Shown: one piece after another, positions 1-64,000 of the stretch
How positions within the stretch are numbered: the stretch's first letter is position 1
Layout of the letters: each line of letters starts with the position of its first letter
Origin: [Actinomadura] parvosata subsp. kistnae
Lineage (GTDB): Bacteria; Actinomycetota; Actinomycetes; Streptosporangiales; Streptosporangiaceae
DNA length: 64,000 bases
Reading direction: 5' to 3'
Assembly (NCBI RefSeq): GCF_900323885.1
Contig: NZ_OOHJ01000018.1
Coordinates: 2,219,001-2,283,000 of the forward strand
Position numbers and translations under genes: made by a program
Notes under the pieces: model-generated
Databases searched by the model: none
What the model was told of the DNA's origin: nothing
The model's input: the letters and a program-made list of their open reading frames with translations, nothing else

Positions 1-23
1 AGCCCCCCGTTTAGCCTGGCCGC

Positions 24-1154
24 ATGAGTCAGATACGCCCCTCGCACCCGCTGGCGGTGGCGGCCGTGGGCCTGACGATCGGCGCGCTGAGCACCGTGAG
101 TCTGTGGGATCGGGAGGTCGGGCCGACGTGGTGGCTGGACGTGGCGGTGGCGGCGGTGAGCCTGGTCGCCGCGCTGGCCCAGCTCCGCTGGCCGGTCCAC
201 GGGGCGCTGGCCGCCACCGTGCTGGCCACGCTCTCCCCGGCGGCCACGCCGGCGGCGACGACGGGCGCGTTGCAGGTGGCGCAGCGCAGGCGGTTCCCCG
301 TGGCGGCGGCCGTGACGGCCGCGGGCATGGCGGCTCACCTGGTGCAGGGGTTGTGGCGGCCCAATTCGGGCATCTCGTTCGGCTGGTGGTTGCTGCTGAT
401 CTGCGCCGCGTACGGTGCGTTGCTGGGCTGGGGCGCGCTGGCCCGTTCGCGGCGGGCCCTGCTCATCTCCCTGCGCGAGCGGGCCGCCAGAGCGGAGGCC
501 GAGCAGGGGCGCCGGGTGGCGGAGGCCCGCATGGCGGAGCGGCACCGGCTGGCCAGGGAGATGCACGACGTGCTGGCCCACCGCCTGTCCCTGGTGGCCA
601 CGCACGCGGGGGCGCTGGAGTACCGTCCGGACGCCTCTCCCGACCGGATCGCCAAGGCGGCCGGGGTGGTGCGCACGGGCGTGCACCAGGCGTTGGAGGA
701 GCTGCGGCAGGTGATCGTCCTGCTGCGCGAGCAGGACGACGAGGGTGACGACCTCGAACCGCACCCGGACCTGGCCGACCTGCCCGGCCTGGTCGCGGAG
801 GCGCGGGAGGCGGGCCAGCCGGTACGCCTGCGCGAAGGCATCACCGGCACCACGTCCCTGCCGCCGGCCGTGTCCCGTACCGCCTACCGGGTCGTGCAGG
901 AGGGGCTCACGAACGCCCGCAAGCACGCGCCGGGAGAACCGGTGGAGGTGCTGCTGGAGGGCGCGCCGGGGACACCGCTGCTGATCGACGTGCGCAACCC
1001 GCTGCCCCCGCCGGGCACCGCGCCGATCGTGCCCGGCAGCGGCCTCGGCCTGGTGGGGCTGACCGAGCGGGTACGCCTGGCGGGCGGGCGGCTCGACCAC
1101 CAGGGCACCGGCGCGGAGTTCGTGCTGCGGGCTCGGTTACCATGGCCGCCGTGA
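24..1154 (+). CDS. NarL-type two-component sensor histidine kinase
   Basis: Membrane sensor kinase of 376 residues. Hydrophobic segments cover roughly residues 10-135 (several short helices, no large extracellular loop), then a helical linker (about 140-170), the HisKA_3 dimerisation domain with REMHDVLAHR and likely phospho-acceptor His181, and a C-terminal HATPase_c domain ending in GSGLGLVGLTERV. Its stop overlaps the start of the response regulator at 1142 by 13 bases, so the two are translationally coupled and form a cognate pair. The stimulus cannot be read from the sequence. Only 23 bases precede the start, so promoter and upstream neighbours are outside the window. Confidence 0.93.
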   Translation: MSQIRPSHPLAVAAVGLTIGALSTVSLWDREVGPTWWLDVAVAAVSLVAALAQLRWPVHGALAATVLATLSPAATPAATTGALQVAQRRRFPVAAAVTAAGMAAHLVQGLWRPNSGISFGWWLLLICAAYGALLGWGALARSRRALLISLRERAARAEAEQGRRVAEARMAERHRLAREMHDVLAHRLSLVATHAGALEYRPDASPDRIAKAAGVVRTGVHQALEELRQVIVLLREQDDEGDDLEPHPDLADLPGLVAEAREAGQPVRLREGITGTTSLPPAVSRTAYRVVQEGLTNARKHAPGEPVEVLLEGAPGTPLLIDVRNPLPPPGTAPIVPGSGLGLVGLTERVRLAGGRLDHQGTGAEFVLRARLPWPP

Positions 1155-1795
1155 TCCGTGTCCTCCTGGTCGACGACGACGCCCTGGTCCGGGCCGGGCT
1201 GTCCATGATGCTCGACGGAGCGGCGGGCATCACCGTCGTCGCCGAGGCGGCCGACGGCCAGGAGGCGATCACCGCCACCGACGCGCACGCGCCCGACGTC
1301 GTCCTGATGGACCTGCGCATGCCGCGCCTCGACGGCATCACGGCCACGCGGAGGCTGCGGGCCCGCGCGCGGCCGCCCGAGGTGATCGTGCTGACCACGT
1401 TCGACACCGACGAGAACGTGCTGCACGCGCTGCGCGCGGGCGCCGCCGGGTTCCTGCTCAAGGACACGCCGCCGCCGCGGATCGTGGAGGCGATCACCCG
1501 TGTCTCCGCCGGCGACCCGATCCTGTCCCCGCACATCACCCGCCGGTTGATGGAGCGCACGATCGCCCAGGCGGGCGCCTACGAGCGGGCCCGCGCCGCG
1601 CTGGCGGCCCTCACGCCGCGCGAGCACGAGGTGGCCCTGGCGATCGCGCAGGGCCGGACGAACGCCGACATCGCCGCCGATCTCGTGATGGGCGTGACGA
1701 CCGTGAAGGCCCACGTCTCCAGCATCCTGACCAAGCTCGACCTGGACAACCGCACCCAGATCGCACTCCTCGCCCACGACGCGGGCCTCATCTGA
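1142..1795 (+). CDS. NarL/LuxR-family response regulator
   Basis: Response regulator of 217 residues. The N-terminal receiver domain has the acidic pocket VDDDA and phospho-acceptor Asp57 in LMDLRMPRLDG; the C-terminal LuxR-type helix-turn-helix runs from about residue 150 (LTPREHEVALAIAQG, then VTTVKAHVSSILTKL). It should bind DNA after phosphorylation by the kinase immediately upstream, whose 3' end it overlaps. The target genes are unknown. The gene ends 11 bases before the convergent acetyltransferase. Confidence 0.95.
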   Translation: MAAVIRVLLVDDDALVRAGLSMMLDGAAGITVVAEAADGQEAITATDAHAPDVVLMDLRMPRLDGITATRRLRARARPPEVIVLTTFDTDENVLHALRAGAAGFLLKDTPPPRIVEAITRVSAGDPILSPHITRRLMERTIAQAGAYERARAALAALTPREHEVALAIAQGRTNADIAADLVMGVTTVKAHVSSILTKLDLDNRTQIALLAHDAGLI

Positions 1796-1806
1796 GCTCC
1801 CAGTGC

Positions 1807-2349
1807 CTAGCTCGGCGTGTCCGGCTTCCACTCCTCGGCGAGGAGTCCGAGCAGCACCTCGTCCATGAAGCGGCCCAGCACCCACGCCGACGAGCGCAGC
1901 ACGCCCTCGCGGACGAAGCCGTTGCGCTCGGCGGCCCGCAGCATCGCGTAATTGTCGGACAGCGTCTCGATCTGCAGCCGCCGCAGCCCGCGCAGGACGA
2001 ACCCGTAGTGGCACAGCGTCGCCACCACGTCGCTGCCGTAGCCCTTGCCGCGGCAGGACGGCAGCAGCCCCAGCCCGATGTGTGCGGACCGGTTGTGGGT
2101 GTCGATCCCCCACAGGTTGGCGCTGCCGACCAGGGTCCCGCCGTCGAGCTCCACGACCGAGAACGGGACCTTCGACTGGTCCTTGTCGTCCGGCACGAGC
2201 CGCGAGTCGTTCGTGCCGGGCGTGATCGGCCGCCAGGGCCCGCCTTCGGCGCGGGAGGAGTTGACGGGGTCGTCGTAGAGCTCGGTCAGCAGGATCGGAA
2301 TATCGTCCTCATGGCGGGCCCTGAGCCCGATTTTCTTGCCTTTCAGCAC
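1807..2349 (-). CDS. GNAT family N-acetyltransferase (RimJ/RimL type)
   Basis: A 180-residue single-domain acetyltransferase. The acetyl-CoA pyrophosphate loop is visible as LLPSCRGKGYGSD near residues 96-107, and the C-terminal half has the usual RRLQIETLSDNYAMLRAAERNGF motif region (about 120-145). This is the fold of RimJ/RimL and small-molecule or antibiotic acetyltransferases. The acceptor substrate cannot be inferred. It converges on the two-component pair and is transcribed alone. Confidence 0.9.
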   Translation of the reverse strand: MLKGKKIGLRARHEDDIPILLTELYDDPVNSSRAEGGPWRPITPGTNDSRLVPDDKDQSKVPFSVVELDGGTLVGSANLWGIDTHNRSAHIGLGLLPSCRGKGYGSDVVATLCHYGFVLRGLRRLQIETLSDNYAMLRAAERNGFVREGVLRSSAWVLGRFMDEVLLGLLAEEWKPDTPS

Positions 2350-2389
2350 GCATGCTTCCTATCCGAGCGGATCGTCCGGAGACAAGCAG

Positions 2390-3580
2390 TTATCTCGGGG
2401 TGAGGACCCAGCGCCAGGAGCCGTCGGCGTCGCTGTCGCGGTTGGCGGCGAGCTGGATCGTCTTCGAGCCGTCCACGCTGACCAGCACCAGACCGTTGTT
2501 GAACTCGTTCTCGCACTTCCCGGCGCAGCCCAGGGCGAGGACGTTGTCGTTGTCGGCCCAGGCGTGCAGTTGCAGGACGCGCTGCCGCCCGACGACCTTC
2601 CCCGTCGCGGCTTCGGTGATCTTCGTGGGCATGCCGTCATCCCCCAGCACCAGCTGGCCGTCGGGAGAGGTGGCCGACAGGCCGCTGCCGCGCCGGTAGC
2701 GCTCCCCCTTGGGCGCGTCCGTGGGGGAGCCGTCCAGGGTGTAGAAGCGCCTGTCGGGCGAGGAGGAGGTGGGGCCCCAGATCAGCTCGCCGTCCAGGCT
2801 CCAGCCGAGGTCCTGGCGGCCGTTGCCGTTGGTGTACTCGGCGTCGCTGTAGATGCCGTCGGGCAGCGGGGGCAGCTCGTGGTAGACCGACTCGCCCGTC
2901 CCCGTGTCGATGACGTAGTAGCCGGTGCGCGGGCTGCCCATCTCGGCGCTGTCCTCCTGGAAGACATCGGGGTAGCTGGAGTAGGCGGTGGCGAGGATCC
3001 TGGTGCCGTCCGGGGACCACACGACGGATCCCACCGGGTGCTCCAGCTCGTACGTGGCCAGCATCTGCCCCGTGTCGAGGTTGAGCACGCCCACCCGGTT
3101 GCCGATCAGGTCCCCTTGGATCACGGCCGCGACCTGCAGCCCCGGCGCGACGTCCACCCACGCGTACGGGGTCTCGCGGTAGCCGTCCGTGCCCGGGTCG
3201 TACACGGACCAGGTGCGCCGGACGCGCGTGCGGTCGCCCTCGACCGGCTCCTGCCGGGTCACGTAGTACGCCGACACCGCCATCCGCCCGGCGGCGACGA
3301 GCTTGGCGGGCGGGCTGTGCTCGGTGTCCGTGCGGATGTCCGTCGGCGCCGGCGACGGCCGGGGCGGCAGCGTGATGCCGCTGAGCGGGCGGGCGACGGG
3401 CGGCACGGGGTCGCGTTGCACGGTGACGAACACGGCGACGGCCGCGATCATGGCCGCCACCAGCACGGCGGCCCCGTAAGGCTTCCAGGCGCGCCTCCGT
3501 AGCGCCCGGTCGGCCAGGCCGGGGGGCACCCTGGCCTCGCCCGCCCAGTCCTCCAGCGTGTCGCGCAGCAGCCGGGTCAC
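2390..3580 (-). CDS. membrane-anchored sigma-factor partner with extracytoplasmic beta-propeller-like domain
   Basis: Start taken as the GTG at 3580, which overlaps the stop of the upstream sigma factor (GTGA); longer readings run through the sigma gene in another frame. The product is 396 residues: a short cytoplasmic N-terminus (about 1-33), one transmembrane helix (about 34-55, AAVLVAAMIAAVAVFV), a Pro-rich stalk and a large outer domain with propeller-like blades (SVVWSPDGTRIL, SATSPDGQLVLG). Position and topology match the partner proteins found with SigE-family sigma factors. A direct anti-sigma role is inference, since no zinc-binding HxxxCxxC motif is seen. Confidence 0.8.
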   Translation of the reverse strand: MTRLLRDTLEDWAGEARVPPGLADRALRRRAWKPYGAAVLVAAMIAAVAVFVTVQRDPVPPVARPLSGITLPPRPSPAPTDIRTDTEHSPPAKLVAAGRMAVSAYYVTRQEPVEGDRTRVRRTWSVYDPGTDGYRETPYAWVDVAPGLQVAAVIQGDLIGNRVGVLNLDTGQMLATYELEHPVGSVVWSPDGTRILATAYSSYPDVFQEDSAEMGSPRTGYYVIDTGTGESVYHELPPLPDGIYSDAEYTNGNGRQDLGWSLDGELIWGPTSSSPDRRFYTLDGSPTDAPKGERYRRGSGLSATSPDGQLVLGDDGMPTKITEAATGKVVGRQRVLQLHAWADNDNVLALGCAGKCENEFNNGLVLVSVDGSKTIQLAANRDSDADGSWRWVLTPR

Positions 3581-4104
3581 GTGGTCACCTCCAGGTCGCG
3601 GGCCAGCTCCAGGGCCAGCTCGGGGGCCGTCTCGCGCAGCCGCGCCAGCGATCGGTGCGCGGTGCTCCTGACCGTGCCGACGGAGCAGCCCAGCACCTGG
3701 GCCACCTCCTGCTCGGGCAGATCCTCGTAGTAACGCAGCACCACCACCGCGCGCTGGCGGGCGGTGAGCCGGGCGAGGGCGGAGCGCAGCACGAGGCGCA
3801 GCTCGCTCTGGTGGTGCGCGTCGCGCGCCTCCCGTTCGGGCGGGCCGGCCTGTAAGACCTCGCCCCGCCGCGTGCTCGCCCGCCACCAGCTGACCTGCTG
3901 CCGGTACATGATCTGCTTGGCGTACGCCTCGGGCGCCGTCACCCGCCGCCACTTGGCCGCCAGCCTCGCCAGCGCGGTCTGCACCAGGTCCTCGGCCGCG
4001 TGCTGGTCACCGCCGGTGAGCAGGTACCCGAGCCGCATGAGGGCGGGAGAACGCGCGTCAACGAACTCGCGGAACCGTTGCTCGTCCGCGGCGTCCACGG
4101 TCAC
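3577..4104 (-). CDS. SigE-family RNA polymerase sigma factor (ECF type)
   Basis: A 175-residue ECF sigma factor of the actinobacterial SigE family. Region 2 starts near residue 12 (FREFVDARSPALMRLGYLLTG, with AAEDLVQTALARL) and region 4 covers about 110-165 (LTARQRAVVVLRYYEDL, then VAQVLGCSVGTVRSTAHR). It directs core polymerase to a small regulon, usually in response to an envelope signal. It is co-transcribed with the membrane protein downstream (GTGA overlap), the standard arrangement for a regulator and its membrane partner. Confidence 0.94.
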   Translation of the reverse strand: MTVDAADEQRFREFVDARSPALMRLGYLLTGGDQHAAEDLVQTALARLAAKWRRVTAPEAYAKQIMYRQQVSWWRASTRRGEVLQAGPPEREARDAHHQSELRLVLRSALARLTARQRAVVVLRYYEDLPEQEVAQVLGCSVGTVRSTAHRSLARLRETAPELALELARDLEVTT

Positions 4105-4175
4105 CTCCAGGGAATCGACATCACCCTCTCAGACGCCCCGGTGGTGCTCCCGCTATGCCTGGATCGACAAGAGTT

Positions 4176-4511
4176 CTAGCGCATCAGGTCGGGGCCCTCG
4201 TTCTCGTCGGGGACGGTCGGGGTGGGGTTGACGTACTCCAGCGGGGCCGCGCCGGCCTGCTGGGGCACCTCCAGCAGGCCCAGCGTGTCCTGCTCGCCCC
4301 TGCGGGTGATCACCTCGTTGATCGCCTCGGTCAGCTCCCGCCGGTCGTAGGGGCCTTCGGGCAGCTCGTTGAGGTGGGTCAGCAGGTCGGCGGAAAGGTT
4401 CACGTGCCGCGAGGCCTGGGCGTAGACGTCGCGCATCGCCACCCGTTCGCGGCCGTGGAACACCTCGTCGATGGCCTGTCGCAGCTCGTCGAGCACGGCG
4501 TGTCCGCTCAT
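4176..4511 (-). CDS. small conserved protein, possibly DUF2795-like
   Basis: A 111-residue soluble acidic protein. The start ATG at 4511 overlaps the stop of the glycosyltransferase gene (ATGA), so it is the last gene of the glycosyltransferase operon. The core (about residues 5-75) is helical, with LTHLNELPEGPYDRRELTEA resembling the end of DUF2795-type domains; the tail is Pro-rich and unstructured. No catalytic motif is visible and the function is unknown. The family assignment is weak. Confidence 0.75.
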   Translation of the reverse strand: MSGHAVLDELRQAIDEVFHGRERVAMRDVYAQASRHVNLSADLLTHLNELPEGPYDRRELTEAINEVITRRGEQDTLGLLEVPQQAGAAPLEYVNPTPTVPDENEGPDLMR

Positions 4512-5584
4512 CGGTCCCCCTTGGTCAGTAGGTCGTCCACCTGCTCCGCCACCATGTCCACGGTGACGTCGCGCACCCATGACTCGTCGTGCGGGCAGCG
4601 CTCGGCGGCCGGGTCCACGCCGGCGGCGCCGCAGCGCGGGCAGGCGGTGGTCCAGGAGATCAGGGGCCGGTGCGCGGTCCTGCTGAGCGGGCCGGCCTGG
4701 ATCAGGTTGCCGCACCAGTAGATAGCGACGGTGGGGGTGCCGACGGCGGCGGCCAGGTGGCGGGGGCCGGTGTCGTTGGCGATCACGAGGTCGCAGCGCT
4801 CGTACAGGGCGGCGAGCCCGCCGAGGCCGAGCGCGCCCACGACGGGGATCGCGGGCCGGCGCATGGCCTCGACCACGCCCATCACGAGGTCCTGCTCATC
4901 GCGCGTGCCGGTCACGACCACGGGGCGGCCCGTCTGATCGGCCACCTCGGCGAAGCGCTCCACCGGCCAGCGCCGTCGCGGGTCGGTCGCGCCCGGGTGC
5001 ACGGCCACCAGCCCGGCGGGCGGCTGCCCGAGCGCGCGGGCCAGGTCGGCGCGGTCGGCGGCGGTGACCGCCACGCGCGGCTCCAGCCCGCCGTCCACGG
5101 CGCCGACCAGCGCCGCCACCTGGAGGAAGCGCAGGGTCTCGTGGTGATAGTCGGTGTACGGCACCCAGCGGTCCAGCCGCTCGGCCCCCGGCGCGCGCAG
5201 CCCCGCGGTCACCCTGGCGCCCAGCCGGCGCACGAACGGGTTGGAGAACCGGCCGCCCCCGTGGATCTGCACCGCCAGGTCGAACTCGCGCTGCCGCAAC
5301 CGCTCGCACAGCTCCTCCGGCGCCCGGTGGCCCGGCTCGCGGGTGGAGACGCCCGAGATCGGCGGCAGCGCCACCACGTCGTCCACGGGGCCGGGGCGGC
5401 CGGTGAGGAAGGCGGCGTGCCAGGCGGTGCCGAGCAGGGTCAGGCGGGCGCCGGGGTAGGCGCGTTTGAGCGCCTCCAGGGCCGGCACGGCCATGAGGTA
5501 GTCGCCGATGGCGTTGGCCCGCAGCACCGCGATGCGCCGCACGTCCCCGATGAGCGCCCTCGTGTCAGGTCCGGGTGCCTTCAT
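4508..5584 (-). CDS. glycosyltransferase family 9 (heptosyltransferase-like)
   Basis: A 358-residue GT-B enzyme of family GT9, the ADP-heptose:LPS heptosyltransferase family. The N-terminal motif RIAVLRANAIGDYLMAVPAL, the nucleotide-site region HPGATDPRRRWPVERFAEV (about residue 205) and NDTGPRHLAAAVGTPTVAIY (about 285-305) are typical. The start ATG at 5584 overlaps the stop of the upstream GT2 gene. With hldE just across the divergent promoter, the donor is plausibly an ADP-heptose. As Gram-positives lack LPS, the acceptor is presumably another surface glycan or a small molecule (inference). Confidence 0.88.
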   Translation of the reverse strand: MKAPGPDTRALIGDVRRIAVLRANAIGDYLMAVPALEALKRAYPGARLTLLGTAWHAAFLTGRPGPVDDVVALPPISGVSTREPGHRAPEELCERLRQREFDLAVQIHGGGRFSNPFVRRLGARVTAGLRAPGAERLDRWVPYTDYHHETLRFLQVAALVGAVDGGLEPRVAVTAADRADLARALGQPPAGLVAVHPGATDPRRRWPVERFAEVADQTGRPVVVTGTRDEQDLVMGVVEAMRRPAIPVVGALGLGGLAALYERCDLVIANDTGPRHLAAAVGTPTVAIYWCGNLIQAGPLSRTAHRPLISWTTACPRCGAAGVDPAAERCPHDESWVRDVTVDMVAEQVDDLLTKGDR

Positions 5585-6396
5585 GCTCGGTCCAGCACGT
5601 AGTCGTAGCATTCCGCGCCGCGGTCCACGACGGTGGTCGGCAGCTCCAGGTGGTAGGCGCGGCTGGGCAGCAGCCCCGCGCCGCCGTACCGCTCCATGAC
5701 GCGCAGTTGCGCGACGACGTCCTCGCCGGCGTGCGCGGGCGGCACCGAGCGCCAGAACGCGAACCCGCCGCACTCCTCCAGCCGCTCCCGGTCGTAGAGC
5801 ACGCAGCCGCCGATCCAGGCCACCTTGTACGCCTGCCACGCCAGCCGCGCCCCCACCCGTTCGGCCAGGTGCAGCGGATTGGCCGCGTTGTGCAGCGTGT
5901 GCCGCCCCCAGGCGGGGCTGCCCCTGCGGACCCGCTCGGGCCACACCTCGCGGGCCCATTCCTCGTAAGGCTCCAGCTCGTCGGGCCGCCGGTCGTCGCG
6001 GTAGGAGAGCCCGTGCAGCCCGTACCCGACGAACCCGCACCGCAGCTGCGCCATCGCGGCGAGCAGCACGCCCACGGCGTCGGGCTCCAGCCACACGTCG
6101 TCGTCGAGATACAGGCACAGCGGCCGGCCCGCCTGCTCCAGCAGGTACTGGCGCTGCTCGGCCAGCCCGCGCGCGGGGACGTGCCGCAGCAGCGCCACCT
6201 CGCTCCCGAGGTGCTCCAGGATCCGTACGGCGCTCGCGACCAGCGGGTCACCGGTGACCGGCATCTCCGACTGGTCGGAGACGACGACCCGGAACCCGCG
6301 GGCGCTCTGGGCCGCCAGCCCGGCCAGCGTCACGGCGAGCGCGGCCGGCCGGTCCCTGGTCGGGACGAGCACGTCGAGGTCTGAAGGGCGGTGCAT
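5581..6396 (-). CDS. family 2 glycosyltransferase
   Basis: A 271-residue GT-A glycosyltransferase. The opening strand-loop LDVLVPTRDRPAALAVTLAGL binds nucleotide-sugar, and the metal-binding acidic triplet is Asp98-Asp100 in LCLYLDDDVWLEP. No membrane helix is seen, so it acts in the cytoplasm. It is the first gene of a three-gene operon with the GT9 enzyme and a small protein, transcribed away from hldE. Donor and acceptor are unknown; heptose-glycan assembly is the contextual inference. Confidence 0.88.
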   Translation of the reverse strand: MHRPSDLDVLVPTRDRPAALAVTLAGLAAQSARGFRVVVSDQSEMPVTGDPLVASAVRILEHLGSEVALLRHVPARGLAEQRQYLLEQAGRPLCLYLDDDVWLEPDAVGVLLAAMAQLRCGFVGYGLHGLSYRDDRRPDELEPYEEWAREVWPERVRRGSPAWGRHTLHNAANPLHLAERVGARLAWQAYKVAWIGGCVLYDRERLEECGGFAFWRSVPPAHAGEDVVAQLRVMERYGGAGLLPSRAYHLELPTTVVDRGAECYDYVLDRA

Positions 6397-6479
6397 AGCG
6401 GCCTGGCTACCCGGCCCTCAGCGTCCGTAACTTCCCTTATATAGGGTTTGAGCTGGTCTTTTGCAGGTACACGCTCCTC
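6397..6479. promoter_or_regulatory. divergent promoter region of the heptose/glycosyltransferase locus
   Basis: This 83-base gap separates the GT2 operon (leftward) from hldE (rightward). It contains the AT-rich near-palindrome CCCTTATATAGGG at 6434-6446, the lowest-GC spot in the neighbourhood, and probably holds both promoters. No start site can be assigned from sequence alone. Confidence 0.45.
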
Positions 6480-7904
6480 ATGGGCACAGATGAGATCATC
6501 AACGCCGTGGTCGTCGGCGACGTCATGCTCGACTCGTGGCTGCACGGCTCGGCCAAGCGCCTCGCGCAGGAGGCGCCGGTGCCCGTGATGAGCCTGGAGG
6601 CGACCGAGGACGCCCCCGGCGGCGCCGCCAACACCGCCGCCAACCTGGTGGCGCTCGGGGCCCGTGTCCGGCTCGTCGGCGTGGTGGGCGACGACGAGTG
6701 CGGGGAGAAGCTGGACAACGCGCTGCGGCTGCTCGGCGTCGGCACCGACCTGCTGACCGTGCCGGGGCGGCGCACCGCGCACAAGCGCCGGCTGGTCACC
6801 AGCGGCCAGCTCACGGCCCGCTACGACGAGGAGGACCTGTCCGTCATCCCCGAGGATGCCGAGCGCGACCTGCTCGCGCGGGTCGAGGAGGCCGTCGCGG
6901 GCGCCGACGTGGTGGTGGCCTGCGACTACGGCGGCGGCGTGTGCACCCCGGCCGTGCGGCGGGCGCTGGCGGGGCTGCCGCTTCTGGTCGTGGACGCGCA
7001 CGCGGTCGCGCCGTGGCGGGAGTGCGCCCCGGCCGCCGTGCTGCCCAACTACGCCGAGGTCGTCCGGCTGCTCGGCGACGACGGCGGCGCCGTGGACCGG
7101 CCCGCGTACCTGATGGGCCGCTCCGAGCGGCTGCTGGAGCTGACCGGCGCCGGGATCGTGGTCACCACGCTGGACGGCGAGGGCACGCTGCTGCACCGCC
7201 GGGGCCACCCGCCGTACCGGACCTACGCCCAGCCCGCGCCGCAGCACATGGCGACGGGCGCGGGCGACACGTACACGGCCGCGTTCGCGCTCTGGCTGGC
7301 GAGCGGCGCCTCGCCGGAGGAGGCGGCGGAGGCCGGGCAGGCGGCGGCCGGCGTCGTCGTGCGCCGCCAGGGCACCGCCGTCTGCACCCGCTACGACCTG
7401 GTACGCGCACTGCGCCGCCAGGAGGGCACCGTGCAGACGGCCGAGCGGCTGGCCCAGCTCCTCGACGAGCACCGGCGCAGGGGCGAGCGGGTGGTGTTCA
7501 CCAACGGCTGCTTCGACGTGCTGCACCGGGGGCACGTGACGTACCTGGAGCAGGCGGGGCAGCTCGGCGACGTGCTGGTGGTCGCGGTCAACAGCGACGC
7601 CAGCGTGGCCCGGCTGAAAGGCCCCGGCCGGCCGGTCAACTCGTGCGAGGACCGGATGTCGGTGCTGGCCGCGCTGAACGACGTGGACTACGTCACCGAG
7701 TTCGACGAGGACACGCCGGAGCGGCTGATCAGGATGATGCGGCCCGAGCTGTACGTGAAGGGCGGCGACTACACGGCGGAGATGCTGCCCGAGGCGCCGC
7801 TGGTGCGCGCGCTCGGCGGCGAGGTGCGGGTGCTCGGCTACCTGCCGGACCGCTCCACGACCGCCATCATCGGACGGATGCGCTCGCTGCCCGAGGAGGT
7901 TTAG
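6480..7904 (+). CDS. hldE: bifunctional D-glycero-beta-D-manno-heptose-7-phosphate kinase / 1-phosphate adenylyltransferase
   Basis: A 474-residue fusion matching the domain order of HldE (RfaE). The N-terminal PfkB/ribokinase-like kinase (about 1-320) has GGAANTAANLVALGA and the anion-hole/catalytic region HMATGAGDTYTAAF. The C-terminal cytidylyltransferase-like domain (about 335-474) has TNGCFDVLHRGHVTYLEQAG with the HxGH nucleotidyl-transfer motif, and ends near DRSTTAIIGRMR. It would make heptose-1,7-bisphosphate and ADP-heptose. GmhA (isomerase), GmhB (phosphatase) and HldD (epimerase) are not in the window, so the rest of the route must lie elsewhere. Confidence 0.93.
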   Translation: MGTDEIINAVVVGDVMLDSWLHGSAKRLAQEAPVPVMSLEATEDAPGGAANTAANLVALGARVRLVGVVGDDECGEKLDNALRLLGVGTDLLTVPGRRTAHKRRLVTSGQLTARYDEEDLSVIPEDAERDLLARVEEAVAGADVVVACDYGGGVCTPAVRRALAGLPLLVVDAHAVAPWRECAPAAVLPNYAEVVRLLGDDGGAVDRPAYLMGRSERLLELTGAGIVVTTLDGEGTLLHRRGHPPYRTYAQPAPQHMATGAGDTYTAAFALWLASGASPEEAAEAGQAAAGVVVRRQGTAVCTRYDLVRALRRQEGTVQTAERLAQLLDEHRRRGERVVFTNGCFDVLHRGHVTYLEQAGQLGDVLVVAVNSDASVARLKGPGRPVNSCEDRMSVLAALNDVDYVTEFDEDTPERLIRMMRPELYVKGGDYTAEMLPEAPLVRALGGEVRVLGYLPDRSTTAIIGRMRSLPEEV

Positions 7905-7933
7905 CCCGCGCGCCGTTCGGTAGGCGGCACTCC

Positions 7934-8476
7934 ATGACTCAGACCCTGCAGAAGCCCGCCCACCTGCGCGAGGACGTTCAGCCCGAACGCGAGCGCAGGC
8001 CGATCGTGCGGGCGGCCGCCAGAGGCGTGATCGGCTCCATGGCGATGTCGGGCCTGCGGCAGCTCACCACCGCGCTCGGCATGGTGCCGAGCACGCCACC
8101 CGAGTCCGTGCTCAAGCGGACCGCGCCCAAAGCCTTCCACAGCGTGCCGGACGAGCGGCGGCCGGCCGTCGTGGAGGCCGTGCACTGGACGTACGGGGCG
8201 GTCGGCGGGGCGTTCTTCGGCCTCCTGCCCAAGGCGGTGCGCCGGCGGCGCTGGGCGGGGCCCGTCTACGGGGTGCTGGCCTGGGCCGCCTTCGAGACGG
8301 CGATCGCGCCCGCACTGGGCCTGACGCGCCGGCACGGGCGGGCCGAGCGGGTGGCGCTGCTGGCCGACCACGTGCTGTACGGCATCGTGGTGGGTGCCGC
8401 GCCGCGGCCGTCCAAGAAGCGGCACCACGAGGACGCCGAGCAGGCGCCGCCGTCCTGGCTCCAGGAGCGCCCCTGA
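7934..8476 (+). CDS. conserved membrane protein of unknown function
   Basis: A 180-residue protein starting at the ATG 29 bases after hldE. A charged N-terminus (about 1-25) is followed by hydrophobic stretches around 28-45 (ARGVIGSMAMSGLRQLTTAL), 90-105 (GAVGGAFFGLLP), 115-135 and 145-160 (LLADHVLYGIVVGAA), suggesting three or four membrane helices, then a charged tail. I do not recognise a functional family. Small spacing makes co-transcription with hldE likely. It converges on the siderophore synthetase across a tandem repeat. Confidence 0.8.
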   Translation: MTQTLQKPAHLREDVQPERERRPIVRAAARGVIGSMAMSGLRQLTTALGMVPSTPPESVLKRTAPKAFHSVPDERRPAVVEAVHWTYGAVGGAFFGLLPKAVRRRRWAGPVYGVLAWAAFETAIAPALGLTRRHGRAERVALLADHVLYGIVVGAAPRPSKKRHHEDAEQAPPSWLQERP

Positions 8477-8478
8477 TC

Positions 8479-8594
8479 GATCAGGACGTGCCCTGAGGCG
8501 ATCAGGACGTGCTCTGAGCGATCAGGATGTGCTCTTGAGCGATCAGGATGTGCTCTTGAGCGATCAGGATGTGCTCTTGAGCGATCAGGGTGCG
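8479..8594. repeat. tandem repeat, 21-bp unit, at the siderophore synthetase 3' end
   Basis: Five full units and one partial unit of about 21 bases, type GATCAGGATGTGCTCTTGAGC; units 3-5 (8520-8582) are identical and units 1-2 diverged. The partial unit at 8583 contains the stop codon of the leftward IucA/IucC gene, whose last codons are therefore a repeat copy. Because the unit is a multiple of three, four successive TGA codons stand in the same frame. The left edge carries a perfect 14-bp palindrome, CCTGATCGATCAGG (8472-8485), over the stop of the rightward gene. Confidence 0.9.
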
Positions 8595-10204
8595 AACAGC
8601 CGCAGCGGGTTCGGGATCGGCACCCACCGCATGGCCGCGCCGTCGGCGTCCAGCCAGCGCAGCAGCAGGTTGGCCTTGGCCGGGATGTGCGTGGCGGCCA
8701 GCAGGTCGCGCAGCTCCGGCGGGTCGCCGTACTCCTTGGCCGCCGCCGCGAACACGGCCCTGGCCCGCGTCCACAGCTCGCCGACCAGGCGGGGATGCCG
8801 CTCCGCCACCGCGCCCGCGATCTCGCACAGGTTGTTGGTCAGCAGGCAGTAGACCAGCCGCTCCCACGCCCGTACGCCGCCCAGCACGGGCGCGGTGAGC
8901 CCGGGATGGCGCTCGGCGACCAGCTTGACGCCCTCGTGGTCGCGGAACAGCGCCTGCCCCGGCAGTCCGTGCGCGTCCACCGCGACCAGCACGTTCTGCA
9001 GGTGACATTCGAGCACGACCCCGTGCCTCAAATACGCGTGCAGCACCGGCGGCACCACATGTTCCAAATACCGCTCCCACCACACGAGCGCCCCGTCCTC
9101 GTCCAGGCCGTCGATCGGGTTGCCGGGGAAGCCCTCGCTGATGCCCGCCGCCAGCAGCGCGGTCAGCCCGGGGAGCAGGTGCTCGCCCAGCCCGTCGCGG
9201 ACGATCACGGCCAGCCCCTCACCCCCGTCGCCGCCCAGCCGGGCGCTGCGCCAGCCCCGGTCGCGCAGCACGGCCGGGCGGGGCAGGTGGCACGGCAGGT
9301 CGTCGAAGGCCACGTCCACCAGGGCCGCGACGAGCGAGAGGCGGCGCAGGTCGTGCAGCCACAGGCGGCGGACGTCGTTCGTGATCCGCACGTCGAGGCT
9401 GAACTTGCAGAACAGGTCCGCCTCCGGCAGGTACACCGTGCGGATGGACGCGGTGGCCACCGCCGTGGCGGCGCTGACGCCCGCCTGCCGCAGGCCGGTC
9501 TCGCCCAGCAGTTCGAGCTGCCAGGGGTGGGCGGGCAGCAGGGCCAGGCCGGCGCCCGGCGCGGGGCCGAGGCGGTCCAGCGCGCTCGCGTCCCCGTCCA
9601 CCACCAGGTCGTCCGCCGGTACGGCGAGCAGCGGCAGGGCGAAGCTCGCCCGCGCCTCGGGCGAGTACCGCAGCCACTCCCTGGGCCCGCCGCCGCCCCT
9701 GGCCTTGGGCGCGGGGTGGTAGCGGTGGCCGGCGACGAGGGCCTGCTCGGAGCGCAGGTACGCGTCGGCGGGCGGCACCGTGGCACGCCTGGCCGCCAGC
9801 AGGACGGCCGTGACGTCCCGGCTGTCGAGGATCTCGCCGGGCAGCGCGTCGTTGGCGGCCCCGGTGGCGGCCCGCAGCTCGGCGGCGGTCAGCTCGACGA
9901 GCTCCGGCAGCGGGATCGGCCGCCAGCCGTCGGGGGTGCGCAGGGCGGGCTCGGCGGGAAACCGGGCACCACCGACACGCAGCACATGCCCGGTCGCGGG
10001 CAGCACAAAAAAGCGAGGCTCGGCGGGCGCGAAGGGGCCGGCGGACGCGAAGGGCTCAGCGGACGCGACGGGGCCGGCAGGAGCCGAGGGGTCGGCGGGC
10101 GTGGCGACTTCGCGGAGGAGACAGTTCAGCAGCGCCGTCACCGCAAGGGACTCGGCTTCGAGCCCCGGCCCTGCGGCGGGCAGGAGGCCGTCAGTGAATG
10201 CCAT
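8585..10204 (-). CDS. IucA/IucC-family NRPS-independent siderophore synthetase
   Basis: A 539-residue NIS synthetase that would join a polyamine or amino alcohol to a citrate- or succinate-type carboxylate with ATP. The start at 10204 was chosen because GGTAGGAG lies about 10 bases upstream, whereas the in-frame ATG at 10234 lacks a ribosome site. Family landmarks are LLPAHPWQLELLGE, SIRTVYLPEADLFCKFSLDV and ITNDVRR in the IucA/IucC domain, with an FhuF-like C-terminal part (HGVVLECHLQNVLVAVDAHG). A low-complexity Ala/Pro/Ser/Phe repeat sits near residues 45-75. It is divergent from a second NIS synthetase. Confidence 0.92.
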   Translation of the reverse strand: MAFTDGLLPAAGPGLEAESLAVTALLNCLLREVATPADPSAPAGPVASAEPFASAGPFAPAEPRFFVLPATGHVLRVGGARFPAEPALRTPDGWRPIPLPELVELTAAELRAATGAANDALPGEILDSRDVTAVLLAARRATVPPADAYLRSEQALVAGHRYHPAPKARGGGGPREWLRYSPEARASFALPLLAVPADDLVVDGDASALDRLGPAPGAGLALLPAHPWQLELLGETGLRQAGVSAATAVATASIRTVYLPEADLFCKFSLDVRITNDVRRLWLHDLRRLSLVAALVDVAFDDLPCHLPRPAVLRDRGWRSARLGGDGGEGLAVIVRDGLGEHLLPGLTALLAAGISEGFPGNPIDGLDEDGALVWWERYLEHVVPPVLHAYLRHGVVLECHLQNVLVAVDAHGLPGQALFRDHEGVKLVAERHPGLTAPVLGGVRAWERLVYCLLTNNLCEIAGAVAERHPRLVGELWTRARAVFAAAAKEYGDPPELRDLLAATHIPAKANLLLRWLDADGAAMRWVPIPNPLRLFAP

Positions 10205-10275
10205 GGCGACCCTACTCCTACCCTTTGTCCCCATTGATGCCCACAGAGTAGCTATCAGGCGGGTTTCTGGGAAAG

Positions 10276-11829
10276 ATGAGAGATATGAGGCGTTTAGAGG
10301 GCGAGTTCGCCGCCGAACTGGCTCTCGTCCGGCCCGACCTGTCGGACCGCTACACGGCGGCCCTGCCCGGCGCGCGAGCCGCCGTCCTGGGGCGGCTGTG
10401 GCGAGGGCTCCTGTACGAACCCCTCCCCCGCCTGACCGCCACCGGCCCGTCCCGCGTGTTGCTGGCCGACGGCCGCGAGCTGACGGGCCCGGAGCGGCGG
10501 CCGTACGACCTGCGGGAGGAACCCGAGCTCCGGCTGGCCGGCCGCCCGTACCGCCATCCGGCCGAGCTGCTGGCCGCCCTCGGGCTGCCGGGCTCGGCCC
10601 GCCTCGTGGACGACCTCGACCACAGCGTGGCCTCCATGGCGCTGTCGCGCGCCGGCGCCTCCCCGCGGCCCGGCGACACCGTGGAGGATCACGAGCAGAG
10701 CGTGGTGGACGGGCACCCGTACCATCCGGGCTGCCGCAACCGGCCCGGCGTGTCGGTGGCCGAGCAGCTGGCGTACATGCCCGAGCACCGCCCCACCGTC
10801 GCCCTCGACCTCCTGGCGCTGCCGCTGCGCGAATGCCTGGTCACGGGGCCGTGGCCGGCCTCGCTCGTGGACGGCGACCGGCTGCTGCTGCCCGTGCACC
10901 CGTGGCAGACCCGGCACGTCCTGCCCGCCCTGGGCCTGCGTCCCCACGCGACGGGCGTCGTCCGGGCCCGCCCGCTCATGTCCGTACGCACGCTGGCCCC
11001 GCTCGACGGCGGCCCGCATCTCAAGACCGCCTTCACCACCCGCATGACCTCGGGGATCAGGGACATCTCGCCCGGCTCGGTCCGCGACTGCGTCCCGCTG
11101 TCGGACCTGCTCACCACGCTGGCCGCCAAGTGCGGCGGCACCCTGCGCATCGCCCGCTACCTGGCCGGGGCCGCCGGCCAGGTGGCGGGCCGGCACAGCG
11201 CCGACCTGTCCTGCATGCTTCGCGAGCCCACGGCCGAGCCGGGCACGGTGCTGCCGGTCGCCGCCGTCACCCGCTCCATGGTGAGCGACCCGGCCGCCTG
11301 GCTGGCCGCGTTCGCCCGCCTGGCCCTGACGGACACGCTGGGGCTGCTGGCGCTCGGCGTGGCGCTGGAGGCGCACGGGCAGAACCTGCTGGTGGCGCTG
11401 GGCGCGGACGGCCTGCCGTACCGGCTGGTCTACCGGGATCTGGCCGACGTGCGGATCAGCCCCGCCCGGCTGGCCCGGCACGGGATCGAGGTGCCGCCGG
11501 TCAGCCCCAGGCTGCTCAGCGACGATCCGGCGGTGCTGCACGCCAAGCTGTTCGGCTCGCTGGCCGGCACCACGTTCGGCAGCCTGATCGCGCTGTTCGG
11601 GCAGGGCGACAGGGACGCCGAGGACCGGCTGTGGGAGGTCGTGGCCGCCGCCGCCAGGCGGGCGTTCGCGGCGCTGCCGGACACCCCCGACGTACGGGCG
11701 GCCAGGGGCGCGCTCTTCGGCGCGCGTCTCATGGTCAAGGCCCACCTGGTGGCCCGCCTGGACGGCGCTCCGCCGGGCGACAGCTGGACCGGTCTGCCGA
11801 ATTATCTCGGCGCGCACAGCCACGCGTGA
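10276..11829 (+). CDS. IucA/IucC-family NRPS-independent siderophore synthetase
   Basis: A 517-residue paralogue of the divergent synthetase. HPWQTRHVLPALGL, LMSVRTLAPLDGGPHLKTAF with the conserved Lys, and TTRMTSGIRDISPGSV mark the ATP/carboxylate site; ALEAHGQNLLVALGADG marks the FhuF-like C-terminal domain. GGGAAAG lies just before the ATG. Two NIS enzymes back to back suggest successive condensations in one siderophore, but no transporter, esterase, decarboxylase or clear iron box is seen in the 71-base intergenic gap. Confidence 0.92.
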   Translation: MRDMRRLEGEFAAELALVRPDLSDRYTAALPGARAAVLGRLWRGLLYEPLPRLTATGPSRVLLADGRELTGPERRPYDLREEPELRLAGRPYRHPAELLAALGLPGSARLVDDLDHSVASMALSRAGASPRPGDTVEDHEQSVVDGHPYHPGCRNRPGVSVAEQLAYMPEHRPTVALDLLALPLRECLVTGPWPASLVDGDRLLLPVHPWQTRHVLPALGLRPHATGVVRARPLMSVRTLAPLDGGPHLKTAFTTRMTSGIRDISPGSVRDCVPLSDLLTTLAAKCGGTLRIARYLAGAAGQVAGRHSADLSCMLREPTAEPGTVLPVAAVTRSMVSDPAAWLAAFARLALTDTLGLLALGVALEAHGQNLLVALGADGLPYRLVYRDLADVRISPARLARHGIEVPPVSPRLLSDDPAVLHAKLFGSLAGTTFGSLIALFGQGDRDAEDRLWEVVAAAARRAFAALPDTPDVRAARGALFGARLMVKAHLVARLDGAPPGDSWTGLPNYLGAHSHA

Positions 11830-11941
11830 GCCCAATCTTCTGGCTCTTTGGGCGGTGGAGCGGGAAGATGGGGTTCGAGCCGCAATCTGCCGCGCGCGAC
11901 CGTCCCCGAAGGCGCGCCGACCCAGAGGGAGGGGGCTCGCC

Positions 11942-12709
11942 ATGATGCAGCTGTCCGTACGCCTGGTGCCCGTCGACGACACCACACTGGTGATCGCGCT
12001 GACCGGAGAGCTCGACTCGACGACGAAACCCGTGCTGGCCGCCTTCCTCGACCCGCTGCCGCAGACCACGGTGAAGCACGTGCTGGTGGCCGCGGGCGAT
12101 CTGTGGTTCTGCGACCTCAACGGCCTCGACCTGCTCGCGCGCACCCATCGCGCGCTGCAGGAGAAGGGCGGTCACCTGGCCCTGGCGGAGGTGCAGCCGC
12201 CGCTGCGCCGCCTCATCGCGCTGATGACCGAGCAGTCGGCGGCGACGATCCCGGTGTTCGCCACGATGGCCGAGGCGCTGGCGGCGGCGGGCGTGGAGGC
12301 GTACCAACCGGCCGAGCCGGCGCTGCGGCGCCGCCACCTGCCCCGGCTGCGCACCGTGCCGCGCGCTCCGTCCCCCGTGCGGGCGCAGGCCAGGTCGCGG
12401 CGCGAGCCGGCGCCCGCCCAGGCCGCCCAGGCCGCCCAGGCCGCCCGCCCGAGCGCGGCCGAGATCGAGCTCGACGTGAGCAGCCTGCCGTCGGTCATCT
12501 TCGAGGCGCGCTCGCTGCGCGACCAGGCGCTGCACCAGCAGCAGGCGCTGAACAACCGGCTCACCGCCGCGGCCCAGGCCCGCGCCCGGCTCCTGACGAC
12601 CCGGCGGCGCTGCGACGACAGCCTGATGGCCATGCGCAGCAGCCTGTCGGAAGCCCGCTCGATCCTGACGCTGGCCGAGGCGAGCCAGGAGCGGCCCCAT
12701 CTGTCCTGA
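11942..12709 (+). CDS. STAS-domain protein with C-terminal coiled-coil region
   Basis: A 255-residue protein starting at the ATG after a GAGGGAGGGGG ribosome site. Residues 1-110 form a STAS domain of the anti-sigma-factor antagonist type (LTGELDSTTKPVLAAFL, then DLWFCDLNGLDLLAR). A Pro/Arg/Ala-rich linker follows, including an AQAAQAAQAAR repeat (about 155-170), then a predicted helical segment rich in Gln, Arg and Ala (about 185-250). The usual phosphorylatable Ser/Thr position reads DLNGLD, so switching by phosphorylation is doubtful. It lies just upstream of cheB and a cheR-PAS gene and may belong to the same signalling unit. Confidence 0.85.
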   Translation: MMQLSVRLVPVDDTTLVIALTGELDSTTKPVLAAFLDPLPQTTVKHVLVAAGDLWFCDLNGLDLLARTHRALQEKGGHLALAEVQPPLRRLIALMTEQSAATIPVFATMAEALAAAGVEAYQPAEPALRRRHLPRLRTVPRAPSPVRAQARSRREPAPAQAAQAAQAARPSAAEIELDVSSLPSVIFEARSLRDQALHQQQALNNRLTAAAQARARLLTTRRRCDDSLMAMRSSLSEARSILTLAEASQERPHLS

Positions 12710-12747
12710 GCGCGCATGAGGCCTCTCATCCGGGATAGAGGGGGGAC

Positions 12748-13758
12748 ATGGAGGCTCCAGGACGTGACGTGGTCGTGGTCGCCGCATCGGCGGGCGGCGT
12801 TGAGTCACTGCGGGTCCTGCTGAGCGAGCTGCCGGCGGACCTGCCGGCGGCGGTGCTGGTGGTGCTGCACGTGCCGCCGCAGGGCAGCAGCAGGCTGGCC
12901 GGCATCCTCGACCGGGCCGGGCCGCTCAAGGCGGCCCCCGCCGAGGACCAGGAGATCATCCGTCCTGGCCGCGTGTACGTCGCCCGCCCCGACTTCCACC
13001 TGCTCATGAGCGACGGCATGATCCGGCTGACGCGCGGCCCGCAGCACAACGGGCACCGCCCGGCGGCCGATCCGCTGTTCGTGAGCGCGGCTCTCGACGC
13101 GGGAGCGCGCGTGGCGGCCGTGGTGCTGAGCGGCACCCTGGACGACGGGGCGAGAGGGTGCGAGGCGATCTACAAGCACGGGGGTGCGGTCGCCGTACAG
13201 GATCTTGCGGAGTGCGCGTTTCCCGGCATGCCGCGAGCCGCCATGACGGCGGTGCCGGCCGCGCGGGCCCTGCCCGTGCGCGAGCTGGCCGGGTGGGTCC
13301 TGGAGCAGAGCCGTACCCCTGTGAGTACGGAGGTCCAGGTGTACGACAACGAGATGGAGCGCGAGATCGAGCAGTTCCTGCGCGAGGCGCCGTCCCTGGG
13401 CGAGCCGGAAGGGGAACTGATCGCGTTCAGCTGCCCGGAGTGCAACGGCCCCATCTACGAGCAGAAGAGCGCCACATCCTCCCGGTACGTGTGCCGCGTC
13501 GGCCACGCCTGGTCGCGCGACAGCATGATCAACGCGCAGTCCGACGCCGTCGAGCGCGCCCTGTGGGTGGCCATCCAGCGGCTGGAGGAGCGGCTGCGGG
13601 TGCTGGAGCGCATGCGCCGCTCCGCCGAGGAGCGGGGCCAGGAGCTGTCGCTGCGTTACTTCCACGAGGAGGAGGAACGCACCAGCGAGGCACTGAACAC
13701 CATTCGCATGCTGCAATCGCGCATCGGTCGCAATGGTGACACGCTGCTGGCGGACTGA
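12748..13758 (+). CDS. CheB-type protein-glutamate methylesterase, stand-alone
   Basis: A 336-residue CheB effector domain without a receiver domain. The catalytic Ser lies in VVAASAGGVESL, the His in VLHVPPQGSSRL and the Asp in VVLSGTLDDGARG. After about residue 200 comes an extension with a CxxC pair (FSCPECNGPIYE) and a second Cys (RYVCRVGHAW), a possible zinc site, then helices. This extended form travels with CheR-PAS hybrids rather than with flagellar chemotaxis genes. No chemoreceptor or flagellar gene is nearby. It is followed 28 bases later by cheR-PAS. Confidence 0.9.
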   Translation: MEAPGRDVVVVAASAGGVESLRVLLSELPADLPAAVLVVLHVPPQGSSRLAGILDRAGPLKAAPAEDQEIIRPGRVYVARPDFHLLMSDGMIRLTRGPQHNGHRPAADPLFVSAALDAGARVAAVVLSGTLDDGARGCEAIYKHGGAVAVQDLAECAFPGMPRAAMTAVPAARALPVRELAGWVLEQSRTPVSTEVQVYDNEMEREIEQFLREAPSLGEPEGELIAFSCPECNGPIYEQKSATSSRYVCRVGHAWSRDSMINAQSDAVERALWVAIQRLEERLRVLERMRRSAEERGQELSLRYFHEEEERTSEALNTIRMLQSRIGRNGDTLLAD

Positions 13759-13786
13759 GCAGGGTCGATCGGCGTAGGCTTCCGTT

Positions 13787-15643
13787 GTGACGACAGAGGA
13801 AGAGCGTGAGTTCGACGACCTCCTCCTTCTCCTCAAGGAGACGCGCGGTTTCGACTTCACGGGCTACAAGCGCAACACCTTGATCCGGCGGATCGCCCGC
13901 CGGCTCGAGGCGCTCAAGCTGCACGACTACGGCGAATACCGCGATCTACTGGAGTTGGAGCCTGAGGAGTTCACCCGACTCTTCGACAGTCTCTTGATCA
14001 ATGTCACCAGTTTCTTCAGAGACGCGGCCGCGTGGCAGCGGCTGCGCGAGCTCGTCATCCCCGCCCTGCTCGACCAGAAGCCGGCGGGCCAGCCCATCCG
14101 CATCTGGAGCGCCGGGTGCGCCACCGGCGAGGAGGCCTACACCATCGCCATGGTGCTGGCCGAAGAGCTCGGCATGGACGGGTTCCGCGACCGGGTGAAG
14201 ATCTACGGCACCGACCTCGACGAGAAGGCGCTGCACGTCGCCCGCACGGGCGTCTACAACGACCGGGCGCTCGCCGACGTGCCGATCGACCTGCGCGAGG
14301 CCTACTTCGAGCGGGTCGAGAACGGCTACACCTTCCGCCGCGACCTGCGCCGCCAGCTCATCTTCGGCCGCAACGACCTCACCCACGACGCGCCCATCTC
14401 CCGCGTCGACCTGCTGCTGGCCCGCAACACGCTGATGTACTTCAACACGGAGATGCAGCTCAACATCATCCGGCGCTTCCACTTCGCGCTGTCCGACCCC
14501 GGGTTCCTGTTCCTGGGCAAGGCGGAGATGCTGCTCAACCACAGCGACAAGTTCGAGCCCGTCGACCTGCGCATGCGCCTGTTCAGGAAGATCAGGCCGG
14601 CCAACCACGGAAACCGCGCCCCGTGGTCGGTCACCGGCGCCGCCACCGACCTGGCCTCGCGGCTGCCGACGCTGGCGTCCGTGGCGCTGGCGTCCGGCCC
14701 GGTGGCGCAGCTCGTCGTCGACGTCTCGGGCAACCTGGCGCTGGCCAACTCCAAGGCCGAGGCGCTGTTCAACCTCAACCCGCGCGACGTCGGCCGCCCC
14801 TTCCAGGACCTTGAGGTCTCCTACCGCCCCGTGGAGCTGCGCTCGGTCATCGAGCAGGCCCGCCACGACCTGCGCCCGGTGGAGCTGCAGGACGTCGTCT
14901 GGCACCGCGTCGGGTCGCCGGAGCCCAGCGTCTTCGACGTCTCGGTCGTCCCCCTGCTGGCCTCGGGCAATCTGGTCGGGATGGGTATCCACTTCTACGA
15001 TGTCACGCGCTACCGCAAGCTGCGCGACGAGCTGGAGCAGGCCAACCGGCAGCTCGAGCAGGCCTACGAGGAGCTGCAGTCGCTCAACGAGGAGCTGGAG
15101 ACCACCAACGAGGAGCTCCAGTCCACGAACGAGGAGCTGGAAACCACCAACGAAGAGCTCCAGTCCACCAACGAAGAGCTGGAGACGATGAACGAGGAGC
15201 TCCAGTCCACCAACGACGAGCTCCAGCACATCAACGACGCCCTGACCGCCCGCACCATCGAGCTCGACGAGGTCAACCGGTTCGTCTCCTCGGTGGTGCG
15301 CAGCCTCGGCGACGCCGTGGTGGTGCTCGACGACGACCTGCGCGTGGTGGTCTGGAGCCCGGGCGCCGAGGAGCTGTGGGGGGTGCGCTCCGACGAGGCC
15401 GTGGGCGAGCCGCTGGCCGGGCTCGACATCGGCCTGCCCCTCGACCTGCTCCTGCCGCGCCTGCGCGCCGCGCTCGCCAACGGCACCAACCCGCTGGTGG
15501 AGGTGGAGGGGCTGGTGCTCGACGCGGTCAACCGCCGGGGCCGCCCCGCGCCGCTCACCGTGCAGCTCTCACACCTGCGCACGGAGGACGACACCGTTCA
15601 TGGCCTCATCATGGTGATGAACGTGGTCAACTCCGACGGCTAG
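13787..15643 (+). CDS. CheR methyltransferase-PAS hybrid signalling protein
   Basis: A 618-residue protein with a GTG start. Residues 1-275 are a CheR domain (SLLINVTSFFRDAAAWQRL; the SAM motif IWSAGCATGEEAYTIAMVLA). A PAS-like domain follows (about 300-410), then a Glu-rich coiled coil (about 415-485) made of near-identical heptads of the type TNEELQS/TNEELET, then a second PAS domain (about 500-615). In the family this coiled coil joins sensing to output. With CheB upstream and a STAS protein before it, it probably forms a methylation-based, non-flagellar signalling module. No kinase domain is present. A possible -10 (TAGGCT, 13774-13779) sits just before the start, suggesting a leaderless mRNA. 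Confidence 0.9.
   Translation: MTTEEEREFDDLLLLLKETRGFDFTGYKRNTLIRRIARRLEALKLHDYGEYRDLLELEPEEFTRLFDSLLINVTSFFRDAAAWQRLRELVIPALLDQKPAGQPIRIWSAGCATGEEAYTIAMVLAEELGMDGFRDRVKIYGTDLDEKALHVARTGVYNDRALADVPIDLREAYFERVENGYTFRRDLRRQLIFGRNDLTHDAPISRVDLLLARNTLMYFNTEMQLNIIRRFHFALSDPGFLFLGKAEMLLNHSDKFEPVDLRMRLFRKIRPANHGNRAPWSVTGAATDLASRLPTLASVALASGPVAQLVVDVSGNLALANSKAEALFNLNPRDVGRPFQDLEVSYRPVELRSVIEQARHDLRPVELQDVVWHRVGSPEPSVFDVSVVPLLASGNLVGMGIHFYDVTRYRKLRDELEQANRQLEQAYEELQSLNEELETTNEELQSTNEELETTNEELQSTNEELETMNEELQSTNDELQHINDALTARTIELDEVNRFVSSVVRSLGDAVVVLDDDLRVVVWSPGAEELWGVRSDEAVGEPLAGLDIGLPLDLLLPRLRAALANGTNPLVEVEGLVLDAVNRRGRPAPLTVQLSHLRTEDDTVHGLIMVMNVVNSDG
15069..15231 (+). repeat. coding repeat in cheR-PAS coiled coil
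   Basis: The DNA encoding the coiled coil is a 21-base direct repeat (types GAGGAGCTCCAGTCCACCAA and GAGGAGCTGGAGACCACCAA, alternating as a 42-base higher-order unit), about seven to eight copies. Units keep the reading frame, so copy-number change would lengthen or shorten the helix by one heptad at a time. Confidence 0.8.
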
Positions 15644-15646
15644 GAG

Positions 15647-16576
15647 ATGCGCATGCGTGTGAAACCCCGTCGTTCCTTATTCCTGAGGCTGCTCCTCGTG
15701 CCGGCCCTCGCGGTCGCCGCGTGGGCGCCCGCCGCCGCCGCCGTGGCACAGGACAACGTGATCGTCCTGCCCGGCGCCACCTCCGCCGAGGGCATCGCCG
15801 CCGGGCCGGGCGGCACCTTCTACGCCGGCGACCTGTTCGGCGGCGACATCTTCCGCGGCGACGCCCGGCGCGGCACCGCCGAGCGCTTCATCGACGCGCC
15901 CGACGGGCGCATGGCGGTGGGCATGGTCGCCGATCACCGCCACGGCCTGCTGTTCGTCGCGGGCGGCTTCACCGGCCAGGCGTACGTCTACGACCTGCGT
16001 TCCGGAGTGGAGGTGGCCACGTACCAGCTCGCCGCGCCCGATGCGGGGCTCATCAACGACGCGGCCCTGGGCCGCGACGGCGTGTGGTTCACCAACTCCG
16101 GGCGGGCCGAGCTGTACTTCGTGCCGATCGGCCACAAGGGCCGGCTCGGCCCCGCCCGCACGCTCACGGTCACCGGCCCGGCCGCCGACACCAGCGGCGA
16201 GGTCAACCTCAACGGCATCCAGGTCGCCGGCCGCACCCCCATCGTCGCCCACACCGGCCTCGGCCGGCTCTACACGGTCGATCCCGCCACCGGCGCCAGC
16301 ACGCCCATCGCCGGGGTGGACGTGCCGAGCCCCGACGGCCTCGTCCTGTCCGGCGACCGCCTTTGGGTGGTGAACTCGACCAGCCAGGTCTCCCGCTTCC
16401 GCCTGAGCCACGACCTGTCCGGCGGCGTGCTGGAGAAGACGATCACCAGCCCGCTCTTCGACTTCCCCACCACGGCCGCGCTCATCGACCGTCACCGGCT
16501 CGCGGTGGTCAACGGCCACCTCGGCACGATCCCGCCGACGTCGCCGACGTACGAGGTCATCGTCGTCGAGCCCTAG
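15647..16576 (+). CDS. secreted SMP-30/NHL-like beta-propeller protein
   Basis: A 309-residue exported protein. An Arg-rich n-region and hydrophobic core (LRLLLVPALAVAAWAPAAAAVAQ) give a signal peptide of about 33-36 residues. The mature part has repeated blades (SAEGIAAGPGGTFYAGDLFGG, GLLFVAGGFTGQAYVYDL, NLNGIQVAG, DGLVLSGDRLWVVN) like SMP-30/gluconolactonase or NHL proteins. Substrate and activity are unknown. It starts three bases after cheR-PAS, so it is probably co-transcribed. Its stop codon overlaps that of the convergent LysR gene by three bases. Confidence 0.85.
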   Translation: MRMRVKPRRSLFLRLLLVPALAVAAWAPAAAAVAQDNVIVLPGATSAEGIAAGPGGTFYAGDLFGGDIFRGDARRGTAERFIDAPDGRMAVGMVADHRHGLLFVAGGFTGQAYVYDLRSGVEVATYQLAAPDAGLINDAALGRDGVWFTNSGRAELYFVPIGHKGRLGPARTLTVTGPAADTSGEVNLNGIQVAGRTPIVAHTGLGRLYTVDPATGASTPIAGVDVPSPDGLVLSGDRLWVVNSTSQVSRFRLSHDLSGGVLEKTITSPLFDFPTTAALIDRHRLAVVNGHLGTIPPTSPTYEVIVVEP

Positions 16577-17508
16577 CGGCGTGACGTGGCCCAGGACGGC
16601 ACCCAGGCCGTCCTGGGCGCGCCCGCCAGGCTCCGGAAGTAGTCAATGATCGGCCGGAGCCGGGGGTGCGGGTTCGCCCGTGGCATGAGGAGCGCGTGCG
16701 GGTAGGCGAGCACGGGGTCCACGATCGGGATGCGGCGCAGGTCGTGGCCGGCCGGCCAGGCGAGCCGGTCGCGGGCGCCGACGAGCGTGGCCACGTCACC
16801 CGACTCCGCGAGCGTGTCGAGCAAGGGCTCGATCCCGAAGTTGGGGCCCTCCCCGTCGATGCGCAGGCCGAAGGCGGTGGCGAGCTGGTCGTAGAAGTCG
16901 GCCCACTCGCTGCGCGGCGCGAGGCCCGCGATCCGGATCCGGTGCGGGCGCAGCTGCTCCGGCGTCACCGTACGGGCGGCGGCGAGCGGATGCCCCGGCC
17001 CCACGAGCAGCTCCAAGGGGACGTCGAGCACCCGGGCCATCTCGACGTCGCGGGGCAGCGCGGCCGGGTCGGTGACGGCCCGGAAGGAGGCGTCGACCTC
17101 GCCCGCCCGGACGGCCGCGACCGCCGTCCCGGGGTCACCCGCCTTCAACGCGACCACGTCGAGCTGGATCCCGGGGTTCGAGCGCCAGTAGTCGTGCAGG
17201 ACGACGGCCTGCGCGCTGCGGAAGCCCAGCACGTCGATCCGCAGCAGCCGCGCGTCGGGCCGGACCGCGCCCATGGCGTGCTCGACGCCCGCGACGATGC
17301 CCCGCGCGTGCGGGAGGAACGCCTGGCCGCCGGGCGTCAACTCGACCCCCCGGGCGGTGCGGGTGAACAGGCGCACCTCCAGCTCGCGCTCCAGGGCGGC
17401 GATCCGCTTCGAGACCGCCTGCTGGGTCACGCCCAGCTCGTCGGCCGCGTACTGGAACTGGCCGAGCTCCGCCGCCCGGACGAACGATCGCACCGCTTCC
17501 GTGTCCAC
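16573..17508 (-). CDS. LysR-family transcriptional regulator
   Basis: A 311-residue LysR regulator. The N-terminal winged helix-turn-helix (about residues 1-60: VRSFVRAAELGQFQYAADEL, then VTQQAVSKRIAALERELEVR) precedes a periplasmic-binding-like effector domain. It sits downstream of the sialidase gene on the same strand, separated by a tandem repeat, and may regulate that gene or itself; this is inference. The ligand is unknown. Confidence 0.92.
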   Translation of the reverse strand: MDTEAVRSFVRAAELGQFQYAADELGVTQQAVSKRIAALERELEVRLFTRTARGVELTPGGQAFLPHARGIVAGVEHAMGAVRPDARLLRIDVLGFRSAQAVVLHDYWRSNPGIQLDVVALKAGDPGTAVAAVRAGEVDASFRAVTDPAALPRDVEMARVLDVPLELLVGPGHPLAAARTVTPEQLRPHRIRIAGLAPRSEWADFYDQLATAFGLRIDGEGPNFGIEPLLDTLAESGDVATLVGARDRLAWPAGHDLRRIPIVDPVLAYPHALLMPRANPHPRLRPIIDYFRSLAGAPRTAWVPSWATSRR

Positions 17509-17540
17509 CGCCGCAGCTTACGCGCGCCCAGCCGCCCGGC

Positions 17541-17616
17541 GGCTCCCCCAGCGCCCGGCCGGCCAGTGGCTCCCGGCAGCGCCCGGCCGGCCGTTGGCTC
17601 CCCTCAGCGGGCGGCC
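17541..17616. repeat. tandem repeat, 27-28-bp unit, at the sialidase 3' end
   Basis: Three units begin with GGCTCC at 17541, 17568 and 17596, each followed by a CAGCG and GGCCGGCC core. The third unit contains the sialidase stop codon (TGA on the minus strand, 17606-17604), so the last residues of the protein are encoded by a repeat copy. The remaining units fill the gap to the LysR start. Confidence 0.82.
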
Positions 17617-18707
17617 AGCTCCGCGACCGGGATCCGGCGGAAGGCGATGCTCTCGTACGGGCCGAAGTTCCCCGTCTCGAACAGCAGGCCCACCGTCTCG
17701 CCGTCCACCCGCACCAGGTCGGAGTAGGCGGCGGGCAGCCCCGACACCGTGTGCGCCACCCGCCAGGTGACGCCGTGGTCGTGGCTGGCGCGCACGGTCA
17801 TCAGGGCCCGCGCGTCGGGCGCCGCGGGCCCCGAGAACAGCAGCACCTCCGGCTCGTCGCACCACAGCACGCTGCCCTCCACCACCGGCCCGGCGAGCCC
17901 GGCCTGCGGGCGGAACGGCAGCTCCAGCGTCTGCCCGCCGTCGGCCGAGCAGGCGTCGGCCCTGGTGCCGGGGGCGGTGGAGTCGGTGCGGGTGTTGAGG
18001 TAGAGCCGGCCGCCGGGCAGCTCGGTGGCGGTGGTCTCGTTCACGTTGACGTAGCCGTCGGGGTTGTCGTCGACGTACCCGATGCGCCAGGTCTGCCCGC
18101 CGTCGTCGCTCAGCAGCGCGTGGCCGCCGTTGTACTTGCCCTCGGTGCCGTTGTCCTGCCCGCTGGGCGGCAGCGAGTGGTTGGCGGGCACGACGACGCG
18201 CCCGGCGTGCTCGCCCTGCCGGAGCTGGACCGCGTGCCCGGGCGTGGTCGCGTACCACCGCCACTCGGGCTTCTTCACGCTCCCGGTGATCTCCCTGGGC
18301 GCCGACCACGTGGCCCCGTCGTCCTCGCTGACCTGTGCGAACACCCGCCGCCCTGCCGCCGCGGGGACCTGGCCGCGCCGGATCTTCTCCTCGGTGGCCG
18401 ACGGGCCCTGCCGCACGAAGACGAGCAGGATCCGGCCGTCGTCGAGCACCACCGGCGCCGGGTTCCCCGCCGTGCCCCGCTGCGGCTCCGTCGCCACCAC
18501 CTGGAGCCCGCCCCACGTCCGGCCGCCGTCGGACGACCGCTTGAGCACCAGGTCGATGTGCCCGGAGTCGGACGCCGACCCGCGCCGCCCCTCCGCGAAC
18601 GCCAGCACCGTGCCGGCCCGCGTCACCACGGCCGCCGGGATCCGGAACGTGTGGTAGCCGTCCGTCGCCTGCCGGAACGGCACCGAAGTCGGGTAGTCAT
18701 CCGCCAT
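17604..18707 (-). CDS. exo-alpha-sialidase (GH33-like, BNR repeats)
   Basis: A 367-residue six-bladed propeller of the sialidase family. The FRIP motif (residues 21-24) carries the first arginine of the carboxylate-binding triad, and Asp-box repeats are SSDGGRTW (about 58), SEDDGATW, SDDGGQTW and SHDHGVTW. GNPAPVVLDDGRILLVFVRQG and AYSDLVRVDGETVGLLFETG fit the catalytic face. No signal peptide is present, so it would act inside the cell or leave by another route. A role on sialic acids or related nonulosonates is family knowledge; no uptake or catabolic genes are adjacent. Confidence 0.88.
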   Translation of the reverse strand: MADDYPTSVPFRQATDGYHTFRIPAAVVTRAGTVLAFAEGRRGSASDSGHIDLVLKRSSDGGRTWGGLQVVATEPQRGTAGNPAPVVLDDGRILLVFVRQGPSATEEKIRRGQVPAAAGRRVFAQVSEDDGATWSAPREITGSVKKPEWRWYATTPGHAVQLRQGEHAGRVVVPANHSLPPSGQDNGTEGKYNGGHALLSDDGGQTWRIGYVDDNPDGYVNVNETTATELPGGRLYLNTRTDSTAPGTRADACSADGGQTLELPFRPQAGLAGPVVEGSVLWCDEPEVLLFSGPAAPDARALMTVRASHDHGVTWRVAHTVSGLPAAYSDLVRVDGETVGLLFETGNFGPYESIAFRRIPVAELAAR

Positions 18708-18866
18708 GCGGGCACGCTAGGGCGCGCGGGTTAACGGACTTCGACGCCGCCCCTACGTGCGGGCGAATGGCCGGGGGTGACCCGCGCCTCGGGGCCGGGT
18801 TCGCGGGGCGCCGATCGGCCGTGAAAGCATCTTCTCGATAGCCGAACGAGTCTTGTGGAGGCAGGG

Positions 18867-20273
18867 GTGGCTGACGAGTTCGATGTCATCGTCATCGGGG
18901 CGGGGCCGGCGGGCGAGAACGTCGTGGACCGCGCCGTGCGGGGCGGCCTGACCGCGGCCATCGTCGAGGAGCGGCTGGCCGGCGGCGAGTGCTCCTACTG
19001 GGCGTGCGTGCCGAGCAAGGCGCTGCTGCGGCCGATCGACCTGGCGGGCGAGGTGGCGCGGGTGCCCGGCCTGTCGCTCGGCCCGATCGATGTCGCCAAG
19101 GTGCTGGCCAGGCGCGACGAGGCCGTCTCCGGCTACGACGACGCCGGCCAGGTGCGCTGGGTCGAGGGCGTCCCGGCCGAGTTCGTCCGCGGCCGCGGCC
19201 GCCTCGACGGCCCCAAGCGCGTCCTCGTGACGGGGGAGAACGGCGCGGAGCGGGTGCTGACCGCCCGCCAGGCCGTCGTGCTGGCGACCGGCAGCACCGC
19301 CGCCATCCCGCCCACGCCCGGCCTGGCCGAGGCGGCCCCCTGGACCAGCCACGAGGTGACGGCGGCGACCGCGATCCCCGAGCGGCTGGTCGTGATCGGC
19401 GGCGGCGTGGTCGCCTGCGAGATGGCGCAGGCCATGCACGGGCTCGGCGCCCGGCAGACCACCGTGCTGGTGCGCGGCGGCGGGCTGCTCAACCGCATGG
19501 AGCCGTTCGCGGGCGAGCTGCTCGCCGAGTCGTTCGCCGAGGCGGGCATCGACGTGCGCACCCACACCGACGTCGTCCGGGTCGAGCGGCCGGAGCCCGG
19601 CGGGAAGGTCACCGTGCACCTGCCGGAGGGGCCGCCGCTGGAGGCCGACGAGCTGCTGGTGGCGACCGGCCGCCACCCCGCGACCCGCAACCTGGGGCTC
19701 GCCTCGGTGGGCCTGCCGGAGGACCGGCCGGTCGAGGTGGACGACAGCCTGCGCGCCACCGGGGTCGAGGGCGGCTGGCTGTACGCCGTCGGCGACGTCA
19801 ACGGGCGGGTGCTGCTGACGCACATGGGCAAGTACCAGGCCAGGATCTGCGGCGACGTGATCGCGGCGCGGGCGCGGGGCGACGAGCTGCCCGCGATGCG
19901 CGACCTGGCGGGCGGCTACGGCGCACCCCAGGTCGTCTTCACCGACCCGCAGATCTGCGCGGTGGGCCGCACCGAGGAGGCGGCCCGCGCCGACGGCTTC
20001 CGCGTGCGCGTGGTCGACTACGACATGGGGGCGGTCACCGGGGCCTACCTGCTGGGCGACGGCTACCGCGGCAAGGCCAGGGCCATCGTCGACGAGGACA
20101 GGAAGGTGCTGCTCGGCGTCACCTTCGCCGGCCCCGGCGCGGCCGAGCTGCTGCACGCGGCGACGATCGCGGTGACGGCCGAGGTGCCGCTCGACCGGCT
20201 CTGGCACGCGGTGCCGTCGTTCCCGACGGTGAGCGAGATCTGGCTGCGCCTCCTGGAGACCTACGGCCTGTAG
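18867..20273 (+). CDS. flavin disulfide reductase (dihydrolipoyl dehydrogenase / mercuric reductase family)
   Basis: A 468-residue FAD/NAD(P) oxidoreductase. The GTG at 18867 is preferred over the one at 18855 because GGAGG (18857-18861) stands five bases before it. VIVIGAGPAGENVVDRA is the FAD site, GGECSYWACVPSKALL holds the redox-active pair Cys42/Cys47, RLVVIGGGVVACEMAQAMHG is the NAD(P) site and LYAVGDVNGRVLL the second FAD contact. The C-terminal signature reads VPSFPTVSE, without the His-Pro-Thr of classical lipoamide dehydrogenases, so the general acid is missing or shifted. True substrate unknown. Confidence 0.9.
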   Translation: MADEFDVIVIGAGPAGENVVDRAVRGGLTAAIVEERLAGGECSYWACVPSKALLRPIDLAGEVARVPGLSLGPIDVAKVLARRDEAVSGYDDAGQVRWVEGVPAEFVRGRGRLDGPKRVLVTGENGAERVLTARQAVVLATGSTAAIPPTPGLAEAAPWTSHEVTAATAIPERLVVIGGGVVACEMAQAMHGLGARQTTVLVRGGGLLNRMEPFAGELLAESFAEAGIDVRTHTDVVRVERPEPGGKVTVHLPEGPPLEADELLVATGRHPATRNLGLASVGLPEDRPVEVDDSLRATGVEGGWLYAVGDVNGRVLLTHMGKYQARICGDVIAARARGDELPAMRDLAGGYGAPQVVFTDPQICAVGRTEEAARADGFRVRVVDYDMGAVTGAYLLGDGYRGKARAIVDEDRKVLLGVTFAGPGAAELLHAATIAVTAEVPLDRLWHAVPSFPTVSEIWLRLLETYGL

Positions 20274-20339
20274 GAGGTCCGCCGAGACCTACGGCCTGGA
20301 GGAGGTCCGCCGAGACCTACAGCCTGGAGGAGGGGCGCC
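20256..20339. repeat. tandem repeat, 28-bp unit, at the flavoreductase 3' end
   Basis: Three units of 28 bases (20256-20283, 20284-20311, 20312-20339), consensus GAGACCTACGGCCTG followed by GAGGAGGTCCGCC. The first unit encodes the last residues ETYGL and the TAG stop of the oxidoreductase; in units 2 and 3 the TAG reads GAG. The array ends six bases before the convergent STAS gene. Confidence 0.9.
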
Positions 20340-20345
20340 GGCCGG

Positions 20346-20825
20346 TCAGCCGCATTCCCGCCGCACGTCCAGGCGCGCGGTCATTTGCGGCGGGATCCGG
20401 GCGGGCGCGGCGGGCCCGCCGCGCTCCTCCGGCTCCAGCATCAGCTCCGCCACCGTCTCCTCGACGCTGTCGCGCACCTCCACGCGCGAGAGCAGGTCCG
20501 TCAGGCGCAGCACCGACAGCAGGTGGTCGGACGGCCGGACCACGAAGATCCGGCCGCTGCCCTCCTCGGCCATCCGCTGCATGGCCAGGCCCAGCACCCC
20601 GATGACCGACGAGTCGAAGAAGTCGAGGTCGGCCAGGTCGAACACGAGGGTCGGCCCGGGCGACCAGTCCCACACGTCGTTGATGCGGGCACTGAAGCGG
20701 ACGCGCCCGTCGTGGTCGAGCACGCCGCTGGCGCGCAGGACCGTGCAAGGGAGATGCCGGGTCGTCTCGATTCGCAAACCGCTCGTGCCCACCTGAATCC
20801 CCTGCCCGCTCAGCGGCGTTATCAC
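20346..20825 (-). CDS. STAS-domain anti-sigma factor antagonist
   Basis: A 159-residue protein with a GTG start overlapping the stop of the marR gene (GTGA). The STAS core (about 20-120) shows VLRASGVLDHDGRVRFSARI and VFDLADLDFFDSSVIGVLGL, where the Asp-Ser-Ser is the usual phosphorylation site of SpoIIAA/RsbV-like proteins. The tail is Pro/Arg-rich. It should act by binding an RsbW-like anti-sigma kinase; none is adjacent, though an RsbW-like gene lies at 42228-42722. Confidence 0.88.
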   Translation of the reverse strand: MITPLSGQGIQVGTSGLRIETTRHLPCTVLRASGVLDHDGRVRFSARINDVWDWSPGPTLVFDLADLDFFDSSVIGVLGLAMQRMAEEGSGRIFVVRPSDHLLSVLRLTDLLSRVEVRDSVEETVAELMLEPEERGGPAAPARIPPQMTARLDVRRECG

Positions 20826-21361
20826 AGGTGATCGCTACTTTTCCCGGTCAATCGGGCACCGTCGTTCCCGGGATTACCAAGAGGACCGTTGACCAGCTTG
20901 CGCATGAGCTCGGAGAGCGTCTCGACGTCCTCGGGGGTGAGCGGGGCGGCCAGGCGGGCGAGGTTGGCGGCGTGCTCGGTGAGCGCGTCGTCGATCAGCC
21001 GCAGCCCCTCCTCGGTCAGCCGGACGCGGAAGCTGCGCCGGTCGGCCGGGTCGAGGCTGCGCTCGACCAGCCCGGCGGCCTCCAGCCGGTCGAGCCGGTT
21101 GGTCATGCCGGCGCGCGACATCATCAGCACGTCGGACAGCTCGGAGGGGATCAGCGTGTACGGCGGCCCGGCCCGGCGCAGCGCGGCCAGGACGTCGAAC
21201 TCGCCCTGCCGCAGCCCGCGCTTGGTGAAGACCTGGTCGACCTGCGGCATCATCAGCCGCATGACCTGGGCCAGCCGGCCGAAGACGCCCATGGCCGACA
21301 GGTCGAGGTCGGGCCGCTCGCGGCGCCACTGATCGAGGATCCTGTCAACGGCGTCGCCCAT
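20822..21361 (-). CDS. MarR-family transcriptional regulator
   Basis: A 179-residue winged-helix regulator. The DNA-binding part covers about residues 45-115 (GEFDVLAALRRAGPPYTLIP, then RAGMTNRLDRLEAAGLVER with DRRSFRVRLTEEGLRL in the wing). Long N- and C-terminal helices form the dimer. It is translationally coupled to the STAS gene. The ligand and operator are not evident. It lies just downstream of, and may be co-transcribed with, the genes starting at 23717. Confidence 0.93.
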   Translation of the reverse strand: MGDAVDRILDQWRRERPDLDLSAMGVFGRLAQVMRLMMPQVDQVFTKRGLRQGEFDVLAALRRAGPPYTLIPSELSDVLMMSRAGMTNRLDRLEAAGLVERSLDPADRRSFRVRLTEEGLRLIDDALTEHAANLARLAAPLTPEDVETLSELMRKLVNGPLGNPGNDGARLTGKSSDHL

Positions 21362-21372
21362 GACCTCGCATC

Positions 21373-22398
21373 TTAGCCGTCGGCGGGGTCGCTCCCCTGA
21401 TCCTGGTGCGCGGCACCCGACTCCAGGGTGGGCACGGAGTCGGGGCAGGGGGCGAGGATCACCAGCAGGGGCGAGCCGGCCGGGCTGTCCAGGTGCAGCT
21501 CGGTGATGTTGCCGTGCACGGTCTGCGCGGGCGCGCCCAGGTCACCGTCCCTGATGCTGATGATCCGCTCCACGGACGGCGCCGCCGCGTGCAGCATCTT
21601 CCTGGTGGCGTGCCGCAGCCAGCGCAGCTCGCTGTTGAGCCGCCGCCACGTCGCGGGGATCATGCTGACCGCCTCGGCCCGGGTGCCGAGCCGGAGCGTG
21701 ATGCGCCCGCTCGACCCGAACCGGTCCTTCAGCACCGGGTTGACCACGAACATGCCGGAGCGCAGCACCCGCACGCCCTGCCGGTTGACGTTGGCCAGCC
21801 CGCCGGCGCTGATCAGCGAGTACACCTCGCAGCGCGAGCCGTCGAGCGTGTCGGGGTCGTAGTCCACCGGCGGCGGCTCCTCGAACACGACCTTGTCCAG
21901 CCGCACCCCGGCCACCCCGTCGGGGGCGACGCGCCCGGACACGGCCCGGCGCACCTCGTCGCAGACGCCGTCGCCCTCGGTGATGTCGAGCGCCTCGACG
22001 CAGATCAGGCCGTCGTCGGGGATCTCCTCCGGCGTCAGGTCGAACGCCACGCGGGCGTGCGCCCTCTTGCCGCGCAGCAGCACGCACTGGCGCAGCAGCC
22101 CCTGGGAGCGGATCTGGATCAGCCGGGGCAGCGTGGCCGGCTCGGTGTTGCCCTCGTACCAGCCGCTCACCGACCGCTCGTCGGCCGACAGCGACACCAG
22201 CACCCGCAGCGGCCGGCCCTGCGCCGAGACCTTGAACCCGGCCAGCCCGGAGGTCTCGAACCTGCCCACGATCTGGCTGCCGCGCCGCAGCCGGTCGGTG
22301 ACCTGGAGCGGCGCGATCCGGCCGTTGGTCAGGTGCACGGGCGGGATGGCGGGAAGGATCACCTGGTCCAGGTCGGTGGCGGATCCTGAGCTGGTCAT
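21373..22398 (-). CDS. protein of unknown function, possibly surface-polymer related
   Basis: A 341-residue protein with an AGGAG ribosome site before the ATG at 22398. An in-frame ATG at 22515, overlapping the stop of the upstream gene as ATGA, would add 39 Pro/Arg-rich residues and cannot be excluded. The body looks beta-rich (LVSLSADERSVSGWYEGN, RVAPDGVAGVRLDKVVFEEP) with a helical segment about 265-295. I recognise no family. It follows a GT-B-like gene, so a role in cell-surface glycan handling is possible but unproven. Confidence 0.72.
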   Translation of the reverse strand: MTSSGSATDLDQVILPAIPPVHLTNGRIAPLQVTDRLRRGSQIVGRFETSGLAGFKVSAQGRPLRVLVSLSADERSVSGWYEGNTEPATLPRLIQIRSQGLLRQCVLLRGKRAHARVAFDLTPEEIPDDGLICVEALDITEGDGVCDEVRRAVSGRVAPDGVAGVRLDKVVFEEPPPVDYDPDTLDGSRCEVYSLISAGGLANVNRQGVRVLRSGMFVVNPVLKDRFGSSGRITLRLGTRAEAVSMIPATWRRLNSELRWLRHATRKMLHAAAPSVERIISIRDGDLGAPAQTVHGNITELHLDSPAGSPLLVILAPCPDSVPTLESGAAHQDQGSDPADG

Positions 22399-22511
22399 CG
22401 GATGCTCCTGGAGGGAAGGGGCCGCACCGGGGCGGCCGCTCATGGGACTCGGCGGGCGTCCCGCGGAAGGACGCGACGGGTGTTCTCGAAGGGGACGCCC
22501 CCCGGGAAGGC

Positions 22512-23717
22512 TCATCGGGCGTTCCCCAGGCAGGCGAGCGCGCCCTGGTCGTGGAAGTCGAAGCGGGTGAGCAGGGGCTCGCGCCGCTCCCACATCCGCC
22601 GCACCGCCCCCTGGAGGGGGTCGGCGCCCGGCTCCACGTGCCGCAGGTTCACGGCGAGCGTGCGGGCGTAGTCGCTGCCCTGCTCCCAGTGCGCCAGGAG
22701 CTGGGTGGGCACGTCGGCGCCGCAGCGGCGCAGCCACATCCACAGCCGGGCCCGCTCGCGCTGCTCGGGCCCGAGCAGGGACTCGCCCTTGGCGTGCCGG
22801 GCGACGGCCTCTTCGAGCAGCCGCCGGTGCTCCTCCGGCGAGCCCGGCACGTGCGCGGCCCCGCAGGCCCCGCCCGCCGACCAGCCGGCCTGGATGACGG
22901 GGATGCCGAAGGCGGGCAGGTCGCTGTCGCCGAACGCGACGGCGGCGTCCGCCATGCTCCACAACATGGTGGTGGACAGCGTGCCGCCCACGCACCGGAT
23001 GCGGGGATGCCCATCGGCGGGCACGGGGTCGGTGAAGAGCCAGTTGGCGCGCTCGTCGGCGGCGGCGAGCGCGGCCGTCACGCCGAACAGTTCGGCGTCC
23101 CGGTCCGGCGCGTGGCCGAGCACCGCGATCGTGGGCCGGTCGGCGTCGAGGCCGAGCCGGGCGCAGCCCTGGTGGCGGAGCTGGCGGCGCTCGGTGTCCG
23201 TACGGACCTGGTAGCCGCTCCTCGCCCGCCAGGCGACCCGCTCGGCGCCGGGCCTGATCAGCGCCCTGTGCGGCCAGACGTGCCGCTCGAAGAAGGCGCC
23301 GATCCTGGCGGGCAGCTCGTCCTGGAGCGAGCACGGCCCCTGGTCGGGGAAGAGCGCGTACGCCTGCAGCGTCCCGGTGCCATGCACGTGCACGACGGGG
23401 ATCTCGCGCGGCACGGCCGGCTCGGCCCTGCTGGTGACGAGCGCGACGGGCGGCGCCTCGGGCCGCGGCTCCTGGGCGGCGCCGAACGCGCGGGCCAGCG
23501 GCATCCACTCCGGCCTGGTCAGGACGGCCAGCCGGGCCTTCAGCAGCCCGCAGACGACCCTGGCGACGGTGAGCGTGCGCGCCACGACCCGCAGATCCTC
23601 GTCATACGCCTCCGCCACGACGCAGCCGGCACCGCCCGGACCGTTTCCCCAGCAGGCCCGGGCGGCGGCGAGCAGCCGATCGGCGTGCTCGCCGTCGCCG
23701 ACGACGCGACGACGCAT
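22512..23717 (-). CDS. putative GT-B-fold glycosyltransferase-like protein
   Basis: A 401-residue soluble protein. The C-terminal half has the look of a GT-B nucleotide-sugar domain or of capsule/teichoic acid polymer synthases (PTIAVLGHAPDRDAELFG, LSTTMLWSMADAAVAFGDSD, LPAFGIPVIQAGWS about residues 215-300). The N-terminal half has no recognised motif. It heads a leftward set with the unknown gene downstream, and possibly marR-STAS. Family assignment is by pattern only. Confidence 0.7.
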   Translation of the reverse strand: MRRRVVGDGEHADRLLAAARACWGNGPGGAGCVVAEAYDEDLRVVARTLTVARVVCGLLKARLAVLTRPEWMPLARAFGAAQEPRPEAPPVALVTSRAEPAVPREIPVVHVHGTGTLQAYALFPDQGPCSLQDELPARIGAFFERHVWPHRALIRPGAERVAWRARSGYQVRTDTERRQLRHQGCARLGLDADRPTIAVLGHAPDRDAELFGVTAALAAADERANWLFTDPVPADGHPRIRCVGGTLSTTMLWSMADAAVAFGDSDLPAFGIPVIQAGWSAGGACGAAHVPGSPEEHRRLLEEAVARHAKGESLLGPEQRERARLWMWLRRCGADVPTQLLAHWEQGSDYARTLAVNLRHVEPGADPLQGAVRRMWERREPLLTRFDFHDQGALACLGNAR

Positions 23718-23996
23718 GAAGCCCCTCCACCAGTGAGAAAAATGCCCTGGTAGACGTTGCCAGACGGGTTTCCCGGGGCCGCGCGGGCGACACGCTTCTT
23801 TGCCTCAGCCTGGCGGAATCTCGAACAGTCCCACACGTCTCACGTGCCCCACGCTGCACGAACCCGTCGATGGCCGTGATTCCGGCGAAAAGCCCCGAAC
23901 AATCCGGGGCAACGGGGCGTCCAAGTCTTTACACGGAGCAGGTCATGCCCGGGTTTAGGATGCACCATATTGCCAGGATGGGGAGGTTTTACCAGC
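23718..23996. promoter_or_regulatory. divergent promoter region before the penicillin-binding protein
   Basis: A 279-base gap between the leftward GT-B-like gene and the rightward penicillin-binding protein. A small hairpin (GCCCCG at 23892-23897 pairing with CGGGGC at 23905-23910) and the ribosome site GGGGAGG (about 23980-23986) are visible. No gene is evident; promoters for both directions are expected here. Confidence 0.4.
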
Positions 23997-26147
23997 ATGG
24001 GTTCCCGTTTGTCGAGTGTCGCGCGCCTGACGGCGGCGGCGGCTGCGGCCGGTGTGGTGGCCGCGGCCATCGCGCTGCCCGCGGTCGGGGGTACAGGAGC
24101 GATGTTCGTCTCGGCATCGGAGGATCTCGGCATCAAGCCCGAGGACCTCAAGGAGCCCCCGCTCGCGGAGAAGACCACCGTCCTGGACGCCAAGGGCAAC
24201 CCGATCGCGCAGTTCTACGAGGAGTACCGCGAGACGATCACCCTTGACCAGGTCGCCCCCATCATGAAGACGGCGATCATCTCGATCGAGGACTTCCGCT
24301 TCTACGAGCACGGCGCGATCGACATCGAGGGCACCATCCGGGCCCTGGCGAAGAACTTCACCTCCGGCGGCATCGCCCAAGGCGGCTCGTCCATCACGCA
24401 GCAGTACGTCAAGCAGGTGCTGCTCAACTCGGCGACCACCAAGGAGGAGCAGGCGGCGGCACTGGAGGCCAGCTACGCGCGCAAGCTCAGGGAGCTGCGG
24501 TACGCCATGGCGGTCGAGGAGAAGTACACCAAGGACCAGATCCTGGAGAAGTACCTCAACATCGCCTACTTCGGCGCCCACGCCAACGGCATCGAGGCCG
24601 CGGCCAAGCGCTTCTTCGGCGTGAAGGCGTCGGAGCTGAACCTCGTGCAGGCCGCGACGCTGGCCGGCGCCGTCCAGGACCCGAACGCCACCGACCCCAA
24701 CCTGGGCAAGAAGCAGCGGGCGAAGCTGCTCTCCCGCCGCAACGTGGTGCTCGACCGGATGGCCGAGCTGAAGAAGATCACGCCGGAGGAGGCGGCCGAG
24801 GCCAAGAAGAAGCCGCTCGGCTACAAGGGCACTCCCCTGCCGGGCGGCTGCGAGGCCAGCCCGTACCCGTACTTCTGCATGTACGTCCGCAACGAGATCC
24901 TCAGCAACTCCGACTTCGGCAAGACGGCCAAGGCGCGCAGCCAGTACCTGAACCGGGGCGGGCTGACGATCCAGACCACGCTCGACCCGAAGATGCAGAA
25001 GGCCGCCGAGAAGGCGATCAAGAAGCACGTGTTCGCCTCCGACAACCCGGTCGCCTCCGAGGCGCTGGTGCAGCCGGGCACGGGCCAGATCAAGGCCATG
25101 GCCGCCAGCCGCAAGTACGGCAACAGCAAGCGCAAGAAGGAGATGTCGTACAACGTCGTGGCGGACGCCGTGCACGGCGGCGGCGTCGGCTTCCAGGCGG
25201 GCTCGACGTTCAAGACGTTCACGCTGCTCACGGCCCTCAAGGAGGGCATGAAGATCAACGACGGGTTCAGCGTCGGCAGCGGCTACCGCGCCCCGTACTA
25301 CTCCACCTTCAAGAACTGCAAGGGCGAGCCCATCGGCGACCCGAGCCACACCGTCACCAACGACGAGGGCGGCGGCGGCTTCAAGTCGCTGCAGACCGGC
25401 ACGTGGGGGTCGGTGAACACGTTCTTCATGAAGCTGGAGGAGCACGTCGGCCTGTGTGACACGATCAAGACGGCCAAGTCGCTGGGCATCAAGCGCTCCG
25501 ACGGGCTGCCGCTGACCGAGTTCGAGACGTTCACGCTGGGCACCAACGAGATGGACCCGGTGACGGTGGCCAACGCGTACGCGGCCATCGGCGCGCGCGG
25601 CAAGTACTGCGCGCCCATGGCGATCACCAAGATCACCGACCGCAACGGCAAGGTGACGAACTTCAAGCCGAAGTGCAAGCAGGCGCTCGACCCGGAGGTG
25701 GCCGACGCGGCGGCGAACATCCTGTCCGGCGTGTTCACCAAGGGCACGATGCGGGGCGTGGGCGGCATCGGCCGGCCCGCGGCGGGCAAGACCGGCACCA
25801 CCGACGCGCAGGCCACGGCCTGGTTCGCCGGGTTCACGCCCGACCTGGCGGGGGCGGTGAGCATCGGCGACCCGCGCGGCGCGCAGGACTACAAGCTGAA
25901 CAACGTGACCATCGGCGGCCGGTACTACGCCTCGGTCTTCGGCGCCTCGATCCCCGGGCCGATCTGGAAGGACACCATGATCGCCGCCCTGAAGGGCACC
26001 CCGGCGACGGACTTCACCCCGATCAACAGCTCCCGCTTCGGCGGCTGCGGCACGGGGTGCCAGCCGGTGGAGCGCTCGTCGGAGCCGGAGGGCGACGACG
26101 ACACGGACGGGCGGCTGGAGGACGCGGATGTCGCCGATTTCGGGTGA
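23997..26147 (+). CDS. class A penicillin-binding protein (transglycosylase/transpeptidase)
   Basis: A 716-residue bifunctional PBP. The ATG at 23997 follows a good ribosome site; an upstream TTG is unlikely. A signal-anchor helix covers about residues 8-30. The GT51 domain has catalytic Glu98 in IEDFRFYEHGAIDIEG and GGSSITQQYVKQVLL. The transpeptidase domain has GSTFK (Ser403, Lys406), SVN (Ser472-Asn474) and KTG (Lys598-Gly600). It polymerises and cross-links peptidoglycan outside the membrane. The C-terminus is a short acidic tail without PASTA domains. Transcribed alone, ending in a strong terminator. Confidence 0.95.
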   Translation: MGSRLSSVARLTAAAAAAGVVAAAIALPAVGGTGAMFVSASEDLGIKPEDLKEPPLAEKTTVLDAKGNPIAQFYEEYRETITLDQVAPIMKTAIISIEDFRFYEHGAIDIEGTIRALAKNFTSGGIAQGGSSITQQYVKQVLLNSATTKEEQAAALEASYARKLRELRYAMAVEEKYTKDQILEKYLNIAYFGAHANGIEAAAKRFFGVKASELNLVQAATLAGAVQDPNATDPNLGKKQRAKLLSRRNVVLDRMAELKKITPEEAAEAKKKPLGYKGTPLPGGCEASPYPYFCMYVRNEILSNSDFGKTAKARSQYLNRGGLTIQTTLDPKMQKAAEKAIKKHVFASDNPVASEALVQPGTGQIKAMAASRKYGNSKRKKEMSYNVVADAVHGGGVGFQAGSTFKTFTLLTALKEGMKINDGFSVGSGYRAPYYSTFKNCKGEPIGDPSHTVTNDEGGGGFKSLQTGTWGSVNTFFMKLEEHVGLCDTIKTAKSLGIKRSDGLPLTEFETFTLGTNEMDPVTVANAYAAIGARGKYCAPMAITKITDRNGKVTNFKPKCKQALDPEVADAAANILSGVFTKGTMRGVGGIGRPAAGKTGTTDAQATAWFAGFTPDLAGAVSIGDPRGAQDYKLNNVTIGGRYYASVFGASIPGPIWKDTMIAALKGTPATDFTPINSSRFGGCGTGCQPVERSSEPEGDDDTDGRLEDADVADFG

Positions 26148-26283
26148 TCTTGATTTCCATGGATCTCGGGTAGGAAGGTTTTCCTGATCGCCGGATAAGA
26201 CAAATCGGGCGCAACAATATGCCGTGATCCACATCCGGCACAGAAACCTCTGACGGTTACCAGTGCCCCTAGCTGAGCAAATT

Positions 26284-26315
26284 CGGAGTGCGTCCGGACT
26301 GCCGGACGCACTCCG
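26284..26315 (+). terminator. rho-independent-type terminator after the penicillin-binding protein
   Basis: A perfect 14-bp stem (CGGAGTGCGTCCGG with CCGGACGCACTCCG) and a four-base loop, 137 bases after the PBP stop. No T-run follows, as is common in actinomycetes. Confidence 0.8.
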
Positions 26316-26354
26316 CGCAAAGACCCTATTAACAGCGGCGAAACATTGGTAACG

Positions 26355-26368
26355 TGGGAGCGCTCCCA
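26355..26368. promoter_or_regulatory. CelR/CebR operator in front of celR
   Basis: Perfect palindrome TGGGAGCGCTCCCA ending 23 bases before the celR start. This is the sequence known to be bound by CelR of Thermobifida fusca and closely related to CebR sites of Streptomyces. It implies autoregulation. Confidence 0.9.
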
Positions 26369-26390
26369 GGATCTTTCCGCGAGGTGCTCC

Positions 26391-27362
26391 ATGACCGAGC
26401 AGCCCACACTGGCACAGGTGGCGGCCGCTGCAGGGGTTTCCCCCGCGACCGCATCTCGAGTCCTCACAGGCTCGGTGCGGGTCAGTACCTCGACCCGCCG
26501 CCAAGTCTACGACGCCGTGTCCCGCATGGGATACGTCCGACAACGCGCTCCCCGGGGAACGGCCGCCAAGACCATGGCCGACGGGGTCACAGCAGTCGTC
26601 TGTGATCACTTACCCCGGCTCTTCTCCGAGCCCTACTACGCCAGGCTCCTGTCCGCAGCGGGCGCCGTGATAGCCGAGCACGGCACCCACCTCATGGTGA
26701 CCACCGTCACCCCCACCTCCTCCACGCTGCCCGCCCTATCCGGCGCGGTGCTGATCGTGGGCGCACGAGAGCGTCACCCCCTGGCGATCAAGTTATCCAC
26801 CTCGGGCGTCCCCGTCCGCAACATCGGACGCCCGCCCCACGACCTCAAGCTTCCGTTCGCCGACGTCGACAACCTCGACGGCGGCCGTCAAGCGGCCGAA
26901 CATTTCCTCCTGACGGGCCGCCGTAATGTGGCCGCCATCGGCGGCCCGCCGTCCTTACCCGGCGCCCGCGACCGGCTGGAGGGCCTCGTCCGCACCCTCC
27001 AGGCGGCCGGAGCGCCCGACGTGCCCGTCGCGTACGGTGACTTCACCGCCGCCTCCGGCACCCACGCCATGCAATGGCTGTTACGCCACGCCCCCGGCCT
27101 GGACGCCGTCTTCGTCGCCTCCGACCTCATGGCGGCGGGCGCCATCCAGGCCCTGCGCAGAGCCGGACGCAAGGTGCCGGCGGACGTGGCGGTGATCGGG
27201 TTCGACGACGCCCCGGTCGCCCGGCACACCGTCCCGGCCCTGACCACCATCCGCCAGCCCGTCGAGGAGCTCGCCACGGTCGCCACCCGGCTGCTCCTGA
27301 CGGGGGCCGCGGGGATCGACCCCGTACTCCCGACGGAACTGGTCATCCGTGAGTCGGCTTGA
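26391..27362 (+). CDS. celR: LacI-family repressor of cellulose utilisation (CelR/CebR-like)
   Basis: A 323-residue LacI/GalR regulator. The N-terminal helix-turn-helix is LAQVAAAAGVSPATASRVL with the hinge around residue 50, followed by a periplasmic-binding-like domain (VFVASDLMAAGAIQALRRAG and DVAVIGFDDAPVARHTVPAL). Its own promoter carries the operator TGGGAGCGCTCCCA, also present before three cellulase transcription units downstream (30123, 38063, 38265), which supports the CelR assignment; cellobiose as inducer is family knowledge. The usual cebEFG transporter and beta-glucosidase genes are not in the window. It overlaps the next kinase gene by 14 bases. Confidence 0.9.
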   Translation: MTEQPTLAQVAAAAGVSPATASRVLTGSVRVSTSTRRQVYDAVSRMGYVRQRAPRGTAAKTMADGVTAVVCDHLPRLFSEPYYARLLSAAGAVIAEHGTHLMVTTVTPTSSTLPALSGAVLIVGARERHPLAIKLSTSGVPVRNIGRPPHDLKLPFADVDNLDGGRQAAEHFLLTGRRNVAAIGGPPSLPGARDRLEGLVRTLQAAGAPDVPVAYGDFTAASGTHAMQWLLRHAPGLDAVFVASDLMAAGAIQALRRAGRKVPADVAVIGFDDAPVARHTVPALTTIRQPVEELATVATRLLLTGAAGIDPVLPTELVIRESA

Positions 27363-28635
27363 GCCTGGGGACATCCTGGCCCGCAGGTATCTGTTGCTGG
27401 ACCCGCTGGCCCGCGGAGGCATGTCGGTCATCTGGCGTGCCTTCGACCAGTCACTGCACCGGATGATCGCGGTCAAGGTGCTCACGGCCTCGCTGCACAC
27501 CGACCCGGAGGAACGGGTCAGCGTGCGCAGCGAGGCCCGCGCCGCCGCCAGGTTCATCCACCCCGACTCCATCGACATCTACGACTACGGCGAGACGGTC
27601 ACCACGAGCGGCGGCGTCGCGGCGTACGTCGTGATGCCGCTGCTCGACGGCACGCCGCTGGCCGAGCGCATCGAGAAGGGGCCCCTGCCGTGGCCCGAGG
27701 CGTCGGCCATCGCGCTGCGGCTGGCCCGCGTGCTGATGGCCGGGCACGCCCGCGGCCTCGTGCACCGGGACGTCACGGCGGAGAACGTGCTGCTCACCGC
27801 CGACGGCCCCAAGCTGCTGGACTTCGGCATCGCGGCGTGGGCCGGCGACCCCGACGACGACCGCGGCACCCCTCCCTACGTCGCCCCCGAGCGGCTGCTC
27901 GGCGCGCCGACCCATCCGGCCGTCGACGTGTACGCCCTCGGCGTGCTGCTGCACACCATGCTCACCGGGCGCACGCCGTACCCGGGGACGACGTGGGAGG
28001 AGATCGAGGCGGCGCACCGGACCGCGCCGCCGCCGCGCGTGGCGGGCGTGCCGTACGCGCTGGCCTCGCTCTGCCAGCGCTGCCTGGCGCACGAGCCGGA
28101 GGACCGGCCGACGGCGGCGCAGATCGTCTCGGGGCTGACGAACGTGCTCGGCACCGCGTCGCTGGGCCGCCACGTGCGGCGCGGCCTCACGGTGGCGGGC
28201 TCGGCGGCCGTCGCGCTGTCGGCGCTGCTGTGGTTCCAGCAGGCACCGCCGCCGGAGCCGCCGCCCAGGCTCGTCCAGCCGGCCCCGTCATCAGTGTCAC
28301 CGTCGATGCTGCCCTCACCGTCCCCGACGGCCAGGCTGATCGAGAGCTCACCGAACGCGGTGATCACGGTCGAGCAGGCCGCGGCCGGCTTCACGACCGT
28401 GCTCAGGGCACGCACCCCGTGCGGCGCGACCGACGACGACGTCGTGCTCGACCTCACGCAGGTGCTCCAGAACGCCGTGACGCCGCGGCATGGCCCGTCG
28501 GCGCAGTCGGCGGGCACCAGGGGGCTGCGGCAGAAGCTCTCCGACCGCCTCAGGGAGGGCCGGCTCAGCCCCGCCTGTCTGAGCGAGCTGGAAGCCCGGC
28601 TCGACGACCTGGACACCGCGCTGCGGCACGATTGA
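27349..28635 (+). CDS. membrane Ser/Thr protein kinase (PknB-like)
   Basis: A 428-residue kinase with a GTG start inside celR. Kinase landmarks are the Gly-rich loop LARGGMSVIWRAF, Lys43 (IAVKVL), HRD at 139-141 with HRDVTAENVLL (Asn146, but Thr where the usual catalytic-loop Lys sits) and DFG at 158-160. The activation loop is short. A single transmembrane helix (about 282-298) is followed by a Pro/Ser-rich stalk and a helical outer domain of about 95 residues without PASTA repeats. Co-transcription with celR suggests a link to the cellulose regulon, but this is unproven. Confidence 0.9.
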   Translation: MSRLEPGDILARRYLLLDPLARGGMSVIWRAFDQSLHRMIAVKVLTASLHTDPEERVSVRSEARAAARFIHPDSIDIYDYGETVTTSGGVAAYVVMPLLDGTPLAERIEKGPLPWPEASAIALRLARVLMAGHARGLVHRDVTAENVLLTADGPKLLDFGIAAWAGDPDDDRGTPPYVAPERLLGAPTHPAVDVYALGVLLHTMLTGRTPYPGTTWEEIEAAHRTAPPPRVAGVPYALASLCQRCLAHEPEDRPTAAQIVSGLTNVLGTASLGRHVRRGLTVAGSAAVALSALLWFQQAPPPEPPPRLVQPAPSSVSPSMLPSPSPTARLIESSPNAVITVEQAAAGFTTVLRARTPCGATDDDVVLDLTQVLQNAVTPRHGPSAQSAGTRGLRQKLSDRLREGRLSPACLSELEARLDDLDTALRHD

Positions 28636-28636
28636 T

Positions 28637-28667
28637 GAGGGGTACGGCAGCACCAGCCGTACCCCTC
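28637..28667. terminator. bidirectional terminator between kinase and GH12 locus
   Basis: Perfect 12-bp stem, GAGGGGTACGGC pairing with GCCGTACCCCTC, loop of seven, beginning one base after the kinase stop and 46 bases past the end of the convergent cellulase reading frame. Confidence 0.85.
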
Positions 28668-28712
28668 TGTCGCGCGGGACGGGCCCCTCGCAAAGCGTGC
28701 CCGCGCGAGTCC

Positions 28713-30085
28713 TCACGCGCAGGTGTATCCGCTGGGCACCTGCGTGTTCCCGTCCGGCCGGGTGGCCTGGTAGCCGAACGACGTGCCGGCGCCGGCCGCC
28801 AGGGCGGCGTTGTGGGCGAGGCCCTTGACCGTCACCGTGCCGCCGCTGACGGTGTAGGTGGCGTTCCAGATACCGGTGATCGTGTGCCCGGACGGCAGCG
28901 TGAACGTGACGGTCCAGCCGTTCATCGCGGACGTGCCGCGGTTGGTGACGGTGACCGGCTGGATGACGTACCCGTTGTTCCAGGTGTTCTGGGTGGTGGC
29001 CGTGACGGCGCAGCTCCCGCCGCCCCCGCCGCCGGCCTGGGTGGTCACGGTGACCGTGGCCGAGTCGGGCGAGACGTTGCCGGCGCCGTCCCTGGCCCTG
29101 ATCCGGTAGCGGTAGGTGGTGGACGGGCTCAGGCCGGTGTCGGTGTAGGAGGTGGTGGTGCTGGAGCCGACCCGGGCGAAGGTGTCGCCGGTGGCGCGCA
29201 TGATGTCGTAGCCGGCCACGCCGGTGCCGCCGGAGTCGGTGGAGGCGCCCCACGTCAGGGTGGTGCTGGTCGAGGTGGTGCCGGAGGCGGTGGGGCGCCG
29301 GGGGTGCTCGGCGCCGTGACGTCGGTGCCGCCGCCGCCCGAGCTGAAGGAGAACGCGTTGACGGCGAGCCCGGCGCCGCCGACCCACGGCTCGAAGCCGG
29401 CCTGCACGCTGGTCAGGTACCACGACCGCTGGGCGTAGCCGCGGCTGATCGCGTCGGCGTAGAAGGTGTTGATCGTGAAGTCGAGTGACGAGGCGGGCGA
29501 GGTGCGCACGTACGAGATCACGTTCCAGCCGATGTTGCCGAACCAGACCTGCCAGGTGCCGCCGGCCAGGTTGACGGTGCCGACCTGGGAGCCGACCGGC
29601 TGGATCGAGCCCTGCTTGTTGAGCCAGATCATGATCTCCGCGCCGGTGTTCTGGCCGTCGGTGCGCGGCGTGGGGTCGAACCAGATGTCGTAGGCGGCGT
29701 CCCAGGTGCCGCTGCTCGGGTAGCTCATGCTCACGCTGCTGCGCAGCGAGCCGAACGAGGAGGAGCTGGCCTGCATCGGCAGCCCGCTGCCGGTGCTGCA
29801 GTTGGCGTAGTGGCAGCCGGCGTAGATCGCCGGGTACGACGCGGGGGCGCCGTTGGTCGGCTTGTTGTGCGCCGCCTGGGTGATGGTGAAGCCGCCGTTC
29901 TGGTTGACGTCGATGCACTGGGCCGTGTCGGCGCCCCAGACGTTGTTGATGACGACGTAGCGGCCGTTCTGGACGGTGGTGGAGCCGTACTTCTCGCAGA
30001 TCACCGGAGCGGCCTGCGCCGGGACGGCGAACAGGCCCAGGGCGAGCAGGGCCCCGATGATCAGGTGGATGTGCGCGTGCCTCAT
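28713..30085 (-). pseudogene. GH12 endoglucanase-FN3-CBM2 gene interrupted by a one-base frameshift
   Basis: Read as one gene, this encodes a signal peptide, a GH12 cellulase domain, a fibronectin type III domain and a CBM2 cellulose-binding module ending VPSGYTCA at 28713. Translation from 30085 goes through the GH12 domain and into the FN3 linker (TAPSTPGAP), then slips in a C-rich stretch near 29291-29305 and stops at 29255. The frame one base over continues with TASGTTSTSTTLTWG, exactly the expected FN3 sequence. One missing base explains everything. It may be a recent mutation, a phase-variable tract or a sequencing error. The GH12 part alone could still be a secreted, CBM-less enzyme. 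Confidence 0.8.
29255..30085 (-). CDS. GH12 endoglucanase catalytic domain (truncated by frameshift)
   Basis: The reading frame as it stands: 276 residues. A signal peptide (LIIGALLALGLFAVPAQA, about 24 residues) is followed by a GH12 domain with the nucleophile region GAEIMIWLNKQG and the acid/base region QAGFEPWVGGAGLAV, about residues 25-245. The last 20 residues (Pro-rich) are out of frame with the former FN3 domain. It would cut internal beta-1,4-glucan bonds outside the cell. The CelR palindrome lies 38 bases upstream of the start. Confidence 0.82.
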   Translation of the reverse strand: MRHAHIHLIIGALLALGLFAVPAQAAPVICEKYGSTTVQNGRYVVINNVWGADTAQCIDVNQNGGFTITQAAHNKPTNGAPASYPAIYAGCHYANCSTGSGLPMQASSSSFGSLRSSVSMSYPSSGTWDAAYDIWFDPTPRTDGQNTGAEIMIWLNKQGSIQPVGSQVGTVNLAGGTWQVWFGNIGWNVISYVRTSPASSLDFTINTFYADAISRGYAQRSWYLTSVQAGFEPWVGGAGLAVNAFSFSSGGGGTDVTAPSTPGAPPPPAPPRPAPP

Positions 30086-30122
30086 GGCGTGTTGCTCCCG
30101 CCTCTCTGACAGGGGAGTGTAG

Positions 30123-30136
30123 TGGGAGCGCTCCCA
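30123..30136. promoter_or_regulatory. CelR/CebR operator before the GH12 gene
   Basis: Perfect TGGGAGCGCTCCCA, 38 bases upstream of the leftward GH12 start and about 240 bases upstream of the rightward LPMO start. It most directly serves GH12; whether it also controls the LPMO gene cannot be told. Confidence 0.9.
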
Positions 30137-30321
30137 GCGTTCAGCCTCCTTGGGGGTCACGAACGCGGCAAGCACGTACGCATCCGCCGATCAAGAGCGG
30201 GCCTGGCCACCAGCGGAAACCATGACCAAGATCGGCTGAAAGTTTCACCCGACGTTGTCGGACCCGGGTAGAACGTGATTCAATGCGCCTGCCGGGCGGG
30301 CAGGTCATGGGCAGGTTCTCC

Positions 30322-30357
30322 TTTGTCGTCAGCTTTGTCGTCAGCACTGTCGTCAGC
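30322..30357 (+). repeat. 12-bp triple repeat in the LPMO leader
   Basis: Three adjacent 12-base units, TTTGTCGTCAGC twice and ACTGTCGTCAGC once, directly before the ribosome site of the LPMO gene. In the LPMO frame they would read as Ser-rich repeats, but the signal peptide starts downstream, so they are probably untranslated leader. Confidence 0.85.
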
Positions 30358-30373
30358 ACAAGGGAATGCCCAC

Positions 30374-31432
30374 ATGAAGTTATTCAAGTCGGCGGCGATC
30401 ACCGCCGTCCTGGTCCTGATCACCTCTGTTCTGATGGCGCCCACACAGGCACAGGCGCACGGGGTCTCGATGTTCCCCGGCAGCCGCACGTTCCTGTGCT
30501 GGCAGGACGGCCTGCGTGAGAACGGCCAGATCCAGCCCTACAACCCGGCATGTGCCGCCGCGGTCAACCAGAGCGGCGCCACCCCCCTGTACAACTGGTT
30601 CGCGGTGCTGCGCTCCGACGGCGCCGGCCGGACCTCCGGGTTCATCCCCGACGGGCAGATCTGCAGCGGCGGCACCGGCGGGCCCTACGACTTCACCGCC
30701 TACAACGCCGTCCGCTCCGACTGGCCGCTGACCCACCTCACCTCCGGCGCCAGCATCCAGATGCGGCACAGCAACTGGGCGCAGCACCCCGGCAAGTTCG
30801 ACTACTACGTCACCAAGAACGGCTGGAACCCCAACGCGCCGCTCAAGTGGTCCGACCTGGAGCTGTTCGGCAGCGTCACCAACCCGCCCGCCAGCGGCGG
30901 CCCCGGCGGGCTCAACTACTACTACTGGAACGCCCAGCTCCCCTCCGGCAAGAGCGGCCGGCACATCATCTTCACGCACTGGATCCGCTCCGACAGCAGC
31001 GAGAACTTCTACAGCTGCTCCGACGTCACCTTCGACGGCGGCAACGGCCAGGTCACCGGCGTCGGCCCCGGCGGCAGCACGCCCGACCCCGGCCAGACCG
31101 GCACGCCCACGCCTCCTCCCCCGGGCGCCTGCACGGCCACGTGGAAGGCCACCAGCACCGGCTGGGCCGGCCACTTCCAGGGCGAGGTGACCGTCAAGAA
31201 CACCGGCTCCAGCGCCATCAACGGCTGGACGGTCAAATGGACCTACGCCAACGGTGAGGGCTTCGACGGCTCGCCGTGGAACGGCGTGCTGACCGGGCAG
31301 CCGCCCAACGTGACCGTCAAGAACGCCACCTACAACGGCCAGCTCGCGGCGAACGCGTCCACCACGTTCGGGTTCAACGCGACCGGCTCCGTCCCGACCA
31401 CCGCACCCACCCTGACCTGCACCAGCCCGTGA
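30374..31432 (+). CDS. secreted AA10 lytic polysaccharide monooxygenase with CBM2
   Basis: A 352-residue copper monooxygenase acting on cellulose. The ATG at 30374 gives a proper signal peptide (1-28, cleavage after AQA) that exposes His29 as N-terminal residue; His29 and His138 (SNWAQHPGKF) form the copper-binding histidine brace. The AA10 domain (29-235) closely resembles Streptomyces CelS2 (MFPGSRTFLCWQDG, YNWFAVLRSDGAGR, NFYSCSDVTFDGGNGQVTG), a C1-oxidising cellulose LPMO. A Gly/Pro/Thr linker and a CBM2 (about 255-350) follow. Longer in-frame starts upstream would destroy the N-terminal His and are rejected. Confidence 0.94.
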   Translation: MKLFKSAAITAVLVLITSVLMAPTQAQAHGVSMFPGSRTFLCWQDGLRENGQIQPYNPACAAAVNQSGATPLYNWFAVLRSDGAGRTSGFIPDGQICSGGTGGPYDFTAYNAVRSDWPLTHLTSGASIQMRHSNWAQHPGKFDYYVTKNGWNPNAPLKWSDLELFGSVTNPPASGGPGGLNYYYWNAQLPSGKSGRHIIFTHWIRSDSSENFYSCSDVTFDGGNGQVTGVGPGGSTPDPGQTGTPTPPPPGACTATWKATSTGWAGHFQGEVTVKNTGSSAINGWTVKWTYANGEGFDGSPWNGVLTGQPPNVTVKNATYNGQLAANASTTFGFNATGSVPTTAPTLTCTSP

Positions 31433-31953
31433 TCAAAACCCGTCGCGGGCGCATCGCGGCGATCGTCACCCTGGCCGGCGTCGTGCTGGCCGGGGTGACG
31501 TTTCTCGTTGCGAGGCAGCCGTCATCCAAGCTCGACGAGGAGCTCGCCGCCCAGGTGACCCTGATCCTCGAGCAGGCGTCACCCGGCGAGCACCACGCCC
31601 ACGGCCACAGCTTCGACTCCCGCGTCGTGTGCGCCGTGGAGCCTTTCGGCACCGAGCCCCCGGACGCGACCTCGCTGGTGCAGGTGCGCTGGGTCTACGC
31701 CCGCCACATGTGCGCGGTCACCGGCGAGAGCCCCGACTGGGCCGAGTCCGTCCGCGCCTCCGGGCCGATCGCCGTCAAGATCGACATCCCGCCCGAGGTC
31801 CGCGTGCCCAAGGCCGGGCCCGGCTATCCGGACCGGGTCAGGCAGCTCATCCCGGCCCGCTACCACAAGCTGGCGTTCGAGGACTTCCAGGACGACTCGG
31901 CGATCGAGGCGGCCCGCGAACGCTTCGCGCTGGTGTCCTCGACCGCGAAGTAG
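31429..31953 (+). CDS. small membrane-anchored or exported protein of unknown function
   Basis: A 174-residue protein whose GTG overlaps the LPMO stop (GTGA), so it is made from the LPMO transcript. A basic start (KTRRGR) and one hydrophobic helix (about 8-28, IAAIVTLAGVVLAGVTFLVA) anchor it; the outer part contains HHAHGHSF (about 53-60) and two Cys (about 67 and 89) that could form a disulfide. The His-rich stretch could bind metal, tempting given the copper enzyme upstream, but this is speculation. No family recognised. Confidence 0.82.
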   Translation: MIKTRRGRIAAIVTLAGVVLAGVTFLVARQPSSKLDEELAAQVTLILEQASPGEHHAHGHSFDSRVVCAVEPFGTEPPDATSLVQVRWVYARHMCAVTGESPDWAESVRASGPIAVKIDIPPEVRVPKAGPGYPDRVRQLIPARYHKLAFEDFQDDSAIEAARERFALVSSTAK

Positions 31954-31984
31954 GCGCCCCATACGGAAGTAGGCGCCCCATACG
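31947..31984. repeat. 19-bp direct repeat over a stop codon
   Basis: Two exact copies of GAAGTAGGCGCCCCATACG (31947-31965 and 31966-31984). The TAG in the first copy is the stop codon of the preceding gene. Confidence 0.85.
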
Positions 31985-32049
31985 AACCGGCCCGTGCACC
32001 GGCGCCGGCCCGCTCCTCCTCCCGTCCGCTCCCGCTCCGCGGGGCGGTC

Positions 32050-32167
32050 GGGCGGGCGGGTGGTCGGGTGGGTGGAAAAACGGGGCGCGACCGGGTGGGT
32101 GGGCGGGCAGAAAAACGGGACGCGACCGGGTGGGTGGGCGGGCAGAAAAACGGACGCGGCCGGGTGG
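32050..32167 (+). repeat. G-rich tandem repeat with G-quadruplex motifs
   Basis: The 365-base gap between the LPMO operon and GH9 holds a 34-35-base tandem repeat (units starting about 32065, 32091 and 32126) with A5 spacers. It contains GGGTGGGTGGGCGGG twice (32093-32107, 32128-32142), a canonical G-quadruplex sequence with one-base loops, and a third candidate at 32050-32068 (G-runs with loops of 1, 1 and 5). No gene is seen in this gap. Confidence 0.85.
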
Positions 32168-32282
32168 AGGTTCCGGCCGCGTCCGTCCCATCCGGGCGGG
32201 GATGGTTCTTTGGGGCAGGGATCAGATGGGTTAGTGCCTCACCTCCTCATACGCACCTGTTGATCGGGCGGTTCAGTTGGAG

Positions 32283-32310
32283 CCGCCCCGCCGCTGTTGC
32301 GGCGGGGCGG
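32283..32310. terminator. terminator downstream of the GH48-GH9 operon
   Basis: Perfect 12-bp stem CCGCCCCGCCGC / GCGGCGGGGCGG with loop TGTT, nine bases past the GH9 stop. Confidence 0.88.
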
Positions 32311-32318
32311 AGTTCGGG

Positions 32319-38038
<5,720 letters not shown>

Positions 38039-38062
38039 GAGGTCTCCATGGGAGTAGGGGTG

Positions 38063-38076
38063 TGGGAGCGCTCCCA
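38063..38076. promoter_or_regulatory. CelR/CebR operator before the GH48-GH9 operon
   Basis: Perfect TGGGAGCGCTCCCA, 25 bases upstream of the GH48 start. Confidence 0.92.
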
Positions 38077-38264
38077 AAGTGGATTGTGGGTGCCCTCCGG
38101 CGTATGTCAACGGAATGGCATCCCGGTAACCCTCGTGTTTCCTCTCACCAGGCTGGCCAGGATGAAAGTTTCATCCCCGTTCCGGGGCATTCAACGAGCA
38201 TGCGGGGCGGTGGACACCTTCTGGAAACGGGGCCGATTTACACAGCCCCGGCCGCGGCACACCA

Positions 38265-38278
38265 TGGGAGCGCTCCCA
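38265..38278. promoter_or_regulatory. CelR/CebR operator before GH6
   Basis: Perfect TGGGAGCGCTCCCA, 28 bases upstream of the GH6 start. It is the second box in the 267-base divergent region, so each direction has its own site. Confidence 0.92.
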
Positions 38279-38305
38279 GCCATCTAGCACTGGAGATGAT
38301 CGCTC

Positions 38306-40663
38306 GTGAGACTCCACCGCGGCCTCCGCAAATGGGCCGTGACCATGACCGCCGCGAGTGTCGCGGCCTTAGGCCTCGTCGTCGGACAGACCTCAGCCGC
38401 CAACGCCGCCGTCGCCTGCGACGTGACCTACACAGCCAACTCGTGGACGAGCAGCCCTGGTCAGGGCGGATTCACCGCGAACATCACGCTGAAGAACACC
38501 GGCGACCCGCTCACCTCCTGGTCTCTGGCCTTCGACTACCCGACCACAGGCCAGAAGTACACCCCGTCCGGCTGGGGCGCGAACTGGAGCCAGTCCGGCA
38601 CCACCGTGACCGGGACCAACATGTCCTACAACGGCAGCCTGGCCACCGGCGCGTCGGTCTCCATCGGCTTCAACGGCACCTGGACCGGCACCAACCCGAA
38701 CCCGACCTCCTTCAAGGTCAACAACACCACCTGCGGCGGCACCGGCCCGACCACCCCCACCGTGGTCACCTCCTCCAGCGCGGTGGCGGTCAACGAGGGC
38801 GGCACGGCCACGTTCACGGCCCGGCTCTCCTCCGCGCCGAGCTCGAACGTCACCGTCACCACCGCCCGGACCAGCGGTGACACGGACCTGACCGTCAGCT
38901 CCGGCGCCTCGCTCACCTTCACCCCGAGCAACTGGAGCACCCCGCAGACCGTCACCCTGGCCGCCGCCCAGGACTCCGACACCACCGCGGGCACCGCCGC
39001 CTTCAGCGTCGGCGGCACCGGCGTCACGGGCGTCACCGTCAACGCCACCGAGGTGGACGACGACGCCACCGTCGAGCAGTCGATCATCGTCTCGCCGACC
39101 TCGGTGACCGTCCCCGAGGGCTCGACCGGCACGTTCACCGCGCGCCTGGCCGCCCAGCCCACCTCCAGCGTGACCGTCACCACGACGGCCGGCAGCGGCG
39201 ACAGCAGCATCACCGTCAGCTCCGGCGCCTCGCTGACCTTCAGCACGTCGAACTGGAACACCCCGCAGACGGTCACCCTGGCCGCCGCGCAGGACTCCGA
39301 CACGACCAACGGCAGCCGCACCTTCACCGTCGCCGCGACCGGCCTGACCTCCCGCACGGTCACCGCCACCGAGGCCGACGACGACGGCGGCACCAACCCC
39401 ACCCACGTGGAGAACCCGTACGCCGGCGCCACCGGCTACGTCAACCCCAACTGGAGCGCCAAGGCCGCGGCCGAGCCCGGCGGCTCCGCCGTGGCCAACA
39501 CCTCCACCGCCGTGTGGATGGACCGCATCGCCGCCATCGCCGGCTCCTCCTCCGCGATGGGCCTGCGCGCCCACCTCGACGAGGCCGTCCGGCAGGACGC
39601 CGCCAACGGCTCCGCGCCGCTGACCATCCAGATCGTCATCTACGACCTGCCCAACCGCGACTGCTCGGCCCTGGCCTCCAACGGTGAGCTGCTCATCTCG
39701 CAGGACGGCTTCAACCGCTACAAGACCGAGTACATCGACCCGATCGCGGCCATCATGCGCGACTCCGCCTACGCGAACCTGCGCATCGTCACGATCATCG
39801 AGCCGGACTCGCTGCCGAACCTCGTCACCAACATCAACAGCTTCGAGAAGTGCCGCGAGGCCAACGGCGCCGGCGGCTACCGCGACGGCGTCCGCTACGC
39901 CCTCAACCAGCTGCACGCCATCCCGAACGTCTACACCTACATCGACGCCGGCCACCACGCCTGGCTCGGCTGGGACTCGAACTTCCAGCCCGTCGTGAAC
40001 CTGTTCTACGAGACCGTCGCCGGCACCACCGCGGGCGTCGACAGCGTGGACGGCTTCATCGTCAACACCGCCAACTACGGCGCCACGACCGAGCCGTACT
40101 TCACCATCAACACCACGGTCCCGCCGAACAACACCTCGGTCCGGCAGTCCAAGTGGGTGGACTGGAACTGGTACGTGGACGAGCAGAGCTTCGCCATCGC
40201 CCTGCGCAACGCCCTGGTCGCCAAGGGCTTCCGCTCCGGGCTCGGCATGCTGATCGACACCTCCCGCAACGGCTGGGGCGGCAGCGCCCGCCCGTCCGGC
40301 CCGAGCACGGCGACCAACGTGGACGACTTCGTCAACCAGTCGCGCATCGACCGCCGCATCCACGCCGGCAACTGGTGCAACCAGTCCGGTGCCGGCATGG
40401 GCGCCCGGCCGACCGCCGCTCCCGCCAGCGGTCTGGACGCCTACGTCTGGATCAAGCCGCCGGGCGAGTCCGACGGCGCCAGCACCGACATCCCGAACGA
40501 CGAGGGCAAGAAGTTCGACCGGATGTGCGACCCGACGTACACCGGCAACAGCCTCAACGGCAACAACATGTCGGGTGCCAAGGGCGGCGCGCCGCTGTCG
40601 GGCCAGTGGTTCTCCGCCCAGTTCAGGGAGCTCCTGGCCAACGCGTACCCGCCGATCAACTGA
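38306..40663 (+). CDS. GH6 cellobiohydrolase with CBM2 and two Calx-beta-like repeats
   Basis: A 785-residue secreted exocellulase, GTG start with GGAG about 10 bases upstream. Signal peptide about 1-34; CBM2 35-140, very similar to the CBM2 of the divergent GH48; two Calx-beta-like domains about 155-260 and 268-375, each with SSGASLTF and TPQTVTLAAAQDSDTT; GH6 domain about 385-785 with the Asp region VIYDLPNRDCSA, catalytic RIVTIIEPDSLPNL, and late LIDTSRNGWGG. It releases cellobiose from non-reducing ends, complementing GH48. Confidence 0.95.
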   Translation: MRLHRGLRKWAVTMTAASVAALGLVVGQTSAANAAVACDVTYTANSWTSSPGQGGFTANITLKNTGDPLTSWSLAFDYPTTGQKYTPSGWGANWSQSGTTVTGTNMSYNGSLATGASVSIGFNGTWTGTNPNPTSFKVNNTTCGGTGPTTPTVVTSSSAVAVNEGGTATFTARLSSAPSSNVTVTTARTSGDTDLTVSSGASLTFTPSNWSTPQTVTLAAAQDSDTTAGTAAFSVGGTGVTGVTVNATEVDDDATVEQSIIVSPTSVTVPEGSTGTFTARLAAQPTSSVTVTTTAGSGDSSITVSSGASLTFSTSNWNTPQTVTLAAAQDSDTTNGSRTFTVAATGLTSRTVTATEADDDGGTNPTHVENPYAGATGYVNPNWSAKAAAEPGGSAVANTSTAVWMDRIAAIAGSSSAMGLRAHLDEAVRQDAANGSAPLTIQIVIYDLPNRDCSALASNGELLISQDGFNRYKTEYIDPIAAIMRDSAYANLRIVTIIEPDSLPNLVTNINSFEKCREANGAGGYRDGVRYALNQLHAIPNVYTYIDAGHHAWLGWDSNFQPVVNLFYETVAGTTAGVDSVDGFIVNTANYGATTEPYFTINTTVPPNNTSVRQSKWVDWNWYVDEQSFAIALRNALVAKGFRSGLGMLIDTSRNGWGGSARPSGPSTATNVDDFVNQSRIDRRIHAGNWCNQSGAGMGARPTAAPASGLDAYVWIKPPGESDGASTDIPNDEGKKFDRMCDPTYTGNSLNGNNMSGAKGGAPLSGQWFSAQFRELLANAYPPIN

Positions 40664-40714
40664 AGGGACCCGGCCGGCCGGGGACCCGCCTGACCCGGGC
40701 CCCCGACCGGCCAG

Positions 40715-40739
40715 AGGGACCCTCCTGACCAGGGTCCCT
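40715..40739 (+). terminator. hairpin after GH6
   Basis: Stem AGGGACCCT / AGGGTCCCT (9 bp) with loop CCTGACC, 52 bases after the stop. It lies in a degenerate, roughly 35-base direct repeat of GGGACCC elements (about 40664-40740). Confidence 0.7.
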
Positions 40740-40750
40740 CAGCTACCGGA

Positions 40751-40779
40751 AGGGGCCCGGGCCGTGTGCCCGGGCCCCT
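40751..40779. terminator. bidirectional terminator between GH6 and DUF1992 gene
   Basis: Perfect 12-bp stem AGGGGCCCGGGC / GCCCGGGCCCCT, loop CGTGT, followed by T residues, nine bases from the end of the convergent gene. Confidence 0.88.
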
Positions 40780-40788
40780 TTCCCGTGC

Positions 40789-41193
40789 TCAGGGGCGGCG
40801 CGCCCGCCGCCACTCGGAGACGACCTGGTCGGCGTCGAAGGGCATGAGGTTGAGCGGCGGCCCCGACAGCCCCGTGCGGATCGCCTTGCGGATCTTGTCG
40901 TTGATCTCCTCGACGATGCGCCGCGCCTCGGTCTCGGAGCGGGCGCCGCGCGCCTGCGCGAGCGCCTCCTCGGCCTCCTTGCGCAGCGCGAGGGTGGGCG
41001 GGAGCGGCATCGACAGCCCCTCGCTCTCGATCTTCTGCTTGATCCACCACATCTCGTCGAGGTGCTTGCCCTCGCCGGGCAGCGGCTTGCCCTTGCCGGG
41101 CAGGTCCTCGAACTCCCCCCGCTCCTCCGCCTCCCTGATCTGCCGGTCGATCCAGCTCTCGAAGGGCATGCCGAGGGGCTTGCGCTCGGTCAC
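40789..41193 (-). CDS. DUF1992 (DnaJ-C28-like) domain protein
   Basis: A 134-residue protein matching the DUF1992 family: SWIDRQIREAEERGEFEDLP, LPGKGKPL and DEMWWIKQKIESEG in the first half are its hallmarks. Eukaryotic relatives are DNAJC28; bacterial members have no proven function. Highly charged, soluble. It lies 13 bases downstream of the FolP2-like gene and is probably in the same transcript. Confidence 0.9.
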   Translation of the reverse strand: MTERKPLGMPFESWIDRQIREAEERGEFEDLPGKGKPLPGEGKHLDEMWWIKQKIESEGLSMPLPPTLALRKEAEEALAQARGARSETEARRIVEEINDKIRKAIRTGLSGPPLNLMPFDADQVVSEWRRARRP

Positions 41194-41206
41194 GTACGGA
41201 ACCTCC

Positions 41207-42106
41207 TCACGCCAGGTTGTGGCTGGGTGCGACGGGACCGCGCCACCCCAGCACGGCCTCCGTCATGCGGACGGACGCGACGGTGGCCGCCACGTCGTGC
41301 ACGCGCAGGATGCGGGCCCCCTTGAGGATGGAGATCACGTTGGCGGCGATCGTGCCCTCCTTCCGCTCCCCCTGGGGGCGGTCGAGCGTCTCCCCGATGA
41401 AGTCCTTGTTGGACAGCGCGACCAGCGTCGGGTGGCCGATGGCGGTGATCTCCTCCAGCCGCCGGGTCAGCTCCAGGGAGTGGAAGGTGTTCTTGTTCAG
41501 GTCGTGCCCGGGGTCGATGATGATCCGGTCGGGGGCGATGCCGGCGGCGAGTGCGGCCGCGACCCGCTCCCGCAGGAAACCCGCCACCTCGGCGACCACG
41601 TCGGTGTAGCTGGGCCGGAAGACCCGCCGCCCCGGCCCGCCGAGGCTGTGGGTGACGACGACGCAGGCGCCGGTCGAGGCGGCGACCTCGGCCATGCCGG
41701 GCTCGCGCAGCCCGTTGGTGTCGTTGATGACGTCGGCCCCGGCTTCGAGCGCCGCCGCCGCCACCTCGGGCCGGTGCGTGTCGACCGAGATCACGGCGTC
41801 GGTGGCGCCCCTGACCTTGGAGATGACCGGGGCCACGCGGTCGATCTCCTCCTGCACGCCGATGCTCGCCTGCGCGGCGCTGAAGGCGAACCCGCCGATG
41901 TCGACCCAGTCGGCGCCCTCGTCCACGGCCTTGGTGGCGGCGGCGACGGCGTGGTCGAGCTCGAACGTGCGGCCCTGGTCGTGGAAGGAGTTGGGGGTGC
42001 GGTTGACGATGGCCATGACGGCGACCTGCCGGTCGAAATCGAACTCGCGCCGCCCGATGCGCCGGACGGGAGAGATGATCTCGGGGGAACGCTGCTCGCC
42101 AGTCAC
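41207..42106 (-). CDS. FolP2-like dihydropteroate synthase homologue
   Basis: A 299-residue TIM-barrel protein of the dihydropteroate synthase family. VMAIVNRTPNSFHDQG, ISVDTHRPEVAAAALEAGAD and VINDTNGL are recognisable, but the p-aminobenzoate loop that normally reads GGESTRPGA is DIGGFAFSAAQ, and the barrel end lacks a clear SRKxF-type motif (LVALSNKDFIG is found). This resembles the mycobacterial FolP2 paralogue, reported not to act as a normal synthase. No other folate gene is adjacent, so a folate role is uncertain. Confidence 0.85.
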   Translation of the reverse strand: MTGEQRSPEIISPVRRIGRREFDFDRQVAVMAIVNRTPNSFHDQGRTFELDHAVAAATKAVDEGADWVDIGGFAFSAAQASIGVQEEIDRVAPVISKVRGATDAVISVDTHRPEVAAAALEAGADVINDTNGLREPGMAEVAASTGACVVVTHSLGGPGRRVFRPSYTDVVAEVAGFLRERVAAALAAGIAPDRIIIDPGHDLNKNTFHSLELTRRLEEITAIGHPTLVALSNKDFIGETLDRPQGERKEGTIAANVISILKGARILRVHDVAATVASVRMTEAVLGWRGPVAPSHNLA

Positions 42107-42133
42107 ACCCCGAGCCTACCCGGCAGCACAGGC

Positions 42134-42252
42134 GCAGGTCAGGGGTGAAGCGGCCGCGACGGGCAGGTCAGGCGGTGAAGCGGCCGCAGCAGGCAGGTCA
42201 GGCGGTGAAGCGGCCGCGACGGGCAGGTCAGGCGGTGAAGCGGCCGAACGGG
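42134..42252. repeat. tandem repeat, 30-bp unit, at the RsbW-like gene 3' end
   Basis: Four units (42134-42162, 42163-42192, 42193-42222, 42223-42252), consensus GCAGGTCAGGCGGTGAAGCG then GCCGCGACGG. Unit 4 encodes the last residues GRFTA and the TGA stop of the ATPase. The 30-base period keeps three successive TGA codons in frame. It fills most of the gap to the next gene. Confidence 0.92.
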
Positions 42253-42722
42253 CGCCCGCCCGGCGCCGTGACCCTGATGCGCCGCATCCGCCCGCGGGCG
42301 TCCGGCCCCGGCCGGCGCGGTAACCGCATCGTGAGCAGGACGGTGGTGCCGCCCGGCCCGGTGCGGAAGTCGGCGGCGTCGCACAGCCGCCGGATCAGGT
42401 AGATGCCCCGCCCCGTGTACGACGAGTCGGACGGCCTCTTGCCCCCGTTGACGTACGGCTCGGGGATGCCCGCCCCCTGGTCTCTCGTCTCGGAGCAGAT
42501 GACACCGTCGACGGTGTAGAGCCTGAACCGCCCATAACCCCCGGCGTGCTCGACCGCGTTGACCACGCTCTCGTGCACGGCCAGGACGAAGTCGTCGAGC
42601 CGGGGCCCGTGGAGCCCGCAGCTCTCGGCGTGCTCGGCGACCACGTGCCGCAGCTTGCTGACGTCTTCGAGGCTGAAGCTCTGGGCGATCAAGGTACGCA
42701 TGCGCTCCTCCGTGTCGTCCAC
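42228..42722 (-). CDS. RsbW/SpoIIAB-like ATP-binding (HATPase_c) regulator
   Basis: A 164-residue protein with a GHKL ATPase fold: N-box VLAVHESVVNAVEHAGG, G1 box DQGAGIPEP and G2 box TGRGIYLIRRLCD. Such single-domain proteins are anti-sigma kinases that bind a sigma factor and phosphorylate STAS antagonists. None is adjacent, but STAS genes lie at 11.9, 20.3 and 55.7 kb. The C-terminal 30 residues are Arg/Gly-rich and end in the repeat array. Partner unknown. Confidence 0.9.
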   Translation of the reverse strand: MDDTEERMRTLIAQSFSLEDVSKLRHVVAEHAESCGLHGPRLDDFVLAVHESVVNAVEHAGGYGRFRLYTVDGVICSETRDQGAGIPEPYVNGGKRPSDSSYTGRGIYLIRRLCDAADFRTGPGGTTVLLTMRLPRRPGPDARGRMRRIRVTAPGGRPFGRFTA

Positions 42723-42803
42723 TTCGACACGCAGGCCGCGCTTCAGGACCTCGCGTGGTCTTTCCTCTTCCCAGGACCGGAGAACTTACACCCGGCCCGC
42801 TCT

Positions 42804-43853
42804 TTACGGACGTCCGCCAATCCCCGTCGCCAGCTCGCGCACCCGCGCGACGGGACCGGCATCGGGCGCCAGCGGCGCGGTGTCCATGCCCGCACCGTCG
42901 TGCAACCCGTCGAACAACTCCCGCATCGCCTCCTCGGAGGTGTGACGCGGCTGCCACCCGAGTACGTCACGAGCTCGCTCGGTCTTCATGACCGGAAGTC
43001 GCAGCACCAGCTCCAGCAGTCCAGGGGCGGCGGGGATCAGCCGCAGCGACCAGCCGGCCGCGACGGCCGCTGCGGCCAGGCCGCGCGGGACCCGCACCGT
43101 GCGCGTGTCCAGCAGCTTGGCCAGGTCGTGCGCGTCGAGCACGGGCTCGGCGGCGATGTTGAAGGCGCCCCGCACCGGCTGCACGACCGCCAGCCGGTAC
43201 GCCTCGCCCGCGTCGTCGGCGTGCAGCGCCTGCAGCCGCAGCCCGGGGATGTCCGGCACGAACGGGATCCGGCCCGCCTTGACCAGCCGCCGCGGCAGGA
43301 ACGGCCCCGCGAACAGCCTGCGCTGCTCGGTGGCGGCGGCCCGCTGGAAGATGAAGCCGGGCCGCATGCGCACCACGCGGATGTTCGGGTGGTCGTGCTC
43401 GAAGACGTCGAGCACCCGCTCCACGTACGCCTTCTCCCGCCCGTACGCGGCGCCCGGCCAGCCGTGCGTGGGCCAGCTCTCGTCCACGGGCCGGTCCTTG
43501 GGCCCCGGCGAGTACGCCCCCACGGACGAGGCGTGCACGAGCGCCGGCACCCCGGCCTCGGCGGCGGCGCGGAAGACCCGCATGCTGCCGAGCACGTTGG
43601 CCCGCCAGGTGACGGCGGGGTCCCTGGTGGGCTGGAACAGCCACGCCAGGTGCACCACCGCGTCGGCGCCGTCGAAGATCCGGGTCAGGTCGGCGGTGGC
43701 GACGTCGGCCTGCCGCCACTCGGTGCGGTCGACGCGCCAGCCCGGCAGCCGGCGGGCGACGCCGACGATCGAGGTGACGCCGCTGTCGGCGGCCAGCGCG
43801 CGTACCACGCTCGTGCCGACGTTCCCCGTTGCTCCCACCACGACGACTCTCAT
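42804..43853 (-). CDS. NAD-dependent epimerase/dehydratase family protein
   Basis: A 349-residue extended short-chain dehydrogenase. The nucleotide-binding motif is VVVVGATGNVGTSVVRAL at the N-terminus; a Tyr-x-x-x-Lys pair lies in AAYGREKAYVERVLDVFEHD (about 145-160), and DAVVHLAWLFQPTRDP marks strand 4. Substrate unknown; related proteins act on nucleotide-sugars or are general SDRs. It lies 52 bases downstream of the zinc dehydrogenase on the same strand. Confidence 0.88.
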   Translation of the reverse strand: MRVVVVGATGNVGTSVVRALAADSGVTSIVGVARRLPGWRVDRTEWRQADVATADLTRIFDGADAVVHLAWLFQPTRDPAVTWRANVLGSMRVFRAAAEAGVPALVHASSVGAYSPGPKDRPVDESWPTHGWPGAAYGREKAYVERVLDVFEHDHPNIRVVRMRPGFIFQRAAATEQRRLFAGPFLPRRLVKAGRIPFVPDIPGLRLQALHADDAGEAYRLAVVQPVRGAFNIAAEPVLDAHDLAKLLDTRTVRVPRGLAAAAVAAGWSLRLIPAAPGLLELVLRLPVMKTERARDVLGWQPRHTSEEAMRELFDGLHDGAGMDTAPLAPDAGPVARVRELATGIGGRP

Positions 43854-43905
43854 GCGTGCACCGCTGCCCGGCTCACGCGCCGCGAAACCCTGTGAGCTGC
43901 GCGGA

Positions 43906-45087
43906 TCAGGGCTGGAGCATGATCTTCACGGCTCCGTCCGCCTTCTTCTGGAACATCTCGTACGCCTGCGGCGCCTGCTCCAGCGGCATCCGGTGCGTGG
44001 TCAGGTCCATGACGCCGAGCGGGTCGGCGTCGTCGGTGACCAGCGGCATCAGCGCGGGGATCCACCGCTTGACGTGGGCCTGGCCCATGCGCAGCGTGAT
44101 GCCCTTGTCGAACAGGCGCAGCATCGGCATGGGGTCGGTCATCCCGCCGTACACGCCGATGATCGAGATGACGCCGCCGCGCCGGACGGAGTCGATGGCC
44201 TGGTTGAGCGCCGCGAGCCGGTCCACGCCGGCGTTCGACATGAGCGGCGCGGCCACCGCGTCGGGCAGCAGCCCGGTCAGCGTCTGGGCGAGCTTGGCGG
44301 CGGGCGAGCCGTGGGCCTCCATGCCGACGGCGTCGATGACGGAGTCGGTGCCGCGGCCGGAGGTGCGCTGCCTGATCTCCTCGGGCACGTCGTGCACCTC
44401 GCTGGCGTCGACGACCTCGATGCCGTGGCGGCGGGCCATGTCCAGGCGGGCGTTGACGCCGTCCACGCCGATCACGCGGTATCCGAGGTGGCGGGCGATG
44501 CGGGCGCACATCTGGCCGATGGGGCCGAGGCCGAGGACGGTCACGCTGCCGCCGTCGGGGATCTCCGCGTACGCGACGGCCTGCCACGAGGTGGGCAGCA
44601 CGTCGGACAGGTAGAGGAAGCGCTCGTTCGGCGGCCCTTCCGGCACCTTGATCGGGCCGAACTGCGCCTCGGGGACCCGCAGGTACTCGGCCTGCCCGCC
44701 GGGGACCTGACCGTAGAGCTTGGTGTAGCCGAACAGGGCGGCGCCCATGCCGCGCTCGCGGACCTGGGTGGTCTCGCACTGCGCGTAGAGCTCCATGCCG
44801 CACATGTGGCAGTGGCCGCAGGCGATGTTGAACGGGATGACCACGCGGTCGCCGGGCTTGAGGCCGTCGACGCCGGCCCCGACCTCCTCGACGACGCCCA
44901 TGGGCTCGTGCCCGAGGATGTCGCCCTCGGCCATGAACGGCCCGAGCACCTCGTACAGGTGCAGGTCGGAGCCGCAGATCCCGGTGCTGGTCACCCTGAT
45001 GATCGCGTCGTTGGCCTCCTTGATGGCCGGGTCGGGGACCTCCTCGACCCGTACGTCCCGCTTGCCGTGCCAGGTGACTGCCTTCAT
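43906..45087 (-). CDS. zinc-dependent medium-chain alcohol dehydrogenase
   Basis: A 393-residue dehydrogenase starting at the family-typical MKAVTWHGKRDV (45087); an in-frame ATG at 45108 with GGAGAG just before it is the alternative start. Catalytic zinc ligands lie in STGICGSDLHLYE and GHEPMGVVEEVGAG; the structural zinc loop is ACGHCHMCGMELYAQCE. The NAD site is VTVLGLGPIGQMCARIARHL. Overall it resembles glutathione-independent formaldehyde dehydrogenase/FDH-like MDRs (GGVISIIGVYGGMTDPMPM). Substrate not determinable. Confidence 0.9.
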   Translation of the reverse strand: MKAVTWHGKRDVRVEEVPDPAIKEANDAIIRVTSTGICGSDLHLYEVLGPFMAEGDILGHEPMGVVEEVGAGVDGLKPGDRVVIPFNIACGHCHMCGMELYAQCETTQVRERGMGAALFGYTKLYGQVPGGQAEYLRVPEAQFGPIKVPEGPPNERFLYLSDVLPTSWQAVAYAEIPDGGSVTVLGLGPIGQMCARIARHLGYRVIGVDGVNARLDMARRHGIEVVDASEVHDVPEEIRQRTSGRGTDSVIDAVGMEAHGSPAAKLAQTLTGLLPDAVAAPLMSNAGVDRLAALNQAIDSVRRGGVISIIGVYGGMTDPMPMLRLFDKGITLRMGQAHVKRWIPALMPLVTDDADPLGVMDLTTHRMPLEQAPQAYEMFQKKADGAVKIMLQP

Positions 45088-45158
45088 AAATGCCGCATAC
45101 CCCCACATAGCTCTCCAAACGGCTCCTCCCGCCGGCCGCCGTCCCTAGACTGCGCCCC

Positions 45159-45437
45159 ATGGAACGCAGAGAGCCCACGCCGCTCACCCCCGATGAAATG
45201 GCCAGGTTCCTGCCGGCCATGACGGAATGGCTGGCCAAGGAACTGCTCGAAAAGGGCTCGGTGCGGCTGGCCGCCCTCGACACGCTCGGCAGCCAGCGCA
45301 ACTTCCAGGAGGTGGCCTCCCGCGTGAGCGCGGTGCTCGGCCGCCGGGTGATCACCGTGACCAGCAGCCACGGCATGACGTTCGAGCTCGCCGACGAGCA
45401 ACTGCCTGACCAGGAGCGAACCGCCATAACACGGTGA
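45159..45437 (+). CDS. small soluble protein of unknown function
   Basis: A 92-residue charged protein with no signal peptide or membrane segment. The N-terminal half is helical (TPDEMARFLPAMTEWLAKEL), followed by a beta-like segment (GRRVITVTSSHGMTFELAD). A -10-like TAGACT at 45146-45151 lies a few bases before the ATG and no ribosome site is seen, suggesting a leaderless mRNA. No family recognised. Confidence 0.7.
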   Translation: MERREPTPLTPDEMARFLPAMTEWLAKELLEKGSVRLAALDTLGSQRNFQEVASRVSAVLGRRVITVTSSHGMTFELADEQLPDQERTAITR

Positions 45438-45517
45438 TAGGTGGAATTTGACACGACCACTCTCCGGCAGGGGTCCCGTACGGTGACGGCACCCCCCAGT
45501 ACGAGGAGAGTGCACCC

Positions 45518-46879
45518 ATGCTCCCCAGGAAGACCCTGGCGGCCGCCATCGCGTTGGCGGCCGTCCCCCTGCTCACCGTCCCGGCCGTCGCGTTAGCCGC
45601 GCGGCAGGACGACTCCCTGTTCGAGGCGGCCAGGGCGAGCGCGTCCGTCGCGGCCGATCCCCCTCCCGGCCTGGTGCGCGCGCTCGCCCGCGACCTCGGC
45701 GTCACCGGCGAGCAGGCCGAGCGGCGGCTGGTCAACGAGGCCGCCGCGGCCGCGATCGAGCCCCGCCTGCGCGAGCTGCTCGGCGGCACGTACGCCGGCA
45801 CGTGGGTGACCGGCCCCACCGCCACCCCGGTCGCCGCCACCACCGACCCGTCGAAGGCGGCCGAGATCACGGCCGCCGGCGTCGAGGCCCGCGTGGCCGC
45901 CCGCCCGCTCGACCACCTCGACCGGGTCAAGGCCGCCCTCGACCGGGCCGCCGCCGAAGCGCCGAGGACCGCGCCCGTCTGGTACGTGGACGTCATGGAG
46001 AACACGGTGGTCGTCCTGACCTCCACCCCCGCCAAGGCGACCGCGTGGGTCCGGGCCAGCGGCGCCGACGCCTCCGCCGTCCGCGTCGTCCGCTCCGACG
46101 AGCGGCCCCGGACCTTCTACGACGTGCGCGGCGGCGACGCCTACTACATCGGCTCGGGCACCCGCTGCTCCGTCGGCTTCTCCGTGACGCGGCCCGGCTC
46201 CCAGGGCGGCTTCGTCTCGGCCGGGCACTGCGGCAGCACCGGCGCCACCACCTCCGGCTCCAACCGGGTGGCCCAGGGCACCTTCCGCGGCTCGTCGTTC
46301 CCCGGCAACGACTACTCCTGGGTCGAGGTCAACACCCAGTGGACCCCCGTCGGCGTGGTGAACGGCTACAGCGCCGGCATCCTGCCCGTCCGCGGCGCGG
46401 CCGTCGCCCAGCCCGGCTCGTCGGTCTGCCGCTCCGGCTCGACCACCCAGTGGCACTGCGGCTCGGTGCAGCAGCTCAACACCAGCGTCACCTACCAGCA
46501 GGGCACCGTCACCGGCGTCACCAGGACCAACGTCTGCGCCGAGCCCGGCGACTCGGGCGGCTCGTTCATCTCCGGCGACCAGGCCCAGGGCGTGACGTCG
46601 GGCGGCTCGGGCAACTGCAGTTCGGGCGGGACGACGTACTTCCAGCCGGTCGGGGAGATCCTGTCGGCGTACGGGCTGACCTTGGCCACCCAGGGCGGCG
46701 GCCCGTCGCCCACCATCACGCCGACGGGGCCGGGTGACGGCACGTGGGCGCCGAACACGGCGTACGCGACCGGCGCCACCGTCACGTACGGCGGGGCGAC
46801 GTACCGGTGCCTGCAAGGCCACACCTCGCAGACCGGCTGGGAGCCGCCGAACGTACCGGCGCTCTGGCAGCGGATCTAG
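45518..46879 (+). CDS. secreted streptogrisin-type S1 protease with chitin-binding tail
   Basis: A 453-residue preproprotease. Signal peptide about 1-28; alpha-lytic-protease-type pro-region about 45-190 (folding chaperone, later removed); mature S1 domain from about 195 with His237 (SAGHCG), Asp265 (NDYSWV) and Ser346 (EPGDSGGSF) and Cys pairs in GTRCSVGF and SAGHC. A short Thr/Pro linker leads to a CBM5/12 module (about 408-453, [18 protein letters not shown]). It degrades protein outside the cell, probably while bound to chitin or other insoluble polymer. Its stop overlaps that of the convergent ispG gene. Confidence 0.94.
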
Positions 46880-48111
46880 GCGCGCACACCGTCCGGGCGC
46901 GTCCAGGAAGAGCCCCCAGGCTGGAGAGCCCCCTCTCCGGCCTGGGCCGCCCGCTCCTCTCGCCCCTCCCGCTCCTCCCGCTCCTCCCGCTCCTCCTGCT
47001 CCTCCTGCTCCTCCTGCTCCTCCGCGAGCCGCATGGCCTCCTCGACCAGCGTCTCCACGATGCGCGACTCCGGCACGGTCTTGACCACCTCGCCCTTGAC
47101 GAAGATCTGGCCCTTGCCGTTGCCGGCGGCCACCCCGAGGTCGGCCTCGCGCGCCTCTCCCGGCCCGTTGACGACGCAGCCCATCACCGCCACCCGCAGC
47201 GGATGCGGGAACCCGTCGAGCGCGGCCGTCACCCGGTCGGTCAGCGTGTAGACGTCGACCTGGGCGCGCCCGCACGACGGGCAGGAGACGATCTCCAGCC
47301 GCCGCTCCCGCAGCCCCAGCGACTCCAGGATGCCGATGCCGACCTTCACCTCCTCCACGGGCGGCGCGGACAGCGACACCCGGATCGTGTCGCCGATGCC
47401 CTCGTCGAGCAGCACCCCGAAGGCCACCGCCGACTTGACCGTGCCCTGCATGAGCGGCCCGGCCTCGGTGACGCCGAGGTGCAGGGGGTAGTCGCAGCGC
47501 GCGGCCAGCAGCCGGTAGGCGGCCACCGTCACCCGGGGGTCGTGGTGCTTGACCGAGATCTTGAGGTCGCGGAAGCCGTGCTCCTCGAACAGCGAGCACT
47601 CCCACAGCGCCGACTCCACCAGCGCCTCGGGCGTGGCCCGGCCGTGCCTGGCCAGCAGCCGGGGGTCGAGCGAGCCGGCGTTGACCCCGATCCTGATCGG
47701 CACTCCCGTGCCGGCCGCCGCCCGGGCGATCTCGCCCACCTTGTCATCGAATTTCTTGATGTTGCCGGGGTTGACCCGCACGGCCGCGCAGCCGGCGTCG
47801 ATCGCGGCGAAGACGTACTTGGGCTGGAAGTGGATGTCGGCCACGACGGGGAGCTGCGAGCTGCGCGCGATGGCGGGCAGCGCGTCGGCGTCGTCCTGCG
47901 ACGGCACCGCCACCCGGACGATCTGGCAGCCGGCCGCGGTCAGCTCGGCGATCTGCCGCAAGGTGGCGTCGACGTCGGCGGTGACCGTGGTCGTCATCGA
48001 CTGCACGGAGACGGGCGCGTCGCCCCCGACCGGCACGCTGCCCACCATGACCTGCCGGGACACCCTCCGGGGCCGCCGGGCGGACGGGAGGCCCAGATTC
48101 ACAGCGGCCAT
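46876..48111 (-). CDS. ispG: 4-hydroxy-3-methylbut-2-enyl diphosphate synthase with acidic C-terminal tail
   Basis: A 411-residue IspG/GcpE, the penultimate enzyme of the MEP pathway. The TIM barrel starts at [19 protein letters not shown]; 4Fe-4S ligands are the two Cys in SCPSCGRAQ and the one in [11 protein letters not shown], whose Glu is also a cluster ligand. The family normally ends near [13 protein letters not shown]; here about 47 more residues follow, beginning with Glu/Gln/Arg repeats ([14 protein letters not shown]) from a 9-base microsatellite and running through a terminator-like hairpin. The start overlaps the dxs stop by 13 bases. Confidence 0.93.
46915..46946. terminator. hairpin inside the ispG tail
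   Basis: Stem CCCAGGCTGGAGAG / CTCTCCGGCCTGGG (14 bp with one G-U pair), loop CCCC, 36 bases beyond the convergent protease stop. It looks like the shared terminator of the two genes, but is now inside the ispG reading frame. Confidence 0.75.
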
Positions 48112-49847
48112 CTGTTCAGCTCCTTCCTGATCGCGTACGCGATGCCCTGGCCGGTCAGCCCGGCCTCGGCGAGCAGCTCGGAGCGGCTGCCCTGGCCGAT
48201 GAACGCGCAGGGCAGGCCCAGGTTGAGCACGTGCTGGCCGGGCCCGCAGACCTGCCGCAGCAGGGCCCCGGCCCCCGAGGCGGCGATGCCGTCCTCGACG
48301 GTGACGACCATCCGGCTGCCGCGCACGGCCTCGCGCAGGCCGGCGGAGACCGGGATGACCCAGCGCGGATCGACCACGGTCACGCCGAGGCCGGCGGCCG
48401 ACAACATCGCGGCGGCGCTCAGGCACGGCTCGGCCATCGGCCCGACGGCCACGATGAGCACGTCGTGGCCGGTGGAAGAGAGCACGTCGGCGTCGCCGAC
48501 GGAGCCGGCGGCCGGCAGCTCGGGCCCCGCCGCCGCCTTGGGGAAGCGCAGGGCGGTGGGGCCGTCGTGCGCCACGGCCTCCTCCAGCAGCTCCGACAGC
48601 CGCACCACGTCTCTTGGCGCGGCCACCCGCATGCCGGGCACGACGGACAGCGCCGCGAGGTCCCACATGCCGTGGTGGCTGGGCCCGTCGGGGCCGGTGA
48701 TGCCGGCCCGGTCGAGCACCAGCGTGACCGGCAGCCGGTGCAGCGCGACGTCCATCAGCACCTGGTCGGCGGCGCGGTTGAGGAAGGTGGCGTAGACGGC
48801 GACGACCGGGTGCAGGCCGCTCATGGCCAGGCCCGCGGCCGAGGCGAGGGCGTGCTGCTCGGCGATGCCGACGTCGTACATGCGCCCGGGGAAGCGCCGG
48901 CCGAACGCGGCCAGCCCGGTGGGGCCCGGCATGGCGGCGGTGATGGCGACCAGGTCGCGGCGCCGCTCGCCGAGCGCGCACAGCTGGTCGGCGAACGCGT
49001 GCGTCCAGGTGGTCGTGCGCGGCCCCAGCGGGCGGCCGGTCGCCGGGTCGGTGACGGGGATGGCGTGCAGGTGCTCGTCGAGGTCCTGCTCGGCGGGCTC
49101 GTAGCCGTGACCCTTGCGGGTCAGGCAGTGGACCACGACGGGCGCGCGCAGCTCGCGGGCCGTGCGCATGACCTGCTCCAGCGCCGCGATGTCGTGCCCG
49201 TCGACCGGGCCGAGGTAACGCAGGCCGAGGCTCTCGAAGACGGTGAGGGCGGGGGCGGCGCGCAGCCGCCCGAGGTGGTCGGCGCAGCCGCCGACCGTCG
49301 GCGCGTAGGAGCGGCCGTTGTCGTTGAGCACGACGATGACCGGCCGGTGCCGGGCCGCGCCCAGGTTGTTGAGCGCCTCCCAGGCGACGCCGCCGGTGAG
49401 CGCGCCGTCGCCGACCACCGCGACCACCGACCGCGCGTCACCGCCGGTCAGCTCGCGGCCCTTGGCCATGCCGTCGGCGTAGGACAGCGCGGTGGAGGCG
49501 TGGGAGCTGGCCAGATGGTCGTGGACGGACTCCTCGCGGCTGGGGTAGCCGCTCAGGCCGCCCCGGCGGCGCAGCGTGTCGAAGCCGTCGCGGCGGCCGG
49601 TGAGGATCTTGTGGACGTACGCCTGGTGGCCCGTGTCGAACACGATCACGTCGTCGGGCGAGTGGAACACCCGGTGCAGCGCGATCGTGATCTCCACGAT
49701 GCCGAGGTTGGAGCCGAGGTGCCCGCCGCTCGCGCTCACCTTGTCGATGAGGAAGCCGCGGATCTCGCCGGCCAGCCCGGCGAGCAGCTCGGCGGGCAGG
49801 GATCGCAGGTCATCGGGGGTCGAGAGATAGGGAAGCAGGGTCTTCAT
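48099..49847 (-). CDS. dxs: 1-deoxy-D-xylulose-5-phosphate synthase
   Basis: A 582-residue thiamine-diphosphate enzyme making DXP from pyruvate and glyceraldehyde-3-phosphate, the entry step of the MEP route. The ATG at 49847 follows [23 protein letters not shown] is the family start. TDP-binding [16 protein letters not shown] and [14 protein letters not shown], and the catalytic Glu in [16 protein letters not shown] are clear. It is shorter than the housekeeping type (about 630), as are copies found in terpene clusters. Together with ispG it forms a leftward operon divergent from the geosmin-encapsulin operon. Confidence 0.95.
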
Positions 49848-49969
49848 GACATCCCCAGAGATGTGACTGCTGTGGCAAAAGAAAGCTTGAGCCGCATAAG
49901 ACACTTTACACGCTCAGTAAACAGTGAGTAACTAGGGGTAGCGACCGACTGACAGAAGGAGCCGCGCGC
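49848..49969. promoter_or_regulatory. divergent promoter of the isoprenoid/geosmin locus
   Basis: This 122-base gap drives dxs-ispG leftward and the prenyl synthetase-ispH-encapsulin-geoA set rightward. It includes an AT-rich core (about 49890-49935) with CTCA and TGAG half-sites flanking GTAAACAG, and GAAGGAG before the rightward start. One regulator could tune both arms. No known operator is recognised. Confidence 0.5.
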
Positions 49970-51019
49970 ATGCCGGTGGGCTTCACTCAGCACTCCCTTG
50001 GTTCACGCATCGACCGGCGGCTGAGCGCATTCCTCGACTCCTGGCGGAATCCCGTCTCCGACCCGGGCGTCGAGGCCGCGTACGGCCTGCTGGCCGACTT
50101 CATCCTCAGCGGCGGCAAGCGGGTGCGCCCGCAGCTGTGCTACTGGGGCTGGCGCGGCGCCGGCGGCGACGACTGCGAGGAGATCATCAGCGCCGCCGCC
50201 GCACTGGAGCTGTGCCACGCGGGCCTGCTCATCCACGACGACATCATGGACGGCAGCCTGCTCCGCCGCGGGCACGCCACCGTCCACCGGAGTCTGACGG
50301 ACCTGCACCGGGGGCCGGGCGCGGAGGCGTTCGGCCAGGCGGGCGGCATCCTGCTGGGCACGCTCAGCCTGGCCTGGTCCGACGCGCTGCTGTCGTCGTG
50401 CGGGGTGGAGTCGGCCCGGCTGCGGGCCGCCCACCACCTGTTCGACGCCATGCGCACCGAGGTGATCAGCGGCCAGTACCTCGACGTCCTGGCCCAGCTC
50501 CGCTCGGGCGCGACGGAGGCCGAGGCGCTGACGGTGATCCGCTACAAGAGCGCCAAGTACACCGTCGAGCGGCCCCTGCAGATCGGCGGCGCGCTGGCCG
50601 GCGCCCCGCTGGAGCTGCTCGACGCCTACTCCAGGTTCGGGGTGCCGCTGGGCGAGGCGTTCCAGCTGCGCGACGACGTGCTCGGCACGTTCGGCTCGTC
50701 GGCCGAGACCGGCAAGTCGGCGCTCGACGACCTGCGCGAGGGCAAGCAGACCGTGATGTACGCCTACGCCGTGCAGCACGCCTCCCCCGCGCAGCTCGCC
50801 CACCTGAGCACCTGGCACGGCAACCCGGGGCTCACCGAGGAGCGCGCCGCCGAGGTGCGCCAGATCCTCATCGACACCGGAGCGCTGGCCCGGGTCGAGT
50901 CAATGATCGAAGAACGCGTGCGCGCGGCCATGTCCGCGCTGGCCGAGGCCCAGATCAAGCCCGAGGCCGCCGCCGTGCTGGCCCTGATGGCCGACCAGCT
51001 CGCGCACCGCACCAAGTGA
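49970..51019 (+). CDS. trans-polyprenyl diphosphate synthase
   Basis: A 349-residue head-to-tail prenyl synthetase. The first Asp-rich motif is LLIHDDIMDGS (Asp90, Asp91, Asp94), followed by LRRGHATVHR; the second is FQLRDDVLG (Asp235, Asp236). GGKRVRP (about 48-54) binds isopentenyl diphosphate. Chain length (farnesyl or geranylgeranyl) cannot be fixed from sequence, but the geosmin synthase in the same operon needs farnesyl diphosphate. First gene of the rightward operon. Confidence 0.93.
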   Translation: MPVGFTQHSLGSRIDRRLSAFLDSWRNPVSDPGVEAAYGLLADFILSGGKRVRPQLCYWGWRGAGGDDCEEIISAAAALELCHAGLLIHDDIMDGSLLRRGHATVHRSLTDLHRGPGAEAFGQAGGILLGTLSLAWSDALLSSCGVESARLRAAHHLFDAMRTEVISGQYLDVLAQLRSGATEAEALTVIRYKSAKYTVERPLQIGGALAGAPLELLDAYSRFGVPLGEAFQLRDDVLGTFGSSAETGKSALDDLREGKQTVMYAYAVQHASPAQLAHLSTWHGNPGLTEERAAEVRQILIDTGALARVESMIEERVRAAMSALAEAQIKPEAAAVLALMADQLAHRTK

Positions 51020-51034
51020 GGGACGTCTTCCACC

Positions 51035-51970
51035 ATGGCACAGGTACTACTCGCGGCTCCGCGCGGCTACTGCGCGGGCGTCGAACGCGCGATCGTCACC
51101 GTCGAAGAGGCGCTCAAGCGCTTCGGCTCCCCTGTCTACGTGCGCAAGCAGATCGTGCACAACACGTTCGTGGTCGACGACCTCAGCCGCCGGGGCGCGA
51201 TCTTCGTCGACGAGCTCGACGAGGTCCCCGACGGCGCGCTCGTCGTCTTCTCCGCCCACGGCGTCTCGCCGGCGGTGAAGCAGGAGGCGGCGCGGCGCGG
51301 GCTGCGCACCATCGACGCCACCTGCCCGCTGGTCACGAAGGTCCACAAGGAGGCCGTGCGGATGGCAGAGGCGGGCTACGAGATCGTCCTGATCGGGCAC
51401 GCCGAGCACGAGGAGGTCGAGGGCACGGTCGGCGAGGCCCCCGGGCGCATCCACGTCGTGGACCCCGCGAAGCCGGGCGAGTTCCGGGCGGACGGGCCGG
51501 TGAGCTGGCTGTCCCAGACCACGCTGGCGGTCGACGAGACCCTGCGGGCCGTGGAGCGGCTGCGCGAGCGCCACCCCGGCCTCGTCGACCCGCCCAGCGA
51601 CGACATCTGCTACGCCAGCCAGAACCGCCAGGAGGCGGTCCGCGCGATCGCGCCGCGCTGCGAGCTGGTCATCGTCGTCGGCTCCGCCAACTCCTCCAAC
51701 TCCCAGCGGCTGGTGGACGTCGCGCTCGCCGCCGGGGCGGGCGCGGCCTACCTGGTCGACCGGGCGGCGCACGCCGACGAGCGCTGGCTCGACGGCGTGC
51801 AGACCGTCGGGGTCAGCTCCGGCGCCTCGGTGCCGGAAGGGCTGGTCACCGAGTTACTCGACTGGCTGGCCGCCCATGGCTACGCCGACGTGGAGCCGGT
51901 GACCCTGACCGAGGAGACGCTCACCTTCTCCCTCCCGCTCGAACTCCGATCCAACCGCAAGCCGGGCTAG
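51035..51970 (+). CDS. ispH: 4-hydroxy-3-methylbut-2-enyl diphosphate reductase
   Basis: A 311-residue LytB/IspH, the last MEP enzyme, giving IPP and DMAPP. The three 4Fe-4S cysteines are Cys13 (RGYCAGV), Cys97 (DATCPLV) and Cys192 ([10 protein letters not shown]); [14 protein letters not shown] and [11 protein letters not shown] complete the active site. It sits 15 bases after the prenyl synthetase and 30 bases before the encapsulin gene. With dxs and ispG across the promoter, three of the seven MEP enzymes are here. Confidence 0.96.
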
Positions 51971-52000
51971 GGCCCACACCGAGATTGGTGGTGCAGCACG

Positions 52001-56028
<4,028 letters not shown>

Positions 56029-56449
56029 GATCCTCGCACCCCCCAACACGCGCTCTGGGGGTCGTCCTGCCGAATCGGGATGGCCACCGACACGCACCGC
56101 CGGTGGTCGACCCGAGTCCCAGGCTACACGACAGAGGTTTGACGATGTAATTTTCTTGGGAAAATGACCGATTTTTCGGACAATCCTGAATCTTTCCCCT
56201 GGATCACTTCTGTCATGAGTCGTCAGGCCCGGCGGGCGCGCGGCAGTGGACGCCTTGCCATGGATCTCCCGACCACCGCCCACCCCGCGCCGGCCGATGC
56301 CAAAAAGCACGAAATATCCGCTTATTGTGCGAGGCGCGTAATGGCGTTTTGTCGCAATAGAAGAGAGAAAAGTACGCAGACAAGACAACTGCGTACAGGT
56401 CGGCGCTCATGCCCCCGGACGCCGCGCGAAACGGGAGCGCTGATATGCC
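56029..56449. promoter_or_regulatory. 421-base divergent non-coding region with an inverted repeat
   Basis: Markedly more AT-rich than its surroundings, especially 56140-56180 and 56330-56380. It holds promoters for the STAS gene (left) and NlpC/P60 gene (right). A perfect 8-bp inverted repeat, GTACGCAG (56372-56379) and CTGCGTAC (56389-56396), lies about 55 bases before the NlpC/P60 start and could be an operator or leader hairpin. I see no gene and no recognisable c-di-AMP riboswitch. Confidence 0.55.
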
Positions 56450-56986
56450 ATGAACCGAAAAGGGACACGGCAGGTGACGGCCGCGATCTGCGCCATCGTG
56501 TGCGCGATCACGACCACTGTCGCGTCCGCCACCCCTGCCACGGGATCCGCGACCGGAGGCATCGCCCTCAGGGCCGCGCTGGAGATGATCGGAGTGCCCT
56601 ACTCGTGGGGCGGAGGCGGCATCCACGGGCCCGGCTACGGCATCGGGCGGGGCGCCAGGACGAAGGGCTTCGACTGCTCGGGCCTGGCCGAGTACGCCTA
56701 CGCGCGGGCCGGGGTGCTCATCGGCACCACCACCACGGAGCAGTGGCGCTCGGGCATCCGGGTGCCGCAGGAGCTGCTGGAGCCGGGGGACCTGGTCTTC
56801 TTCGACAACGACCGGGCGCGGGCGGGGCCGGAGCACGTGGGGCTGGCCGTGGACGGGCAGCGGATGGTGCACGCGCCGTACACCGGCGCCGTGGTGCGGA
56901 TCGACCCGCTGGACCGGCCGGACCTGCTGGGAGTGGTGCGGCCCGGCTGGGGCCGCGGGGAGGCGGAGGTTGAGGTGGAGGGGTGA
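56450..56986 (+). CDS. secreted NlpC/P60 cell-wall endopeptidase
   Basis: A 178-residue exported protein. Signal peptide about 1-28 (TAAICAIVCAITTTVASA); NlpC/P60 domain about 35-170 with catalytic Cys in KGFDCSGLAEYAYARAG, His in PEHVGLAVDGQ and third polar residue near MVHAPYTGAVV. YSWGGGGIHGPGYG is the substrate-side loop. It would cleave peptide stems of peptidoglycan. No SH3, LysM or coiled-coil domain. The C-terminus is acidic and a tandem repeat begins at the base after the stop. Confidence 0.92.
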   Translation: MNRKGTRQVTAAICAIVCAITTTVASATPATGSATGGIALRAALEMIGVPYSWGGGGIHGPGYGIGRGARTKGFDCSGLAEYAYARAGVLIGTTTTEQWRSGIRVPQELLEPGDLVFFDNDRARAGPEHVGLAVDGQRMVHAPYTGAVVRIDPLDRPDLLGVVRPGWGRGEAEVEVEG

Positions 56987-57076
56987 GCGGGCTTCCTGCC
57001 GCCCCTTCTCGGTTCGGCGGGGTTCCCGCCGCCCGTCATCGGCCGGGCGGGGTTCCTGCCGCCTGCCGTACGTCCC
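56987..57076. repeat. tandem repeat, 30-bp unit, right after a stop codon
   Basis: Three units (56987-57016, 57017-57046, 57047-57076) of the type GCGGGGTTCCTGCCGCCCGT then CATCGGCCGG, beginning at the first base after the NlpC/P60 stop. The third unit decays at its end. Confidence 0.85.
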
Positions 57077-57200
57077 GCGGGCTCTCCTCGACGGATCGCG
57101 CCGGGGGACGTACGGCCACCGAATGCCTTGGTGTGCGGGAAATCCGTACCGTGGTCTCGCGAGTCACCACGGCCGGCTCTCCCGCTCACGCGAGCATGGG

Positions 57201-57503
57201 TTACTCGGACTTGGAGAAACCGTTCTCGATCTCGGTGTCCTTGTTGTGGTCACCGACGGACGGCTGGTTGTTGTTCAGCAGCTGGAGGTCGACCTCGTCG
57301 AGGATGTTGATGATCTCAACCTCGATGTCGTTGGCCGAGTGGTTCAGCACGTCGTTCAGCGCGTCGTCGATGATTTGGAACTGGGACAGCAGGGCCTGGC
57401 CCTTGTTGCTCGGGTTGGGGCCGACGTCGGCGGACGCGGCGGTCGCGGAGAACCCGAGAGCGGCGGCCGCGATAGCGGCACCGGCCAGAATACGACGGAT
57501 CAT
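57201..57503 (-). CDS. small secreted protein, paralogue 1 of 3
   Basis: A 100-residue exported protein with signal peptide MIRRILAGAAIAAAALGFSA, cleaved probably after ASA (about residue 25). The mature part (about 75 residues) is acidic, without Cys, and keeps the pattern shared by the three paralogues: DVGPN, SQFQIIDD, LND/NVLNHSANDIEV, IINILDEV, LLNNNQPSVG, then NKDTEI near the end. I do not recognise a family. Size, export and Asn/Gln-rich core recall structural coat proteins such as rodlins or chaplins, but there is no clear homology. Ribosome site GGAGG about 8 bases upstream. Confidence 0.85.
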   Translation of the reverse strand: MIRRILAGAAIAAAALGFSATAASADVGPNPSNKGQALLSQFQIIDDALNDVLNHSANDIEVEIINILDEVDLQLLNNNQPSVGDHNKDTEIENGFSKSE

Positions 57504-57973
57504 TGTTTGCTTTCCTCCATGGATCGGCGGCGGGAATCCCGGCGCCGGGTTCATTCGTGCAGAGCTGTGAGGTGCCGCTGTCAACGATCGTGGCGGGCAT
57601 CGGAGATAGCAAACTCGAAATGCCCTCATGGAGGTCAAGGAGGCGCTTGGATTCTTTGGCACTGGATTTCGGCGACCGGCGGGGTCGTCGTTGAGTATCG
57701 GTGTCCGTGGATATCGGCGTCCGTGTCACTCACGATTTCCGGCCGGCTTCGCAAAGGCTGGGAAGCGTCTGCCGCACGTCCTCGGGCGACCTTGTGCGGT
57801 CGCGCCGAGGACGTACGGCCCCCGAACGCTTCAGTGCCCCGAAAGCCGCTCCGTGGCCTCGCGAGTCTCCACGATCAAGTTCTTTCGTGCACCTGGGAGA
57901 GAGGAGGGCGGTTGGCCACGCGGCCCGCTTCGGTGCGGTGCCGCCGCGTCTCCTCCGCTTTTCGGCCCGAGGG
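57504..57973. promoter_or_regulatory. conserved upstream region of secreted paralogue 1
   Basis: Of this 470-base gap, about 57504-57665 is the leader/promoter of paralogue 1 and aligns with the matching regions of paralogues 2 and 3, including TTGACCT (minus strand, 57632-57638), 129 bases before the start. The rest (about 57700-57973) is the downstream flank of paralogue 2 and resembles DNA downstream of paralogue 1 (GACGTACGGCC, CGTGG-CTCGCGAGT). No gene is seen. Confidence 0.65.
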
Positions 57974-58276
57974 CTACTCGGCCTTGGCGTGCCCGTTGCT
58001 GATCTCGGTGTCCTTGTTGGCGTCGCCTACCGAGGGCTGGTTGTTGTTCAGCGCCTGGACGTTGACCTCGTCGAGGATGTTGATGATCTCGACCTCGAGG
58101 TCGTTCAGGGTGTGGTTGGCGACGTCGTTCAGGAGATCGTCGATGACCTGGAACTGGCTCAGGATGGCCTGGCCGCCGTTGTACGGGTTGGGGCCGACGT
58201 CGGCGGACGCGGCGGTCGCGGAGAACCCGAATGCGGCGGCCGCGATAGCGGCACCGGCCAGAATACGACGGATCAT
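57974..58276 (-). CDS. small secreted protein, paralogue 2 of 3
   Basis: 100 residues, same length as its neighbours. The signal peptide differs from paralogue 1 by one residue (AAAAFGFSA). The mature part keeps DVGPNPYN, SQFQVIDDLLNDV, LNDLEVEIINILDEV, NNNQPSVGDANKDTEI and a basic/acidic tail HAKAE. Nearly identical leaders in paralogues 2 and 3 show this pair is the most recent duplication. Exported and probably cell-surface or matrix associated; function unknown. Confidence 0.87.
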   Translation of the reverse strand: MIRRILAGAAIAAAAFGFSATAASADVGPNPYNGGQAILSQFQVIDDLLNDVANHTLNDLEVEIINILDEVNVQALNNNQPSVGDANKDTEISNGHAKAE

Positions 58277-58603
58277 GGTTGCTTTCCTCCGTGGATCGGC
58301 GCGGAATTCCGGCGCCATAGTCGTTCGTGCAGGGCTGTGAGGTGCCGCCAATAACAATTGCGGCGGGCGGCGGAGCCCGCAACCCGGAAAGGCCTTATGG
58401 AGGTCAAGAAGCCGCCTCGATTCTTTGGTGTCGGGTTTCACGGCCGGGAAACCGGCAGCGGTGCGACGGGTCCCCGACATCGCGGCGCTTTAGTCTTTCC
58501 ATGGCCTCGCGGATACCACCGCCGGCTCTTTCGCATACGGACGGGCAGGAGGCGGCCGGGTCACGGGGCCCGGCCGCTCCCATCGTCCGTGGACGCCCTG
58601 GAC
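58277..58603. promoter_or_regulatory. conserved upstream region of secreted paralogue 2
   Basis: The first 75 bases (58277-58351) are almost identical to the leader of paralogue 3 and include the ribosome site and a palindrome GGCGCGGAATTCCGGCGCC (58298-58316). TTGACCT (minus strand, 58401-58407) stands 125 bases before the start, as in paralogue 3. The remaining bases to 58603 are the downstream flank of paralogue 3. No gene is seen. Confidence 0.7.
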
Positions 58604-58906
58604 CTACTCCGCGCTGGCGTGGCCGTTCTTGATGTCGGTGTCCTTGTTGTGGTTGCCGACAGTGGGCTGGTTGTTGTTCAGCAGCGGGACGTTGACCTCG
58701 TCCAGGATGTTGATGATCTGGACTTCGATGTCGTTGGCCGAGTGGTTCAGCACGTTGTTCAGCACGTCGTCGAGGATCTGGAACTGGCTGATGACGTCCG
58801 CGCCCTCGTTGCGCACGTTGGGGCCGACGTCGGCGGACGCGGCGGTCGCGGAGAACCCGAAGGCGGCGGCCGCGATAGCGGCACCGGCCAGAATACGACG
58901 GATCAT
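58604..58906 (-). CDS. small secreted protein, paralogue 3 of 3
   Basis: 100 residues, signal peptide identical to that of paralogue 2. Mature part DVGPNVRN, ISQFQILDDVLNNVLNHS, NDIEVQIINILDEV, LLNNNQPTVGNHNKDTDI, tail HASAE. No Cys, net acidic. The three genes have the same orientation, each with its own leader, so they are three transcription units rather than an operon. Unknown function; high expression would fit the strong GGAGG sites. Confidence 0.87.
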   Translation of the reverse strand: MIRRILAGAAIAAAAFGFSATAASADVGPNVRNEGADVISQFQILDDVLNNVLNHSANDIEVQIINILDEVNVPLLNNNQPTVGNHNKDTDIKNGHASAE

Positions 58907-59241
58907 GGTTGCTTTCCTCCGTGGATCGGCGCGGAATTCCGGCGCCATAGTCGTTCGTGCAGGGCTGTGAGGTGCCGCGAATAACCCTCACGGGAAGAGA
59001 CGAAAACCGCAACTCGGAAAGACCTTGGCTAGGTCAAAGTGCCGCCTCTATTTTTTGGCGTCGGCTTTTCCCGGCCCGCCGCGGCACCGCCCTGTACTGG
59101 ACTTCGGCGCTCCGCATTCAACCGGCGTCCGGTCGCCTGGGAACGTCCACGGGGAATTCGTTCACCGCTCGTTGGACAACATTCGACCGGCTCTTTGGGG
59201 ATCCTTCCTGTACCGGTGGAGGAGGCTGCCGGTAACGCTCG
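58907..59241. promoter_or_regulatory. conserved upstream region of secreted paralogue 3
   Basis: Leader and promoter of paralogue 3: the palindrome GGCGCGGAATTCCGGCGCC at 58928-58946 and TTGACCT (minus strand, 59031-59037), 125 bases before the start. The homology with the other two upstream regions fades beyond about 59060. From there to 59241 I see no gene or clear site. Confidence 0.65.
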
Positions 59242-59688
59242 TCACGACTCCTCGGCGAGACGGTCGAGGGCCGCCGAGAGCCGCTGGAGCGCCTCCAGGC
59301 ACCGCCGCGCGTCCTCGACGCCGAGCTCCCCCACCAGCCGGTCGGCGAACTCCTGATGACCGGGGACGATCTTGGCGATGGCCTCGCGCCCCGCCTGCGT
59401 GGGGCTCAGCAGCTTGGCCCGCCGGTGCGCCGGGTTGGGCCGGTACTCGGCCAGCCCCCGCTCCACCAGCAGGTCGGCGATGCGCTGCACGCCCTGCCTG
59501 GTCATCCCCATGACGCGGGCGATGCCCGCGACGGGCAGCGGCTCGCGCAGGACCGCGCCGAGCACCTGCCACCACGCGGCCGTCATCCCCGACGGCCGGG
59601 CCAGCCCCTCCGCCACCTGGAGGAACTGGCCGTTGAGCCGGAAGGCTCTTAACGCCATGCCGGACAACAACTCGGCGCTCTCGCTCAT
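59242..59688 (-). CDS. MarR-family transcriptional regulator
   Basis: A 148-residue regulator; the ATG at 59688 overlaps the stop of the DJ-1-like gene (ATGA). Winged helix about 35-100 (MTAAWWQVLGAVLREPLPVA, GIARVMGMTRQGVQRIADLL, NPAHRRAKLLSPTQAG). It probably binds the large palindrome at 60302-60336 in front of its own operon and so also affects the divergent NERD gene; this is inference from position. Ligand unknown. Confidence 0.92.
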   Translation of the reverse strand: MSESAELLSGMALRAFRLNGQFLQVAEGLARPSGMTAAWWQVLGAVLREPLPVAGIARVMGMTRQGVQRIADLLVERGLAEYRPNPAHRRAKLLSPTQAGREAIAKIVPGHQEFADRLVGELGVEDARRCLEALQRLSAALDRLAEES

Positions 59689-60302
59689 GCCGTCATCAAC
59701 ACCTCGAAGGCCGAGGCGTCGCTCCTGGCGAACAGCCGGAACCAGGCATCCAGCACCTCGGGCCGGTAGATGTCGAGGCGGCGGAAGACCTCCCTGGCGA
59801 ACGCCACCGGCTCCGTCGGGCCGGCCGTGACGAGGTCGCCGTCGAGCACCGCGTCGCGGTCGAGGTAGCGCTTGGCCCCGGCGTACCCCTCCTGAGCCTC
59901 CAGGTACTGGGGTGCGGCGCCGGTGTGGTCGCGGTCGTCGAGCAGCCCCTCGCGGGCCAGCCCCGCCGTGGCGCCGCAGATGGCGGCCACCGGCACCCCC
60001 GCGTCGAGGAACTCGCGGGCCTTGCCCGCGAACGGCGCCAGCGCGTCTCCCGCGTCCCACAGGTCGGCCCCGGGCAGGATGAGAAGTGCGCTGTCCGCAG
60101 GGGAGAGGTCCGCCAACGCGATGTCGGGCGTGATGCGCAGGCCGCCCATGGTGACCACCGGGTCGGTGGTCAGGCCGACGGTGACGATCTCGAACCCGCC
60201 GGCCTCGCGCTGGTAGTGGCCGTTGCGCAGATGAGAGGTGAGGTGACCGGTCTCCCAGTCGGCGAGCGTGTCGTAAACGGCGTGGTGAGCGATTTTCTTC
60301 AT
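59685..60302 (-). CDS. DJ-1/PfpI-family protein
   Basis: A 205-residue class I glutamine-amidotransferase-like protein. The nucleophile elbow is PVAAICGATAGLAREG with Cys109; the acidic residue near the N-terminal strand is in ETGHL (about 17-21). Related YdeA/PfpI proteins act in stress responses or as glyoxalases/deglycases; exact activity unknown. First gene of an operon with marR. Its start codon touches the edge of a 35-base palindrome. Confidence 0.9.
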   Translation of the reverse strand: MKKIAHHAVYDTLADWETGHLTSHLRNGHYQREAGGFEIVTVGLTTDPVVTMGGLRITPDIALADLSPADSALLILPGADLWDAGDALAPFAGKAREFLDAGVPVAAICGATAGLAREGLLDDRDHTGAAPQYLEAQEGYAGAKRYLDRDAVLDGDLVTAGPTEPVAFAREVFRRLDIYRPEVLDAWFRLFARSDASAFEVLMTA

Positions 60303-60336
60303 GACAGTATCTTGTCATAACGACAACATGCTGTCA
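60302..60336. promoter_or_regulatory. large palindrome, probable MarR operator
   Basis: TGACAG-4-TTGTC and GACAA-4-CTGTCA arranged symmetrically about ATAAC (60317-60321), giving 11 perfectly paired bases in each 15-base arm over 35 bases. It contains the inner site TTGTCATAACGACAA (60312-60326). It lies between the DJ-1-marR operon and the NERD gene and overlaps the DJ-1 start codon by one base. Confidence 0.8.
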
Positions 60337-60363
60337 ATCGATAACCGTGGAAGGATAGGCCGC

Positions 60364-61713
60364 ATGGCAGAGATCGTCGGCGGAGGACGTCCGGTCAACG
60401 ACGCCGAGCGGCGCGTGATCGCATACCTGCGCGACCACGCGCCCGCCGACTGGCTGCTGCTGCACAACGTCGAGGTCCCGCGCGGCCACGACGTCTTCGA
60501 GGTCGACCTGCTCGTGCTGACCGGCCACTCGCTCGTCGTGGTCGACGTCAAGGGCACCCGCGGGCGCATCGAGGTGTCGGGCACCCGCTGGTTCCCGCCG
60601 CGCAGAGAGGCGTTCGGGTCGCCGGTGACCAAGCTGCGCGGCACCGCCAAGGCGCTCAAGGGCCTGCTCGTGTCCAGGGCCACCCAGCTCGAACGCGTCT
60701 ACGTCGACAGCCTGGTCGTGCTCACCTCGCCCGACGCCGAGCTGGTCGACTCGGCCGGCCGCGACGCGGTCAACGTCACCGACCTGCCCGGCCTGCTCCC
60801 CACGCTCAGCGACGTCTCCCGCGTCCGGCGCGGGTGCAGCCCCGACGCCAGGCCGTACCTCACCGCGATCCTCGACGCCCTCAACCAGACCGTACGCCGC
60901 AGCACCGCCCCGCCCCGCTACGGCAACTGGGAGGTCGAGGAGCAGCTCGGCGGCGACTCCAAGGTCACCGAATACCGCGCCTTCAACGTCACGCTGCCCG
61001 GCAGCGAGACCGTGCTGCTGCGCGTCTACCAGGCCGACCCCATGGCCGACCAGCAGGCGCGGGCGGCCGAGCGGCAGCGCATCGCCAACGCCTACCAGAC
61101 GCTGGCCCGCATCCCGCCGCACCCGCGCGTGGTGCGCTCGCGCGACTTCTTCGCCATCGACGACGAGAGCCGGTTCGTGCTCGTGCTCGACGACGTGCAC
61201 GGCGAGGCGCTGCACCTGGCCCTCGGCAAGGGCGCCCCGCTCGGCGTGATCCAAGACCTGCTGAGCGGCCTCGCCCACGCCCACGCCAACGGCGTCGTGC
61301 ACCGCGCGCTCACCCCCGCCGCCGTGCTGGTCACCGACGACGGGCACGCGGTGCTCACCGGCTTCGACTACGCCAAGCCGGGCCCCCGCAACTACACCGT
61401 CGCCCACGAGCTGGGCAACGTCCTCGACGCCGCCTACGTGGCGCCCGAGTGCCAGGAGCGGCCCGACCTGATGACCACCGCCTCCGACGTGTACGCGGCC
61501 GGCGTCATCGCCTTCCAGCTCCTCACCGGGCAGCTGCCCACCAGCGGCGACGCCCAGGGCCCCGACGTGCCCGAGGTGGTGCGCCGCATGCTCGACCACT
61601 CCCCCGCCAAGCGCCCGTCGGCGGCCGAGGCACTGGAGATGCTGCGCGCCGGCGCCCCCGCCCAGGGCTCGAAGCTCAGGAGGTTCGTGCGTCGCATAGT
61701 GTCCCGATCATGA
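60364..61713 (+). CDS. NERD-domain protein with kinase-like (pseudokinase) domain
   Basis: A 449-residue protein from the ATG at 60364 (GGAAGGA upstream). The NERD domain (about 10-125) has the nuclease-related core VEVPRGHDVFEVDLLVLTG and LVVVDVKGTRGRIE. A protein-kinase-like domain (about 205-430) follows, but key residues are lost: Arg in LLRVYQ where Lys is expected, HRALTPAAVLV for HRDxKxxN, and GFDYAK for DFG. It is therefore likely a pseudokinase. NERD-kinase fusions occur in phage-defence proteins such as PglW, but no other Pgl/BREX gene is present. Coupled to a GNAT gene by ATGA. Confidence 0.88.
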   Translation: MAEIVGGGRPVNDAERRVIAYLRDHAPADWLLLHNVEVPRGHDVFEVDLLVLTGHSLVVVDVKGTRGRIEVSGTRWFPPRREAFGSPVTKLRGTAKALKGLLVSRATQLERVYVDSLVVLTSPDAELVDSAGRDAVNVTDLPGLLPTLSDVSRVRRGCSPDARPYLTAILDALNQTVRRSTAPPRYGNWEVEEQLGGDSKVTEYRAFNVTLPGSETVLLRVYQADPMADQQARAAERQRIANAYQTLARIPPHPRVVRSRDFFAIDDESRFVLVLDDVHGEALHLALGKGAPLGVIQDLLSGLAHAHANGVVHRALTPAAVLVTDDGHAVLTGFDYAKPGPRNYTVAHELGNVLDAAYVAPECQERPDLMTTASDVYAAGVIAFQLLTGQLPTSGDAQGPDVPEVVRRMLDHSPAKRPSAAEALEMLRAGAPAQGSKLRRFVRRIVSRS

Positions 61714-62219
61714 CTGTGCGGCTGCGTCCCGTCGAAGAGGACGACCTTCCCTTCCTGCACCGGCTCACCAGCGACCCCGACGGCGCGGGCGAGTTCCAGT
61801 GGTACGGCTTCCAGGACCCGCGCCGGCTGCGGCGGCGCTGGGAGGAGTCCGGCATGCTGTCCGACGACGGCGGCCTGCTGATCATCGCCGACGGCGACGA
61901 GGCGATCGGCTTCGTCTCCTGGAGCAGGCAGGTCGCCACCCGCATCAGCCACTCCTGGTCGATGGGCCTGATCGTGGCCCCCGAGCACCGCGGCAAGGGC
62001 CACGGCACGCACGCGCAGAAGCTGCTCGCCCGCTACCTGTTCGACCACTCCACCGTCAACCGGATCGAGGCGTCCACCGAGATCACGAACGTGGCCGAGC
62101 AGCGGGCGCTGGAGAAGGCCGGGTTCACCCGCGAGGGCGTGCTGCGCGGCGCCGGCTTCCGGGCCGGTCAGTGGCACGACGGCGTGCTCTACAGCATGAT
62201 CCGCGCCGACCTGGGCTGA
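61710..62219 (+). CDS. GNAT family N-acetyltransferase
   Basis: A 169-residue acetyltransferase of the RimJ/RimL type. MGLIVAPEHRGKGHGTHAQK holds the acetyl-CoA loop (about 88-105), and NRIEASTEITNVAEQRALEK with AGFTREGVLRGAGF the C-terminal signature. The ATG overlaps the stop of the NERD-pseudokinase gene, so the two are made together; a functional link is inferred only from this. Its stop is inside a 17-base tandem repeat. Confidence 0.9.
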   Translation: MTVRLRPVEEDDLPFLHRLTSDPDGAGEFQWYGFQDPRRLRRRWEESGMLSDDGGLLIIADGDEAIGFVSWSRQVATRISHSWSMGLIVAPEHRGKGHGTHAQKLLARYLFDHSTVNRIEASTEITNVAEQRALEKAGFTREGVLRGAGFRAGQWHDGVLYSMIRADLG

Positions 62220-62282
62220 AGGCGCGCCGTGACTGAAGGCAGGCCGTGGCTGAAAGCAGGCCGTGAAAGCAGGCCGGGCGGC
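62216..62282. repeat. tandem repeat, 17-bp unit, over the GNAT stop codon
   Basis: Four units of the type CTGAAGGCAGGCCGTGG starting at 62216, 62233, 62250 and 62266 (last one short). The TGA in unit 1 is the stop codon of the GNAT gene. The last unit merges into the terminator stem. Confidence 0.88.
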
Positions 62283-62301
62283 GAGAGGTGCCGCCCGGCC
62301 T
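62271..62301. terminator. bidirectional terminator over the FKBP-like gene stop
   Basis: Perfect 12-bp stem AGGCCGGGCGGC / GCCGCCCGGCCT, loop GAGAGGT. Its right arm overlaps the stop codon of the convergent gene. Confidence 0.85.
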
Positions 62302-63103
62302 ACGCGCGCGTGATCGTGTCGAGGATGTCGATCACGTAGAGGACGGGCCGCTCCCCCGGCGAGGGCACCGCCACCCGGCTGCCCACCCGCCGGCCGGCCA
62401 GCGCGCCGACCCAGGCCGCCGGCACCGAGCCCGCCTCCAGCGTGAACGCGCTCGGCCCGCCCCTGCGGTACGAGGAGTCCACGACGGCTCTCGACGGCCA
62501 CGCCGCCGCCACGTACTGGATGACGACCTTCGAGCCCGCCACGACCTCCCGCCCGGACCCGTCGATCAGGGTGCGCGGCGGGTCGGCGGGCGTCAGGTCG
62601 GCCGGGACGACCGGCAGCGTGCGGCCGACGAGGCGCGCGTCCGGCGGGTAGCCGCCCAGGATGTCGAAGACGAGCACGAGCGTGTCGGCGGGCGAGACGC
62701 CGGCCAGCGGCAGGTCCGGCCCCAGCGCCTCGGCGGCCGGGCCGACCAGCATGACCCGGCTGCCCGCCGGCCGCCCGATGAGCGACTGCCGCCACGTCTC
62801 CGCCACCTTCCTGCCGTCGAACACGACCGAGGTGGGCTGGTTGCCGTCGTAGGTGCTCAGGTACGGCCGGTTGCCCGACCACCGCCGGATGTCCACGTCG
62901 GCCAGCACCACGTCCCCCGGCACGGTGCGCCGCCCGCTGCCGACCGACAGCACCGTGATGCGCGGCGTGCGGCCCGGCTGGCCCTTGGGTATGGAGACGG
63001 TCGGCTTGCTGCCGAACCTTCCCGTCACGACGGGTTGCGTGCCCTCCTCGGCGACACCGCACGAGGTGGTGAGCACGAGGAGCGCGGGCCAGAACAGACG
63101 CAC
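62300..63103 (-). CDS. FKBP-type peptidyl-prolyl isomerase-like lipoprotein
   Basis: A 267-residue exported protein. The GTG at 63103 is preferred: GGAGG stands five bases upstream and the next residues (LFWPALLVLTTSCG) form a short lipoprotein-like signal with Cys about residue 14; the longer frame lacks this. Two FKBP-like halves follow (about 50-150 and 165-265), each with the pattern of a DVVLADVDIRRW or SKVVIQYVAAAWPS strand and a W-x-x-x-L-x-G-x-x-x-G-S-R-V turn (TWRQSLIGRPAGSRVML, AWVGALAGRRVGSRVAV). It would assist folding outside the membrane; many active-site aromatics are not obvious. Confidence 0.85.
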   Translation of the reverse strand: MRLFWPALLVLTTSCGVAEEGTQPVVTGRFGSKPTVSIPKGQPGRTPRITVLSVGSGRRTVPGDVVLADVDIRRWSGNRPYLSTYDGNQPTSVVFDGRKVAETWRQSLIGRPAGSRVMLVGPAAEALGPDLPLAGVSPADTLVLVFDILGGYPPDARLVGRTLPVVPADLTPADPPRTLIDGSGREVVAGSKVVIQYVAAAWPSRAVVDSSYRRGGPSAFTLEAGSVPAAWVGALAGRRVGSRVAVPSPGERPVLYVIDILDTITRA

Positions 63104-63195
63104 GATTTCCTCCAGGGCCGGATCCAGAGGAGTTACTTGCCGCAAGTGCGCCAAGGAAAGCTTCGGGTCGCGCCAGTTCACGACAAACTTGGACC

Positions 63196-64000
63196 GTGAG
63201 CAAGCCCAATCTGGCACGTCGGGTCGCGGAGGCGGCCGAGGTCGCGCTGAGCACCCGCAAGTACGTGACGTTCATCGACGTGGTGACGGGTCTGCGCTGG
63301 CTGCACTCGCGGCACGTGGACGTCTGGCGCCAGGGCCGGGCGGCCACCCTGGCGGAGCTGGCGGCCGTGGACGACGACCGCCTGCTCACCGCGGCCGGCC
63401 TGCTGCGCGACTGGGCGCGGGCGAAGGGGCTGCGCCCGGTCGAGACCCCGTACGTGGCGGGCACCCGCGACCGCCGCGAGCTGCGCTTCACCGCCGGGCC
63501 GGAGCAGGGGCCGTTCCGGGTGCACTGGCTGTCGCCCGACCTGAGCGAGGCCAGGGTGCGCCGGCTGACCGAGGCGCAGAGCAAGGCTCCCGACCTGGTG
63601 GTGGTCTCCCCGCTGGAGGCGTGGACGTGCGCGTCCTGCGCCGACACCGGCCCGTACCTGATCATGGAGGACGACCGGCCGCACTGCCTCACCTGCGCCG
63701 ACATGGACCACCTGGTGTTCCTGCCGTCGGGCAACGCGGCGCTCAGCCGCCGGGCCAAGCAGGAGAGCGGCCTCGCGGCGGTGGTCGTCCGCTACAACCG
63801 GCGGCGCAAGGTCTACCAGCGCATGGGCCTGCTGGTGGAGGAGGCGGCGCTGGCCGCGGCCGAGGAGCGCTGCCTGGCCGACGAGGAGGTACGGCTGCGC
63901 CGCCGCGAGCGCGACCGCGTCCGCCGGGCGGAGCAGGACGTCGAGTACCAGGCCGCGATGGCCGCCGAGATCGCCCGGCTGTTCCCCGGCTGCCCCGAGC
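63196..64000 (+). CDS. DUF2293 domain protein, 3' end beyond the window
   Basis: An open frame of at least 268 residues from the GTG at 63196 to the window edge. It contains a zinc-ribbon-like Cys pair set, WTCASCADTG and HCLTCADMDH (about 142-163), with FLPSGNAAL after it, then an Arg/Glu-rich helical stretch (about 205-255) and AAEIARLFPGCPE at the edge, the start of the DUF2293 signature. Function unknown. A possible leaderless start, with AT-rich CAAACTT just upstream. The small inverted repeat ACTTG/CAAGT (63135-63147) lies in the gap to the lipoprotein gene. Confidence 0.85.
   Translation, partial: MSKPNLARRVAEAAEVALSTRKYVTFIDVVTGLRWLHSRHVDVWRQGRAATLAELAAVDDDRLLTAAGLLRDWARAKGLRPVETPYVAGTRDRRELRFTAGPEQGPFRVHWLSPDLSEARVRRLTEAQSKAPDLVVVSPLEAWTCASCADTGPYLIMEDDRPHCLTCADMDHLVFLPSGNAALSRRAKQESGLAAVVVRYNRRRKVYQRMGLLVEEAALAAAEERCLADEEVRLRRRERDRVRRAEQDVEYQAAMAAEIARLFPGCPE

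Follow-up and report, generated by a model that had tools for sequence, protein, structure and literature searches.

The described proteins that come closest to the family reported here are the rodlins and the chaplins. Rodlins are reported to be essentially limited to streptomycetes (PMC4255298), so Nonomuraea would need another protein of rodlin type. The rodlins RdlA and RdlB of Streptomyces (PMC5314377, PMC4255298) resemble our family in several ways: the proteins are small, with Sec-type export (predicted for our family), their genes are homologous to one another, they are random-coil in solution, and they form a genus-limited paralogue pair. In contrast, mature rodlins are approximately 103-105 aa long and those of our family 49-81 aa, and the latter are strongly acidic. 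Adjacent genes for homologous secreted proteins are a shared trait: most species have two deep paralogues around an NlpC gene, which recall the RdlA/RdlB pair (PMC5314377), and the window analysed here, a stretch of 64,000 nucleotides, has three copies. The NCBIfam search, in which the presence of a rodlin model is unconfirmed, returned nothing rodlin-like.

Chaplins (PF03777) of the same genome are likewise small, secreted, amphipathic and rich in Val, Ile, Asn and Leu, but our proteins lack the Gly-Asn-rich chaplin core and Cys, are highly charged and are not hydrophobic overall. No PF03777 match was obtained by hmmscan at E-values up to 1, hhalign of the family profile against this genome's own chaplins gave a probability of 0.1%, and Cys is absent from the mature part of every short Nonomuraea member at the main locus. 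Lacking a PF03777 match, a Cys pair and a Gly/Asn-rich hydrophobic core, the family was rejected as a chaplin. The true chaplins of this genome lie approximately 60 and 117 kb away without the family leader, and no promoter in common with them was found. A short single-domain chaplin is encoded at 2335990, and a long ORF outside the window (L097, G000:C22:2393269-2394558; 622 codons up to the edge of L097) carries eight chaplin domains in a row; it lies approximately 117 kb downstream of the trio. A SapB/AmfS-type morphogenetic lanthipeptide was also rejected, there being no Cys and no lanthipeptide synthetase among the Pfam domains of the syntenic neighbours.

In Planobispora and related genera (L066-L074), tandem YVYIDDSNHNEVLNDL proteins have in common with our family a near-identical signal peptide (MIRRILAGAAIAG), the arrangement in tandem pairs, a short acidic mature part, an N-VLND motif and a similar RBS context. 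However, they do not match the mature-domain profile and have another locus and another promoter; homology outside the signal peptide is unproven. Four of these loci (L066, L067, L071 and L073) hold tandem pairs of 63-76 aa proteins that have this signal peptide and end in YVYIDDSNHNEVLNDLxDxAxLGIIEN; they make up a further small family without a name.

A family of small, predicted secreted proteins confined to Nonomuraea

The original prediction described three tandem genes for secreted proteins of 100 residues, of unrecognised family, with near-identical signal peptides and a shared core. The trio is real, with all three ORFs on the minus strand at the predicted coordinates (Table 1). The ORFs are beyond chance, since the frame is kept in 55 homologues and almost all orthologue comparisons give a dN/dS below 1. 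Copies 1-3, the sole family members in this genome, are 76-82% identical in pairwise comparison, and their signal peptides differ at a single residue. Equal gene length holds within the window species but not across the genus, where the mature part has 49-81 aa and expanded versions reach 161-188 aa. The core motifs occur as described in the three copies; the SQFQ-IDD segment is not obligate, having been lost in frame from members at a second locus and, in N. candida, from two copies out of three.

Table 1. Genes and 5' elements at the family locus (positions in the window)
Feature	Position	Strand	Details
Family 2 encapsulin shell protein with cyclic-nucleotide-binding domain	52001..53410	+	PF19307, PF00027
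Two-domain terpene synthase, geosmin-synthase-like	53469..55751	+	PF19086, two stretches, E 2e-101; syntenic
STAS-domain protein, anti-anti-sigma-like	55669..56388	-	PF13466/PF01740; syntenic; true start possibly shorter
NlpC/P60 cell-wall hydrolase with signal peptide	56450..56986	+	PF00877, E 8e-21; convergent with copy 1
Copy 1	57201..57503	-	100 aa, predicted secreted; signal peptide aa 1-25, mature DVGPNPSNKGQ...; nearest relatives L003:6772, L004:6001
Leader inverted repeat, copy 1	57526..57546	-	GGCGCCGGGATTCCCGCCGCC, variant of the copies 2/3 palindrome
Conserved leader element, copy 1	57551..57577	-	CGGCACCTCACAGCTCTGCACGAATGA
Promoter region, copy 1	57580..57659	-	CCAAAGAAT - TTGACCT - AGTTTGC - CGTTGAC; variant boxes, spacing as in the others to within 1 bp
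Copy 2	57974..58276	-	100 aa; orthologues L003:6001, L004:5228
Leader palindrome, copy 2	58298..58316	-	GGCGCCGGAATTCCGCGCC; arms conserved, loop variable in 34 leaders
Conserved leader element, copy 2	58321..58347	-	CGGCACCTCACAGCCCTGCACGAACGA
Promoter region, copy 2	58350..58428	-	CCAAAGAAT, start-to-start 21 bp to TTGACCT, 23 bp to GGTTGCG, 28 bp to TGTTATT
Copy 3	58604..58906	-	100 aa; orthologues L003:5413, L004:4587
Leader palindrome, copy 3	58928..58946	-	GGCGCCGGAATTCCGCGCC
Conserved leader element, copy 3	58951..58977	-	
Promoter region, copy 3	58980..59058	-	CCAAAAAAT - TTGACCT - AGTTGCG - GGTTATT
MarR-type regulator	59242..59688	-	PF12802; syntenic

Searches of Pfam, NCBIfam, PHROGs, PADLOC and PDB sequences gave no match above the cut-off, as expected of an unrecognised family; family libraries returned chance-level matches only (e.g. 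SurE and an apicomplexan domain), and no known enzymatic or regulatory family was found, the kind of identity that the original prediction had set against itself. No relatives were detected in viral contigs. An initial scan of bacterial genomes retrieved 30 loci, 29 from Nonomuraea and one from Planobispora. The full profile matched in 48 of 55 Nonomuraea genomes, with weak matches in other genera due mainly to the signal peptide. A profile of the mature domain matched in 47 of the 55 and in none of 284 other Streptosporangiaceae genomes, and a phylum-wide search of 395 genomes yielded nothing convincing, with one partial match of 19.5 bits outside the genome of the window. This is therefore a genus-restricted orphan family. 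Five near-complete Nonomuraea assemblies (G137, G146, G151, G163 and G174) gave no mature-domain match, so the family seems dispensable. We describe a new, previously unlabelled Nonomuraea-specific family whose leader, locus, partner gene and export signal are conserved. The main text of a published transcriptome study on N. gerenzanensis (PMC5431353) does not mention its genes by name. In N. gerenzanensis ATCC 39727 the three orthologues lie at NZ_LT559118.1:408289-409949. PLSDB files this 11.85 Mb replicon as a non-mobilizable plasmid, in a record of only 10 annotated features, none of which covers the three family genes.

The proposed repeated duplication was borne out by the homologous copies and by the tree, in which the window copies group with counterparts from N. 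sp. PA05 and N. thailandensis (copies 2 and 3 well supported, copy 1 unresolved). As N. gerenzanensis has the same three copies, the triplication is older than these species. Direct repeats span the ORF and the 5' leader in all three copies, and a further repeat of 108-112 bp and 75% identity (57060-57171 and 57766-57873) lies 3' of copies 1 and 2, so the duplicated unit reaches beyond the stop codon. Most other species have two deep paralogues, of MIRR and MMRR type, on either side of the NlpC gene.

By inspection, the signal peptide (MIRR-ILAGAAIAAAAFGFSATA-ASA|D) has the basic n-region, hydrophobic h-region and AxA cleavage site of a Sec substrate and is present in all 55 short members, which strongly suggests that the proteins are exported. 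The mature part of the short members has a pI of 4.0-4.8, no Cys and 9-20% Asn; it is amphipathic and rich in Asn, Asp, Leu and Ile, with a net charge of -9 to -12, a GRAVY of about -0.5 in the window copies (not hydrophobic overall) and a helical hydrophobic moment of up to 0.60 in its first half. AF2 with the family alignment gave no confident fold (pLDDT 52), and a single mature relative gave one long low-confidence helix (pLDDT 66); with only such a helix, beta or amyloid structure is not predicted.

A putative developmental locus and its wall hydrolase

Gene order is the same in nearly all species: encapsulin shell/cNMP protein, geosmin-type terpene synthase, STAS protein, NlpC/P60 hydrolase, one to three family genes in most species, MarR regulator, DJ-1/PfpI protein and NERD-kinase. 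Synteny with the geosmin-type synthase, the encapsulin/cNMP gene and NlpC was found in 24-28 of the 29 Nonomuraea loci. Geosmin is a developmental product of streptomycetes. Family 2 encapsulins have been described as paired with cyclases resembling 2-MIB and geosmin synthases (PMC8346489). Several relatives (e.g. L004, L013 and L015) have a second shell gene, 55-60% identical, between the shell and terpene synthase genes, seemingly lost in the window species and in L003.

The cell-wall hydrolase that the original prediction placed beside the trio is a real NlpC/P60 gene, convergent with copy 1, and it adjoins a family gene in 24 of the 29 Nonomuraea loci. Five genomes (G150, G171, G175, G177 and G188) have divergent members at a second site, where these are again convergent with an NlpC/P60 gene and lack the other window neighbours tested. 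This pairing is the best clue to a role of the family in the cell wall. It could mean that the proteins are small acidic extracellular partners (inhibitor, activator or chaperone) that bind NlpC/P60 in the wall and restrain or place the hydrolase during hyphal or spore maturation, and acidic proteins would suit a basic partner. We nevertheless consider such a partnership unlikely: five of the 29 family loci have no NlpC (L014, L024, L026, L027 and L031), two genomes retain the locus with NlpC and have no family gene (G146 and G151), and a tight inhibitor interface would not tolerate the variability of the mature part.

A single-family leader and a fast-evolving mature part

Each copy has its own promoter region and conserved leader, as had been proposed from the window alone: TTGACCT ends 129, 125 and 125 nt before the ATG of copies 1, 2 and 3, and the palindrome described for copies 2 and 3 is replaced by a variant inverted repeat in copy 1. 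Four boxes stand at fixed distances in leaders of both deep types (44 leaders, those matched by the search pattern), with CCAA(G/A) followed after 21 bp by TTGAC(C/T), after 23 bp (22 in one) by a TTGC box, mostly RGTTGC, and after 28-29 bp by NGTTAT or similar. These distances leave 17 bp between TTGACC and RGTTGC, the spacing of a -35/-10 pair, for which the two boxes are candidates. A stretch of approximately 37 nt (CGGCACCTCACAGCCCTGCAcaAACGACTAtGGCG) 3' of the boxes is near-invariant in 34 leaders. A scan that allowed up to three mismatches located its core at 33 sites, all of them in Nonomuraea (28 of the 299 genomes), and at none in 260 other genomes. By coordinate comparison, every site lies approximately 45 nt upstream of a family gene, and the window genome holds the element exactly three times and the leader pattern nowhere else.

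Before the RBS, an inverted repeat GGCGC...GCGCC keeps its arms while its loop varies in length; because the arms are invariant, covariation is nearly nil. A strong structured leader RNA was not supported despite these arms, as folding energies were no better than those of shuffles (z -1.1 to +0.1) and an Rfam search of the leader returned nothing. The length of the leader ranges from 79 to 82 nt, out of frame, which led us to reject an in-frame extension further upstream (MAPEFRADPRRKAT-M). No BldM site (TCACcCgnncGgGTGA, PMC4125116) was visible by eye in the leader.

Between distant species the leader is 83-96% identical in nucleotides, against 56-68% for the mature coding sequence. The predicted purifying selection on the core held in that orthologue dN/dS is below 1 nearly everywhere, but it is weak: values for the mature part, rough because the genes are short, are 0.32-1.03, against 0.11-0.35 for NlpC, MarR, PfpI and terpene synthase. 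Selection is strongest on the leader, and the mature part evolves fast. Several members have Thr/Ser/Pro-rich insertions or tails (L014, L026, L027 and L031). In G180, a 25-residue repeat array takes the place of most of the mature part, and G142 has the family leader and signal peptide in front of an unrelated mature sequence. One Nonomuraea genome carries the family leader and signal peptide before a 25-residue repeat array at L105:4173-4946 (-) (VSEPAKESAVSATVTPQDL...).

A tightly controlled leader before a fast-changing mature part that confers specificity could denote secreted signals or precursors of signalling peptides, and the conserved signal peptide and the replaced or repeat-filled mature domains of G142 and G180 would agree with this. 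We regard signalling as improbable, however. Neither a processing site nor a C-terminal peptide is conserved, the C-terminus varying from 0 to approximately 20 residues; the neighbouring genes that were scanned included no recognisable linked receptor or transporter; and the retained tandem sister copies would mix signals. Contact-dependent or bacteriocin-like antagonism is very improbable, since fast divergence, duplication and loss of small secreted proteins would fit it but the conserved locus has no immunity gene or dedicated exporter, the proteins are acidic and Cys-free rather than cationic, and PADLOC gave no match.

A candidate surface-protein system of aerial growth

Our main reading, to which we give a probability of roughly 0.45, is that the family consists of developmentally expressed cell-surface or coat proteins that work in the manner of rodlins or chaplins, related to neither. 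Codons of the mature part are closer to ribosomal-protein usage (CAI 0.866 against a background of 0.778 +/- 0.038, p 0.008), and synonymous divergence is unusually low (dS 0.07-0.18 against 0.24-0.47 in neighbour genes); together these suggest that the genes are highly expressed. The syntenic geosmin synthase/encapsulin locus, the ribosomal-type codons and the amphipathic composition would all be consistent with a role in the aerial hypha or spore coat, and we also count in favour of it the Thr/Ser-rich or repeat-expanded versions that follow the same leader in several species. Against it stand the lack of a confident AF2 fold, the high charge, the chaplins of this genome with their separate site and different leader, a whole-gene CAI that was not significant and the apparent dispensability of the family.

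Under the coat-protein reading, the three small, acidic, Cys-free amphipathic proteins, predicted to be Sec-exported and each behind its own highly conserved promoter and leader, would be produced abundantly in aerial growth or sporulation, with the geosmin synthase/encapsulin module and a secreted peptidoglycan hydrolase encoded at the same locus. After export they would be placed on or in the wall of hyphae or spores and may assemble through an amphipathic helix-prone segment (approximately residues 38-60) and a Leu/Ile/Asp/Asn-rich segment. The conserved trait would then be composition and amphipathicity, not exact sequence.

A more far-reaching proposal, which we hold to be rather unlikely, is that Nonomuraea evolved its own surface-protein system in place of rodlins. 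The leader (a rigid four-box promoter and the element of approximately 37 nt, absent elsewhere from these genomes) and the signal peptide would form a fixed cassette for expression and export, behind which mature sequences are swapped through repeats, deletions and unrelated segments, tied to a wall hydrolase and the geosmin/encapsulin developmental locus. What surprises most is that one family has a leader to itself and that mature domains seem to be swapped behind it.

If the surface-protein reading is true, one large antibiotic-producing genus of actinomycetes uses its own surface proteins in aerial growth, unrelated to chaplins and rodlins, which would help to explain how spores are coated in genera other than Streptomyces. 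Since the leader is confined to one family, a factor that binds it should control the family genes only, which makes the leader a clean starting point in the search for a developmental regulator. Through the association with geosmin synthase, encapsulin and wall hydrolase, the timing of expression is directly testable.

What the first reader, a model, noticed from the sequence alone, without database searches (positions are those of the whole stretch)
60302..62219. NERD-pseudokinase coupled to an acetyltransferase and facing a MarR-DJ-1 operon
The kinase-like domain has lost the ATP Lys, the catalytic Asp of HRD and the DFG motif, yet the fold is well kept and fused to a nuclease-related NERD domain. 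NERD-kinase fusions are known in phage defence (PglW). Here the only partner is a GNAT enzyme joined by an ATGA overlap. A two-gene NERD-pseudokinase/GNAT unit is not one I recognise.
Basis: partly seen in the sequence, partly recalled or inferred. Interest (0 to 1): 0.5.

Follow-up and report, generated by a model that had tools for sequence, protein, structure and literature searches.

The report
Orphan core piece of MADS defence protein
A bacterial gene that looks like one half of a phage-defence protein, a probable DNA-cutting domain joined to a dead kinase, appears to have been cut loose from its defence system and kept as an ordinary inherited gene, while the enzyme gene beside it is only an occasional neighbour.

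Summary
In detail: 60364-61713 (+) encodes a NERD domain plus a kinase fold without catalytic residues, joined by an ATGA overlap to a GNAT gene (61710-62219), opposite DJ-1/MarR genes. The two-gene defence-unit reading does not hold: the NERD-pseudokinase is in 54 of 54 Nonomuraea genomes, the GNAT lies beside it in 25 of those 54 and in 0 of 36 loci of other genera (three too short to tell). The protein is an orphan N-terminal half of MAD6, the kinase of the MADS phage-defence system. It passes NCBIfam's MAD6 cut-off (478 against 460 bits) with 461 of 612 model positions, but lacks MAD6's second kinase and C-terminal half. MAD5 and MAD7 are absent from its genome. Short forms are one clade (100/100), probably nested in MAD6 (94/83). 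NERD residues E15, D48, D61, K63 are kept in 89 of 89 short rows; the residues replacing the kinase's Lys and DFG are equally fixed. A basic C-terminal tail ends the short form. Best reading: a core, kinase-free NERD nuclease with a pseudokinase regulator. No activity was tested.

The parts
60364..61713 (+). NERD-pseudokinase protein, 449 aa; orphan N-terminal half of MAD6
60364..60738 (+). NERD domain (residues 1-125); candidate active site E15, D48, D61, K63
   Evidence: Pfam PF08378 residues 12-121; residues kept in 89 of 89 short rows; AlphaFold2 pLDDT 91.5 for residues 1-180; best VIA-align matches Z 8-9.7 include PD-(D/E)XK nucleases, Foldseek E only 1.9e-3
60922..61653 (+). pseudokinase domain (residues 187-430): R220 for beta-3 Lys, HRA, GFD
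61654..61710 (+). basic C-terminal tail (residues 431-449, ...GSKLRRFVRRIVSRS)
   Evidence: RR in the last 16 residues of 80 of 80 short proteins; raised helical hydrophobic moment
61710..62219 (+). GNAT acetyltransferase, 169 aa, ATGA overlap; facultative neighbour
60303..60316 (.). operator-like palindrome GACAGTATCTTGTC
60322..60335 (.). operator-like palindrome GACAACATGCTGTC
59685..60302 (-). DJ-1/PfpI family protein, divergent neighbour
59242..59691 (-). MarR family regulator, downstream of DJ-1

Best explanation
The gene is a free-standing N-terminal half (NERD nuclease-like domain plus pseudokinase) of MAD6, the NERD-pseudokinase-kinase protein of MADS phage-defence operons. It separated once, probably by losing the active kinase and the C-terminal half, and became a vertically inherited, single-copy gene of the Streptosporangium/Nonomuraea group. 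Shown: composition, MAD6 kinship, single clade, genus-wide presence, no MADS operon beside it, intact NERD residues, fixed degenerate kinase residues. Inferred: NERD is still a nuclease (about 0.6); the pseudokinase is a non-catalytic scaffold or switch that holds NERD and releases it on a signal or partner; the basic C-terminal helix, where the second kinase used to begin, docks the protein on nucleic acid or the membrane; the role is intrinsic defence against foreign DNA or DNA upkeep rather than an inducible kinase-driven response (defence about 0.35). The GNAT is an accessory passenger, at most a modifier, in part of one genus; the MarR protein may control both divergent genes there.
For: NCBIfam MAD6 478 bits over residues 1-431. 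A relative 57% identical over its N-half (L090/L120) sits in an operon whose products PADLOC names mad2 to mad7; L117 likewise. Tree: 23 short forms one clade 100/100; short plus MAD6 99/98; nesting 94/83. No other MADS protein of L120 matches the window or any of 79 short loci; MAD6 C-half: no match in 79 loci or window. mad7 in 3 of 150 family genomes, exactly the 3 with full-length MAD6 over 700 bits, none of the 39 with the short form. Core: 54 of 54 Nonomuraea. Selection: median dN/dS 0.10 for NERD, 0.23 for the pseudokinase, 0.22 overall, 15 pairs. Residues. Neighbours differ between genus groups, so no shared operon partner was seen. Published: PglW and some DndF carry NERD, an inactive kinase and an active kinase (PMC12839542, PMC10853773, passages).
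Against: No activity is shown for any NERD domain here; PMC4365076 calls PglW's NERD 'as yet uncharacterised' (passage). Foldseek gave no PDB match at E 0.001 or better for NERD alone (best 1.9e-3, Bax1), and VIA Z up to 9.7 includes Schlafen regions as well as nucleases. PADLOC scores PglW (124 bits) above mad6 (110 bits) for the window protein. Nesting inside MAD6 is just under the tool's starred level, with long-branch warnings, and 7% of bootstrap trees keep MAD6 together, so 'MAD6 grew from a short form' is not excluded. Genus-wide vertical retention is unusual for a defence gene and may mean a housekeeping role.
Confidence: 0.5

Rival explanations
1. The NERD-pseudokinase and the GNAT form a two-gene defence or toxin-like system: the GNAT acetylates the pseudokinase or a target and the nuclease acts on phage DNA.
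For: ATGA overlap in the window and in 17 of 20 GNAT-bearing loci, a 2-base gap in 3; 25 of 54 Nonomuraea genomes have the pair; GNAT dN/dS 0.20-0.59 in 19 pairs, so it is a real gene. GNAT domains are fused to some DndF proteins (PMC10853773, passage).
Against: Absent next to the gene in 29 of 54 Nonomuraea genomes and 36 of 36 loci of other genera; 10 changes on the tree; looser selection than on the NERD-pseudokinase, though on other species pairs; PADLOC finds nothing for the GNAT.
Confidence: 0.1
2. A housekeeping DNA-processing protein: the NERD half was co-opted for repair, recombination or nucleoid upkeep and has no defence role now.
For: Presence in 54 of 54 genomes of the genus, no mobile-element or defence neighbours in the clusters inspected, low dN/dS, structural matches to repair nucleases such as Bax1 and EndoMS.
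Against: All other known kin are defence proteins; absent from other actinobacterial families in the class and phylum samples, where over-cut-off matches outside the window's family were all long forms, so it is not a general repair gene.
Confidence: 0.3
3. A relic or regulator without nuclease function: the pseudokinase is the working part, for example as a binding platform for one of the many active Ser/Thr kinases of the genome.
For: 142 matches to the MAD6 profile in the genome, nearly all to ordinary kinases; the pseudokinase's odd residues are invariant.
Against: NERD is the most constrained part (dN/dS 0.10) and its four candidate catalytic residues are kept in 89 of 89 rows.
Confidence: 0.15

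Closest known systems
MAD6 of the MADS (methylation-associated defence system) operon
   Same: NERD plus pseudokinase over residues 1-431; 57% identity to L120 MAD6
   Different: No second kinase (HCDxKPxN in 5 of 5 MAD6 inspected), no C-terminal half, no mad2-mad7 operon; core rather than sporadic; basic tail instead
PglW of type 2 BREX / Pgl
   Same: NERD followed by an inactive kinase (PMC12839542 and PMC4365076, passages); PADLOC PglW 124 bits
   Different: PglW is 1400-1600 residues with an active kinase, wHTH triad and iSTAND domain (PMC12839542, passage); about 25% identity at this distance and no Pgl genes seen
NERD / inactive kinase / active kinase fusions of DndF
   Same: Same order of the first two domains, and GNAT is another domain fused to DndF in some cases (PMC10853773, passages)
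   Different: No DndF P-loop core, no Dnd genes seen
Other short NERD-kinase-like open frames, L108 (583 aa) and L109 (674 aa)
   Same: NERD plus dead kinase without full-length partner domains
   Different: About 25% identity, nested in another long clade: possibly a second, independent detachment

Membership tests
MADS phage-defence system | MAD6 profile over the curated cut-off | tested here: met
   NF047741.1 478.3 against 460 bits, but positions 1-461 of 612 only
MADS phage-defence system | full-length MAD6 with second, active-like kinase and C-terminal half | tested here: not met
   449 aa; MAD6 residues 780-1387 give no match in the window or 79 short loci at E 1e-3
MADS phage-defence system | operon with mad2, mad3, mad4, mad5, mad7 | tested here: not met
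   No match to L120's other MADS proteins in the 64-kb window; genome-wide mad7 0, mad5 0; mad2 profile only hits generic methyltransferase cores, best 99.8 bits against 242 in real operons. mad1, mad3, mad4, mad8 not searched genome-wide
PglW / type 2 BREX | NERD, inactive kinase, active kinase, wHTH and iSTAND in 1400-1600 aa | tested here: not met
   449 aa; NCBIfam PglW 116 against a cut-off of 990 bits
NERD (PD-(D/E)XK nuclease-like) | profile match and catalytic-type residues | tested here: met
   PF08378 67.1 against 22.1 bits; E15, D48, D/E61, K63 in 89 of 89 short and 16 of 16 long rows. The residue roles are inferred from the family motif as recalled
NERD (PD-(D/E)XK nuclease-like) | PD-(D/E)XK fold | tested here: inconclusive
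   VIA Z 8-9.7 with Cdn1, Can2, VC1899 and Schlafen; Foldseek best E 1.9e-3
NERD (PD-(D/E)XK nuclease-like) | nuclease activity | not testable with these tools
   needs biochemistry
Pseudokinase | kinase fold without beta-3 Lys, HRD Asp and DFG | tested here: met
Two-gene NERD-pseudokinase/GNAT unit | conserved pairing | tested here: not met
   adjacent in 25 of 54 Nonomuraea genomes, 0 of 36 loci of other genera

The most novel reading that the evidence does not exclude
A phage-defence protein was split once and its nuclease-pseudokinase half was domesticated as a core gene of a whole actinobacterial group, with a new basic C-terminal anchor replacing the kinase: an always-present, kinase-independent innate immunity or DNA-surveillance nuclease, in which the pseudokinase alone is the switch.
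Probability: 0.35. Interest if true: 0.65.

Novelty: new variant of a known kind. Interest (0 to 1): 0.45.

Why it matters
NERD-pseudokinase-kinase proteins (PglW, MAD6, some DndF) are large and hard to study; what NERD and the dead kinase do in them is open. A 449-residue natural version without the active kinase isolates that question in one testable protein. It is also a warning for annotation: the MAD6 equivalog model of NCBIfam scores this orphan above its cut-off in 52 of 54 Nonomuraea genomes, so a MADS component may be reported where no MADS operon exists.

Tried and rejected
Two-gene defence unit: rejected on distribution. Complete MADS or BREX in this genome: mad5 and mad7 not found, mad2 only generic; BREX genes were not searched apart from PglW. 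Recent transfer on phage or plasmid: one phage match, 30% to the kinase part only; for the NERD part two 'plasmid' records, one an 11.85-Mb Nonomuraea gerenzanensis record filed as a plasmid and one Piscinibacter plasmid (42%) with a MADS-like gene order, on which no profile was run. Recent kinase loss in this strain: rejected, the losses are shared. MarR/DJ-1 as a functional partner: only within Nonomuraea (DJ-1 in 38 of 43 loci) and Thermoactinospora L072 (1 of 36 other loci).

Weak points. The tail pattern was written after seeing the tails; its comparison (79 of 80 ends against 31 of 1520 other stretches) is therefore biased, and the shuffle test gives p under 0.1 in 62 of 80. The strict DFG pattern was found in the second kinase of only 1 of 5 MAD6 proteins. 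Long rows L107, L110, L112 and L114 had no blastp match at 1e-10 and are missing from the motif counts (16 of 20 long loci used). My gene finder missed some real genes, the window GNAT among them, so neighbour clusters are partial. The 150 family genomes are taken to be the same draw, because the handles shown agree. The MADS paper (Cell Host Microbe 2024, doi 10.1016/j.chom.2024.07.005) is not held; I saw only its entry in a reference list, and what I say of MADS beyond PADLOC and NCBIfam labels is recalled. Paper searches listed no account of a free-standing NERD-pseudokinase; that covers only the open-licence library.

Full report
What is there. The window is part of an unnamed 13.56-Mb genome (G000:C22:2219001-2283000) whose nearest relative at this locus is Nonomuraea thailandensis (96% identity). 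At 60364-61713 (+) lies a 449-aa protein: NERD (residues 12-121, Pfam E 2.3e-18) and a protein-kinase fold (E 3.5e-18). The GNAT gene follows at 61710-62219 with an ATGA overlap. Opposite are DJ-1/PfpI and MarR genes. Between the divergent genes are two operator-like palindromes, at 60303-60316 and 60322-60335; with one mismatch allowed the pattern occurs nowhere else in the window (4 strand matches, all at these two sites; 0.13 expected; 1 of 100 shuffles reached 4). At least one strict site is found within 90 bases upstream in 38 of 43 Nonomuraea loci and in 1 of 36 loci of other genera (L072, which also keeps DJ-1 and MarR). This fits a MarR-type operator; that is inference.

What family. 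NCBIfam names it MAD6 of the methylation-associated defence system (478.3 against 460 bits) but only over model positions 1-461 of 612; PADLOC ranks PglW (124 bits) above mad6 (110 bits). The same NCBIfam search over genomes shows two kinds of protein: about 450-490 aligned residues ending after the first kinase (39 of 150 genomes of the window's family, 15 genera) and full-length matches in open frames of about 1,350-1,570 residues. In the class sample (296 genomes) 18 were over the cut-off: 10 short, all in the window's own family, and 8 long, all outside it. In the phylum sample 3 of 396 matched at E 1e-80: the window's genome and two long forms.

The long forms are MADS. In L120 the 1387-aa relative (57% identical over the N-half) is flanked by products that PADLOC calls mad2, mad3, mad4, mad5 and mad7; a 1675-aa protein where mad8 would be has no match and runs off the contig. 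L117 gives mad2-mad7 as well. Relatives of L120's mad2, mad5, mad7 and the large protein accompany MAD6 in L119 and L121-L124; L118 has all of these but mad2. The window and all 79 short loci match only mad6, and none matches MAD6's C-terminal part. In the family sample mad7 occurs in 3 of 150 genomes: the three that have full-length MAD6. In the window's genome mad5 is absent and mad2 has only generic methyltransferase-core matches.

Origin. In a tree of 42 NERD-pseudokinase regions the 23 short forms are one clade (100/100), short forms plus MAD6 another (99/98), and four MADS-type MAD6 (L090, L117-L119) are sister to the short forms (94/83) with the other four MAD6 outside. Rooted on distant PglW-like long rows this means one loss of the second kinase and C-half. 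The key branch falls just short of the tool's starred level, and long branches were flagged. L108 and L109, open frames of 583 and 674 residues in another long clade, may be a second detachment.

A core gene. The short form is in 54 of 54 Nonomuraea genomes (52 over the cut-off), one copy each; three genomes (G425, G462, G463) carry in addition a long relative of 1270-1410 residues. Vertical descent is inferred from presence and from the tree, not from a marker-gene comparison. Median dN/dS against 15 Nonomuraea loci is 0.10 for NERD, 0.25 for the linker, 0.23 for the pseudokinase and 0.22 overall.

Residues and fold. E15, D48, D61 and K63 of NERD are kept in 89 of 89 short rows (84 distinct) and, with D or E at 61, in 16 of 16 long rows. 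In the kinase the beta-3 Lys position is Arg in 89 of 89, HRD is HRA (86) or HRS (3), DFG is GFD in 89 of 89, while H313, R314, E362 and D375 are invariant in the short rows. Long relatives lack the beta-3 Lys and the HRD Asp too (16 of 16), though 9 of 16 keep the Asp of DFG. So death of this kinase is old and its replacements are fixed. In five MAD6 proteins the second kinase keeps HCDxKPxN and a Lys of beta-3 type; a strict DFG was seen in one. AlphaFold2 gives pLDDT 83.5 for the whole protein and 91.5 for residues 1-180. The kinase part matches PknB. The NERD part matches nucleases such as Cdn1, Can2 and VC1899 at VIA Z 8-9 and Schlafen regions at up to 9.7, but no Foldseek hit reached E 0.001.

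Tail. All 80 short proteins examined (window and 79 loci) have RR in the last 16 residues, with median net charge +5; the helical hydrophobic moment beats 90% of shuffles in 62 of 80. I read it as a basic amphipathic helix that docks on nucleic acid or membrane; this is inference, and the regular expression used for the 79-of-80 count was chosen after looking.

The GNAT. In 79 named loci it lies next to the gene in 20, all among the 43 Nonomuraea loci; 17 overlap by four bases and 3 have a 2-base gap; L011 aligns only to residues 1-97. Of the 36 loci of other genera none has it, 3 ending within 510 bases downstream. In 54 Nonomuraea genomes 30 have a match at E 1e-45: 25 adjacent (one, G003, partial), one elsewhere at 80% identity (G447), four distant at 49-54%. 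Ten changes of state on the gene tree, at least five forced. It is an accessory neighbour. Outside Nonomuraea the gene has other neighbours: a response regulator, a pyridoxamine-oxidase-like protein and an epimerase in Microbispora and Planotetraspora; a diacylglycerol-kinase-like and a peptidase-like protein in Streptosporangium (these names are my reading of the sequences, no profile was run).

Mechanism and verdict. Most likely the protein is a kinase-free remnant of MAD6 in which a NERD nuclease is controlled by the pseudokinase and positioned by the basic tail, serving intrinsic defence or DNA upkeep. Origin from MAD6 kin is well supported, nuclease activity plausible, physiological role open. 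Published work describes NERD plus inactive plus active kinase in PglW and DndF (PMC12839542, PMC10853773; passages) and shows PglW's active kinase is needed for phage resistance while its NERD is uncharacterised (PMC4365076; passages). I found no account of the free-standing half in the searches named under Tried and rejected.

Noticed in passing
52001-55751 (+): Type 2A-like encapsulin shell protein with a cyclic-nucleotide-binding domain (SrpI-like, E 5.9e-139) directly before a terpene synthase (Terpene_syn_C_2, E 2.4e-101), after polyprenyl synthetase (50003) and LytB/IspH (51035) genes: looks like an encapsulin-terpene cluster.
   Followed up: partly
57201-58948 (-): Three tandem paralogous small secreted-looking proteins (mature start ...SADVGPN..., repeated NILDEV.. 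and NNNQP motifs) without a Pfam match at E 0.01; their cluster has 51 members in 29 sources.
   Followed up: partly
L142 (NZ_CP136338.1, Piscinibacter gummiphilus plasmid), 4600-20531: MADS-like gene order on a plasmid: N-6 methylase, AAA ATPase, two hypotheticals, a 1391-aa protein kinase, two hypotheticals; no profile run.
   Followed up: no
L125 and L127 (G139, G097); also G425, G463: 1270-residue NERD-pseudokinase-kinase open frames just under or at the MAD6 cut-off; around L125 and L127 no mad2, mad5 or mad7 match: perhaps another system that uses a MAD6-like kinase.
   Followed up: no
L141 (NZ_LT559118.1): An 11.85-Mb Nonomuraea gerenzanensis record is filed as 'plasmid I' in the plasmid collection and carries the NERD-pseudokinase without GNAT.
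   Followed up: yes
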